In this document: in pieces, positions 1 to 49,087 of the stretch
How the letters are laid out: every line of letters begins with the position of its first letter
Position numbering within the stretch: position 1 is the stretch's first letter
Source: an uncultured Elusimicrobia bacterium
Lineage (GTDB): Bacteria > Elusimicrobiota > Elusimicrobia > Elusimicrobiales > UBA9959
Length of the DNA: 49,087 bases
Assembly: GCA_903889965.1 (NCBI GenBank)
Contig: CAISZM010000086.1
Coordinates: 1-49,087, forward strand
Direction: 5' to 3'
Notes under the pieces: generated by a model
Database searches by the model: none
What the model was told of the DNA's origin: nothing
What the model saw: only the letters and a program-made list of their open reading frames with translations
Translations under genes and position numbers: made by a program

Positions 1-570
1 CTCCCCGGTCCAGAACATGCTGACCTTCCTGTCCAGTTCTTTGCCAAGTTGCGCGAAATAGCCCTCAGGCATCCTGCCGAATTTTTTCTCCAGCACGGGG
101 TCCAGGGAATAATACGTGGGACAAAAAACGAACTGTTTGGCGCTCGAGCGCGAAACTATCCAGTTGACCACTTCTATCTGGCGCTCGGCCAGGCCCGGCA
201 GGTCTCCCTTCATGTCGTCCATAAGTATGGCGAACTTATCCACGCCTATGCGGTTGAAAGCGTCGATGCGGTTCTGCAGCAGTTTTTTCACTTCCAGGCT
301 GAACGGGGCAAGGTATATCTCATAAGGGCTGAAACCTACGCCGAACTCTATGCCGGCCGAATGACACTGCCCGGACAGCTTCGCAAGCTTTTCCTCGAGC
401 GCCTTAGGAAATGGCTCGCGCCATTTCCTGCGCAGGTAACCGTCCGCCTTCGGGGCGTACATGTAGAACGAAAAACCGTGCTTTTTCAGAAAGCGCGAGT
501 AATCCGCCCTTTCTCCCCAGCTCCAGGGTTCGCCGTAAAAACCTTCTATGACTCCTAATTGGGTGTTCAT
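1..570 (-). CDS. GH84-like beta-N-acetylglucosaminidase (O-GlcNAcase family), truncated by left window edge
   Basis: Reverse strand from ATG at 570: MNTQLGVIEGFYGEPWSWGERADYSRFLKKHGFSFYMYAPKADGYLRRKWREPFP...GVGFSPYEI...FAILMDDMKGD; the GVIEGFYG, YMYAPK and DD motifs are typical of GH84. Not in the supplied ORF list because it runs off the edge. Confidence 0.8.
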   Translation of the reverse strand, partial: MNTQLGVIEGFYGEPWSWGERADYSRFLKKHGFSFYMYAPKADGYLRRKWREPFPKALEEKLAKLSGQCHSAGIEFGVGFSPYEIYLAPFSLEVKKLLQNRIDAFNRIGVDKFAILMDDMKGDLPGLAERQIEVVNWIVSRSSAKQFVFCPTYYSLDPVLEKKFGRMPEGYFAQLGKELDRKVSMFWTGE

Positions 571-598
571 TCTTTATATCTCCGCGCCTGTGCCGGCC

Positions 599-844
599 TC
601 AGTCCCGCACGACCCTTATGCAGCCGAACTCTATCCAGTCCAACGCCAGAGGGCTTACTATGGCGTTAGCAGGAACCCGTATGGACCCCGACCCCGGCAC
701 AAGCATTTTTTTAAGTTCAAAATCGCTTAAAAAGACCTTATGTTTTAATTCGGGCACCTTTTTGGGCGCGGACGCGCCCCCCCCCGGACTCCTCCGGGAG
801 AGGTGCTCCATTATAAGGTCTTCAACAGCGCCCTTTGTGAGCAT
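599..844 (-). CDS. Small BMC-operon protein (81 aa) with amphipathic N-terminus and C-terminal RVPANAIVSPLALDWIEFGCIRVV motif
   Basis: ORF collinear with and immediately downstream of BMC-H; short helix-like N-terminus MLTKGAVEDLIMEHLSRR. Confidence 0.6.
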   Translation of the reverse strand: MLTKGAVEDLIMEHLSRRSPGGGASAPKKVPELKHKVFLSDFELKKMLVPGSGSIRVPANAIVSPLALDWIEFGCIRVVRD

Positions 845-899
845 GATCCTGAGCGGCAGGCGGGGAGCGAACGAAACCGGCCTCCGCGTTTATCGCTCC

Positions 900-1193
900 T
901 TACGCCTTCACGGATATCTTCACCAGATACTTGTCCAGGTCGTCGGCGGGACGCGGTATGACGTGCATGCCGACAAGCTCCCCCGCTTTCTGGGCGGCGG
1001 CGGCTCCGGCTTCCACGGCGGCGCGCACGGCTCCGACTTCTCCGGCGCACAAGGTGGTGACGTAACCCGAACCTATTTTTTCGTAGCCGAGCAGCCGCAC
1101 CTTGGCGGCCTTGCTCATGGCGTCAGAGGCCTCTATCATACCTATGAAACCCTTGGTCTCTATCATTCCTAATGCTTCTTTCGCTTCTGACAT
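900..1193 (-). CDS. BMC-H hexameric shell protein
   Basis: [63 protein letters not shown]...HVIPRP; canonical BMC domain. Confidence 0.95.
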
Positions 1194-1227
1194 ATTTTCT
1201 CCTTTTCCCGTTTAACAGATAAATCCC

Positions 1228-1244
1228 GGGCGCGCAGCGCGCCC
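1228..1244. promoter_or_regulatory. Intercistronic hairpin GGGCGCG-CAG-CGCGCCC upstream of BMC-H
   Basis: Perfect 7-bp G+C stem in the deoC / BMC-H gap. Confidence 0.5.
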
Positions 1245-1251
1245 GACTTCC

Positions 1252-2253
1252 TCAGTACTGTCCCTTCGAGGCCTGGCCTCCGGAAACGATGGCTATGCTT
1301 GCGCTGGTCCCCAGGCGGTTTGCGCCGGCTTTTATCATGGCCTCGGCGATCTTGGCGTCCTTGATCCCGCCAGAAGCCTTTACGCCCATTTCGGGGCCTA
1401 CGGTCTCGCGCATCAGGGCTACGTCTTCGGGAGTGGCGCCGCCCGAACCAAAACCCGTGGAAGTCTTCACAAAATCGGCCTGCGCCTGCTTGGACATGCG
1501 GCAGGCGCGCACCTTCTCGTCTTTTGTAAGATAGGACGTCTCAAGTATCACTTTTAGCACCTTGCCGCGGGTGGCCTCGCGCACGGCCCTGATATCGTCG
1601 AGCGCAAGCTGGTCGTTACCGGATTTCAGCGCGCCGATATTAATCACCATGTCTATTTCTTCGGCGCCGTTGGCTATGGCGTCGCGGGCCTCTATGGCCT
1701 TGACCGTGGGGGTGGTAGATCCCAGCGGGAAACCGATGACCGTGCAGACCTTTACGGAGCTGCCCCTGAGAAGGCGGGCGGCCATGGCCACGTAGCCGGG
1801 GTTAACGCAGACGGAAGCGAAGCGGTATTTACGGGCTTCTTCGCAGAGCTTTCCTATTTCCTCCTGCGTAGCGTTGGCCTTCAGCAGGGTATGGTCTATC
1901 ATCCCGGCGATGGATGAGCTCTTTTCGTCAGGGTTGCAGAAGCTGACGCGCTCCACGCCCATCTCTTTGACCTGCCCGGGGGTGTAATTGGTGAGCGGGT
2001 TGCATTTCTGGCAGGAGGAACTGCAGGTGTTCTCCTCCAGCCGGCAGTCGCCCTGCCCGGAACACTGTTTTGCGGGAACGCTCCCGGCCCTGCCCGGCGC
2101 GGGCGGATTTACAAGCGGGTGCTGAAAGAGTTTGCCGGCCGTGCCCATGCCTACGGAATCGCCGGGCATCCTGCGCGGGGTGAAACCTTCGCCTTTCTCG
2201 CGCATTATCTTTGCCACTTCTGCAGCTATCTTCCGGATATCTTCGTCGTTCAT
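1252..2253 (-). CDS. deoC: Deoxyribose-phosphate aldolase with ~110-aa N-terminal extension (putative encapsulation helix plus Cys-rich segment)
   Basis: DERA motifs [17 protein letters not shown] and [10 protein letters not shown] present; N-terminus [42 protein letters not shown]. Confidence 0.95.
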
Positions 2254-2258
2254 GTGTC

Positions 2259-2534
2259 TTATTCTCCTAAATGGACCCTGTCCACTATGCCGGCTATAAC
2301 GGTGCGCACCGGCGCGCCGGGATTCTTCAAGATCTTCCTGGCTGAGCCGCCCTCGTCCAGCACCAGCACGGTATCGCCGGGACCGGCCCCCTGCCCGCCG
2401 TCGAGCGCCAAGGCGGCCTCGCCGACAAATTTATTCCGGCTGTCCAAGGCCTTCACCAGCAGCAGCGTGGCGTTTTTAAGCCCCGGGTGCTTGCGCGTGG
2501 CCCACACATTACCGATAACTTTCGCTATGAACAT
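2259..2534 (-). CDS. BMC-P (EutN/CcmL family) pentameric vertex protein
   Basis: [31 protein letters not shown]...[18 protein letters not shown]...AIVGIVDR-like EutN pattern. Confidence 0.93.
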
Positions 2535-2563
2535 CCGAAAACTCCAGTTTCAGGCCGCAGGCT

Positions 2564-2875
2564 TCAATTTAGGCCGTGACCCGGGATCGACTTGCCGTCT
2601 ATTATTCCCACTATCGCCGCGTCTACCGGAGGCAGGGGTGTTCCGACCGCGGTTTCCCCCTCCCACCCTTCGAAGGCCACTATCGCCTCGCGCGAAGCCA
2701 CGAAAAAAACGGTTTCTCCTGCCCCGGAGCCGACCGTATCCCCGGCCACCAGCGGCTCGCCCGAGGGCTTGTCGGTCTCCCAGTCCAGCGGCTGGATGAG
2801 CAAAAGCGTCTTCTGTTCCATGCCGCAGCATTGCCTGGAACAGAATACCCTGCCTATGACCTTGGCTTGCCTCAT
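2564..2875 (-). CDS. BMC-P (EutN/CcmL family) pentameric vertex protein
   Basis: MRQAKVIGRVFCSRQCCGMEQKTLLLIQPLDW...AGDTVGSGAGETVFFVASREA...VDAAIVGIIDG. Confidence 0.92.
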   Translation of the reverse strand: MRQAKVIGRVFCSRQCCGMEQKTLLLIQPLDWETDKPSGEPLVAGDTVGSGAGETVFFVASREAIVAFEGWEGETAVGTPLPPVDAAIVGIIDGKSIPGHGLN

Positions 2876-2900
2876 AAATCGCCGATTCCTTCAACTCTCT

Positions 2901-3347
2901 TCAGCAGCAGCGCTGCTCTATCGCCGTTATCTTATCAAGGCGCTTCTGGTACTTGCCGCCCTCAAAAGGGGTGTTAAGCCAGACCTTTACCATCTCCTGC
3001 AGGGCCAGGTCGCCGTGCGTTTTCCCGCCCAGGCACAGCACATTGCAATCTTCGTGGGCCGAGGCGAAACGCGCGGAGATTATATCGTAGGCGCCCACGG
3101 CGCGTATGCCGTGCACCTTGTTGGCGGCGAGCGGCATGGCCCCGTTGAAGCCGTCCACCAGCACGGCGCGGTCGAATTCCTTCCTGCGCACGGCCTCGCT
3201 GACCAGCAGCGCTATGTCCGGGAAGTCCACGGGTTCGACGGAATAACAGCCGAAGTCGGCGACATCGTGCCCCAGCCCCTGGAGGAACTTCTTAAGTTTT
3301 TCCTTGGCCTCAAAACCCGCGTGATCCGCGCCTATAACCAGTCTCAT
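2901..3347 (-). CDS. rpiB: RpiB/LacAB-family sugar-phosphate isomerase homologue
   Basis: MRLVIGADHAGFEAKEKLKKFLQGLGHDVADFG...PLAANKVHGIRA...NVLCLGGKTHGD...FEGGKYQKRLDKI; family motifs clear, active-site segment divergent (see findings). Confidence 0.88.
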   Translation of the reverse strand: MRLVIGADHAGFEAKEKLKKFLQGLGHDVADFGCYSVEPVDFPDIALLVSEAVRRKEFDRAVLVDGFNGAMPLAANKVHGIRAVGAYDIISARFASAHEDCNVLCLGGKTHGDLALQEMVKVWLNTPFEGGKYQKRLDKITAIEQRCC

Positions 3348-3376
3348 AATATTCTCCCGGTATGAACAGTAAAAAG

Positions 3377-3925
3377 CTATAGGGCCGCGCCCAGGTGTTC
3401 ATGCGCGTTGGGTATGACTATGCGGCTCACCACGGCGTCCTCGCCGATGGCCTTCACCCCGGCGGCCACAGCTGTGCGCACCGCTCCCACTTCGCCCGTA
3501 ACCGTAAAATAGCCCTTGCCGCCAATGCCCTTGCCAGTGTTGACCTCCGCCACGTGAACGAAAGCCGCCTTGGCGGCGGCGTCGGCTGCGAACAGGGCGG
3601 GCAGCGCTTCCTTGGTCTCCACCATTCCCACGGCCCCGAGCGTCTCCCCCTTCACTTTCTTATTCAGGGCCGCGAGCGCTCCGGAATGAACATTGCGTAT
3701 TATGCTCCGCGAAACGACGGTTCCGCCCGCTATTTCCGCCCCCTTGGCGAGCGCGGATTCCACTTCGCCCACCGTACCGGAGATCACTATGATGTATTTT
3801 CCTTTTGAAATGGCCTGGTGGATCTCGGGGTTAACGCCGGCGGCCTTGCACATCGCGTCAAGGGTTTCAAGGCCCTTCGCTATCGACGAGGTTTCGATCA
3901 GACCTAAGGCTATATTTGCCTGCAT
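3377..3925 (-). CDS. BMC-T trimeric (tandem BMC domain) shell protein
   Basis: Two BMC domains in 182 aa (ALGLIETSSIAKGLETLDAM... / GAVGMVETKEALPALFAADAA...). Confidence 0.93.
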   Translation of the reverse strand: MQANIALGLIETSSIAKGLETLDAMCKAAGVNPEIHQAISKGKYIIVISGTVGEVESALAKGAEIAGGTVVSRSIIRNVHSGALAALNKKVKGETLGAVGMVETKEALPALFAADAAAKAAFVHVAEVNTGKGIGGKGYFTVTGEVGAVRTAVAAGVKAIGEDAVVSRIVIPNAHEHLGAAL

Positions 3926-3983
3926 AAAGTGCTCCTTGTGCTATCGGGAACCGAAAAAACGGTGAAGACTTCCCGCTTCTCTG

Positions 3984-5393
3984 TCACGCTATCCTCAAGT
4001 CCCCCACCACGCTGCACTGCAGCGGCCGCGCGAAATGGCTGGTCTTGGTAATGCCGTCGCCCGTGGGTGTGCCTATGGACATGGAGGCGTAGCCTTCTCC
4101 CATTCCGAGGCCGTGCAGCGTGCAGGCGTTCTTGACGAATATCGAGCAGGCCATGCGGCGGCTCATCAGCGTCAGGTTTTTGACGTTGGTGGAGTAGATG
4201 CCGGCGGTGTGATGGTGCCCGCCTTCCGCGGCGTAAGCCAGCTCTATCGCCGCGTTCATATCGCGCGCCATGGTCACCGGCAGCACCGGCATCAGCTGCT
4301 CGCTGAACACAAAGGGGTGGTCGTTGGGAACTTCTCCCCAGATCACGCGTATGTCGTCCGGGAGGTTAAGACCTATGGACTTCGCGATCACCGACGGATT
4401 TTTGCCGACAAAATCGCGGTTTAGCTTGGGTTCGCGGCCGGGTTCGATTATGGCTATCTTCGCGAGCGCATCCATCTGCGCGCCGGTCAGCTCGTATGCG
4501 CGCGGGTCGAGGCGCATGGCTTCCAGAAAGCGGGAGCGCGCGGCTTCCAGCACTATAACTTCCTTTTCAGCTATGCAAAGAACGTTATTATCGAAACCGC
4601 AGCCCGTTATTATCTCCCGCGCGCAGTCCGGGAACACCGCCGTTTCGTCAACCACTATCGGCGGATTGCCGGGGCCGGCGGCTATGGTCTTGCATGCTTT
4701 TCCGGCCGTCATCGCGACTTTGACTATGGCCGGGCCGCCGGTAACGATGTTCATGCGGCCCTTGGGATGGCACAGCAGCTGGCGCGTGGCTTCCTGCGTG
4801 GGCTTAAAGATCGTGGTCACAAGGTTCGCCGGCCCGCCCGCGGCAACTATGGCCTTGTCCAGCACGCGCACGGCGTCCTGCACGCAGCCCTTGGCGGCGG
4901 GGTGCGGCGAGAAAACGACTGAATTCCCGGCCGATAATATCCCGATGGCGTTGCTGATGATGGTGGCGACGGCATTGGTGGACGGGGTGATGGCCGCGAC
5001 CACGCCGAAAGGCGCGTACTCCACCAGGGTAAGGCCTTTATCGCCGGTGTAGGAGACAGAACGCAGGTCTTCCACCCCGGGAGTACGGTTGGCCACCACC
5101 AGGTTCTTCAAAATTTTATCTTCGACCCGGCCCATGCCGGTTTCCGCCACCGCGAGTTCAGCCCAGCGCCTGGCGTTGGAGCGCGAAACCTCGCGCATTG
5201 CCGCTATTATCTTCCCGCGCGCCTCCAGCCCCAGCTCCTGGAAACCGGGCTGGGCCTTCTCAGCGGCGCTGACCGCTTCGTCCACGGTTTCAAAAACCGG
5301 GCCGCCGTCCGGGCAGGCGACTTCGGCCTGCCCGCCGAGGTTCTTTACCACTTCGGAAACGATCTTTTTCAGGTCTTCTTCGCTTAGGGACAT
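3984..5393 (-). CDS. pduP: CoA-acylating aldehyde dehydrogenase (PduP/EutE type) with N-terminal encapsulation-peptide-like helix
   Basis: Start at MSLSEEDLKKIVSEVVKNLGG (ATG 5393, within the longer ORF to 5462); FDNNVLCIAEKEVIV catalytic Cys region, ITPSTNAVAT, GPGNPP. Confidence 0.93.
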   Translation of the reverse strand: MSLSEEDLKKIVSEVVKNLGGQAEVACPDGGPVFETVDEAVSAAEKAQPGFQELGLEARGKIIAAMREVSRSNARRWAELAVAETGMGRVEDKILKNLVVANRTPGVEDLRSVSYTGDKGLTLVEYAPFGVVAAITPSTNAVATIISNAIGILSAGNSVVFSPHPAAKGCVQDAVRVLDKAIVAAGGPANLVTTIFKPTQEATRQLLCHPKGRMNIVTGGPAIVKVAMTAGKACKTIAAGPGNPPIVVDETAVFPDCAREIITGCGFDNNVLCIAEKEVIVLEAARSRFLEAMRLDPRAYELTGAQMDALAKIAIIEPGREPKLNRDFVGKNPSVIAKSIGLNLPDDIRVIWGEVPNDHPFVFSEQLMPVLPVTMARDMNAAIELAYAAEGGHHHTAGIYSTNVKNLTLMSRRMACSIFVKNACTLHGLGMGEGYASMSIGTPTGDGITKTSHFARPLQCSVVGDLRIA

Positions 5394-5433
5394 AAGAACT
5401 CCGCCTTTCCGCCGACTCTCACCGCACCGAGGG

Positions 5434-5451
5434 GGCGCCCCGCCGGGCGCC
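5434..5451. promoter_or_regulatory. Intercistronic hairpin GGCGCCC-CGCC-GGGCGCC upstream of aldehyde dehydrogenase
   Basis: Perfect 7-bp inverted repeat between BMC-P and the aldehyde dehydrogenase start. Confidence 0.45.
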
Positions 5452-5458
5452 GCTGCCC

Positions 5459-5767
5459 TCATTCGGTCATCTTGTCCGATGACTTCCTGAACACTATTTT
5501 TCCGTCCTTCTCTATCGTACCCACTATGGCAAAAACGGTGCAGTCCGCCGGCGTATTTTCCGTTTTTGAAGTCTGTCGTGCGCTGGAACCCTGCACGAGC
5601 AGCACCAGCTCGCCCGTACCGGCGCCCACGGCGTCTATGGCCACGAGGGTGTTGCCGCGCGGCTTATCGTCGAGGCCTACGGGCTGGACCATCAGCAGTT
5701 TTGTGCCCACAAGTTTATCGTCTTTGCGGGTACAGACAACGTTACCCACTACTCGTGCGAATAGCAT
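5459..5767 (-). CDS. BMC-P (EutN/CcmL family) pentameric vertex protein
   Basis: MLFARVVGNVVCTRKDDKLVGTKLLMVQPVGLDDKPRGNTLVAIDAVGAGTGELVLLVQGSSAR...; start chosen at ATG 5767. Confidence 0.93.
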   Translation of the reverse strand: MLFARVVGNVVCTRKDDKLVGTKLLMVQPVGLDDKPRGNTLVAIDAVGAGTGELVLLVQGSSARQTSKTENTPADCTVFAIVGTIEKDGKIVFRKSSDKMTE

Positions 5768-5867
5768 GAATCCTCCACCGTTCGGTAAGCCGAAAAGCGC
5801 AAAGCCGGAAAAGCCGCTCTGGAGCACCTACCCCGGACTTTTTACGCTTTGCGTTCGCGCTTTACGC

Positions 5868-6164
5868 TCACTTCCGCTTGGCTTCGCTTATGGGCAGCCG
5901 GCCTTCCAGGTCCCCGTGGGGCTGCGGTATAACGTGTACGCTCACGAGTTCCCCGACTTTCTGCGCCGCGGCGGCGCCGGAATCGCAGGCGGCGCGGCAG
6001 GCGGCGACTTCACCCCTGAACATAATGGTCACGAGGCCCGAGCCGATCTTTTCATAACCCACTATTTTGACGTTGGCTGATTTAACAGCGGCGTCGGCCG
6101 CTTCCACGCAAGCCACGAAGCCTTTTGTTTCTATCATTCCGAGTGCTTCCATTGTATCCTCCAT
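5868..6164 (-). CDS. BMC-H hexameric shell protein
   Basis: [59 protein letters not shown]. Confidence 0.95.
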
Positions 6165-6184
6165 TTACCGGCTGTGGCGGATAT

Positions 6185-6235
6185 CGGTCAGCGGGCCGGA
6201 TAAGGATCCGGCCCCGCCCCGCATACGCCTGACCG
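6185..6235. promoter_or_regulatory. Intercistronic nested hairpin upstream of second BMC-H
   Basis: Outer CGGTCAG (6185-6191)/CTGACCG (6229-6235); inner GGGCCGGAT-AAGG-ATCCGGCCC (6193-6214), perfect 9 bp. Confidence 0.55.
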
Positions 6236-6249
6236 CTACCGCATGCTTT

Positions 6250-6882
6250 CTAAACTATAAACGCCGCTGCGCCGTTCTTCAGGCCGGCGGCGTTGGCCTC
6301 CTCCACGTCCAGGTGCAGTTCGAGGGCGAACTTTTCCGAAACGCGGCAGAGCACATTTTCAAAAATGGTTTCCCGGTCCGTGCCGCGGCCGCAGAGCACG
6401 CGCACCTCGGAACCGTCCTTTATTTTCAGGGACTCGGCGTCCCTGGGATGGAAATGGATGTGGCGCTTGGAAAGTATCACGCCCTTTGTCACGGTCACGG
6501 AGCCCTTCGGGCCGGTGATCTTTATGCCGGGAGAATTATCCAGCTTGCCGGAATCACGTATGGGCGGCTCCAGCCCGAGGAGGCGGGAGTCGGCCAGCGA
6601 CACCTCCACCTGCGTGTAGGGGCGGTAGGGACCGATCATGCGCACTTTGTTTATCGAGCCCTTAGGGCCCTCCACGGTTACAGCTTCTTCACAGGCGTAA
6701 AATCCGGGCTGCCGCAGCTGGCGGAACAGGCGGGGTTCCGAGTCCGCGCCGAAAACGGCCTTAAAATCCTCTTTAGTGAAATGAACGTGCCGGTTGGAGA
6801 CGCCCACGGGTACGGGCGCGGAGGAGCGCCCCTGCCGGAGCTTAAGGTCTTCGAGTATCTCTTTTAAAAGTTTCTCGTCCAT
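6250..6882 (-). CDS. pduL: PduL-type phosphotransacylase
   Basis: VGVSNRHVHF, SKRHIHFHPRDAE and LELHLDVEEANAAGL metal-binding/PduL motifs; N-terminus MDEKLLKEILEDLKLRQG. Confidence 0.93.
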   Translation of the reverse strand: MDEKLLKEILEDLKLRQGRSSAPVPVGVSNRHVHFTKEDFKAVFGADSEPRLFRQLRQPGFYACEEAVTVEGPKGSINKVRMIGPYRPYTQVEVSLADSRLLGLEPPIRDSGKLDNSPGIKITGPKGSVTVTKGVILSKRHIHFHPRDAESLKIKDGSEVRVLCGRGTDRETIFENVLCRVSEKFALELHLDVEEANAAGLKNGAAAFIV

Positions 6883-6926
6883 TCAGTCGGATCCAGATCT
6901 ATCCCACGCATGCAGCCCGCCGTCAG

Positions 6927-7706
6927 CTACCTCGCCATTGCCGCCTGGAAATGTATGACACGGAGGAACTTGTCGGCCTTGAGGCTTTCCCCTCCTACGA
7001 GGGCGCCGTCTATATCCGGCTGGGCCATCAGTTCGTCCACGTTATCGGCCTTCACGGAGCCGCCGTAGAGAACGCGGACGGCTTCGGAGTAAGGTTTGCC
7101 GTAGATGCGCTCCATCTGCTTGCGCACGAAAACATGGGCGTCCTGCGCCTGGTCCGGAGTGGCCGTCTTGCCGGTGCCTATGGCCCAGACCGGCTCGTAG
7201 GCGATGACCACTTTGGCGGCCTCGGCCGCGGTAATGCCGGTGAACGCGCCGTTAAGCTGGGTTTCGAGCACGCGGTAGGTTCTCTGGCTCTCGCGCTCCT
7301 CGAGGGTTTCGCCTATGCAGAGCACCGGCACGAGTCCCGCCTTTATCGCGGCTTTCATCTTCCTGTTCACGACCTCGTCGGTCTCGAGGAAGATCTTGCG
7401 GCGCTCGGAATGGCCTATAATCGCGTGGGTGCAACCGGCGTCCTGAAGCTGCGACGGGGCCACGGCGCCGGTGAAGGCGCCTTTTTCTTCCCAGGCCACG
7501 TCCTGGGAGGAAAGGAATATCTTCGAGCCGGACAGCGCCGCCTTTACGGCGTGAAGGCTGGTGAAAGAGGGAGCGAGGAGAACCTCGTGCTTAAGGTCCG
7601 GGTCCAGTCCCTTCTTTATGGCGGCGGCGAGTTCGGCCGCCTCCTTCGAGTTGAGGTGCATTTTCCAGTTCCCGGCTATCAGCGGTGTTCTTTTGGTAGA
7701 AGCCAT
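6927..7706 (-). CDS. tpiA: Triose-phosphate isomerase
   Basis: [67 protein letters not shown]. Confidence 0.97.
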
Positions 7707-7744
7707 TTTTAGAGCCCCCTTAAATAATTAATTAGATTATACAA

Positions 7745-8293
7745 TTAAAATATCTCCCGCAGGAGTTCCGGCCTGGGCTGCGGTATCACTATTTTTTCGA
7801 CCAACAGCCCCTTCTTGGCCGCTACGGCGGCGCCGGCGGCTACCGCTGTCTCGGCGGCGGCAACCGACCCGGTCAGGGTGACGAAGGCTTTCCCGCCGAT
7901 GGCCATGGCCAGGCGTATCTCTATCAATTTTACCGGCGCGGCCTTCACGGCGGCGTCCGCGGCCTCTATAAGGGCTGACACGGAAAAGACCTCTATAATG
8001 CCCAGCGCCTCAAGCCCCTCCACGACCGTGGTGCCCTCTATGGCCGGAAATACCTCTGGATGGATGTTGGGGATAACGAAGCTGTCCACAAGCGCGTGAG
8101 CGGCCTTGGCCGCTCCGGCTTCGACGGCGGCGCTGACGTCGCCAACTTCGCCGGCGGCGAGTATAATGTATTTGCCGGGGCAGATTGTGCGGGAAAGGAG
8201 AAGTTTGATCCTGGAGGTTTTAAGCATGGCGTCGGCCGCTTCCAGGCCCTTGGCCACGCTCGAGAGTTCAACCCCGCCTATTGCATTGTTCAT
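7745..8293 (-). CDS. pduT: PduT-like BMC-T shell protein with putative [4Fe-4S]-ligating Cys
   Basis: Two BMC domains; LLLSRTICPGKYIILAAGEVG and VDSFVIPNIHPEVFPAI resemble PduT. Confidence 0.9.
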   Translation of the reverse strand: MNNAIGGVELSSVAKGLEAADAMLKTSRIKLLLSRTICPGKYIILAAGEVGDVSAAVEAGAAKAAHALVDSFVIPNIHPEVFPAIEGTTVVEGLEALGIIEVFSVSALIEAADAAVKAAPVKLIEIRLAMAIGGKAFVTLTGSVAAAETAVAAGAAVAAKKGLLVEKIVIPQPRPELLREIF

Positions 8294-8335
8294 ATTTCAC
8301 CATTCGGCCCGTTATGCACGGACGCCCCGCCGGCG

Positions 8336-9679
8336 CTACGCCGTTATCTCCACATATTTGCCGTTCACCGCGCGCACGGTGCCCGAAATGCTCGCATGCA
8401 CGGGGCAGCCGAGCTGGTCGGCCGCGACGTCCCCGACCACCGCGCCTTTTTCCACACGCTGGCCCTCAGTAACCGAAGGCACGCAGGCCGGGCCGATGTG
8501 CTGGCTCATCAATATCCTGACGCGCGCGGGACTGTAGGCCGGCTCGGTCCAGGGCGCGTCCTTATTGTAATCGTCCAGGCCCAAACGACGGACCAGTTTG
8601 GAGACCGGCACCTTGCGGAATTCGCGCACTGGATGGACTTCGGGGGCGCGGCCTGAATTAAGCGGTGAATTTTTAAAACCTGTTTTCATGGCGCGCAGGT
8701 CCGCCTTGGCTGAAACGCAGGCCTCCCGCGGGTTAAGCCCCTCGGGGCAGGAGTAGAGGCTGCAAAGCGAACATTCGCAGCAGAGCAGGCCGTAAACGCT
8801 GTTCAGTTTATGCTCCGGCCCGGCGGAAAAAAGCAGGCTGCGCATAACGCGGTGCGGGCGCACGTCGTGGCCAAGCAGGTAGCGCGGGCAGAACTCTGTG
8901 CAGAAAGAACACTGGTCGCAGGCGGAGCGGCCCACGCGCGAGAACAAAGCGCGGCTCTGCGTTTTTTTTAATATAAGCGGGTGGTTCTTCGGAAGCACGA
9001 TAATGCCCGCGGAAACCCTGGTGACGGGGGCCGAAAAATCCGTCATCACCTTGCCCATCATCGGGCCTCCGTCGATGGCCGCCGGGTCTTTTATGGCGAA
9101 TCCCCCGGCGAGTTCCGCGGCCTCGGCCCAGGTTATACCGACCGGGACCCTGAAGGTTGAAGGTTTTTTTACGGCGCCGGCGACCGTTATGAATTTTTCG
9201 GTGACCGGCGTTCCGGGCGAAGCGGCGTTATAAAGCGTCTCCACGTTGCTGACCACGCAGCCCGCGTCCAGCGGGATCCCCCCGGGAGGCACTATGCGGC
9301 CCGTGGCCTCGTACACCAGGCAGTGTTCGTCGCCCGCCGGGTAATAATCCCCCATCTTCAGCACCGATATATTCCTGCGGTTTTTGGCTATGGCCTCGAG
9401 GCGGGGAATGATACGCTCGTGTTTTTTTTTGATGCCCAGTATGCCCCGCCCCGCCCCCACGGCCCGCATCAGCATTTCAAGCCCGTCGAAGACCTTCTCC
9501 GGAAAATACTCCAGTATCTTCTGGTCTTTTTTTAGCAGCGGCTCGCATTCGGCGGCGTTGGCCAGCGCGTACTCGGCCCTGCCCCTCGCTTTAACGTACG
9601 CGGGAAAACCGGCTCCGCCGGCCCCGACCACACCGGAAGCGCGCAGCTTGCTGCTGAATTCTGCTGAAAAATCGGTCAT
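8336..9679 (-). CDS. pduS: PduS-like (RnfC-related) Fe-S flavoprotein oxidoreductase
   Basis: VVGAGGAGFPAYVK, ANAAECEPLLKKDQ, SNVETLYN, CDQCSFCTEFCPRYLLGH and CCECSLCSLYSCPEGL. Confidence 0.92.
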   Translation of the reverse strand: MTDFSAEFSSKLRASGVVGAGGAGFPAYVKARGRAEYALANAAECEPLLKKDQKILEYFPEKVFDGLEMLMRAVGAGRGILGIKKKHERIIPRLEAIAKNRRNISVLKMGDYYPAGDEHCLVYEATGRIVPPGGIPLDAGCVVSNVETLYNAASPGTPVTEKFITVAGAVKKPSTFRVPVGITWAEAAELAGGFAIKDPAAIDGGPMMGKVMTDFSAPVTRVSAGIIVLPKNHPLILKKTQSRALFSRVGRSACDQCSFCTEFCPRYLLGHDVRPHRVMRSLLFSAGPEHKLNSVYGLLCCECSLCSLYSCPEGLNPREACVSAKADLRAMKTGFKNSPLNSGRAPEVHPVREFRKVPVSKLVRRLGLDDYNKDAPWTEPAYSPARVRILMSQHIGPACVPSVTEGQRVEKGAVVGDVAADQLGCPVHASISGTVRAVNGKYVEITA

Positions 9680-9692
9680 TTTAAAGTGAAAC

Positions 9693-9718
9693 CGCGAAGC
9701 CGGAAGGCCGGCTTCGCG
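9693..9718. terminator. Perfect 11-bp hairpin CGCGAAGCCGG-AAGG-CCGGCTTCGCG between aminotransferase and pduS
   Basis: Inverted repeat; followed on the minus strand by GTTTCACTTT, a weak T-tract, so terminator or processing site. Confidence 0.45.
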
Positions 9719-9742
9719 CTGGAAATCCGCGGCCTGCGGCCT

Positions 9743-10975
9743 TCATTTCCCGGCGGCGGCCATGCGTTTCTTTACCGCGGTGGCGAGCCGCTTTATCCCT
9801 TCCTCTATCTCCTCCGGGGTGGGATAAGAGAAGTTCAGGCGCATAGTATTCTTTCCTGAACCGTCGCAGTGGAAAGCCGAGCCTATCACATAGGCTACAT
9901 TTTCCTTCAGGGCCTCCTGGAACATATCGTCAGCGCTCATGTTTTCCGGCAGACGCACCCACAGGAAAAGTCCGCCCTCGGGGCTGGTCCAGGTAACGCC
10001 CTCGGGCATATACTTCTTAAGGGCGGCGACCATAGTGTCTTTCTTCATCTTATAGGTCTTTTTGATGACCTCCACGTGCTTCTCGAAGAAGCCGCTGCGC
10101 AGGAAATCGGCGGCGATAAGCTGGTTCAGGCTGGACGAGCAGAGGTCAAGCGACTGCTTCAGTATTTCCATCTTTTTAATTATCTGCGGGTGCGCGAGTA
10201 TCACCCCGAGCCGCAGGCCGGGCGCGAAGGTCTTGGAGAAGGTGAAAAGCGAGATTATGTTGCCTGTATCGCGGGTTTCTTTATCCATGCGGTAAAGCAT
10301 GTCGGGGGCCTTACCCTCGAAGCGTATCTGCCTGTAGGGAGAGTCCTCTATTATGGCCACATTATACTTGTCCGACAGCTCTATGACCTTCTTGCGCTTT
10401 TTGGCGGAAAGCGTGACGCCGCTGGGGTTCTGGAAATCCGGGACCAGGTATATGAACTTGTAATGCTCGTCCTGGGCCCTGAGCCACTTGAGCTTGTTCT
10501 CCAGCTCGTCGGTATCCACCCCGTCATCTTCGATATTCACGCCTATGAATTCGGCGCCGTAGGACTTGAACACCTGCAGGCCGCCCATATAGCTTGGCTT
10601 TTCCACAATCACGGGGTCCGAGGCGTCTATGAAGAGACGGCCCACCATATCCAGCGCCTGCTGGCTGGCCGTGGTGACGATAAGGTTTTCCGGTTTCGCG
10701 TCTATCCCTTCGTGTTTCTTCAGGAACTTGACGAACTCTTCCTTCAGCTCCGGCAGGCCGTCGGTGGGGCCGTACTGCAGGGCCACGCTTCCTTTTTTAG
10801 CCATTATTTCTTTGACCGATTGGGCTACGAAATCGTACGGGAAATGCTGGGGGTCCGGCAGGCCTCCGGCGAAGGATATCACCCCCGGCTTGTTGGTTAT
10901 CTTCAGCAGCTCGCGTATTACGGAAGCCTTGGTGCGCCTTGGCGCGGTGGCGATGTTCTTTGCGATGTCTATCAT
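9743..10975 (-). CDS. PLP-dependent class I/II aminotransferase (2-aminoadipate/LysN-like)
   Basis: VISFAGGLPDPQHFPYDF, QYGPTDGLPELKEEF, YLVPDFQNPSGVTLS, FTFSKTFAPGLRLG. Confidence 0.88.
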   Translation of the reverse strand: MIDIAKNIATAPRRTKASVIRELLKITNKPGVISFAGGLPDPQHFPYDFVAQSVKEIMAKKGSVALQYGPTDGLPELKEEFVKFLKKHEGIDAKPENLIVTTASQQALDMVGRLFIDASDPVIVEKPSYMGGLQVFKSYGAEFIGVNIEDDGVDTDELENKLKWLRAQDEHYKFIYLVPDFQNPSGVTLSAKKRKKVIELSDKYNVAIIEDSPYRQIRFEGKAPDMLYRMDKETRDTGNIISLFTFSKTFAPGLRLGVILAHPQIIKKMEILKQSLDLCSSSLNQLIAADFLRSGFFEKHVEVIKKTYKMKKDTMVAALKKYMPEGVTWTSPEGGLFLWVRLPENMSADDMFQEALKENVAYVIGSAFHCDGSGKNTMRLNFSYPTPEEIEEGIKRLATAVKKRMAAAGK

Positions 10976-11085
10976 AAATTCCTCCGCTGATAATATTGCC
11001 GCTCCCGGACGGCCGTATGCCCGCCTGCGCCCCCAAAGATAATCTACTCAATTAAGGAAATCAATTCAAGGAAAAAAGAGGATCC

Positions 11086-12369
11086 TCACTTTTCGATTTG
11101 CGCCGCGCCGGAGGGAGCGGAGAAATACTCCATATTCTCCCGGTAATAGTCCTTCTTCGCACCGCTGACGGCCGACTTGTAAAGCCCCGAGTAGCGAGCC
11201 GCGGCCCGGGGATATGTTCTATCCCTGAGCCCCAGCAGGTCTTCCGGGAACGGCCGGCCGGTGGCTCGGCAGGCTTTTTCCAGCGATTTGAGGTGCTGGC
11301 TCAGCGATTCAAGCCCCATCTTCGCGGAATTATCCCGCATGAAAGAAGCGGCCTCGAGAATAGCCAGCGCCCCCTTCGCCCTCAGCGCTTCCAGCTCACC
11401 GGGCGGCAGGCCGTCCCCGGCCGAGTTCTCGTCGGCCACAGCCAGACAGTCCAGTGCCAGCGGGTAATTTTTTTCCTCAAGGGCCGTCCCACCGATGAGC
11501 AGCAGCGCATCCGCGCTGAAAGAGGGCCAGCGGGTTTCGTAAAAGTCCCGGATGAATCGCGCGTACTCCTCTTTTTGCGCGCTAAGCCTCGCAAGGGCCG
11601 CGCTGTTCTCGGCATATTCCCCCACGCTCCCGGCGGCATAGGCGAATATCCTGGCGTCAGCGACGCTGTTCTTCTGCGCGCTCTCGGCATGTTCCATGCT
11701 TATGTAGCCGCCCCGCCGTTCCTCGTAATTTTTGCGTATCTTTTCCCTGTACAGCCCGGGGTCGAGCGAAAGCGCGAAGTAGGTGGCGAAAATATCCGCC
11801 GTGTATATATCGGTATAGGTCCCGCTTATAAAATCCCTCAGCAAAGAAGGGTCGGCCTTCATGCGCTCGTGCACGTAGATATCCTCCGTAAGGTAAGCCT
11901 CGTACTCGAACTCGAGCGGATTCGCCCCCGCATCCCGCCGGTATTCGGGATAATGGTAGTACTGCAGCGCGTGCACCAGTTCGTGCAGGTACAAGGGGGC
12001 GGCGCGTTTTACCAGCTCCTCCCTCACCTCCTTGTTGCCCCAGAGAACGTCCACAACTCCGGCTTCATCGAAGCCTTTGGCCGCGAAGAATTTCAGGATG
12101 AAGCGCGAATTAAAATAGACCGCGTTGGACCCGGGATCGAACCAGGAGAACCAGTCCGACGGGTCCCTGCGCGCCAGGACGCGGAGCGCGGTATAGCCGG
12201 GGCCGGCCCCGGCGAGTTTCCCGTAAAGCTCCCGGCCGGAGGGGGCGGAACTTATGACCGCCTCGAATTCGGCTTTCAGTTTCGCGCTGAGCCCGGCGTC
12301 GTGCCGGTACGCCATAGCCCGCGCGGGCATGAAGATCAGGACCGCGCATATCAGCGGTGGCATTCTCAT
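11086..12369 (-). CDS. Exported protein with HEXXH motif, putative zinc metallopeptidase
   Basis: Signal-like MRMPPLICAVLIFMPARAMA (start ATG 12369) and LYLHELVHALQYYHYPEY. Confidence 0.55.
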   Translation of the reverse strand: MRMPPLICAVLIFMPARAMAYRHDAGLSAKLKAEFEAVISSAPSGRELYGKLAGAGPGYTALRVLARRDPSDWFSWFDPGSNAVYFNSRFILKFFAAKGFDEAGVVDVLWGNKEVREELVKRAAPLYLHELVHALQYYHYPEYRRDAGANPLEFEYEAYLTEDIYVHERMKADPSLLRDFISGTYTDIYTADIFATYFALSLDPGLYREKIRKNYEERRGGYISMEHAESAQKNSVADARIFAYAAGSVGEYAENSAALARLSAQKEEYARFIRDFYETRWPSFSADALLLIGGTALEEKNYPLALDCLAVADENSAGDGLPPGELEALRAKGALAILEAASFMRDNSAKMGLESLSQHLKSLEKACRATGRPFPEDLLGLRDRTYPRAAARYSGLYKSAVSGAKKDYYRENMEYFSAPSGAAQIEK

Positions 12370-12450
12370 CGTGATATTATAAGATTTGACATCGGGAGGC
12401 GGCAATGTATAAGATTTAGACAGTCTGGATTAAATTTCACAGGAGGCACT

Positions 12451-12672
12451 ATGGCTGAAAACAGAGGCGGAACGATAATCGGAGCTTTCGTGGCTGGCGC
12501 CCTCATCGGCGCGGTCCTCGGGATACTTTACGCGCCGGCCGAAGGGTCCGAAACCCGCGAGAAGATAGGCGACTGGATGGAAGAGACCAAGGAAAAGGCG
12601 AAAGAAAAGATAGAAAAGCTCGAAGAAGAGATAAAGCGCCGCAAAGAACAGCTGATGAAGCACGTCGGCTGA
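12451..12672 (+). CDS. YtxH-like small membrane protein
   Basis: RBS AGGAGG before ATG 12451; MAENRGGTIIGAFVAGALIGAVLGILYAPAEGSETREKIGDWMEETKEKAKEKIEKLEEEI. Confidence 0.8.
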   Translation: MAENRGGTIIGAFVAGALIGAVLGILYAPAEGSETREKIGDWMEETKEKAKEKIEKLEEEIKRRKEQLMKHVG

Positions 12673-12687
12673 AGCCGCCGGTCCCGC

Positions 12688-12723
12688 AAAAAAAGCCCCG
12701 GGGAACCCCCCGGGGCTTTTTTT
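12688..12723 (+). terminator. Intrinsic (bidirectional) terminator
   Basis: AAAAAAAGCCCCGGGG-AACC-CCCCGGGGCTTTTTTT. Confidence 0.9.
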
Positions 12724-12799
12724 ATTGCCGCCTATCCAACCCTCCGGAACACCCTGCGCAATCAGATTTACCGTTTCCCCAACTAGGATTACTATTCAG

Positions 12800-12954
12800 T
12801 CAACGGCAGTTGATATCTGGAGCGGGTGGCGACGGAGCCGGGTTAGCGGGGACCTCCGCAGGCCGAGACTTGCGTAAGCGGCGAGGCCGAGGTGGAAGCG
12901 CGGGCACGGTGTGCCCGACGCGACCCCGCGTTCCGGTCCGCCGCCAGGACCCGC
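12800..12954. ncRNA. Candidate structured RNA (three-way junction) between convergent genes
   Basis: Hand-folded nested pairings: 12822-12851 with 12924-12954; arm 12852-12893; arm 12898-12921; upstream hairpin 12800-12813. Strand not determined. Confidence 0.5.
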
Positions 12955-13000
12955 GAACCGGCGATAAATCAACGAACTTCACCAGGGCGGATGCGGCGCT

Positions 13001-14494
13001 TTATCGCGGCGCCCGGTCTCCGGATAATGCGGACTCGAACGGGGCCAGCAGCCAGCCCAGCGCGAAAGTGGAAACGGTCCCGATTATTATCATCCAGCTC
13101 CAGCCCACCGGGACCACGCCCTTTTCCGAAAGATAAAGCAGCGTCCCCGCCAGGACGGCGCTCGAGAACATGGCCAGCACATTGCCGCGGTTCACCGCAC
13201 GCTTTGTCATGAGGCCGAGCAGGAACACCCCGAGGAGGCTCCCGGCGGTCACCCCGTTAATTTTAAAAGCAAGCCACAGCATGCGCCCTGAACCGGCGGA
13301 GCACATCCAGGCTATCGCCGCGAGCAGCAGCCCGAAGCCGGCTACGCACAGTCGTGAAACAAAAAGATAATGCCGCTCTTCGGCCCCATTTTTGATCAGC
13401 GGCCTGTAGATATCGGTCACGAAGGAAGAAGACAGCGAGTTGAGCGGAGAATCGATGCTGGCCATCACCACCGCCGTAAGCACAAGCCCTTTTATGCCCG
13501 CCGGAAGGATATGGATGGTAAAATGCGACAGTATCTTGTCGGCGTTGGCAGGCAGGGGCAGCGCCGGGTTCTGCCGGTAAAAAACATAAAGCAGCGTGCC
13601 TATGCCGAGGTAAAGCGCCGTCACCGGCAAACTGGCGAAAATAGTGGCTATCAGGGTCTTCTGGCTCTCGCGGCGCGTTCCCAGGGTAAGCAGGCGCTGC
13701 ATCAGTTCCTGGTCGGTTCCGAAGGATGCCATGGAACCGAACACTCCGTTGAGCGCCGCCACCCACAGGACGTTAGGGTCCTTAATGCTCCAGCCGAAGT
13801 TTAAAAGAGAGAGTTTTCCCGACTCGGAAGCGACGTGCCAGGCGCCGGACAGCCCGCCGTTTATATGCAGCAGCAGGTAGCAGGCCACGGCCCCCCCGGC
13901 CAGATAAAAGGTTACGGCCTCGAAGGCGCCGGTCCAGAGAACGGCCTTAATTCCGCCGAAGCCTATGAAAGCGATGCTGACGACGGTAAAGAAAGCTATC
14001 GTATAGCCCAGCGGCCAGCCCATTATAACGGATACCGCCAGCGAGGCTGCGTAAAGCCTTACCCCCGACGCGAAAAGCCTGGTGATGAAAAAGAAGCTGG
14101 CCCCGGCGTACTGCGTCTCGGCTCCAAAGCGGTGCTTCAGGAACTCGTATATCGTGGTGCAGTTGAACTTGTAGAAGGCCGGGATGAAAAAGAACGCTAT
14201 AAGTACGCGGGCCACGGCCGAACCTATGAAGAACTGCAGATACTGCCAGTTCTCGCTGAAGCCGATGGCCGGGATGCCGACTATGGTCATGGCGCTTATC
14301 TCGGTGGCGACAAAAGAAAGGGTGCCTACCCAAACAGGGGTCTTCCTGCGGCCGAGGAAATAGTCCTGGGTGTCTTTTTCCCCGCGCCCTTTGAAATACG
14401 AAATAATAAAAAGAGCCGCCAGTGCGGCCCCCAGCAGCGCGTAATCCACCGGCGCCAGTCCGGTCAGTCGTTCAAACGCTGCTGTTTCATTCAT
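13001..14494 (-). CDS. Sodium:solute symporter (SSS family)
   Basis: DYFLGRRKTPVWVGTLSFVATEISAMTIVGIPAIGF; multiple TM segments. Confidence 0.9.
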   Translation of the reverse strand: MNETAAFERLTGLAPVDYALLGAALAALFIISYFKGRGEKDTQDYFLGRRKTPVWVGTLSFVATEISAMTIVGIPAIGFSENWQYLQFFIGSAVARVLIAFFFIPAFYKFNCTTIYEFLKHRFGAETQYAGASFFFITRLFASGVRLYAASLAVSVIMGWPLGYTIAFFTVVSIAFIGFGGIKAVLWTGAFEAVTFYLAGGAVACYLLLHINGGLSGAWHVASESGKLSLLNFGWSIKDPNVLWVAALNGVFGSMASFGTDQELMQRLLTLGTRRESQKTLIATIFASLPVTALYLGIGTLLYVFYRQNPALPLPANADKILSHFTIHILPAGIKGLVLTAVVMASIDSPLNSLSSSFVTDIYRPLIKNGAEERHYLFVSRLCVAGFGLLLAAIAWMCSAGSGRMLWLAFKINGVTAGSLLGVFLLGLMTKRAVNRGNVLAMFSSAVLAGTLLYLSEKGVVPVGWSWMIIIGTVSTFALGWLLAPFESALSGDRAPR

Positions 14495-14534
14495 CGGTCA
14501 ATACCAGCGGTCCGGGAAGGCCCGGCGCGGCTTA

Positions 14535-14990
14535 TTATTTTTTCCCGCGGCGCAATTTCCTTTTTTCCCCTTTTTTTATGATCCGCCACTGCCGAAGGAC
14601 CTGGGCCGGGGTGGAAAGCCTCCCGCTTGAGGCGAAAATATGCGGGTGGCGCCTGACCATCTTGGCATTTATTCCCTTGATCACGTCGCCGAGCGAAAAG
14701 CGGCCGGCCTGCCGCGCCAGCGCGCTGTGCAGTACCACCTGCAGCAGCACATCCCCGAGTTCTTCCCTGAGATTATCCCAGTCTTTCCTGCGGACGGCGC
14801 GGCACACTTCGCCCGCCTCTTCCCTGAGATGCTTAAGCAGGGTGGCATGTGTTTGCCTGCGGTCCCACGGACAGCCCCCGGGAGCCAGCAGCGTATTTAT
14901 TATCTTTTCAAGGGAACTAAGGCTTGAGCTGCGCGCAAGCCGTCTTGAAGCGGGAGTGAACTTTTGCCGCATTAAGGCTTTTTCTTTCAT
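14535..14990 (-). CDS. mazG: MazG-type nucleotide pyrophosphohydrolase
   Basis: LLAPGGCPWDRRQTHATLLKHLREEAGEV and LREELGDVLLQVVLHS. Confidence 0.9.
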   Translation of the reverse strand: MKEKALMRQKFTPASRRLARSSSLSSLEKIINTLLAPGGCPWDRRQTHATLLKHLREEAGEVCRAVRRKDWDNLREELGDVLLQVVLHSALARQAGRFSLGDVIKGINAKMVRRHPHIFASSGRLSTPAQVLRQWRIIKKGEKRKLRRGKK

Positions 14991-15063
14991 TAGAACTTGT
15001 AAAAGTATATAATTTTATATAGGTTTTTCAAAAATACCGCGGGACGACTGCCCCGGAGGGCGC

Positions 15064-15762
15064 ATGGCTGAAACTGAATTAAAACCCGTAAATGGCGTTT
15101 ATAAGGTGCCGGACAAGGGCTTTGTGAAGCTTGTCGAATTCATGGGCGGAGACCGGCGCGCCCTCGACTCGGCCAGGGTTTCGTTCGGGTCTTCCTCAAA
15201 GGGGGAAGCGCAGGACAGGAAGCTCATAGAATACCTGCTTGAGAACGGCCACCTGAGCCCTTTCGAACACTCCGTATTCCAGTTCCACGTAAAATGCCCC
15301 ATATTCGTAGCGCGCCAATGGATGCGCCACCGCATAGCTTCCTACAACGAAATTTCGGCGCGTTACACCGAAGTACCCGACGAATTTTACATGCCGGACT
15401 CCTTCAGGGCCCAGGACCGGATCAACCGCCAGGGTTCGACGCGCTCCGGCGCGCTGGAGCAGGAAAAAATGCTGGGGATCTATGAAAGGTCCATAAAGGC
15501 CTCGTACACCGCCTACCGGGAGCTCCTTGAGGCGGGCGCGGCGAGGGAGATGGCGCGCCTCGTCCTGCCTGTGGCGCAATATACTCAGTTCTACTGGAGC
15601 GTCAACGCCCGCAGCCTGCTGAATTTCATAGCCCTGCGCACGGATGAACACGCCCAGTACGAGATGCGCCGCTACGCCGACGCCATACTTGAGATATTCC
15701 GCGAAAAAATGCCCTGGACATGGGAAGCTTATGCCAAAATCCATAAAATCAAAAGTTCTTAA
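15064..15762 (+). CDS. thyX: FAD-dependent thymidylate synthase ThyX
   Basis: RHRIASYNEISARY motif; FEHSVFQFHVKCPIFVARQWMRHR. Confidence 0.96.
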   Translation: MAETELKPVNGVYKVPDKGFVKLVEFMGGDRRALDSARVSFGSSSKGEAQDRKLIEYLLENGHLSPFEHSVFQFHVKCPIFVARQWMRHRIASYNEISARYTEVPDEFYMPDSFRAQDRINRQGSTRSGALEQEKMLGIYERSIKASYTAYRELLEAGAAREMARLVLPVAQYTQFYWSVNARSLLNFIALRTDEHAQYEMRRYADAILEIFREKMPWTWEAYAKIHKIKSS

Positions 15763-16672
15763 TTTCTCCGCCGTCCTGCTGCTGGCCTCCGCGGCTCTGG
15801 CCGGCGGAAAAACAGGCGAAAAAGCCCCCGCGGGCCCGGCCGAGCGGCCCGCCGCAAAGGTGCCGTATGCCGTCGAACGGCCCGTGGCGGGACTTACGCA
15901 GCGCAAGATAAAGACCGGGGACATAGAGGTGTACGCCGGGGTGACCGGTATCCCCACCGCCCAGGATACCTACGACGTTCTCGCCAACTCCGACGGCAGG
16001 ATAGAGGAGGTTCAGGCGGAGATCTTCAGTTTCGTGACACCGAAGACGGTGCTGGCCACTATGGTTTCCAGCGAAATGGCGGCGCTGCTGGACGCCAGCA
16101 CGGAGGACTCCCGCAAACAGACCGAGAGCCGCTGGCAGGACCTTTACAAGCTTTTCGACATAAAGCCGGAAGCGGAAGGCGTGATAACGAATATATACGT
16201 GGAGCCGAAAACCACTGTCAGCAAGGGGGACAGGCTTTTCACGGTGGCAAAAAAGGTCGTAATAATAGGCAAAAACACCGAGCCGCTCTACTCCGACCCG
16301 GCGCCGGGGATGACGGCGGAAATGGAACATGTCCGGAACCCGGACGAAAAATTCGAAACGCGCCTGATCAGCTTCGTAAAATATAAGAACGACCCGCGCT
16401 TCAGCCGCCTGTGGCTCGAGGTTACCGATCTTAAAGACGGGATAAAGATAGGAGAACAGTTCAACGGCACACTTTTCGTCGGAAAAAGCTCCAACACCAT
16501 GCTGGTGCCGCGCGGGGACTTGGTAGAGGCCGGCGGCCGCAGGTTTCTGATAGTCGAAGTGGAAACGGGCCTGGAAACGGGCAGGGAAGTGGAGATACTC
16601 CGCCACACCTCGCGCTATCTGGAGCCGGAATACCCCGGAGAAAAAAATGGAAAAGACCAAAAAGTCCGCTAG
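15731..16672 (+). CDS. HlyD/CusB-like periplasmic adaptor protein
   Basis: Signal peptide MPKSIKSKVLNFSAVLLLASAALAGG; EGVITNIYVEPKTTVSKGDRLFTVA and MLVPRGDLVEAGGRRFLIVEVETGLETGREVEI. Confidence 0.7.
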   Translation: MPKSIKSKVLNFSAVLLLASAALAGGKTGEKAPAGPAERPAAKVPYAVERPVAGLTQRKIKTGDIEVYAGVTGIPTAQDTYDVLANSDGRIEEVQAEIFSFVTPKTVLATMVSSEMAALLDASTEDSRKQTESRWQDLYKLFDIKPEAEGVITNIYVEPKTTVSKGDRLFTVAKKVVIIGKNTEPLYSDPAPGMTAEMEHVRNPDEKFETRLISFVKYKNDPRFSRLWLEVTDLKDGIKIGEQFNGTLFVGKSSNTMLVPRGDLVEAGGRRFLIVEVETGLETGREVEILRHTSRYLEPEYPGEKNGKDQKVR

Positions 16673-17345
16673 CATCTATTCCAGCTTCATGTTCGTTAAA
16701 CTGCAGCCGGAATTCCGCAGGCTGATATCGAACGAGAAGCTGGCCGCCAAGCAGGAGTTCGAGAACATGGTTGGTTCGTGCCAGGAGAAGCTCTTCCTGC
16801 GCACATACATGGTGTCCGGCCTGCGCGCGGATTCCGACATACTTTTCTGGCGCATGTCCGACGACCTGGCCTACCTGCAGGATACCTGCTCCAGGACTTT
16901 CTCCTCTGGCGCCGGACGCTACCTCACCCCCGTGCACTCGTTTTTGGGCGTGCACCACGGACCGGAAAGCACCGCGCTTAAAAAAGACCTGGATTTCGGC
17001 TTCCTGCCCAAAGACACCTTCGGGCGCCACCGCTATATGCTCCTCCACCCCGTGGTAAAGGCCCATACCTGGTACGAGCTCTCCGAGGTGGAAAGGGAGA
17101 ACCTGATGGCCGAGCGCGCCATCGTAGTGAACCGCTTCAGGGAAATTCAGGAGAACTTCTTCCTTTCGTTCGGGCTTGACGAGCAGGAAATAATAGTGGC
17201 GAGGGAGGCCAAATCGCTGGAGGACCTGATCTCCGCCACCCAGGAATTGCGGCAACAGCGCATAAAGAATTATACCGCGGTGGATAAGCCGGTATTTTTG
17301 TGCCTGGGCAGGGATCTCAGGGAGATACTGGACGCGATCTGTTAA
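16647..17345 (+). CDS. Chlorite dismutase/HemQ-superfamily-like protein
   Basis: LRTYMVSGLRADSDILFWRMSDDLAYLQ, MLLHPVVKAHTWYELSEVERENLM; proximal His not apparent. Confidence 0.75.
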   Translation: MEKTKKSASIYSSFMFVKLQPEFRRLISNEKLAAKQEFENMVGSCQEKLFLRTYMVSGLRADSDILFWRMSDDLAYLQDTCSRTFSSGAGRYLTPVHSFLGVHHGPESTALKKDLDFGFLPKDTFGRHRYMLLHPVVKAHTWYELSEVERENLMAERAIVVNRFREIQENFFLSFGLDEQEIIVAREAKSLEDLISATQELRQQRIKNYTAVDKPVFLCLGRDLREILDAIC

Positions 17346-17425
17346 AGCCGGGCCCCGGCGTCGCCAGGGAACGCCCCGGGGTTAGGGCACGCCGGATAAG
17401 ACACTGAGCATTTTAAGGAGAACCG

Positions 17426-18634
17426 ATGAAAACCATAGGGATCATAATGGCCGGTGGCAAAGGAGAGCGGCTTTACCCGCTCACCAAGGAGCGGACAAAA
17501 CCGGCGGTGCCGTTCGGCGGAAAGTACCGCATCATAGACTTCGTGCTCTCGAACTTCATCAACTCCGGGATCTACTCCAACTACGTGCTCGTGCAGTACA
17601 TGTCGCAGTCGCTCATAGAGTACCTGCGCTCCACCTGGAACCTGGGCGGCCTCACCAAGGAACACTTCATCACCGTGGTCCCGCCCCAGATGCGGCTCGG
17701 CGAAATGTGGTACCGCGGCACGGCCGACGCCGTAAAGCAGAACCTCAACCTGATAAACGACAATAAGCCGGACCTTGTGGCCATCTTCGGGGCCGACCAC
17801 ATCTACCGCATGGATATACGGCAGATGATAGACTTTCACCTGGCCAACAAATCCGACGTAACCGTCTCCGCGCTCTCCGTGCCGTTCAAGCAGGCCTCCC
17901 GCTTCGGCACCATAGTGGTCGACGCCAAGGGCCGCGTCAGCGGTTTCGAGGAAAAACCGAAGAACCCCAAGCATATCCCCGGCAACCCCAACGCCGTGCT
18001 GGCCTCGATGGGCAACTATATATTCAGCTACGACGCCCTGGTCAAGATCCTCCACGAGGAATCGGGAGAGACCGCGGCGCTGGACTTCGGCAAGACCATA
18101 CTCCCGAACATCCACAAGCGCTACCGGGTGTTCGCCTATAATTTCGATACACAGGTGCTGCCCGGCATCAAACCGTACGAAGAGAAGAACTACTGGCGCG
18201 ACGTGGGGACTCTTGAATCCTTCTGGCAGACCCACATGGACCTGATGGGCGCCAAGCCCAAGCTGGACCTGAACAACAATCTCTGGCCCATACAGGACGC
18301 CAGGAAGACCACCGCCCCGACCAAGATCATAGAATCCAACCTGCAGGACTGCATGGTTTGCGACGGCTGCGTGATAAACCAGTCCTCACTGAAGCGCTGC
18401 ATACTCGCCAACGACGTAAAGATCCACGAAAAGTGCCAGCTCGAGGACTGCATAATAATGGATTCCTGCGAGATAAAAGCCGGCTCCAAGCTGAAGAAGG
18501 TCATAATAGACCGCTTCAACACGCTGGAAGCCAAGACCGTCATCGGCTACAACCAGGACCAGGACGCCCAGCACTATTATATAGACCCCGACGGCATAAT
18601 CGTGATACCGCGCGGCATATCCAAGTGGCAGTAA
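17426..18634 (+). CDS. glgC: Glucose-1-phosphate adenylyltransferase
   Basis: IIMAGGKGERLYPLTKERTKPAVPFGGKYRIIDFVLSN. Confidence 0.96.
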   Translation: MKTIGIIMAGGKGERLYPLTKERTKPAVPFGGKYRIIDFVLSNFINSGIYSNYVLVQYMSQSLIEYLRSTWNLGGLTKEHFITVVPPQMRLGEMWYRGTADAVKQNLNLINDNKPDLVAIFGADHIYRMDIRQMIDFHLANKSDVTVSALSVPFKQASRFGTIVVDAKGRVSGFEEKPKNPKHIPGNPNAVLASMGNYIFSYDALVKILHEESGETAALDFGKTILPNIHKRYRVFAYNFDTQVLPGIKPYEEKNYWRDVGTLESFWQTHMDLMGAKPKLDLNNNLWPIQDARKTTAPTKIIESNLQDCMVCDGCVINQSSLKRCILANDVKIHEKCQLEDCIIMDSCEIKAGSKLKKVIIDRFNTLEAKTVIGYNQDQDAQHYYIDPDGIIVIPRGISKWQ

Positions 18635-18657
18635 CCCCGCGGACCGGAGGAAAAGCT

Positions 18658-19083
18658 TTGCCTATAAATATTTTTTCCAAGGTTAAAACCCCGGACTGTG
18701 TTCCGGCCCTTTTTAAAAAGGCTGCCTCGCTCGGCCTCGGAGCCGCGAACGCCCGGAAGAGCGTTAACCTGATCTTCACGGACGGACCCGGGATAAGGAG
18801 CCTGAACCGCCGCTTCCTGGGGAAGGACAAGGTAACCGACGTTATAGCCTTCAACTTTCCCCCCTCCCCGGCGCCCGGCGCTACGTGGGGCGAGATCTAT
18901 ATATGCGTACCCGCCGCCGCCCGTCAGGCCCGGGGCATGGGGCATTCCCTCGTGACGGAACTGCTGGTGCTGACGATGCACGGCGCGCTGCACCTCTCCG
19001 GCATGGATGACGACATCGCGGCCAGGCGCCGCCGTATGAACGTAAAGACCGCCGCCCTGCTGAAAAGGCTTTCCGCGAGATGA
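18658..19083 (+). CDS. ybeY: YbeY-like endoribonuclease/rRNA maturation protein with altered metal motif
   Basis: TTG start after GGAGGA; VTDVIAFNF, GEIYICVPAA, MHGALHLSGMDDD. Confidence 0.85.
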   Translation: MPINIFSKVKTPDCVPALFKKAASLGLGAANARKSVNLIFTDGPGIRSLNRRFLGKDKVTDVIAFNFPPSPAPGATWGEIYICVPAAARQARGMGHSLVTELLVLTMHGALHLSGMDDDIAARRRRMNVKTAALLKRLSAR

Positions 19084-19757
19084 GCGCAAATATGAAAAAC
19101 TTCCGGTGCCTGCTGCTGTCCGCCTCCCTGCTGCCCCTCTGCTGCCCGGTCCACGCCCTGCAAGCCGCGGACCAGCCGGCTGACGCCGAACAGGTCAGCG
19201 AGGATATGATAAGCAATGTGGATGTACTGATAGGCCAGATAACCGCGAAGCTGGAATCAGACAAGCCGGTGACACAGGCGGACCTGGACTCGGTATTCAA
19301 CGACTCGTTCTTTTCACGCTCCGACGACCCCATACGGGACATAGAACTGGTGCAGGAACGGGTTAAAGCAAAACTTACCGACAGGCAGAAACAGTTCGAC
19401 GCTTCCTATGGCGCCTGGATCTCAAGCAGGATATACGCTTCCGACCTGAACCCGGAAGTACTCTCGGACCCGGACCACGTCACCGTCAGCCTTAAGATAC
19501 CTCAGGCCGTGGAAGATACCATCAGGATAAACGTGGACCGGGGCCGCGTCAAATTGAATTATGAGCAGAAAGAGGCCGGGCACGCGGAAAAATACGGCGT
19601 AAGCGCGCCACCCGTTACCGTGCGGCGCCAGCGCGTAATGCAGCTGCCCGAGGGCGCGAATCCCGCAAAATACAAGGTGCTAGCCTCCGCGGGGAAGGTA
19701 AGCATAGTTTTCGACCGTTTAAACAAGGGCACGGATAAACCGGAGGCTTCAAAGTGA
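19080..19757 (+). CDS. Exported protein with Hsp20/alpha-crystallin-like C-terminal domain
   Basis: N-terminal signal; [31 protein letters not shown]...[29 protein letters not shown]. Confidence 0.5.
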
Positions 19758-22276
19758 ACACTGAAACAAAGGCCCGTACTTTCGGAGAGATAGACTCGCG
19801 CCAGCAGGCCAGGTGGAAGGATCAGTCAGTTTTCAAGACCGCCGCCCTCCCGGGAAAGCCGAAGTTCTACTGCCTTGACATGTTCCCCTATCCCTCCGGG
19901 GACGGCCTCCACGTGGGTCATCCGGAAGGTTACACGGCCTCGGACATACTTTGCCGCTACAAGCGCATGAAGGGCTTCGAGGTCCTGCACCCTATGGGCT
20001 GGGACGCCTTCGGCCTGCCCGCGGAGAACTACGCCATCAGCACCGGGGTGCACCCGCGGCTCACCACGGAAAAGAACTGCGCCAACTTCAGGCGGCAGAT
20101 AGATTCCCTTGGCTTCGGCTACGACTGGGACCGCGAGATAAACACCACCGATCCCGCATACTACCGCTGGACCCAGTGGATCTTCCTTCAGCTTTTCCGC
20201 AAGGGACTGGCCTATGAAGCCACCATACCTATAAACTGGTGCCCTAAATGCAAGACGGGGCTGGCGAACGAGGAGGTTTTTCAGGGCCGCTGCGACCGCT
20301 GCGAAACTCCGATCGAGAAAAAAAGCCTGAAGCAGTGGATGCTGCGCATTACCGTTTACGCCGAACGCCTGCTCAAGGACCTGGACGGCATGGAATGGCC
20401 GCATTCCACCCGGCTGATGCAGGAGAACTGGATAGGCCGTTCCGAAGGCGCGGAAGTTGATTTTGAAGTACCCGGGCTGAAAGACAAACTGACGGTATTC
20501 ACCACGCGCCCGGATACGCTTTGCGGCGCCACCTATATGGTCCTGGCCCCCGAACATCCCCTGACCGCCGCCATCACCACACCTGGCCAGAAAGCCGCCG
20601 TGGAGGCGTACGTGGCCGCGGCAGCCAACAAGTCGGACCTTGAGCGCACGGAACTGGCCAAGGATAAAACGGGTGTTTTCACCGGCGCCTTCGCAGTCAA
20701 CCCTGTCAACGGCGAGAAACTTCCGGTTTGGACCGCTGATTACGTGCTTACCACCTACGGCACCGGCGCCATCATGGCCGTGCCCGCGCACGACCAGCGC
20801 GACTGGGAATTCGCTAAAAAGTTCGGCCTTAAGATCGTGGAAGTGGTAAGTGCCCCGGCGGACTGGGCGCGCGAGGAGGCCTACTGCGGGGCAGGCGCGG
20901 CCGTAAATTCCCCCCTGATAAACGGGCTCGGCACCGCCGAAGCCAAGGCGAAGATGACGAAATGGCTGGAGAGCAAGGGCCTGGGCCGGGCTAAAGTCAA
21001 CTTCAAGCTGCGCGACTGGGTTTTCTCCCGGCAGCGCTACTGGGGAGAACCCATCCCCATAGTGCACTGCCCGAAGTGCGGAGCCGTTCCCGTGCCGGAA
21101 AAGGATCTGCCGGTGCTGCTTCCGGAGGTGGAGAAATACCAGCCCACCGGCACCGGGGAATCGCCGCTGGCGGCCATAGAAAGCTGGGTCCGGACCTCCT
21201 GTCCCTCCTGCGGGGGACCCGCGAGGCGCGAGACGAACACCATGCCGCAGTGGGCCGGCTCCTGCTGGTATTACCTGCGCTTCATAGACCCGAAGAACAG
21301 CGCCGCCTTCGTGGACAAGCAGCTTGAAAAAGCCTGGATGCCGGTGGATCTTTACATAGGCGGCTCCGAACACGCGGTGCTGCACCTGCTTTACGCCCGC
21401 TTCTGGCACAAAGTGCTGTTCGACCTGGGACTCGTCTCTACCAATGAGCCCTTCAGGAAGCTCGTGCACCAGGGGATGATACTTTCATACGCTTACCGCG
21501 ACGCCAAGGGCGCTTACCGCGGCTATAAGGAGCTGGACATAGCCGACGACGGCTCGGCGACCACGCCGGAAGGCGAAACGATAAAGCCCGTCGTAGAAAA
21601 AATGTCCAAGTCCAAGAAGAACGTCATAAATCCGGACGACATACTTGAGCGCTACGGCGCGGACGCCTTCCGGCTTTATGAGATGTTCATGGGGCCCCTG
21701 GAAGACGCCAAGCCCTGGGATATGCGCAGTATAGAGGGCGTATACCGCTTTCTCAAGCGCGCCTACGCCTGGGGCCTTGAGCGCCACACGGCGTTCACTA
21801 ACGCGCCCCCCTCGGGCCCCGACCTGATACTGCGCCATCAGACCATCGAAAAGGTGGGGGCTGATATAGAGGCGCTGAAATTCAATACCGCCATCTCCTC
21901 CCTGATGATATACCTCAACAGGCTGGCTGAACAAAAAGAAACTTCCCGCGAGGACTTCGAAACTTTTATCACCCTTCTGCACCCGCTTGCGCCGCACATC
22001 ACCGACGAACTTTGGGAGCTCGCCGGGGGCAAGGGGACCCTTCTGCGGCAAGCCTGGCCCAAGTCCGACAAGGCGGTGATAGCCTCGCGCGACATAGAGA
22101 TACCGGTGCAGGTGAACGGCAGGATAAAGGAACGCCTCAGCGTTAAGGAAACCACGCCGCAGGAAGAGATAAAGCGCCTGGCGCTTGAAGCGGCGGCGCC
22201 GCACACGGCCGGCAAGACTATAGTTAAAGTTATCCTTGTGCCTGGCCGGCTGGTAAGCATAGTGGTAAAGGGCTAA
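19754..22276 (+). CDS. leuS: Leucyl-tRNA synthetase
   Basis: [49 protein letters not shown]. Confidence 0.98.
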
Positions 22277-22319
22277 AAATCCGGGATGCAGCCTTTATTA
22301 GGATAGTAAAAGGGGAATT

Positions 22320-22907
22320 ATGAAGAAACTCTTGTTATTGGCCGCGGCGCTGGGTTTAGCTGCCTGCTCATCCTCGGATATGGTCTACAGGCCCGCGCAG
22401 CAGAAGATGCCGCAGTACATAAAGCGCATAGCTGTGCGCCCGTTCTCCAACAAGACGCAGCAGTTCGGCCTCGAGGAGAAACTGACGCTTAAAATAATCG
22501 ACGAATTGCTCAGGAACGGGGAATACTCCGTTTCTCCGGAAAGCTCCTCGCAGGGCGTGATCGTCGGCGAGATAAGCCACTACATACTTACGCCCATACA
22601 ATACGACGTTAACCTCGTTCCGACCGTATACAAGCTGAATGTCATAGCCGCGGTACGGCTGCTGGACAAAGAACAGAACCGCTACCTCTGGGAGGAACCC
22701 GCCCTTCAGGCGACAAAGATGTACTCGGCCGCCAACCTCCCCGGAGGGCTCACCGAAGAACAGGCGAGAGAGGCCCTTTGGGAAATCTTAGCCAAGGACG
22801 TGGTGCTGCGCACCGTCTCCGGATTCGGCTCGGTATCGAGCACCTCGCAGAAAAAGATACCCGGGACGCCTGAAGTGCAGGAATCCACCGGCACCACGCG
22901 CGAATAA
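22320..22907 (+). CDS. lptE: LptE-like LPS-assembly lipoprotein
   Basis: Lipobox LGLAACSS; IKRIAVRPFSNKTQQFGLEEKLTLKIIDELLRNGEYSV. Confidence 0.75.
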   Translation: MKKLLLLAAALGLAACSSSDMVYRPAQQKMPQYIKRIAVRPFSNKTQQFGLEEKLTLKIIDELLRNGEYSVSPESSSQGVIVGEISHYILTPIQYDVNLVPTVYKLNVIAAVRLLDKEQNRYLWEEPALQATKMYSAANLPGGLTEEQAREALWEILAKDVVLRTVSGFGSVSSTSQKKIPGTPEVQESTGTTRE

Positions 22908-23908
22908 TGCAAACCCTCACCCCCAGCGCTCTGGCCGACGAGCTGGCCAGAAAAAAGACGCGCCCGGTGTATTACCTCCGGGGTGAGGAAACCGCGCTTA
23001 AGGAAGCCGCGCTGAAAAAAGCGGAAGCGGTATTCAAGCCGGAGTCGTTCAACTTCTCCGTGCGCGACGCGGAGACCGCCGACATCGCGCAGGCCCTGGA
23101 CGAGGCGCAGACCGCGCCCATGCTGGCCCCGGTGCGCTTCGTGGTCCTCAAGCGCGCGGAGAAACTCAAGAAAGAAGCCATGAAGGCCCTGCTGGCCTAT
23201 ATGGAGAACCCCTGCCCCAGCGCCTGCATGTTCGTACTCGCCGACTGGCCGCGCGATAAGCAGGACCCGATACCGGACGCCCTGAACGAAGATTCCGCCA
23301 TGGTGGACTTCGCGCCCATGTCCGCGGCCCAGGCCGTGGAGCGCCTCAACTCGCTGCTGCTGTCGAAGGGCGTGAAAACCGACGGTGAGGCGCTGGAGAT
23401 GATGATAGAGCTTCTGGGGACGGACTCGACAACCCTGGACGGAGAAGCGGAAAAGATAAGCCTTTACATGCACGGGCTGGGCCGCGTGTTTTCACCCGAG
23501 GATGCGCTGGCCCTGGCGGGTTTCTCGCGCACACAGAACCCTTTCGAATTAGCCAACGCGGTTTGCTCCAGACGCCCCGCCCGGGCCGCGGCCGCGGCGG
23601 ACAAGATGCTGGCTGGCGGGGCGGAACCCCTGGCGCTCCTCTCGCAGGTTTCCAGGTCGGTCGAAAAGCTCCTCAAGGTAAAGCGTCTGGCCGCCTCCGG
23701 CGGGGCGCCATCCTCCTGCTACCAGGCCGGCATACCCCCTGGACAATATAATTTCGCGCTGCGCGACGCCAACGCTTACAGCGAAGAAAAGCTTCTGCGC
23801 GGCCTGCGGCGCTGCCTTGAGGCGGAGCTGCTGCTCAAGTCCACTTCAAAAAGGGACCCGGGACTTATAGTCCGTCAGCTTATTTACGAGATCACCGGCC
23901 CTAAATAG
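22907..23908 (+). CDS. holA: DNA polymerase III subunit delta
   Basis: VYYLRGEETALKEAALKKAEAVF..., NPFELANAVCSRRPARAAAAADKMLAGG, length and architecture. Confidence 0.88.
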   Translation: MQTLTPSALADELARKKTRPVYYLRGEETALKEAALKKAEAVFKPESFNFSVRDAETADIAQALDEAQTAPMLAPVRFVVLKRAEKLKKEAMKALLAYMENPCPSACMFVLADWPRDKQDPIPDALNEDSAMVDFAPMSAAQAVERLNSLLLSKGVKTDGEALEMMIELLGTDSTTLDGEAEKISLYMHGLGRVFSPEDALALAGFSRTQNPFELANAVCSRRPARAAAAADKMLAGGAEPLALLSQVSRSVEKLLKVKRLAASGGAPSSCYQAGIPPGQYNFALRDANAYSEEKLLRGLRRCLEAELLLKSTSKRDPGLIVRQLIYEITGPK

Positions 23909-23913
23909 CAAAA

Positions 23914-23934
23914 CCCCGGCCAAGGGCGCCGGGG
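23914..23934 (-). terminator. Putative terminator of rpsT
   Basis: CCCCGGC-caagggc-GCCGGGG followed on the minus strand by TTTT. Confidence 0.6.
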
Positions 23935-23956
23935 CGGATCTTTAAAAAAAGATGGT

Positions 23957-24253
23957 TTATTTTACGGTAGGATTCTGCGCTATCGACTTGATGCGGGCCG
24001 CGAGACGGGACTTTTTCCGGGCAGCCGCTTTCCAGTGTATAGTGCCGGACTTGGCCGCTTTATCAAGGATAGAATAGGCTTTGGGCAGCATCTTCTGAGC
24101 GTTGTCCATGTCCTTCTTTTCGACGAGAGCGCCGAATTCCTTGGAAGTGTTGTGAATTTTAGCTTTTACGCCCCTGTTCTTAGAGGCCAGTTTCTCTGAT
24201 TTCCGCCACGCCTTAATGGCGCTGGTATGCCGCCCGGTCTTGAGTTTTGCCAT
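23957..24253 (-). CDS. rpsT: 30S ribosomal protein S20
   Basis: MAKLKTGRHTSAIKAWRKSEKLASKNRGVKAKI; start ATG 24253. Confidence 0.95.
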   Translation of the reverse strand: MAKLKTGRHTSAIKAWRKSEKLASKNRGVKAKIHNTSKEFGALVEKKDMDNAQKMLPKAYSILDKAAKSGTIHWKAAARKKSRLAARIKSIAQNPTVK

Positions 24254-24370
24254 ATGCGCATAGTTTATCATTCCCTGAGCAAAAAAGCAAATGTGCGCCG
24301 CCCTATGACGCCTAAACATCATTTGAACGGATATTGCGGCTCGGCAAAGGAGACCCCGATTCCAGGGAGG

Positions 24371-24504
24371 GCGTGGGATTACCCTGAGCGCCCGTTGCGG
24401 GAAGGGGCCCCGCCGTCAAAGTCGGGCGGGGGAAACCGACGCAAGCGTGGACCCCGGGACACTGTAGCGTTTCCTCTTCCCGGGCGAGCAGGGTAATCTC
24501 ACGC
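24371..24504 (+). ncRNA. Structured intergenic repeat, copy A
   Basis: Outer 16-bp stem 24371-24386/24489-24504 with one G.U; inner CGCCCG/CGGGCG, TTGCG/CGCAA and CCCCGCC/GGCGGGG stems; core shared with 39135-39258. Confidence 0.6.
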
Positions 24505-24555
24505 ACGACCGCGGGGAGACAGCCGCGCAAAACCGTAATAGCGCGGAATATTAGC

Positions 24556-25860
24556 ATGGACCTTTCACATTTGCCGGACGGACCCGGCGTATACCTGATG
24601 CGGGACTCCGCCGGAACCGTGCTCTACGTGGGCAAGGCCAAAGACCTGCGCGCCCGCGTGGCGCAATACTTTCACAAAAATCCTTCCGACCGCCGCTGGA
24701 AGATACCCAACCTGGTGGCGCTCATACGCCGTATAGACTACATAGCCTCCTCGAGCGAGCGCGAGGCCCTGCTGACCGAGCGCCGCCTGATATACCAGCT
24801 GCAGCCCTTCTTCAACGAAATGTGGAAGGACTCAAAAACCTACCCCTGGCTTAAAATAACCAGGGAGTATTTCCCCCGCCTGGAGTTCACCCGGAGGCGC
24901 GAGAGGGACGGAGGACTCTACTTCGGACCCTACCCCAAGGTCGAGCCTTTAAAGAAGCTGATCGCCCACTTGTGGCGGATAAAATTCATCAATCTTCGCC
25001 GCTGCCGCTGGGATTTTTCCCCCGAAAAGCCCCTCGATCCGCGCAAGATCAAGGCCTGCCTCTACTACCACACGGGCCAATGCAGCGCTCCTTGCGCAGG
25101 AAGGATCTCCAGGGCAGCCTACGGCCTGCTGGCGTCGCGTGTGACGCATTTCCTTAAAGGCGACTACGAAAAGCTGCGCGCCTCGTTCAAAGCCGGTATG
25201 GCAAGGGCCTCCTCCTCTCTGCGGTACGAAGATGCCGCCGCGTACAGGGACTTTCTGAACGCCTTCGCGCACATGGAGGAGCGCGTGTCCGTGGGCAGGC
25301 TTGACCCGGACTTCATTGAGAGATCCACCGGGCTTACCGGCGCCGTTACCGCGCTGAAAGAGGCGCTGGGCCTGACCAGGCCCCCGTCCCACATAGAGGC
25401 CTTCGATACCTCGAGCCTTTTCGGGAGACAGGCGGTGGGCTCCTCCGTATGCTTCGTGAACGGCGAACGGCACACCGCGCATTACCGGCGATACAGGATA
25501 AAGTTCAGGAACAGCCCGGGCGGTTCCGATGATCTGGCAATGATCGAAGAGATAGTAGGCCGGAGGCTTGCACAGCTGAAGAAATCGGGAGAGAAAATGC
25601 CGGAACTGCTGCTTATAGACGGAGGCCCCGGGCAATTGGCCGCCGCCATGAAGGCGCTTCGCGCTTCGGAAGCGAAGATCCCCGTAATAAGCCTGGCCAA
25701 GCGTTTTGAGGAGATATATTCGCCGCGCCGCGCACTCCCGCTGCGGCTGGACCGGGCGCATCCGGGATTGCGGCTGCTGCAGGCGCTGCGCGACGAGGCT
25801 CACCGCTTCGGAATAACCTACCACCGCAAGCTGCGGGGAAAAGCGGAACTCGGGGAATAG
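24556..25860 (+). CDS. uvrC: Excinuclease ABC subunit C-like protein lacking C-terminal HhH region
   Basis: GIY-YIG domain PGVYLMRDSAGTVLYVGKAKDLRARV; RNase H-like IEAFDTSSLFGRQAVGS...LLLIDGGPGQL; ends just after RDEAHRFGITYHRKLRGK. Confidence 0.93.
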   Translation: MDLSHLPDGPGVYLMRDSAGTVLYVGKAKDLRARVAQYFHKNPSDRRWKIPNLVALIRRIDYIASSSEREALLTERRLIYQLQPFFNEMWKDSKTYPWLKITREYFPRLEFTRRRERDGGLYFGPYPKVEPLKKLIAHLWRIKFINLRRCRWDFSPEKPLDPRKIKACLYYHTGQCSAPCAGRISRAAYGLLASRVTHFLKGDYEKLRASFKAGMARASSSLRYEDAAAYRDFLNAFAHMEERVSVGRLDPDFIERSTGLTGAVTALKEALGLTRPPSHIEAFDTSSLFGRQAVGSSVCFVNGERHTAHYRRYRIKFRNSPGGSDDLAMIEEIVGRRLAQLKKSGEKMPELLLIDGGPGQLAAAMKALRASEAKIPVISLAKRFEEIYSPRRALPLRLDRAHPGLRLLQALRDEAHRFGITYHRKLRGKAELGE

Positions 25861-25900
25861 CCGGACTCAGCGCGGAGGCGCTGCGCCCCGCATCCAGATC

Positions 25901-26227
25901 ATGACGAAAAAACAGATATTGCTGGCAATGAAAGCCTATACCCCTTTCAGGCGGGCGGTCTGGCTCGCCTGCATGAAGATACCAGCCGGACAAACCCGGA
26001 GCTATAAGTGGATAGCCGCAAGGATAGGCCGGCCCGGAGCGGCGCGGGCGGTCGGGACGGCGCTTGGCGACAATCCCTTCGCTCCGGCGGTTCCCTGCCA
26101 CAGGGTTATAAGGTCGGACGGCAGCCCCGGGGGTTTTTCCGCGCCCGGAGGCCTCAAGGCCAAGCTGGCTTTGATAAAAAAGGAAAGCGTTTCGCGGACC
26201 AGAAAACACGGAAAGCGCCGCGCATAA
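25901..26227 (+). CDS. ogt: Methylated-DNA--cysteine S-methyltransferase-like protein (short form)
   Basis: FRRAVWLACMKIPAGQTRSYKWIAARIGRPGAARAVGTALGDNPFAPAVPCHRVIRSDG... Confidence 0.88.
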   Translation: MTKKQILLAMKAYTPFRRAVWLACMKIPAGQTRSYKWIAARIGRPGAARAVGTALGDNPFAPAVPCHRVIRSDGSPGGFSAPGGLKAKLALIKKESVSRTRKHGKRRA

Positions 26228-26259
26228 AAAAAGCCCGGGGGTGTCCCGGGCTTTTTTTA
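26225..26259 (+). terminator. Intrinsic (bidirectional) terminator
   Basis: AAAAAAAGCCCGGG-ggtgt-CCCGGGCTTTTTTT. Confidence 0.9.
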
Positions 26260-26272
26260 CGGAATCCGGGCG

Positions 26273-27466
26273 CTAGCCGACCATTTCTCCGAGGCTGAAC
26301 ATGGGCATGAACATCGCTATGACTATGGTGCCGATGACGATGCCCAGGAACACGATAATAAGCGGCTCTATCATGGAAGTAAGGCCTTTCACCGCGGTGT
26401 CCACTTCCTGGTCGTAGAAGTCCGCGATCTTGTTGAGCATGTTATCAAGGCCGCCGGTCTCCTCGCCCACACTGATCATCTGTATCACCATCGGAGGGAA
26501 AATATTGGCTTTTTTCAGCGGGTCGGAGATGCGGCCGCCCTCTTTTATGGAGTTATAGCTGTTCATTATGGCTTTCTCAATTACCTTGTTGCCCGAGGTT
26601 TTAGCCACCGTTTCGAGACCCTGAAGTATCGGCACGCCGGATTTAATAAGCGTACCCAGCGTGCGCGTGAACTTTGCTATAGCCACTTTTTTCAGCAGTA
26701 TGCCGAATACGGGCAGCTTCAGGGAAATTTCGTCTATCTTCTCCTGTCCCCTCGGGGTTTTCATCCATTTCTTAAAGAACCACACGCCTACGCCTATCGG
26801 CGGAACCAGGTAAAGCAGCTTGGCGCGCAGAAAATCGGAAAGGTTGACTATCATCCTGGTCAGGAAAGGCAGCTCCGCGCCGAAGCTCGAAAAGATGTCC
26901 TTAAATATAGGAATGACGAACACGATCAGGAAGATCGTGATAAGGCCGGCGACGCTGAACACGATGGTCGGATACATCAGGGCGCTCTTGACCTTGGCCC
27001 TGAGGGCCTCCGCGGATTCCAGGTAGGAGGAAAGCCGCTCGAGTATGGTGTCGAGAATACCCCCGACTTCTCCGGCCTTTATCATGGAGACGTAAAGCTC
27101 GGTAAAAGCCTTAGGGTGCTTGCGCATGGCGTCGGCTATGGAAAGCCCCGCCTCGATGTCCGTCCTGAGGCTGGCGACTACAGCCTTGAAGGCGGCGTTT
27201 TCCGCCTGCGTCTCAAGGATGTTAAGCCCGTGGACTATCGGCACGCCTGCAGAAACCAGCGTGGAAAGCTGCCGCGAGAATATTACGATATCCTTGTTGT
27301 CGATCTTGGACTTGAAAAATCTTTTTTTGACCGGGGCAGGTTTTATCTCCACGAGGGAAAGCTTCTGCTCGCGCAGGCGGCCCATCGCGGCCTTCTGATC
27401 CACGGCCTCCACGAACCCCTCCGCGATCTTGCCGTTAGTCCCTCTGGCTTTATAAACGAATTTCAT
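26273..27466 (-). CDS. pilC: Type IV pilus/type II secretion inner-membrane platform protein PilC/GspF
   Basis: FVYKARGTNGKIAEGFVEA, FSRQLSTLVSAGVPIVHGL, MISVGEETGGLDNMLNKIADFYDQEVD. Confidence 0.95.
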   Translation of the reverse strand: MKFVYKARGTNGKIAEGFVEAVDQKAAMGRLREQKLSLVEIKPAPVKKRFFKSKIDNKDIVIFSRQLSTLVSAGVPIVHGLNILETQAENAAFKAVVASLRTDIEAGLSIADAMRKHPKAFTELYVSMIKAGEVGGILDTILERLSSYLESAEALRAKVKSALMYPTIVFSVAGLITIFLIVFVIPIFKDIFSSFGAELPFLTRMIVNLSDFLRAKLLYLVPPIGVGVWFFKKWMKTPRGQEKIDEISLKLPVFGILLKKVAIAKFTRTLGTLIKSGVPILQGLETVAKTSGNKVIEKAIMNSYNSIKEGGRISDPLKKANIFPPMVIQMISVGEETGGLDNMLNKIADFYDQEVDTAVKGLTSMIEPLIIVFLGIVIGTIVIAMFMPMFSLGEMVG

Positions 27467-27543
27467 AATTTTGGTGGTCTTTGGCCGTCCGCCGGTTTCG
27501 TGCGGACAGTCCCCGCAGTTTCAACCTTGCCTCCCGGGCCCCC

Positions 27544-28620
27544 TCAGTTCGTGACCGAGAGAGATTTCTGCAGCAGTTTTTTCAGGTCCTCCGGGTCCGC
27601 CGAGGGGGTCAGGGCTTCCTGATAGGTTATCTTCAGCTTCTTATAAAGGTCCACCAGCGACTGGTTCATTGTGACCATCCCGAACTTGCCGCCTGTCTGG
27701 ATGATGGTGGGGATCTGTTCGATCTTCTGCTCGCGGATGAGATTGCGCACGGCGGAATTGGCTATGAGCACTTCACAGGCCAGCGTGCGGCCGGTGCCGC
27801 TGGCCAGGGGCAGCAGCTGCTGCGCGAACACCCCCTGGAGCACGAACGAAAGCTGGACGCGTATCTGCTCCTGCTGGTGGGGCGGAAAAACGTCTATGAT
27901 ACGGTTGATGGTCTGCGCGGCGTCGGAGGTGTGCAGGGTAGAAAGCACCAGGTGCCCCGTCTCAGCTATGTTGAGGGCGGCGCCTATAGTCTCCAGGTCG
28001 CGCAGCTCGCCCACAAGTATAACATCCGGGTCCTGGCGAAGGACGTGCTTCAGGGCCGCGGCGAAGGTTTCGGTATCGGCGCCCACTTCGCGCTGGTTGA
28101 CGATGCTCTTCTTATGCGCGTGAACGTACTCTATGGGGTCTTCTATGGTGACGATGTGGTAGTTGCGGTGCTCGTTCAGGTAGTCTATCATCGAAGCAAG
28201 CGTCGTGGATTTGCCGGAACCCGTAGGCCCTGTTATAAGCACCAGGCCCTTGGTAATTTTCATCAGGTCATAGACCACCGGCGGCAGGTTAAGCTCGTCG
28301 AAAGTCTTGAATTTATTGGGAATGGAGCGGATGGCGGCCCCCACCACACCGCGCTGGCGGTAGGCGTTCATGCGGAGCCGTCCCAGGCCCTTGATACCGA
28401 AAGCGAAATCCAGCTCATTGGTGGCCTCAAAGCGCTGGCGCTGCACGTCGGTCATCAGCGAGAAAATAAGCGTCTGGCACATTTCGGGGGTAAGCTTTTC
28501 GAAGGGGGTCTGGACCAGATCGCCGTCTATGCGGAGCATCGGCGTGGCGCCGGCGGTAAGATGGATGTCCGAGGCGGTCTTCTCGTGCATCATTATGAAC
28601 AGGTCGCTCATTGTAACCAT
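27544..28620 (-). CDS. pilT: Twitching-motility retraction ATPase PilT
   Basis: GLVLITGPTGSGKSTTLASMIDYLNEHRNYHIVTIEDPIEY; LRQDPDVILVGELRD. Confidence 0.96.
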   Translation of the reverse strand: MVTMSDLFIMMHEKTASDIHLTAGATPMLRIDGDLVQTPFEKLTPEMCQTLIFSLMTDVQRQRFEATNELDFAFGIKGLGRLRMNAYRQRGVVGAAIRSIPNKFKTFDELNLPPVVYDLMKITKGLVLITGPTGSGKSTTLASMIDYLNEHRNYHIVTIEDPIEYVHAHKKSIVNQREVGADTETFAAALKHVLRQDPDVILVGELRDLETIGAALNIAETGHLVLSTLHTSDAAQTINRIIDVFPPHQQEQIRVQLSFVLQGVFAQQLLPLASGTGRTLACEVLIANSAVRNLIREQKIEQIPTIIQTGGKFGMVTMNQSLVDLYKKLKITYQEALTPSADPEDLKKLLQKSLSVTN

Positions 28621-28663
28621 ATTGCCTAGCTCCTAAAACCAAGTCTGCCCGGTCCCTGCCCGC

Positions 28664-30433
28664 TCAGTCCACGGCCACGCCGGTAACCCGTATAACCTCT
28701 TCAACCGTCGTCATGCCGGAAAAAAGTTTTCTAAGCGCCGACTCACGCAGCGTTATCATGCCGTTTTTCCGTCCGGCTTCCTTGATGGCGGAAACCGGGG
28801 CCTTTTCCGCGATAAGCCCCCTGATAACGTCGTTGATCTCCAGTATTTCATGGATACCCATCCGGCCCTTGTAGCCGGTCTTGGCGCAGATATCGCAGCC
28901 CCTGCCCCTCGACAGCGTTATTTTACCATTTATAATATGCTTATCAAGGACGGACTTCGGCACCCCAAGGCTCACCAGCAGCTCCGGTTTCACATCGTAA
29001 GTTTCCCGGCACTTCTCGCAGATGCCGCGCACCAGCCGCTGCGCCACCACCATGAGCACGGTAGAGGAGGTCAAAAACGGCTCTATACCCATCATGCCTA
29101 TGCGGGTAATGGCACCGGCGGCGTCGTTGGTGTGCAGCGTGGAGAAGACAAGGTGCCCGGTCATGGCGGCGTTGATGGCTATAGCCATCGTCTCAAAATC
29201 GCGTATCTCTCCCACCATTATAATATCCGGGTCCTGGCGCAGGAACGAGCGCAGGCCGGCCGCGAAGGTAAGGCCGATGTCTGCGTTGACGCCCACCTGG
29301 TTTATCCCGTCCAGGTTGTATTCTATCGGGTCCTCTATGGTGATGATGTTAACGTCCGGCTCGTTGAGCGTGGCCAGCGCCGAGTAAAGGGTCGTGGACT
29401 TACCGGAACCAGTAGGGCCGGTTATCAGGTTGATGCCGTGCGGGGCCCTTATGCACTTAGAGAAAATGGCAAGGTTCTCCGGCTCCATGCCAAGGTCTTC
29501 GAGCCGCAGCTTCAGGCCGGAAGAATCCAGGATGCGCATGACGACCTTTTCCCCCGGGCCGCAGGGCAGGATGGAAACGCGCAGGTCTATTTCGTGGTCC
29601 TCTATCTTGAGCTTGGTGCGCCCGTCCTGCGGCAGGCGGTGTTCCGAGATATCGAGGTTCGCCATGATCTTAAGGCGGCTGATGATGGCGTTATAGAATT
29701 TTTTAGGCGGCGCGGGCTGCGCGTGAAGGACCCCGTCTATGCGGAACCGCACCTTGGTTTCCCTGAAGCCCGGCTCTATATGTATGTCGGAGGCGCAGGC
29801 TTTTATGGCCGAAGAGATAATAAGATTCACCATCTGCACTATCGGGGCCGACTCCCCCTTTTCTTCCAGCGAGATCAGGTCGTCTAACCCGCCTCTGCCT
29901 GTCTCTTCGGACACTATCGAGACCTCGGTCATCCCGCCGCCGGTCTTTCTCAAGATCTCGTCCAGCGCCTCCTTGGAGGTTTTGACGCCGTAATTCCTGT
30001 CTATGGCGGCGGCGATGTCGGATTCGGCGCCGAATACCGGTTTTATTTCGTAGCCGGTCATCATCTTAAGATCATCCAGGACCACTATGTTCAGCGGGTC
30101 CTCCATGGCGACCTTCAGTTCAGCGCCGGTCTTCTCCACCGCCACTAGGCCGTAACGGCGCGCTATATTTTCAGGTATTATCTTCGTAACCTCGTCGCTG
30201 ACCGCCCTCGCGCGAAGGTCCACGAACTCTATGCCGAACTGCCTGCTGAGGAATTGAAGGAGCGTGCGCTCGTCTATATATTTTTTGTGTATCAGCAGGC
30301 GGCCGAGCTTCCCCCCGCTGATGCGCTGCAGTTCGAGCACCTCGTTGAGCTGAGCTACGGTTATCTGCGCCGCACTGACGAGTATCTCGCCCAGGCGCCT
30401 GGATATGTTTATGGATATGCCTTTTTCGGTCAT
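28664..30433 (-). CDS. pilB: Type IV pilus assembly ATPase PilB/GspE
   Basis: GINLITGPTGSGKSTTLYSALATLNEPDVNIITIEDPIEY; T2SS N-terminal domain; start chosen at ATG 30433. Confidence 0.95.
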   Translation of the reverse strand: MTEKGISINISRRLGEILVSAAQITVAQLNEVLELQRISGGKLGRLLIHKKYIDERTLLQFLSRQFGIEFVDLRARAVSDEVTKIIPENIARRYGLVAVEKTGAELKVAMEDPLNIVVLDDLKMMTGYEIKPVFGAESDIAAAIDRNYGVKTSKEALDEILRKTGGGMTEVSIVSEETGRGGLDDLISLEEKGESAPIVQMVNLIISSAIKACASDIHIEPGFRETKVRFRIDGVLHAQPAPPKKFYNAIISRLKIMANLDISEHRLPQDGRTKLKIEDHEIDLRVSILPCGPGEKVVMRILDSSGLKLRLEDLGMEPENLAIFSKCIRAPHGINLITGPTGSGKSTTLYSALATLNEPDVNIITIEDPIEYNLDGINQVGVNADIGLTFAAGLRSFLRQDPDIIMVGEIRDFETMAIAINAAMTGHLVFSTLHTNDAAGAITRIGMMGIEPFLTSSTVLMVVAQRLVRGICEKCRETYDVKPELLVSLGVPKSVLDKHIINGKITLSRGRGCDICAKTGYKGRMGIHEILEINDVIRGLIAEKAPVSAIKEAGRKNGMITLRESALRKLFSGMTTVEEVIRVTGVAVD

Positions 30434-30517
30434 ATGAAACAGCGGAAAACGACAAGCGGACAGGACCAGAGCTCCTGAAAACGCGTGTAACACCGCGGTT
30501 ATATAATACAAAATCAA

Positions 30518-30545
30518 GCGGCAGTAATGCCCTCATTACCGCCGC
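30518..30545 (-). terminator. Hairpin downstream of GYF-domain protein gene
   Basis: GCGGC-a-GTAATG-ccct-CATTAC-c-GCCGC followed on the minus strand by TTGATTTTG. Confidence 0.55.
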
Positions 30546-30564
30546 GGCACGGACTGAAGCGCGT

Positions 30565-32721
30565 TCAGAACAGCTCTTCGTCGGACTCCTGGGCTTTTAG
30601 ATACTTTACCTGCTCCGATCCCTCCGCCTGGGTCTCGAACCCGGTCGGTTCGTCTTCGCCTTTGGCTGCGGCCCTGGGCGCGGCCGGCAGCGGGCGCAGC
30701 GGAATTCCCTTGGGACGGGACGGCTTTTTCACTGCGCGCTTGACCGCGGGGGCTGAGGGCTTCCTTACGGCGGCGGAGCTTACGGTTTTTTCTTTCGAGG
30801 ACAAATTCAGCAGCTCGATGGCGCTGTTATTCATTCCGCGGACTATGTCCTGCTTGGCGGCATCCACCTCGAACTGGTACACCATGGGATCCTGTTTAGA
30901 CCTGAGGAGCCGGTACTGCACGACCAGTATGTCCCCGTGCAGAGGGGTGGCCGTCCATTCCTCGTTAGCGCCCCTCGTAGAGCCGGGGAGAAAGGAGTTT
31001 GAGAACCAGGACTCGATCGTTCCGCGGCCTCCGGAAAGCTTGTAAGCTTTCACGATCTTAAGTGCTTTGAGCGTGATATCGTTGACGGGCTTCTCCGGAG
31101 CAGGAACTATCTTCTGCTGTACCTGTACCGGTTCCTCTTTAGGGGCCGGGGCCTCGGTCGTGGCCTCCAGCTGGCTGGTCATGCCGGCGGCTTTTTTCTT
31201 CCCGCCAAGATTAAGCATCGAAAATTCGGAAAAACTTACGCCCTCACCCATGAAAAAGTAGCCCAGCCCCCCGGCCGCGATGGAACCGAATACTACCAGT
31301 ATAAGTATGAAAGCCATCTTCCCGCCTTTCCTGCGGGGCTGATTCGCTGCCGCGGCCTCCGGCTTGCCTTTTGTTGCGGACGGCGCGGCCGCCGCGCGCT
31401 GCAGATCGGCGGGCTCCGCCGTCGCCGCGGTTGCCGCCGGGGTCCGCTTCTCCTGGAAAGCCTGCGGCGCGCCATGGTCGGAAGGAGAAAAGGTGGAGGC
31501 GGACGGTGCGCCCTGCACCTGCGAATAAAAACCCCGCACCGGTTCCGGACCGGCTGGGGCCGCCTGCGCCTGCTGCGCGGGCGCGCCGAAATCGTAAGCG
31601 GGCGCCTTATCGGGCTGCGGCTGCCGGGTATCGGGCGCAGCTGCGGCGGCCTCCGGCTGGAACTGGGGAGCGGGAAGTTCCTGGTGCGGCTCTATTTTGA
31701 ACCGCTGGGAAGTTTCCGGCTGCTGGGAGGTCACCACCGTAAAATTATAAACTACGCCGCCCGCCTGCTGCGGCAGCGGTTCCAGGACCTCCTTGTCCTT
31801 AAAGGCGTCTTTCGGAGCCGCCTCGGGACCGGGAAGCGGCTTGTCGTAATGGGAACCGTACGCATAGCTTGCCGGCTGGGCATGGCCCAGGCTCTTGAAC
31901 TTTCTGCTGGTGAGACCGGAGTCTTCCGATGCGGCGGCGGGCACGCCCGGCACGCTCTCCGACTTTATTTCCGCGGAAGATTTTATGCTCTTTAATACTT
32001 TCGGCCCGTTCTCAAAACCGGGTTTCACCGCGTCAGCCCCGGAAACAGCCCCCCCGTTCAGGGCCAGCTCTTCCAACTTCATCCCTTCTATCTTCCTTGC
32101 GTCCTCGTCGCTTTGCCCGGTTTCCGGAGCGTTGCCGTCCTGCGCCGCACCTTTAAAGCCGTCATCCGAGGCGGCGGTCCCGCTGAGCCTGGCTTCAAGC
32201 TCGCGGATGTGCTCGCGCGTCTTCTTCTCTTCCGTTTCCTTGATGCGCATCTTTTCAAGGAGGAGGTTTTTCTCCCAGCGGGCGGCTTCCAGCTCCTCCT
32301 GTATGTGGGAAAGGCGTATGTCGAGATTTTGCGCCAGGTCGTAATCGGCTTCCTTCGGCCCGGCCGCGGCTCCGGGTTCTCCCTCCCGGGAAGAACCGAG
32401 TATATCATCCAGGGTGTCAAGAAGTTCGCCGTAGTTGGCTCCGCCTGTTTTATCATCAAAATAGTTCGCCTGGGAGTCAGCCCCCCCCCCGTACCCGTAA
32501 CCCCCCGAAGATACACCCGCGGTTATCGAGCGCCCCGAACCGGCCCTGATGATCGCACCGATCTCCTCTACCTGCATGGCCGGGCGCCAGTCTCCGGGGC
32601 TGTCGCCGGTGGCGGTCTCGGCGCAGACGAGGCTCTCCTCGGCAAAAGTGGGAAGGGCCAGCATATCTGCGGGCTCGTAGGGGCCAAGTATGTTGCCCTC
32701 GGAGTAGAACCAGTATTTCAT
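30565..32721 (-). CDS. GYF_2-like domain membrane protein with long low-complexity linker (718 aa)
   Basis: MKYWFYSEGNILGPYEPADMLALPTFAEESLV...W at N-terminus; TM segment MAFILILVVFGSIAAGGLGYFF. Confidence 0.65.
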   Translation of the reverse strand: MKYWFYSEGNILGPYEPADMLALPTFAEESLVCAETATGDSPGDWRPAMQVEEIGAIIRAGSGRSITAGVSSGGYGYGGGADSQANYFDDKTGGANYGELLDTLDDILGSSREGEPGAAAGPKEADYDLAQNLDIRLSHIQEELEAARWEKNLLLEKMRIKETEEKKTREHIRELEARLSGTAASDDGFKGAAQDGNAPETGQSDEDARKIEGMKLEELALNGGAVSGADAVKPGFENGPKVLKSIKSSAEIKSESVPGVPAAASEDSGLTSRKFKSLGHAQPASYAYGSHYDKPLPGPEAAPKDAFKDKEVLEPLPQQAGGVVYNFTVVTSQQPETSQRFKIEPHQELPAPQFQPEAAAAAPDTRQPQPDKAPAYDFGAPAQQAQAAPAGPEPVRGFYSQVQGAPSASTFSPSDHGAPQAFQEKRTPAATAATAEPADLQRAAAAPSATKGKPEAAAANQPRRKGGKMAFILILVVFGSIAAGGLGYFFMGEGVSFSEFSMLNLGGKKKAAGMTSQLEATTEAPAPKEEPVQVQQKIVPAPEKPVNDITLKALKIVKAYKLSGGRGTIESWFSNSFLPGSTRGANEEWTATPLHGDILVVQYRLLRSKQDPMVYQFEVDAAKQDIVRGMNNSAIELLNLSSKEKTVSSAAVRKPSAPAVKRAVKKPSRPKGIPLRPLPAAPRAAAKGEDEPTGFETQAEGSEQVKYLKAQESDEELF

Positions 32722-32879
32722 TACAAGTAAAGTTTACCAACTTGGTATTTAGGATTTAGTACAAAGATGTGGCGGAATTGTTACAGACGGCCCGGTGCCT
32801 CCCCCGGGCCCGGCCACCATGGTTCCGGGGCACGGGCACGCCGTACCCCGGGAAGCGCTGCGCCAGGGTACGCGCGCCC

Positions 32880-34331
32880 CTAGGCCAGAGTCAGGGCCTT
32901 GCCGAGGCGGTTCAGGGTTTTTTCCCTGCCCAGGTACTCTATCATGCGGAAGAGCGTTGGGCCGTCGGCGCGGCCGGAAAGCGCCACGCGGACGGGGTGA
33001 AAGACCTGTCCGGCTTTGAAGCCGTTGGCCTTGGCGTAGGCGCGGGTGGCCGCCTCTATGGACGCCTCTTTAAACTCCGGGAGGGCAGCGTAGATCTCCT
33101 TTACCCCTTTAAGTATCCCGGGGGCTTCCGGTTTTTTAAGCGTCTTTTCCACCGCCTCCGGGTCGTAAACCGGGTCTTTGAAGAAGAACTCTATAAGGGC
33201 CGGGATCTCGCTCAGCAGCTTGTATTTTTCCTGCTCAAGGCAGACTATATCCCCGAGCGGCGTTCCGGACGCGGAGGCGTCAAGGCCTGATTCCTTTATA
33301 TAAGGCTCGGCCATATCGAGAAGTTCCGCCTTGGAAAGCATACGTATGTATTCGCCGTTCATCCAGCCGAACTTGACCGTATCGAAGATAGCCGGGCTTT
33401 TCTGGCAGCCCTTCAGGTCGAACTTCTCCTCCAGCTCCCCCCTTTTGAATATCTGCTGGCTGTCCGCGGTGGACCAGCCGAGCAGCGCCAGGTAATTCCT
33501 CATGGTTTCCGGCAGGTAGCCCTGCTTGCGGTACTCCCCCACGGAGGTGGCGCCGTGGCGCTTGGAGAGGCGCGTGCCGTCGGAACCCAGTATCATGGAA
33601 AGGTGGGCGAACTCCGGCAGCTGCCAGCCCAGCGCCTTGTAGAGGCAGATCTGCAGCGGGGTGTTAGAGATGTGGTCGTCGCCGCGGATGATGTGCGTCA
33701 TCTCCATCAGGTGGTCGTCCACCACGCAGGCGAAGTTATAGGTCGGATAGCCGGAAGCCTTGAGCATGATGAAGTCGTAGAGCAGCTTATTTTCGAACTT
33801 CACGTCCTTGTGTATCAGATCGTTCCAGGCCGTCACGCCTTCGTCGGCCATGAGGAAGCGCACCACCGGCTTGCGGCCCTGCGCCTCGAATTCCTTCTTT
33901 TGGGCGTCGGTCAGGTGCCGGCAGCGGCCCTCATACTTCGGGGGGCGTTTCTCGAGCTGCGCTTTTTTGCGCATCTCGTCCAGCTCGGCGGTGCTGCAGT
34001 AGCAGTGGTACGCCTTGCCCTCGCTCACCAGCTGGTCCGCGTATTTTTTATATATGCCCTGCGCCTCGCGCACGCTCTGCACGTAGGGACCGTAAGCCCC
34101 CTTCTCGGTGCCGTCCGGCATGGCGCCCTCGTCCCAGGCCAGGCCCAGCCAGCGCATGCTTTCATAGATGGACTTCACAGACTCGTCCGTGGAGCGCAGT
34201 TCGTCCGTGTCCTCTATGCGGAGGATAAAGGTACCTTTGTATTTTTTGGCGAAAAGGTAATTGAACAGCGCCGTGCGGGCGCCGCCGATATGAAGGTGTC
34301 CGGTGGGTGAAGGTGCGAATCTTACGCGCAT
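32880..34331 (-). CDS. gltX: Glutamyl-tRNA synthetase
   Basis: RFAPSPTGHLHIGGARTALFNYLFAKK; LSKRHGATSV. Confidence 0.97.
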   Translation of the reverse strand: MRVRFAPSPTGHLHIGGARTALFNYLFAKKYKGTFILRIEDTDELRSTDESVKSIYESMRWLGLAWDEGAMPDGTEKGAYGPYVQSVREAQGIYKKYADQLVSEGKAYHCYCSTAELDEMRKKAQLEKRPPKYEGRCRHLTDAQKKEFEAQGRKPVVRFLMADEGVTAWNDLIHKDVKFENKLLYDFIMLKASGYPTYNFACVVDDHLMEMTHIIRGDDHISNTPLQICLYKALGWQLPEFAHLSMILGSDGTRLSKRHGATSVGEYRKQGYLPETMRNYLALLGWSTADSQQIFKRGELEEKFDLKGCQKSPAIFDTVKFGWMNGEYIRMLSKAELLDMAEPYIKESGLDASASGTPLGDIVCLEQEKYKLLSEIPALIEFFFKDPVYDPEAVEKTLKKPEAPGILKGVKEIYAALPEFKEASIEAATRAYAKANGFKAGQVFHPVRVALSGRADGPTLFRMIEYLGREKTLNRLGKALTLA

Positions 34332-34417
34332 AGTTGTTGTCCTCGCAGGTAACCATCGGGCGGAAAGCCCGCCCTATACTACCATGATAGCAAATTGGTT
34401 TTTCGGAGAGGCCCCGG

Positions 34418-36067
34418 CTACGCCACGGCTTCAGCCAGCAGCTCTTTCGCGTGTTTCAGGCCCAGCTCGGTGGACTGCTTCTTTCCCCCCAGCATGCGCG
34501 CTATCTCGCGCTCGCGCCCGGCCCCGTCGAGCAGACGCACGGCGGCGGCGGCGAGTCCGGCCTTCACGCCCTTTTCAACGAAGAAATGCGAGGAACCGAA
34601 AGCCGCCACCTGGGGCAGGTGGGTAATGCAGAAGATCTGTTTATGCGCGGCCAGGCGGGCCAGCTTCTGCCCCACCAGCCTGCCGGTCACGGCGCCGACC
34701 CCGGCGTCGACCTCGTCAAAAACCTGCGAGCCTATGCGGTCGGCGCGGGAAAGGGCGGTTTTCAGCGCCAGCATGATGCGGGCCATTTCACCCCCGGAGG
34801 CGGTGTAGCGCAGCGGCCGCAGCGGGTACCCTGGATTGGCGGTGAAAAGATATTCCACCGAGTCGCCTCCGGAAGAGGTGAGCGCGGCCTCGTCGTAGGC
34901 GGCGTCGACGCTGAATTTAACTTCCTTGAACCCCAGGCCTTCGGCCTCCTTTAGTATCTCCGCCGAAAGCTTTTTAGCGGCCGCGAGCCTGCGCTCGTGC
35001 AGCGCGGAGGCCGCTTTTTCCAGCGTGCGCCTGGCGGAAGCAAGTTTGCGCTCCAGCTCCGAGCGGTCCAGCGTCAGGTCCTCGAGCCCGTTCACCTTCA
35101 GGCGCAGCTCTTCCATCCTGGCGAGTACCGCCGGGATGTCCGCGCCGTATTTTTTCTTCAGGCTCTTCAACTTTTCAAGCCTGGACAGGCAGCGGTCCAC
35201 TTCCCCCGGATCGCAGCGCACGCCCCGCGCGTAGGCGCGCAGCTCGCCGGACAGGTCACGGAGCTCTATGGCCGCAGAGGATAGCCGGGCGGTGAACTGT
35301 TCCCCGGAAGGGTCCAGCGCGGAGAGGGCCTTCAGCTTTTCCAGCGCCTTTTCAGAGCCGCCGGCGGCCTCCTCGATAAGGACATGGGCTTCCCCCGAAA
35401 GCAAAGAAAGCTTCTCCGAATTTTTCAGGCGCGGCCAGAGGGTTTCCAGCTCTTCCTCTTCGCCCTCTTTGAGGTTCGCAGATTCTATCTCCCCCAGCTG
35501 GAAGCGGTACAGGTCCAGGAGCCGGGCCCGCTCGTCCTCTGACATGGAGACCGCGTTCAATGCGTCTTCGAGCGCGCGGGCCGACTGCCAGGCGGAGGAC
35601 ACGGTTGCCGCCTCACGCTCCAGTTTGCCGTAGCGGTCCAGCAGGTCCCGCTGCACCTCGGGTTTCAGCAGGCTCTGGTGCTCGTTCTGGCCGTGAAAAT
35701 CCACGAGGAAACCGCCGGTCTCGGAAAGCTGCGACAGCGTGGCCGGCGCGCCGTTTATGGAGGCGCGGGTGCGGCCTTTGGGGTCGGCCTGGCGGCGTAT
35801 TTTGAACGCTCCTCCCCTTATGGCCCAGCGGCGTACCAGCGCTTCAGGGAGGTTATCCGCGGCGAACTCCCCCTCCACCTCGGCCGAGGCCGAGCCGGGA
35901 CGAAGTATGTCGGAGCCGGAGCGCTCGCCGAGCAGGAAACCCAGGGCGGAGATGATTATGGACTTCCCGGCCCCGGTCTCGCCGGTAAAAATATTCAGGC
36001 CGGCTCCCGGCTCCAGGTCCAGGGCGTCTATCACGGCGAAATTGCGTATGGAAAGTTTCTTCAGCAT
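34418..36067 (-). CDS. recN: DNA repair protein RecN
   Basis: LKKLSIRNFAVIDALDLEPGAGLNIFTGETGAGKSIIISAL; FDEVDAGVGAVTGRLVGQKLARLA. Confidence 0.96.
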   Translation of the reverse strand: MLKKLSIRNFAVIDALDLEPGAGLNIFTGETGAGKSIIISALGFLLGERSGSDILRPGSASAEVEGEFAADNLPEALVRRWAIRGGAFKIRRQADPKGRTRASINGAPATLSQLSETGGFLVDFHGQNEHQSLLKPEVQRDLLDRYGKLEREAATVSSAWQSARALEDALNAVSMSEDERARLLDLYRFQLGEIESANLKEGEEEELETLWPRLKNSEKLSLLSGEAHVLIEEAAGGSEKALEKLKALSALDPSGEQFTARLSSAAIELRDLSGELRAYARGVRCDPGEVDRCLSRLEKLKSLKKKYGADIPAVLARMEELRLKVNGLEDLTLDRSELERKLASARRTLEKAASALHERRLAAAKKLSAEILKEAEGLGFKEVKFSVDAAYDEAALTSSGGDSVEYLFTANPGYPLRPLRYTASGGEMARIMLALKTALSRADRIGSQVFDEVDAGVGAVTGRLVGQKLARLAAHKQIFCITHLPQVAAFGSSHFFVEKGVKAGLAAAAVRLLDGAGREREIARMLGGKKQSTELGLKHAKELLAEAVA

Positions 36068-36109
36068 AACTGCGCCGGGGCGCGGCGGCGGAAAAGGGGT
36101 CTCAGCTCT

Positions 36110-36952
36110 TTATCTCTCCCCCCAGCTGAGCTTGCGCCGGAGTATGTCGAAATAGGAAAAGTCCTGCGGGGCCAGCATCTCGAAACCGCGCGGATGTTTG
36201 CGCACGATCACGGCGTCGCCCGCCTCAAGGCTGAAATTTTCCTGCCCGTCTATGGACAGCGCAACGAGGTGCGGCCCCTGGCGCCCGGCGCGGACCGCCA
36301 CCCTGAGCTCCTCCGCGGCGGAAAGGGCTATGGGCCTGTGAGTAAGGGTGTGCGGGCAGATAGGCGAAAGCAGGAACACCTCGAGGTCCGGCATCACGAT
36401 GGGGCCCGAGGCCGCCAGGCTGTAGGCCGTGGAACCGCTGGGCGTTGAAATTATCAGCCCGTCACCGAAATAATCCGACAGGAAGTCCCGCCCGTAAGAG
36501 GCGCGCAGGGAGAAAGCGCGCGGTCCCTGGCTGCGTATCACGCAGTCGTTCAGGGCCGGGAGCGGGCCGAAAACGGTGCGGCCGCGGCGCTCCACGCTGA
36601 CCGACAGCATGCTGCGCCTGAATTTTTTGAATCCTCCGGACAGGAACACATCCACTTTCTTAAGGAATTCTTTCTGTTCGACGCCGCTGAGGAAGCCCAG
36701 CCCTCCGGCGTTGATGCCGAGCACCGGGATGGCGCGCGCGGCCACGTGGCGGGCGGCGTAAAGCACCGTGCCGTCCCCGCCCACGGCCACCGCGGCGTCG
36801 GCGGTCTTAAAATCGCAATAGGCGTCGTTGACGCAGATCCGGCTGACCCTGGCTCCGGAGGCGCGCAAACGGCGCTCTATCGCCTCCGAGTAAGCCAGGG
36901 CCTTGCGCCTTTTGGAATTGTAAAAAAGGACTACGCTTTTTATCCTTTTCAT
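36110..36952 (-). CDS. nadK: NAD kinase
   Basis: AVAVGGDGTVLYAARHVAARAIPVLGINAGGLGFL; GDGLIISTPSGSTAYSLAASGPIV. Confidence 0.96.
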   Translation of the reverse strand: MKRIKSVVLFYNSKRRKALAYSEAIERRLRASGARVSRICVNDAYCDFKTADAAVAVGGDGTVLYAARHVAARAIPVLGINAGGLGFLSGVEQKEFLKKVDVFLSGGFKKFRRSMLSVSVERRGRTVFGPLPALNDCVIRSQGPRAFSLRASYGRDFLSDYFGDGLIISTPSGSTAYSLAASGPIVMPDLEVFLLSPICPHTLTHRPIALSAAEELRVAVRAGRQGPHLVALSIDGQENFSLEAGDAVIVRKHPRGFEMLAPQDFSYFDILRRKLSWGER

Positions 36953-36989
36953 AGGAACATGATACAAATTTTGCGGGCCTGGGGCGCGC

Positions 36990-38930
36990 TCACCGCGCCG
37001 GCGCCGGCTCGAACTCAAAGACCGTCACTTTGCCCTTTTGGGCCTCGGCAAAAGAGGGAACGGGCCCGGAAGAAAGCCGGACCGCGTATTTCCCCTCCCT
37101 TTCCACGCTCAGGCCGTATATATTCCAACTGAGCAGGTCGTTCCTGCCCGTATACCCCTCCGCTGTCCCGTCCCAGCCGGCGGTTATGCCCGGATCAGCG
37201 GCCTCCCCTGCCCACACGCTGCGCACCGCGGCGCCGTTCTTTTCGAGGTTCCCCAGCACTGAACTCAGGGCGGGCGGGCGCGGGCCATAGGGAACGAAAA
37301 TTTTCCCGATCTTCACCCTGCCCGCTAATTCCTCCAGCCCGCTGAAATTCTTTTTTTCGAGCGAGGTCAGCATTACGCCTTCTAAACCGGCGCCGCCTGC
37401 CGCAAATACGGCGTCGGCCAGTTTTTTCCCGCCGGGGCCCGGGTTGACCATAAACAGCCCCTCACCGGGAACTTCCAGCAGTACGCAGCCGGCTCCGGAG
37501 CCGCCGAACAGGAGCGCGCGGCATTTTCCCGTCTGGGCCGCCGCGATGCTCCATTGCCCGAAAACCATAATAATTATTCCCGCCGCTGACGCCAGGTAGA
37601 GGCGCCAGTTCTTAAATCCAAAAAGCGGCGCGTGCAGCAGGACAAAAGCGAGAATAAAAAAACCGGCCGCGCCGGGAACAGAAGGCGCAGGCACATACAC
37701 GGAAGAGTACGGCAGCGCGGCGAAGAACCTTACCGTCCCGATAAAGACCTTCATGAACAGGCCGGCGAAAAAAAGCAACGGTCTGAAGACAAAACCGACT
37801 TTAGCGAAAATGGCCAGCAGGAAGCCCATAGCCATCGCTACCCCGGAACCCGGCACCAGCAGCATGTTCGAGAACAGCGACACCAGCGAGATCTTGTGGA
37901 AATAGAACGCGAAGAGCGGGTAAAGGCCTATCTGGGCGAAAAAACTCATCAGGAAAAGCGAGGCCATGGTCCCCGTCAGGCCGCCGACCTTGAAATACCG
38001 CCCCCAGAGCGCCATACCGACCACGATGCCGTACACGGCGAGGAAAGACATCTGGAACCCGGCGTCAAAAAGGGCCCGCGGCGATATGACAAGTATCACG
38101 AGCGCCGCCAGGGTGAGCGCGTGGAAGGCCCCGGCCTCCCTTCGGAGGAGGAAGGCGCCGAGACCGGCGGAAAACATAAGGTAGGCCCTCACCAGCGGCG
38201 CGTCCAGCCCAGACGCTAAAACATAGAACCCCGCCAGCGCCAGCGCCGCCAGGCCCGAATACCTGCGCCTGAGGCCCAGGCGCGAGCAGAAGAAATAAAC
38301 GACCGCGACTACGAACCCCACGTTGGAGCCCGAAGCCACCAGCAGGTGCATGGCGCCGGAATTCTGGAAAGCCGCCTTAAGGTCCGGCGGCACGCTTTTC
38401 TTTTCACCCAGTACCACACCGCCCAGCACCGAGGCGGCCTCGGTGCTGAGGTTGGCCTCAAAAGTTTCAAGCGCGTTCTCCCTGAAAGCCCTGGCCAGGC
38501 GGAGAACCGGGCCCGCCGGTTTTTCCACCTTTATTTCCCTGGCCCGCGCCTCCGCACCTATCCCCCGCTGGGCCAGGTAATCCGCCCAGTCAAGGCTGCC
38601 GGGCGCGGCAGCGCCCGGCGGGGTTGCGAGGTCGGCCATGAATGATATTCTGTCCCCATAGGAAAACCCGGACTTTTCCGGGGAATAAACCATGAGGCTG
38701 GTACGGAAAGGCTGCCCGTAAAGTTCGGACGTTTCTACAGTGTAGCGGCGGCCGCCTGGCCGCCCGGCCGGATATTCGGCCACGCGCCCCTCCACAATAA
38801 CCCCGGAGCGCGGCAGGGTGAAGGGCAGGTTATAGGAAGGCTTCAGGAAAAAACCCTTAAAAATAAAGATCCCCGCCGCATAGAACAAAAGCAGCAGGAA
38901 CAGAGGCCGGCGATAATAGGAAAAAAGCAT
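36990..38930 (-). CDS. comEC: ComEC/Rec2 DNA-uptake channel
   Basis: FQNSGAMHLLVASGSNVGFVVAVVYFFC; multiple TM segments; VRAYLMFSAGLGAFL. Confidence 0.9.
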   Translation of the reverse strand: MLFSYYRRPLFLLLLFYAAGIFIFKGFFLKPSYNLPFTLPRSGVIVEGRVAEYPAGRPGGRRYTVETSELYGQPFRTSLMVYSPEKSGFSYGDRISFMADLATPPGAAAPGSLDWADYLAQRGIGAEARAREIKVEKPAGPVLRLARAFRENALETFEANLSTEAASVLGGVVLGEKKSVPPDLKAAFQNSGAMHLLVASGSNVGFVVAVVYFFCSRLGLRRRYSGLAALALAGFYVLASGLDAPLVRAYLMFSAGLGAFLLRREAGAFHALTLAALVILVISPRALFDAGFQMSFLAVYGIVVGMALWGRYFKVGGLTGTMASLFLMSFFAQIGLYPLFAFYFHKISLVSLFSNMLLVPGSGVAMAMGFLLAIFAKVGFVFRPLLFFAGLFMKVFIGTVRFFAALPYSSVYVPAPSVPGAAGFFILAFVLLHAPLFGFKNWRLYLASAAGIIIMVFGQWSIAAAQTGKCRALLFGGSGAGCVLLEVPGEGLFMVNPGPGGKKLADAVFAAGGAGLEGVMLTSLEKKNFSGLEELAGRVKIGKIFVPYGPRPPALSSVLGNLEKNGAAVRSVWAGEAADPGITAGWDGTAEGYTGRNDLLSWNIYGLSVEREGKYAVRLSSGPVPSFAEAQKGKVTVFEFEPAPAR

Positions 38931-38992
38931 ATAAAAGCCCTTCCGGGATTAGCGCTAGGCCGGGCCAATCATGGGATTGCCTTACGCCGCTT

Positions 38993-39053
38993 AGGAAACG
39001 CTACAGTGTGTCGCTTCGCTGCAAGCATAGTGTCGTAATCAATACGTCCACGC
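38993..39053 (-). repeat. Partial relative of repeat copy A insertion segment
   Basis: On the minus strand GCGTGGAC (39053-39046) and ACACTGTAGCGTTTCCT (39009-38993) match 24445-24452 and 24459-24475 exactly. Confidence 0.5.
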
Positions 39054-39134
39054 TCCGAAGCATACCTTTGATAGCCCAGTCGAGTCCCCGGAGTCCACGC
39101 TCCCGTGGTTTCCACGCAAAACAGCATGACAATC

Positions 39135-39258
39135 AGGAGGGTGGGGTGGTATTCTGAGCGCCCGTTGCGGAAAGGGGCCCCGCCATCAAAGTTTGGCGGG
39201 GGAAACCGACGCAAGGGTTTCCTCTTCCCGGGCGAGCAGGGTACCACCCCACCCTCCT
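39135..39258 (+). ncRNA. Structured intergenic repeat, copy B
   Basis: Outer 22-bp stem 39135-39156/39237-39258 with two U.G pairs; core CTGAGCGCCCGTTGCGG...GACGCAAG...CGGGCGAGCAGGGTA shared with copy A. Confidence 0.6.
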
Positions 39259-39282
39259 CAAGGTGTGCCCGACCAAGCCCCG

Positions 39283-39876
39283 CTAAATATTAACCCGGCC
39301 CTTCAGCGCGTAGCCGAGCGTGACCTCGTCCATATAGTCTATGTCGCCGCCCAGCGGCACCCCGTAAGCGATACGGGTCATTTTACCCACATACGGCTTG
39401 AGCAGCCGTATCAGGTACATTGCCGTGGCCTCGCCGTCCGCGTCAGGGTTGGTGGCTATTATAAGCTCTTTCACGGCGCCTTCCGAGGCCCGGACGCGCT
39501 CCAGCAGTTCCTTCAGTTTTATGTGCTCGGGCGTGACCCCGGCCGAGGGAGAAACGGCTCCGTGCAGCACGTGGTAAACTCCCGAAAAACTTTTGGCTTT
39601 TTCTATCGCGGCGAGGTCCTGCGGGCGCTCCACCACGCAAATAACGCCCCGGTCACGCGAATGGTCGGCGCAGACCGCGCAAAGTTCCCCCTCCGCGTAG
39701 TTATAACATTCGCTGCAGTAATGCACTGAAGATTTTACGGCGCGCAGCGCCTCCACCAGGGCTTCGACCTCGGGTCCGGAGGCGCGCACCACATAAAGGG
39801 CGAACCTCTCGGCCTGTTTCGGGCCTACGCCGGGCAATTTCCGGAACTGCGCTATTATTTTTTCAAGTGCTTTCAC
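39283..39876 (-). CDS. recR: Recombination protein RecR
   Basis: FRKLPGVGPKQAERFALYVV; CSECYNYAEGELCAVCADHSRD; ATNPDADGEATAMYL. Confidence 0.97.
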   Translation of the reverse strand: MKALEKIIAQFRKLPGVGPKQAERFALYVVRASGPEVEALVEALRAVKSSVHYCSECYNYAEGELCAVCADHSRDRGVICVVERPQDLAAIEKAKSFSGVYHVLHGAVSPSAGVTPEHIKLKELLERVRASEGAVKELIIATNPDADGEATAMYLIRLLKPYVGKMTRIAYGVPLGGDIDYMDEVTLGYALKGRVNI

Positions 39877-41549
39877 TGTTTTATCTTGTTCACGCGGGTG
39901 ATGCGGCCATGAAAGACCTTGGCAAGGTGCTTGAGTTCCGGTTCGGTTTCCACGGCCACTTGTCTCGCCGCTGGCTCCCGGCCCTGCGGAGGAACCTCAA
40001 GGGCGGCTTCGGCTTCCAGCACGGCTTCTTCTTCAGCCTCCGCGCCGGGGATTTCGCCGGTCTCGATCGGCATGGCGGCCGCTGCAGCGGCCGCCGGGAC
40101 CTGCGAACATTCGGGACTCAGCGATATCTTCTTTCCGGCGCAGCGCTCGAGCATTTCTTCCAGTTCCGGCCTGGACTTTTCCAGCATATTGGTCTCGAAT
40201 TGATTGGCGCTCACCAGGCGCCACCTGGCATCCCCGGAAAAAACCAGCCTTACGGAAAGCATGATATTGTAGAGAGCGGGTTTTTTTGACATTACCTGCC
40301 CCAGCAGCTTCTTCCAGGCTTCGGCGGGAGCTGGGCCGGGGGCCGTGACCGGAGCGGCGGCGGGCGGCCGGGGGGCCGCGGCTGTATCGTCATTTTTTTG
40401 GGGGACAGCTGGGACGGGAGCGGCCTGTGTCCCGCCCGCAAGGCGGGATTCCGCGCCCTCCAGACGGCGCACAAGGCCTTCGAGGTCCTGCGGCGTCTCC
40501 ATAAGGGTGAAAAGGGCTATTTCCGCCGCTATATGCAGGGAATCCGAGAACTTAACCTCTTCTATGATGACGTTTATCTTCCTGGAGAGCCGGGCCAGCG
40601 TCCCGGCCGGCGTATCTTTGGGGAGGCCCTTTATGGGAGAGGCGGACGAGAAACCCTGCGCGCACAGGAAAGCCTCCGCGAAATTATTGCGCAGCTCGCG
40701 AAGCGCGGTCAGGGGATCGTGCCCCTCGGCGTTAAGGTTGTCGAAGGCCGCGTGCAAAGCCGCCGCGTCGAGGTTCACCAGGGCCAGCGCCATGGAATTC
40801 ACCACCTCGAAACCCGGGTGGCCGAGCAGCTCGTTCAAAACATCGGTCTTAACCTCCCCTCGCCCGAAAGAGGCCGCGCGGTCCAGCAGCGTCAGGGCGT
40901 CGCGCATGGACCCCCCGGCCGAGCGGGCGATGCACTTCAGCGCTTCAGGATCGGTCTTGATCTTCTCGGCAGCAGTGACTTCCTTGAGCCGGGTCTCTAT
41001 GCCGGCTTCCGAAATGGGACGGAAACGGAAACACTGCGAGCGGGAAAGTATTGTAAGCGGGACCTTCTGCTGCTCGGTCGTGGCCATTATAAAGACCACA
41101 TGCGCCGGAGGTTCTTCAACGGTTTTAAGCAGCGCGTTGAAGGCCTTGTCGGACAGCATGTGCACTTCGTCGAGGATGTAGACCTTGTACTTGTCGCGCG
41201 ACGGAGAGAACTCCACGTTCTCGATGATCACGTCGCGCACGTTCTCCACCTTGGTATTGGAGGCGGCGTCTATCTCTATGACGTCGAGCGACTTGGACTC
41301 CGCTATCTCCACGCAGGAGGGGCACACGCCGCAGGGCACTCCGTCCTTGGGGTGGTGGCAGTTCAGGGTTTTAGCCAGTATCCTCGCCACGGTGGTCTTG
41401 CCGCAGCCGCGCGGGCCGTAGAAAACGTAGGAATTAGCTATGCGGCCGAGTTTTACGGCGTTCTGGAGCGTCTGCTTTATGGTCTCCTGACCCATCACCT
41501 CATTCAGGTTTCCGGGACGATATTTAGAAGCTATGTTTTCGTAGGGCAT
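39873..41549 (-). CDS. dnaX: DNA polymerase III subunit gamma/tau
   Basis: MPYENIASKYRPGNLNEVMGQETIKQTLQNAVKLGRIANSYVFYGPRGCGKTTVARILAKTLNC; start ATG 41549. Confidence 0.97.
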   Translation of the reverse strand: MPYENIASKYRPGNLNEVMGQETIKQTLQNAVKLGRIANSYVFYGPRGCGKTTVARILAKTLNCHHPKDGVPCGVCPSCVEIAESKSLDVIEIDAASNTKVENVRDVIIENVEFSPSRDKYKVYILDEVHMLSDKAFNALLKTVEEPPAHVVFIMATTEQQKVPLTILSRSQCFRFRPISEAGIETRLKEVTAAEKIKTDPEALKCIARSAGGSMRDALTLLDRAASFGRGEVKTDVLNELLGHPGFEVVNSMALALVNLDAAALHAAFDNLNAEGHDPLTALRELRNNFAEAFLCAQGFSSASPIKGLPKDTPAGTLARLSRKINVIIEEVKFSDSLHIAAEIALFTLMETPQDLEGLVRRLEGAESRLAGGTQAAPVPAVPQKNDDTAAAPRPPAAAPVTAPGPAPAEAWKKLLGQVMSKKPALYNIMLSVRLVFSGDARWRLVSANQFETNMLEKSRPELEEMLERCAGKKISLSPECSQVPAAAAAAAMPIETGEIPGAEAEEEAVLEAEAALEVPPQGREPAARQVAVETEPELKHLAKVFHGRITRVNKIKQ

Positions 41550-41604
41550 AATTGAATGGAAACCTTGAACCAGCACACCGCTGCCGACCGCGGGTAAGCC
41601 TGCC

Positions 41605-41631
41605 ACCCGGAGGACTGAACGTCCTCCGGGT
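41605..41631. other. Perfect 11-bp hairpin between OMP-like gene and dnaX
   Basis: ACCCGGAGGAC-TGAAC-GTCCTCCGGGT; no T-tract. Confidence 0.5.
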
Positions 41632-41649
41632 CGGCCGTCCCGGCCGGGA

Positions 41650-42501
41650 TCAGAACTTTATCCCGGCGCCTATGGACATATAACCATGCCTATTGTGGCC
41701 GTCGTCGAAGATCTGGTAGCTAAGGTTCGCCGTAACCATGCTCAGGTCCACGTAAGCCCCTAACAGGTAGGCCGAGCTGTTATCAGCGTCCTTGTACTTG
41801 GTCCCCGTGTAGCCGACGAAGGGCGTCACCATGGGATAGCCGGGCAGGTCCAGCCTGACGTTCACGCTGGACTGGGGCTTGGCGCCATAGATGAAATTAT
41901 GGCCGGTCACCGGGTTTATCAGCGGGGAGACGCCCTCTGAACCGTAAGCGTAGCCGGTATAGGAGGCCGAAAGGTTTACCATCATTATCTTGGCGCCGGC
42001 GAAGAGGGAAGCCTGAGTCTGGCCGGTTTTATCGTCGGTAGCGCTGTTTTCGTGCACGGTATACCTGAGCGAAGCGCCGACATCCAGACGGGTGACGCCC
42101 TGGCCGCCGCGGACGGCGCCGCGCGCTCCGGGGCCGGCCAGGCGGGATTTGCCGCCGGAACCGGGGGTCAGCGAGAAAGTTATATCCCCGCCGACATACT
42201 TGTTGGAATAATCGTTGACCGTGGGCGTCAGGCCGGTTTCGGCACCGAGCGTGTATTTGTCCGCCTCCCAGGCGCCGCGCACGCCGTAGGTCCGGTAGGT
42301 CTTATCCAGGGCGTCGGAGGTATAGGTGGCGAGCGAAGGTTCCACGGCTATGTTCCCGGAACCTATGACCAGATTCAGTTTGCTGCCCCGGTAGCCGTCC
42401 GGCCCGGTGGTGGCGGTAAGCCCGCCGTCGAAATAAGCGGCCGCGTTAAGGCCCAGCGCCGCCAGCATCGCAACAGCTATGATCAGTTTTTTCATATTCA
42501 T
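41650..42501 (-). CDS. Putative outer-membrane beta-barrel/exported protein
   Basis: Signal MKKLIIAVAMLAALGLNAAAYFDGG; alternating amphipathic strands; C-terminal GYMSIGAGIKF. Confidence 0.55.
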   Translation of the reverse strand: MNMKKLIIAVAMLAALGLNAAAYFDGGLTATTGPDGYRGSKLNLVIGSGNIAVEPSLATYTSDALDKTYRTYGVRGAWEADKYTLGAETGLTPTVNDYSNKYVGGDITFSLTPGSGGKSRLAGPGARGAVRGGQGVTRLDVGASLRYTVHENSATDDKTGQTQASLFAGAKIMMVNLSASYTGYAYGSEGVSPLINPVTGHNFIYGAKPQSSVNVRLDLPGYPMVTPFVGYTGTKYKDADNSSAYLLGAYVDLSMVTANLSYQIFDDGHNRHGYMSIGAGIKF

Positions 42502-43586
42502 TCCTCCCCTTTTATCGCACCAGCCCCGCCGTTCCCGCCGCGCTTTTTCGCGGGTTCCCCGTTAAGTAAATCCGAGTATTTGCGCGCCTTGCGCTTCTTC
42601 CAGGCGCCCTTGTGATACGCGTAGCCGGCTATCAGCGGCATAGCCAGCGTCGCCTCGGAGAAGACCATCTGCTCGAAAGCGGTCTCCACCTTGCCCCAGG
42701 AACTGGCCTCCTTCAGCGTAGAGGAGGATAGCGCCCCGTCGCGCACGTCCGCCACTGTCACCTGCACGGCGTACTTATGCATGGGGACTTCTTCGCCGAG
42801 CACGTCGGCCGCCACCACGATATCCTGCGTGAAATTCTTCGGCACTCCTCCGCCTATCATAAAGAGGCCGGTATCCCTGGCCTCTATCTTGACCTTTGTG
42901 AGCTCCAAGAAGTCTTTGGCGGAGTCCATGGACATGTGTTTAACGGGGTTCTTCCACTGGTGAGCCGCCATGCCGAAACCGGCCGAACAGTCGGAAAAGG
43001 CGGGCACGAATATGGGCACGCGCTTCTCGTAGGCGGCCAGGACCACGGAATCCCTGTTCTTGCCGTGCCGGGAAAGATACGCCCCCATAGCTTCGATGAA
43101 TTCGCGCGAGGAGTAGGGCCTGGGATCGAGGGAATCCGCGATTTCACGGGTGGTTTCGTCGCAGATCCGCAGTTCGTCCTCGTCTATAAAGGTGTCATAG
43201 ATGCGGTCTATGTGCAGTTCGCGCAGCTCATTGTCGTCCACGCCGTGCGGCGTGCCTTTGTAATGTTTGAAGCCGAGGGCCTCGAAAAAATCCTGGTCTA
43301 CGATGATGGCGCCTGTGGAAACTACGGCGTCGACCATGTTATTGCGTATCATGTCCGCTACCACTTTCTTAAGGCCCGCGGAGAACAACGAGCCGGCCAG
43401 CGTGAGTATCACGGAGCAGTTCTTGTCGGCCAGCATCATGTCGTAGATCTTGGAAGCCCGGGAAAGGTCGCGGGCGGTGAAGGCCATGTCGCCCATAGCG
43501 TCAACGAGAGGCACCACGTTGTGCTTTGAGATGTCTATATGCTTTACGGTTTCCTTAAGGTAGTCGGATTTCTTCATCTTGACCAT
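42498..43586 (-). CDS. Deoxyhypusine synthase-like protein (possible homospermidine-type function)
   Basis: LTLAGSLFSAGLKKVVADMIRNNMVDAVVSTGAIIVDQDFFEALG; IFVPAFSDCSAGFGM; SSSTLKEASSWGKVE lysine region. Confidence 0.85.
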   Translation of the reverse strand: MVKMKKSDYLKETVKHIDISKHNVVPLVDAMGDMAFTARDLSRASKIYDMMLADKNCSVILTLAGSLFSAGLKKVVADMIRNNMVDAVVSTGAIIVDQDFFEALGFKHYKGTPHGVDDNELRELHIDRIYDTFIDEDELRICDETTREIADSLDPRPYSSREFIEAMGAYLSRHGKNRDSVVLAAYEKRVPIFVPAFSDCSAGFGMAAHQWKNPVKHMSMDSAKDFLELTKVKIEARDTGLFMIGGGVPKNFTQDIVVAADVLGEEVPMHKYAVQVTVADVRDGALSSSTLKEASSWGKVETAFEQMVFSEATLAMPLIAGYAYHKGAWKKRKARKYSDLLNGEPAKKRGGNGGAGAIKGEE

Positions 43587-43620
43587 GGCAATACCCCCAA
43601 ACGCCTAAATCCCCGTACAT

Positions 43621-43626
43621 ATTATA
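43621..43626 (-). promoter_or_regulatory. Possible -10 element (TATAAT) upstream of DHS-like gene
   Basis: Minus strand CGTATAATATG about 35 nt upstream of the start at 43586; no convincing -35. Confidence 0.35.
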
Positions 43627-43690
43627 CGATTTTTGGCCCGGCCATAAAAAAACCGGCCCGGATCCTACCTTGAAAAGCAGGGATAAATAA

Positions 43691-43716
43691 GGATCCCCCG
43701 CGGAAGCGGGGGATCC
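43691..43716 (-). terminator. Terminator downstream of 1203-aa protein gene
   Basis: GGATCCCCCGC-GGAA-GCGGGGGATCC then TTATTTATC on the minus strand. Confidence 0.65.
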
Positions 43717-43741
43717 GGAGCCGTCCCCAAAAGCGCGGGCT

Positions 43742-46700
43742 TTATCGGCAGTCTTTCCCGATAAGGGGGCCGTGGGGCACCATCTCGCCGTTGTTATAAT
43801 TGGACCAGGTGTGGCTGTAGCTTATCTCGGCCGTAATTTTGGGACCGAGATCCCACCCGCCGGCAACCTTGCCTCCCAGATTATTGGAGCTGGCCGCGGT
43901 CCCCTTCCTGAGGCCGGCGAAGGATATAACCCATTTTTTATCGGACTGAACGCAGGCGACCTTAACTTCCATGTCATATTCCTGCCGCTTGATGGATTTA
44001 TCCTGGTAATAGACCTTGCCCTCGTTCGTAGTCATGGCCGTACCGCCGCCGGCACCCCCGGTGTAAGTGCTGCCGAGGGGAAGCGCCTCGCCATTGGGAT
44101 TGCCGTAATCGAGGTGATAATCGTTAACATCCACCTGAACGGGTTTATTTTCATATCGCACGCACTCGTACACGTACCCTCCGACCCAGTAGCTGTATAC
44201 ATACTTTCCCTCAGCGCACCTTTTCGCGTACATGGGTTTCCCCTGCTGGTCATAGGCCTGCATTGTGGTCCGGCCCTTTACCAGCTGTACCGAGTCTATC
44301 TGGCTGGGAGGCGGAACGGGTTTCGCCTGCGGTGCGTCCGGTTTCGGGGCAGGGGGATTTTGACCCGCGGTCGGGGCCTGGGGCGTATCGGCAACCTTGG
44401 CCAGTTTGGCCGCGCTCTTCAAATTGTCATCGAAGAGCCTTGGATAGGACTGGGGGTTTTGCATGTCCATCTTATCTTTTATCTCCCCAAGTCTTTTCTG
44501 TATCTGGCCCACGCGATCCGCGGCGATATCGGGATTCTTCAGCTCGTTCTGCAAACGGCCGACCTCGCCCTGGTATTTCTGCATCGCGTTCAGATCGGTA
44601 TTTGCGGATCCCAGAAACTGTTTGCAGGCGGCGCTGTTGCATTCGCCGCTTTGGGCGACCTGGCCGTACCTGTTCTGCGCTGCTGAAACCGGCGTGCGCA
44701 TGTCTTTCAGAAGCGAGGAGGCGGAATCGGAGGCGGCTTTAATTCCGGCCGCTCCCGTGTTGCCGCCGTTGTTGCCCGAGGCGGAGCCTGAGCCTGTATC
44801 CCCCCCGTTGTCAGCGCCGGGAACGGAGGAACAGCCCCCGCCCGAGAAGTAACAGGGATCGACAAGGGCGGTAAGCTCGGATTGTGAAAGCTTGATCTCA
44901 GCCGCTAAAGTCCCTATCATCCCCTCGATATTGGCAAAGTCGCTGGCATATCCGCCGACCGAGGATTGCAGCTTGCTGCTCCTCATGGCGCTGGTGACGA
45001 AGTTAGAGGGAGCCGGCATAGCCGTCCGCTGGCCGCTGTTTATGCCCGCATCAAAAGCGTCCCAGGCTTTGGACTCTTCCTCCGCGACCTTCGAGCTGTC
45101 GAATTTGTGGTCCTGAGCCCAAAGGGTGTCCCAATCAAGGCCGCGCAGGCCGGCCACCGTGCGCATCGGGGCGTCTTCGGCCGCGCCGTCCGATTTAGCG
45201 GGAGCTGTTGAAACTACCACGGGGGGCCTTCCCGTTATCTTGCTCAGCTTCTCGGCCACGGGGGCGTCCGAATCCTTGATCTTATTGACGGCCGGAGGCA
45301 GGGCCGAATGCTCTTCCACCATATTACCGATGGACGCATACACGGATTGCAGCTGCTGATTATAGGCCGCAACCCTGGCCGTGTGCACCGCGAGCAGTTT
45401 GGCGGCGCTGGTAAGATTCGAATTTATCGAGGGGGCGTGCCGCGCTATTATCTCTTTTATGTGATCCGTATTCGTCTGCGCGGAAGCGACCATCTCCACA
45501 TTTTTCTCGGTCTTAACCTTGAGATTTTTGCCGGCCATGTCCGATTCGATCTTTTCCACGGCGGCCGCGTATTTTTTATAGTCGAGCTGCGTGGTATTGA
45601 ACGCCCCCTGCTCCGTGCTCACTACGCCTGAATAGGAGTTCAGGGCGGTCCTGGCGCCCAGGTTCAGGTTGGCCAGGATATTTTTAACGGGGCCTCCGGC
45701 CTGCGCGTTAAGCTTTTCAAAGCTCGCGGCGATGGACACAATGTAAGGCTTTGTGGCTTCATCCGGCTGGTTGTCGGCCACTAGTGCCTCGACCGCCACT
45801 ACCCGGCCTACTACTCCGGAAATTTCCGTGTCATAATCGGCGAACGTTTTCGCCGCCGAGTCTGAATAAGCCGCAGGGGTGTTAGCGGAAGCATTACCGC
45901 CCGAGGTTCCCCCCGAAGTTCCGCCCGAATTTCCGTCCGAGCTCCCTCCCGGAGTCCCCCCCGGGGTCCCTCCCGGGGTCCCTCCCGGGGTCCCTCCCGG
46001 GGTTCCTCCCGGGATCCCGCCCGCGCCGCCCGGGGCATACAGTTTCCCGACCGGCTTTACAGCCTTGCCGCATATGCAGTTTACCTGTCCACCGGCGCCT
46101 TTGTCCTTCCCGGCGGCTTCCCAGGAATAACTCTGGGCGCCCGGGTCATAGCAAAGGTCGACCGGGGCTACCTTATGGTATTGCTGAACCATCGCCGCGC
46201 AGTTGCCGTCCGGGCAGACGGCCGGCTGCCAGCAGTAAGACGTGGGTCCCGATGCGTCCATGCCGAAAGCGTGCTTCATACTGCTGCTTATCATGTCGTT
46301 GACGGTGCCGGTGACGCCGTTCACCAGGGCGGTTATTATCATCTTGGGGATCTCGTATTTCTTGAAGAATTCCCATTCCAGCGCCTTCTGCATGCGCATT
46401 TTAGCCGCCATCTCTTCGAGCGTCTCGCCGGACTTGCTCTTATCGTTCTTGTTGGTGGAATTTGAAGGATTAGTGGTCTTGTCGGACGTGGCGCCGGCTC
46501 CCAGACCTCCGTCGCTGTTCCCCAGGTTCACGGAATCCGCGGCCGCCTTATCCAGCGAGCGTATAGCCGAGTCCCCGGAAAAATTACCCGCCGCTCTGTC
46601 GCCCTGCGAGCGGAGCTTTTCAAAAGCGCCCCTTGAAGAGCTGTGCGGGGTGGAGGCCACGCCCTTATATCCGGCGGTGGCCACCGGGCCCACCATCGAG

Positions 46701-47353
46701 TGCTCGGCCGCCTTGCCGGACGCGGACTTGGCCGCGTCTATTATCTTCCCGTCGATCATGCCCGAAGTGCGGGAGCCGCCTCCGAAGAAGGAACCCAGCC
46801 CGCTAAGGGCGGCCTGCATGCGCGGGATAGGGGTGGGAGCGCCGGCGGATTTCGCGGCTTCAGAAAAAGCGTTGCGGCCCGCGTCCTTCATGGCGTCGCG
46901 GAAACTCGTGCCGGAGGGCGCCGTTGTTACGGGGGGCATGACGGGCTGCGCCGGCTGGGAGCCGAGTATCAGCGAGGCGGGGTCCCGCGAACTAAGGGGC
47001 GTTATAACCTCGCCTGAACCGTCCGGGGAGCCCTGGCTGAGGGCGTTTATCCCCGGCTCATAAAGTCCGCCCGAAGTGGTCATGCCTTCCCTGGAGCCGA
47101 AGCCGGGGGTCAGGAGATTGTCGGTGGGCGGTTTGGAGACCACGTACTCGGCAAGCGGCACCATCACCAGGACGGCCAGTCCTATGCCTACCAAGGACAT
47201 ATCCCTGCGGGACATGGTCTTGATCTTCTCCATGATGCCGCCGGTGGCGCGCGAGAACATCGGCCCTTTACCGAAGGCGGACGCTTTTTTGAACGGCGCA
47301 CCCGCAGCTCCGGGAGAATCGTCCCTTTTTTTATCGTCGTTGTAGAAGTTCAT
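43742..47353 (-). CDS. Large low-complexity protein (1203 aa) with one N-terminal TM segment and Gly/Thr/Pro repeats
   Basis: Single long ORF; TM-like MSLVGIGLAVLVMVPLAEYVV; GGTPGGTPGGTP tract; Cys-rich CWQPAVCPDGNC region. Confidence 0.75.
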   Translation of the reverse strand: MNFYNDDKKRDDSPGAAGAPFKKASAFGKGPMFSRATGGIMEKIKTMSRRDMSLVGIGLAVLVMVPLAEYVVSKPPTDNLLTPGFGSREGMTTSGGLYEPGINALSQGSPDGSGEVITPLSSRDPASLILGSQPAQPVMPPVTTAPSGTSFRDAMKDAGRNAFSEAAKSAGAPTPIPRMQAALSGLGSFFGGGSRTSGMIDGKIIDAAKSASGKAAEHSMVGPVATAGYKGVASTPHSSSRGAFEKLRSQGDRAAGNFSGDSAIRSLDKAAADSVNLGNSDGGLGAGATSDKTTNPSNSTNKNDKSKSGETLEEMAAKMRMQKALEWEFFKKYEIPKMIITALVNGVTGTVNDMISSSMKHAFGMDASGPTSYCWQPAVCPDGNCAAMVQQYHKVAPVDLCYDPGAQSYSWEAAGKDKGAGGQVNCICGKAVKPVGKLYAPGGAGGIPGGTPGGTPGGTPGGTPGGTPGGSSDGNSGGTSGGTSGGNASANTPAAYSDSAAKTFADYDTEISGVVGRVVAVEALVADNQPDEATKPYIVSIAASFEKLNAQAGGPVKNILANLNLGARTALNSYSGVVSTEQGAFNTTQLDYKKYAAAVEKIESDMAGKNLKVKTEKNVEMVASAQTNTDHIKEIIARHAPSINSNLTSAAKLLAVHTARVAAYNQQLQSVYASIGNMVEEHSALPPAVNKIKDSDAPVAEKLSKITGRPPVVVSTAPAKSDGAAEDAPMRTVAGLRGLDWDTLWAQDHKFDSSKVAEEESKAWDAFDAGINSGQRTAMPAPSNFVTSAMRSSKLQSSVGGYASDFANIEGMIGTLAAEIKLSQSELTALVDPCYFSGGGCSSVPGADNGGDTGSGSASGNNGGNTGAAGIKAASDSASSLLKDMRTPVSAAQNRYGQVAQSGECNSAACKQFLGSANTDLNAMQKYQGEVGRLQNELKNPDIAADRVGQIQKRLGEIKDKMDMQNPQSYPRLFDDNLKSAAKLAKVADTPQAPTAGQNPPAPKPDAPQAKPVPPPSQIDSVQLVKGRTTMQAYDQQGKPMYAKRCAEGKYVYSYWVGGYVYECVRYENKPVQVDVNDYHLDYGNPNGEALPLGSTYTGGAGGGTAMTTNEGKVYYQDKSIKRQEYDMEVKVACVQSDKKWVISFAGLRKGTAASSNNLGGKVAGGWDLGPKITAEISYSHTWSNYNNGEMVPHGPLIGKDCR
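45951..46022. repeat. 12-nt minisatellite in coding sequence (GGGGTCCCTCCC units)
   Basis: Near-perfect tandem units at 45963, 45975, 45987, 45999 and degenerate flanking units, encoding (GGTP)n. Confidence 0.85.
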
Positions 47354-47556
47354 AACCGCCTCCGAATCCGTAGTTTAAATTCACCGCCGCCTGTAAATGC
47401 GCCTAAAAAGACGAACGCGCGCACGTCCCCGCTTATAATCTACCTAATATGGGCTCCCGGGCCAAGTGTCATTCGCTCTATCCGCCGGTAGGCCCTACGG
47501 GCAACCCGCTTTACCTGCATATGGCGGCCGCCCGTCCCCTGCGGTGACCCCGCGCT

Positions 47557-49050
47557 TTATTCCTGCCCCATCTTCGCTATCGAACTTATGGCTCCCTCAA
47601 GAAAAGAAGTGAGAGGGTTGCTGAACAGGACGGAGAAACCTCCAAGGGCGACGGCGGTCATCGTGGCCATCACGAAAGTCATCAACCCGCCGAAGATCAG
47701 GAAAATAAAGAACCCGATAAGGAGCGCCATGAGCAGTATAGCCAGGATACACATGAGCCAGGAGCAGGGCTTGATCTTCATGCCGGAGTAGCTGCTACAA
47801 TCCATGGGGCTGCTGTTCTCCTGGCAGGCGGTGGCCAGCGGGGCCTGGTTGGCGTTGAAATCGTTGCAGTAGGCGATGATGCTGTCTATCTTTTTGTTCC
47901 AGCGGCTGACCGCTCCGTGGTTGCAGCATTTTGGCGGCTTACCCAGGGTTTTTGCGGTATCGTCCATTTTATTGGCGTCCTCGGACATATTGGCGCCCTC
48001 GTCCCCCTGCGCATCGGCGCAGACATCGGCCTGGTCCTGCGACCCGGTAACCCCGGACAGCAGGTCGCCCGCATACCCGGCGGCGGGAACGCCCGGGGCT
48101 TCGGTATCGGTTTGTATGACCTCCCCGTCTACCTTGTTGCCGTCGTACGTGGATCCGGTATACGCGGCCTGGTACTCGTAACCCGTAGAATTGTAAGCCG
48201 CGCCGGTCATGGCGAATGTTTCCGCCAGCTGGAACATGGGTTTTTTGTTTCCCGTTTTCAGGTTCGGGTTCGCCGCCTTTTTTGACGAGTAACCAGCGTT
48301 CTTCCAGGAGAACCCGGAAACGCGGCCCATCGCCCTGGACCTTATCTTCTGAGGGGAGCCGGGCACGGGCACTTTGCTGCCGGCCTGGCTTAAGGCGTCG
48401 CCGTACATGCCTGAGGCGGTGTCACCGACCCCGCCGGGACCGTCCATCATGGAGCCGTTAAGATAGGGCCCCGAGCCTCCGCCGCCGTCCCCGGGCCCCT
48501 CCGCCATTATACTTCCGTAGAGGCCGCCGCCTTCCGACATTTTTGACAGCAGTCCTTCCAGGTCGACGTCGCCGCCGTTCTCTCCCCGCGCGCGTTCCTC
48601 GGCGTTGACCACGCCCTTGACCCGGCCGCGTACAACCTTATCATCCTTTATTTCCGCCGGGCCGAAGTCACCACCGCCGCGCACCATCGCTATGGAAGAC
48701 GGGCCTCCGCCGGGAGGCGGCGTAGGGTTGACGCTCTTGAGGAACCTGGCCCAGAAAGAGTCCGCCTTGCTGTCCTCGGCTGATTTTTCGAGGGCGCTTT
48801 TCAGTATATCGTTGGCGTGCCCGGGATTGAACTTCGAAACAAGACCACCCAGCCCGACGCTCTTAAGAAAAGCGGCTATCGGGCGCAGTTCTACCATGCT
48901 GTTGAGAGTTTCCCCGGAAATAACGAAAGGCACGGACAAAGCGGTCACCACCAGAAGGATGGCTACATACTTACCGCGCCCGCTTAAAGCAAAAAGAAGG
49001 GCCGCAAAAATGGACCTGCGCTTGTTTCTCTCTATAAATTTGCTGCCCAT
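47557..49050 (-). CDS. Membrane-anchored Gly-rich protein (497 aa) with C-terminal hydrophobic segments
   Basis: N-terminal TM YVAILLVVTALSVPFVI; C-terminal WLMCILAILLMALLIGFFIFLIFGGLMTFVMATMTAVALGG; Cys-containing CCNHGAVSRWNKKID. Confidence 0.75.
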   Translation of the reverse strand: MGSKFIERNKRRSIFAALLFALSGRGKYVAILLVVTALSVPFVISGETLNSMVELRPIAAFLKSVGLGGLVSKFNPGHANDILKSALEKSAEDSKADSFWARFLKSVNPTPPPGGGPSSIAMVRGGGDFGPAEIKDDKVVRGRVKGVVNAEERARGENGGDVDLEGLLSKMSEGGGLYGSIMAEGPGDGGGGSGPYLNGSMMDGPGGVGDTASGMYGDALSQAGSKVPVPGSPQKIRSRAMGRVSGFSWKNAGYSSKKAANPNLKTGNKKPMFQLAETFAMTGAAYNSTGYEYQAAYTGSTYDGNKVDGEVIQTDTEAPGVPAAGYAGDLLSGVTGSQDQADVCADAQGDEGANMSEDANKMDDTAKTLGKPPKCCNHGAVSRWNKKIDSIIAYCNDFNANQAPLATACQENSSPMDCSSYSGMKIKPCSWLMCILAILLMALLIGFFIFLIFGGLMTFVMATMTAVALGGFSVLFSNPLTSFLEGAISSIAKMGQE

Positions 49051-49087
49051 ATAACCTCCACAACCCGCCGCGCCCCGCCTTAATACC

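Follow-up and report, generated by a model that had tools for sequence, protein, structure and literature searches.

On what does a sugar-phosphate-utilising (SPU) bacterial microcompartment (BMC) feed, and what is the role of the RpiB-type protein that it carries? The operon described here makes both questions accessible to simple tests on named residues and proteins. It lies on the minus strand at positions 599-9679 of the window, namely the whole stretch of DNA analysed (49,087 nucleotides), which is an entire contig (C86 1-49087), so that its left edge is where the assembly stops. With all coordinates and strands confirmed, the operon comprises 14 genes, for two BMC-H, two BMC-T and three BMC-P shell proteins, DeoC, an RpiB-like protein, a CoA-acylating aldehyde dehydrogenase (AldDH), PduL, TpiA, PduS and a protein of 81 amino acids. 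An earlier note on this DNA had counted thirteen genes; every gene that it named is present, but it had overlooked the last, at 599-844, which belongs to the operon and is conserved in relatives. Intergenic gaps between the called genes range from -4 to 85 bp. The shell proteins, the 81-aa protein and the upstream neighbour are as follows.

7745..8293, minus strand: BMC-T1, PduT-like, pore motif T-I-C38-P-G-K-Y (TIGR02526 130.8 bits, below the cut-off of 250.3)
3377..3925, minus strand: BMC-T2, Cys-free pore motif I-S-K-G-K-Y (TIGR02526 116.5 bits, under the cut-off)
5868..6164, minus strand: BMC-H1, EutM-like (NF012018 137.7 bits, over cut-off; PF00936)
900..1193, minus strand: BMC-H2 (NF012018 107.7 bits, below cut-off; PF00936 over cut-off)
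5459..5767 (ORF to 5827, likely start 5767), minus strand: BMC-P1 (PF03319 105.7 bits from residue 21)
2564..2875, minus strand: BMC-P2 (PF03319 72.9 bits)
2259..2534, minus strand: BMC-P3 (PF03319 84.1 bits)
599..844, minus strand: 81-aa operon protein with an N-terminal helix and a small C-terminal domain (VPANAIVSPLALDW), from conservation in relatives and AlphaFold2 (AF2)
9743..10975, minus strand: PLP aminotransferase (PF00155), a syntenic upstream neighbour outside the BMC operon

Profile searches of the whole genome detected exactly six BMC domains (PF00936), corresponding to the two BMC-H and the two tandem BMC-T proteins, and three BMC-P (PF03319); all of them lie in the operon and none elsewhere in the genome. 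The BMC-P1 gene probably starts at 5767, because the longer ORF begins upstream of the conserved N-terminus. The 81-aa protein (AF2 model pLDDT 75.6) matched no Pfam or NCBIfam family, and its fold search gave no match (best E 1.5). Identical gene order is found in dozens of Elusimicrobiota genomes, which rules out chance. In relatives that read beyond our left edge, a GH84-like glycosidase and unrelated genes come next downstream; no signature enzyme was found among the downstream ORFs read there, nor another one in the operon, in agreement with what had been claimed before. On the upstream side, the aminotransferase still adjoins TpiA in the shell-less relatives G006 and G013. A hairpin lies at 9693-9718. 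The window contains no Rfam match to a regulatory RNA, and its predicted promoters (9, with 4.4 expected from shuffles) and terminators (21, with 16.4 expected) were not used as evidence.

SPU loci are defined by a DeoC-type PF01791 and an RpiB-type PF02502 protein (PMC4207490, PMC8217296). Both are found here (144.5 bits for the RpiB-like protein, with a cut-off of 24.7), together with AldDH, PduL, triosephosphate isomerase (TIM), PduS and BMC-H, BMC-T and BMC-P shell genes, and the SPU typing of the earlier note was right. Neither the class (published in 2014 and 2021) nor its dR5P/DNA-sugar function (in print since 2014) is new, DNA catabolism having been proposed for SPU BMCs (PMC4207490, PMC8217296); no dedicated experiment on SPU compartments was found in the literature searched. 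Judging from sequence, we consider it likely that the locus encodes an SPU-type metabolosome that is inherited vertically and acts on 2-deoxyribose-5-phosphate (dR5P), with its whole pathway, and the organelle probably degrades the sugar from DNA that the cell scavenges. The enzymes that would form its core are the following.

1252..2253, minus strand: DeoC (DERA) with an N-terminal extension of ~110 aa (TIGR00126 295.9 bits, over cut-off, residues 115-323)
2197..2247, minus strand: predicted encapsulation-peptide helix of DeoC, residues 3-19 (AlphaFold2 helix, pLDDT 82-87, preceding a disordered linker)
1936..2064, minus strand: Cys-rich linker of DeoC, Cys64-Cys106 (conserved in relatives; pLDDT under 55)
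3984..5393 (ORF to 5462, likely start 5393), minus strand: AldDH (NF011927 556.8 bits, over cut-off)
5334..5390, minus strand: encapsulation-peptide-like helix of AldDH, SLSEEDLKKIVSEVVKNLG (sequence pattern, identical in ortholog L113)
6250..6882, minus strand: PduL phosphotransacylase (PF06130 230 bits; NF011652 over cut-off)
6835..6879, minus strand: putative N-terminal encapsulation-peptide-like helix of PduL, DEKLLKEILEDLKLR (sequence pattern)

Alignment shows the catalytic Asp and two Lys of DeoC (D201, K263 and K292) to be intact and invariant. The encapsulation helix of DeoC is missing in every shell-less relative, and the Cys-rich linker is kept in most shell-bearing relatives and missing from all shell-less ones. 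A metal site in the linker was considered and dropped, as AlphaFold2 predicts the linker to be disordered. The AldDH gene probably starts at 5393, because the longer ORF begins upstream of the conserved N-terminus and L113 starts MSLSEE.

From these genes we infer the encapsulation, substrate, direction of flux and electron path of the following route. Nucleotides would be dephosphorylated and the deoxynucleosides phosphorolysed, and a DeoB-like mutase would yield dR5P. Inside the shell, helix-tagged DeoC would split dR5P into G3P and acetaldehyde, AldDH, likewise tagged with a helix, would convert acetaldehyde to acetyl-CoA with formation of NADH, and helix-tagged PduL would convert acetyl-CoA to acetyl-P, regenerating CoA. 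Outside it, acetate kinase would make acetate and ATP from acetyl-P. TpiA, as the only TIM of the cell, would join G3P to glycolysis.

The DNA scavenging proposed in the earlier note gains support from genes away from the operon in the same genome: adjacent purine- (PNP) and pyrimidine-nucleoside phosphorylase genes on contig C60, a DeoB-like mutase on contig C56, acetate kinase and 5'-nucleotidases. It is also supported by related families, in which the loci read gene by gene have nucleotidase and phosphate-uptake genes directly upstream of the operon. Among the relatives' loci fetched, 23 have a UshA-type 5'-nucleotidase close to TpiA, and many have HAD-phosphatase-like and PiT/PhoU (phosphate-uptake) genes near it. 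Against the dR5P pathway, the mutase does not reach the cut-off for phosphopentomutase (226.5 vs 256), and the nucleotidase genes do not adjoin the operon in the family to which the window itself belongs.

The second question concerns the RpiB-like protein.

2901..3347, minus strand: RpiB-like protein, SPU 'Asp type' (PF02502 144.5 bits)
3153..3155, minus strand: codon of Asp65, at the position (65/66) held by the catalytic Cys in RpiB (alignments, locus tally, tree)

This protein scores below the TIGR01120 rpiB cut-off (127.4 vs 138.65) and above that of the broader subfamily model NF004051 (139.5 vs 135), and a normal RpiB is encoded elsewhere in the same genome (C69). Those RpiB and LacAB enzymes that have been characterised require the Cys. 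Asp stands in its place in 70 of 74 SPU loci, from several phyla, and we found no remark on this in the SPU literature searched; Asp8, His9 and the ring-opening His98 are retained in the alignment. The D and C types fall on opposite sides of one tree branch, with modest support (SH-aLRT 89), and five loci hold one copy of each. An Asp in every SPU RpiB was also considered and rejected, as four loci of one family hold the Cys type only.

To our knowledge, the isomerase chemistry of RpiB is impossible on a 2-deoxy sugar, and so the class-defining RpiB has no place in a dR5P pathway as a true isomerase. It is conceivable, though doubtful, that it is no isomerase at all and instead opens the furanose ring of dR5P to supply DeoC, or acts as a non-catalytic subunit of the LacA type; either role would be compatible with a dR5P metabolosome. 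Asp8, His9 and His98 are kept and the base is lost, Cys has given way to Asp in nearly all loci, the two types are separated by a single branch, and a 2-deoxy sugar can be ring-opened even though it cannot be isomerised. In the galactose-6-phosphate isomerase LacAB, LacA likewise has no Cys but an Asp at the equivalent position, and supplies the ring-opening His, and the SPU loci with a D and a C copy resemble LacA plus LacB. The window differs from LacAB in having the D type only, its protein is far from LacA in sequence, and the adjacent aldolase is DERA, not LacD. Against such a role, the Asp could still be a base, the four loci of one family have the Cys type alone, and the branch support is modest.

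That the compartment takes in another sugar phosphate, which RpiB would isomerise before DeoC acted on it as a broader aldolase, so that scavenged DNA would be the wrong substrate, seems to us improbable. In its favour, every SPU locus has an RpiB (PMC8217296), enzymes of the RpiB type can show promiscuity (PMC4207490), and the Asp might take over from Cys as the base and alter specificity; MtRpiB uses a Glu at a different position (PMC3755991). Against this, DeoC exceeds the DERA cut-off with all of its catalytic residues, and both nucleoside phosphorylases and nucleotidases are encoded in the genome, the latter with genes beside the operon in related families. The DERA reaction is reversible, so the compartment might instead make dR5P from acetaldehyde and G3P as an aldehyde sink, but this is very unlikely, since AldDH and PduL of the operon and the genomic acetate kinase draw acetaldehyde towards acetyl-P, and most shell-less relatives hold a short DeoC with no AldDH nearby, which fits ordinary nucleoside breakdown.

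For the dR5P metabolosome, a route for electrons is suggested by two proteins.

8336..9679, minus strand: PduS-like flavin/[4Fe-4S] electron-transfer protein of the RnfC family, with two 4-Cys clusters (PF01512, RnfC_N, Fer4_17, SLBB; TIGR01945 204.7 bits, below cut-off)
8180..8182, minus strand: codon of Cys38 of BMC-T1, expected [4Fe-4S] ligand (from sequence and PduS-PduT binding, PMC2982820)

In the locus tally, all 33 loci with PduS have a Cys-pore BMC-T (0 are without), as against one with and 40 without among the loci that have no PduS. That PduS and BMC-T1 are the only electron route was considered and rejected, because an Fe-alcohol dehydrogenase is common in relatives, being present in most of them; alcohol dehydrogenase, outside the shell, would be an alternative.

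The remaining enzyme of the operon would tie it to glycolysis.

6927..7706, minus strand: TpiA, triosephosphate isomerase (PF00121 312 bits; TIGR00419; both over cut-off)

A whole-genome search gave one match, so that TpiA of the operon is the sole TIM of the genome. The genomes examined have one TIM each, and in 63 of 88 TpiA adjoins shell genes. No obvious targeting helix is seen in the sequence of either TpiA or the RpiB-like protein, both of which may be located outside the shell. Several lineages, nested among shell-bearing ones, have lost the shell and retain TpiA-(PduL)-DeoC, with DeoC free of the targeting helix and the Cys-rich linker. Gene content and its conservation, the DERA catalytic residues, the single TIM and the RpiB Asp are all read directly in the sequences. 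The earlier note had not mentioned the RpiB Asp, the single TIM or the shell-less relatives. The operon suggests that a link between a BMC and central metabolism is possible and that a BMC need not be an optional catabolic island, and Elusimicrobia as a class provide a natural experiment, in which one operon exists in shell-bearing and shell-less versions. We tentatively propose a combined picture, in which SPU RpiB has been repurposed from R5P isomerase to ring opener for the aldolase, or LacA-like partner, and the Elusimicrobia compartment belongs to core, vertically inherited central carbon metabolism, its operon holding the only TIM and shell-losing lineages having to keep TpiA.

The locus shares DeoC (PF01791), RpiB (PF02502), AldDH, PduL and shell genes with the published SPU loci (Axen 2014; Sutter 2021, SPU1-7), and PduS and TIM have likewise been reported in an Atribacteria SPU locus. 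It differs from the published loci in having the genome's single TIM in the operon, the RpiB Asp, the 81-aa gene and the Cys-rich DeoC linker. As in the Pdu metabolosome, with its PduS-PduT pair (PMC2982820), an RnfC-family PduS with two Fe-S motifs accompanies a BMC-T whose pore carries Cys38. In contrast to Pdu, the operon lacks a B12 enzyme, the two proteins fall below the curated family cut-offs tested, and PduS and BMC-T1 would serve in electron export or aldehyde redox only. In Eut/EUT1-type metabolosomes, AldDH and a phosphotransacetylase also take acetaldehyde through acetyl-CoA to acetyl-P, but there the acetaldehyde comes from ethanolamine lyase, whereas here its source would be a class I aldolase.

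The genome containing the window is 2.24 Mb and 90% complete, its closest relatives are Elusimicrobiota, and the window is one whole contig of it. Fourteen co-directional minus-strand genes with intergenic gaps of -4 to 85 bp form the operon, which holds every BMC-domain and EutN-domain profile match found genome-wide. The features read in the window are as follows.

1-570: GH84-like beta-N-acetylglucosaminidase (PF07555), truncated by the contig end, 28 bp beyond the operon's final gene; its downstream position is conserved across many relatives
9679 to 599 (-): PduS, BMC-T1, TpiA, PduL, BMC-H1, BMC-P1, AldDH, BMC-T2, RpiB-like, BMC-P2, BMC-P3, DeoC, BMC-H2, 81-aa protein
15064-15762 (+): ORF with the ThyX (flavin-dependent thymidylate synthase) motif RHRxxSxNExSxRY
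16647-17345 (+): member of the chlorite-dismutase family (PF06778), perhaps an enzyme of haem biosynthesis
11086-12405 (-), 43742-47353 (-), 47557-49050 (-): large ORFs of 439, 1203 and 497 aa without Pfam match

The starts of AldDH (5393) and BMC-P1 (5767) probably lie downstream of the longest-ORF starts. The earlier note counted 13 genes, omitting the 81-aa gene (599-844), whose position is conserved in relatives. Its product has a helix resembling an encapsulation peptide at the N-terminus and a VPxNAIxSPLxxDW motif, which we take to be reminiscent of the EutT N-terminus; a search for family and fold matches to it found none.

We assign the operon with very high confidence to the sugar-phosphate utilisation (SPU) type of bacterial microcompartment (BMC), as the earlier note had done, the combination of DeoC, RpiB and shell proteins matching the published definition. 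The window's left edge is the end of the assembly; in relatives, the downstream ORFs read comprise the GH84-like glycosidase and unrelated genes and include no signature enzyme.

DeoC scores above the DERA cut-off, and its D201, K263 and K292, presumably equivalent to D102, K167 and K201 of E. coli DERA, are invariant. Elsewhere in the genome a purine-nucleoside phosphorylase gene directly adjoins a pyrimidine-nucleoside phosphorylase gene, and acetate kinase and two 5'-nucleotidase genes are present; the best family of a DeoB-like protein is phosphopentomutase, but it scores 226.5 against a cut-off of 256. From this gene content the operon is likely to degrade 2-deoxyribose-5-phosphate (dR5P) to acetyl-phosphate. 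Several other families of the class have, near TpiA and directly upstream of it where loci were read gene by gene, a UshA-type 5'-nucleotidase gene (in 23 fetched loci), a gene resembling HAD acid phosphatases that scores below the Pfam cut-off, and genes for a PiT phosphate transporter and its PhoU-like partner. This context is consistent with phosphate and nucleosides being taken up from nucleotides. In the family of the window itself, no such genes adjoin the operon.

The operon TpiA is the only triosephosphate isomerase (TIM) match in its genome, and almost all of 137 genomes of the class have one TIM, the few additional matches being fragments or weak. It must therefore also serve glycolysis, and its location in the operon is not in itself evidence of encapsulation. 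TIM lies within 8 kb of shell genes in 63 of the 88 genomes whose TIM neighbourhood was read (all sampled own-family genomes with TIM plus a hand-picked set from other families).

Shell-less genomes are interspersed with shell-bearing genomes in the TpiA tree, and well-supported branches force at least five changes. The shell-less genomes retain these remnants.

G006 and G017: TpiA-PduL-DeoC
G013 and the sampled genomes of family f2: TpiA-DeoC
G019: TpiA alone

In G006 and G013, TpiA still adjoins the aminotransferase gene that lies upstream of the operon in the window. The DeoC of shell-bearing relatives mostly carries an extension of ~100-150 aa, made up of a helix, GTAGK(V/I/L)F, a stretch rich in Cys and a motif of GADR type. 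For the window's DeoC, AlphaFold2 predicts residues 3-19 as a confident helix, with a disordered segment between it and the barrel. The DeoC orthologues of G006, G017, G013 and f2 start near the catalytic domain, the G013 case being less certain as its contig ends after DeoC. The helix was lost along with the shell and thus behaves as expected of an encapsulation peptide. In two further shell-less genomes (G048 and G070; loci L154 and L166), TpiA-PduL precedes a different DeoC (38% identity), and L154 also has a double aldehyde dehydrogenase; these loci may encode the dR5P pathway in unencapsulated form.

Characterised RpiB and LacAB require a Cys base (PMC3755991, PMC4783025). The window's RpiB-like protein has Asp65 at this position and keeps Asp8, His9 and the ring-opening His98; a separate Cys-bearing RpiB is encoded on another contig, C69. 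The Asp type alone is present in 65 of 74 distinct shell loci; five carry one copy of each type, and four, all in one family, carry the Cys type alone. The two types fall on opposite sides of one branch of the RpiB tree (SH-aLRT 89), and the Asp type also occurs in SPU loci of Chloroflexota, Bacillota, Acidobacteriota and 'Hodarchaeota'. Asp65 may itself act as the base; LacA, the LacAB subunit without the Cys, also has Asp here. That the protein is not an isomerase is a tentative and rather doubtful reading. Isomerisation to a ketose is chemically impossible for a 2-deoxy aldose, and therefore, if dR5P is the substrate, the useful activity remaining to a non-isomerase would be ring opening. 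In family f5, RpiB is of the Cys type and DeoC keeps GTAGKVF without the helix and Cys stretch (loci L149, L161, L164, L167 and L169, where DeoC is readable); the type of RpiB and the form of the DeoC extension may vary together.

An SPU-like locus also lies on a contig assigned by binning to 'Candidatus Hodarchaeota archaeon' (Asgard; L061, JAEOTY010000051.1, 1030-11919), with BMC-H, BMC-P, BMC-T (VCPGKY), PduS, AldDH, Asp-type RpiB, DeoC, acetate kinase and an ORF reading as a citrate synthase-PduL fusion; the C-terminal motif of its 242-aa protein (3226-3954) resembles VPxNAIxSPLxxDW. If genuine, an Asgard BMC would be remarkable, and a brief literature search found no report of one; mis-binning or a sequencing error may lie behind it. 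On contigs labelled Gammaproteobacteria and Coxiellaceae (L070 and L073), DeoC adjoins BMC-P, BMC-T (ICPGKY) and PduS, and L073 also carries TpiA.

A Cys-pore BMC-T occurs in 33 of 33 distinct loci with PduS and in one of 41 without it, a tally in which related genomes are non-independent and contig breaks remove both of these often adjacent genes. An Fe-alcohol dehydrogenase is encoded elsewhere in most relatives' genomes, the window's genome having only a weak match. PduS binds the [4Fe-4S] shell protein PduT, and electron export has been proposed (PMC2982820); by analogy, PduS and BMC-T would form the same electron conduit in the window's operon.

SPU loci numbered eight in 2014 (PMC4207490) and, in the 2021 catalogue, >280 across 26 phyla, with PF01791 and PF02502 common to all (PMC8217296); the main text of the catalogue does not mention Elusimicrobia. 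Catabolism of DNA detritus is their proposed role (PMC4207490; PMC8217296). Sharing DeoC, RpiB and shell proteins with these loci, the window's operon is of a kind already known, and TIM and PduS are both recorded in the Atribacteria SPU locus too (PMC4207490).
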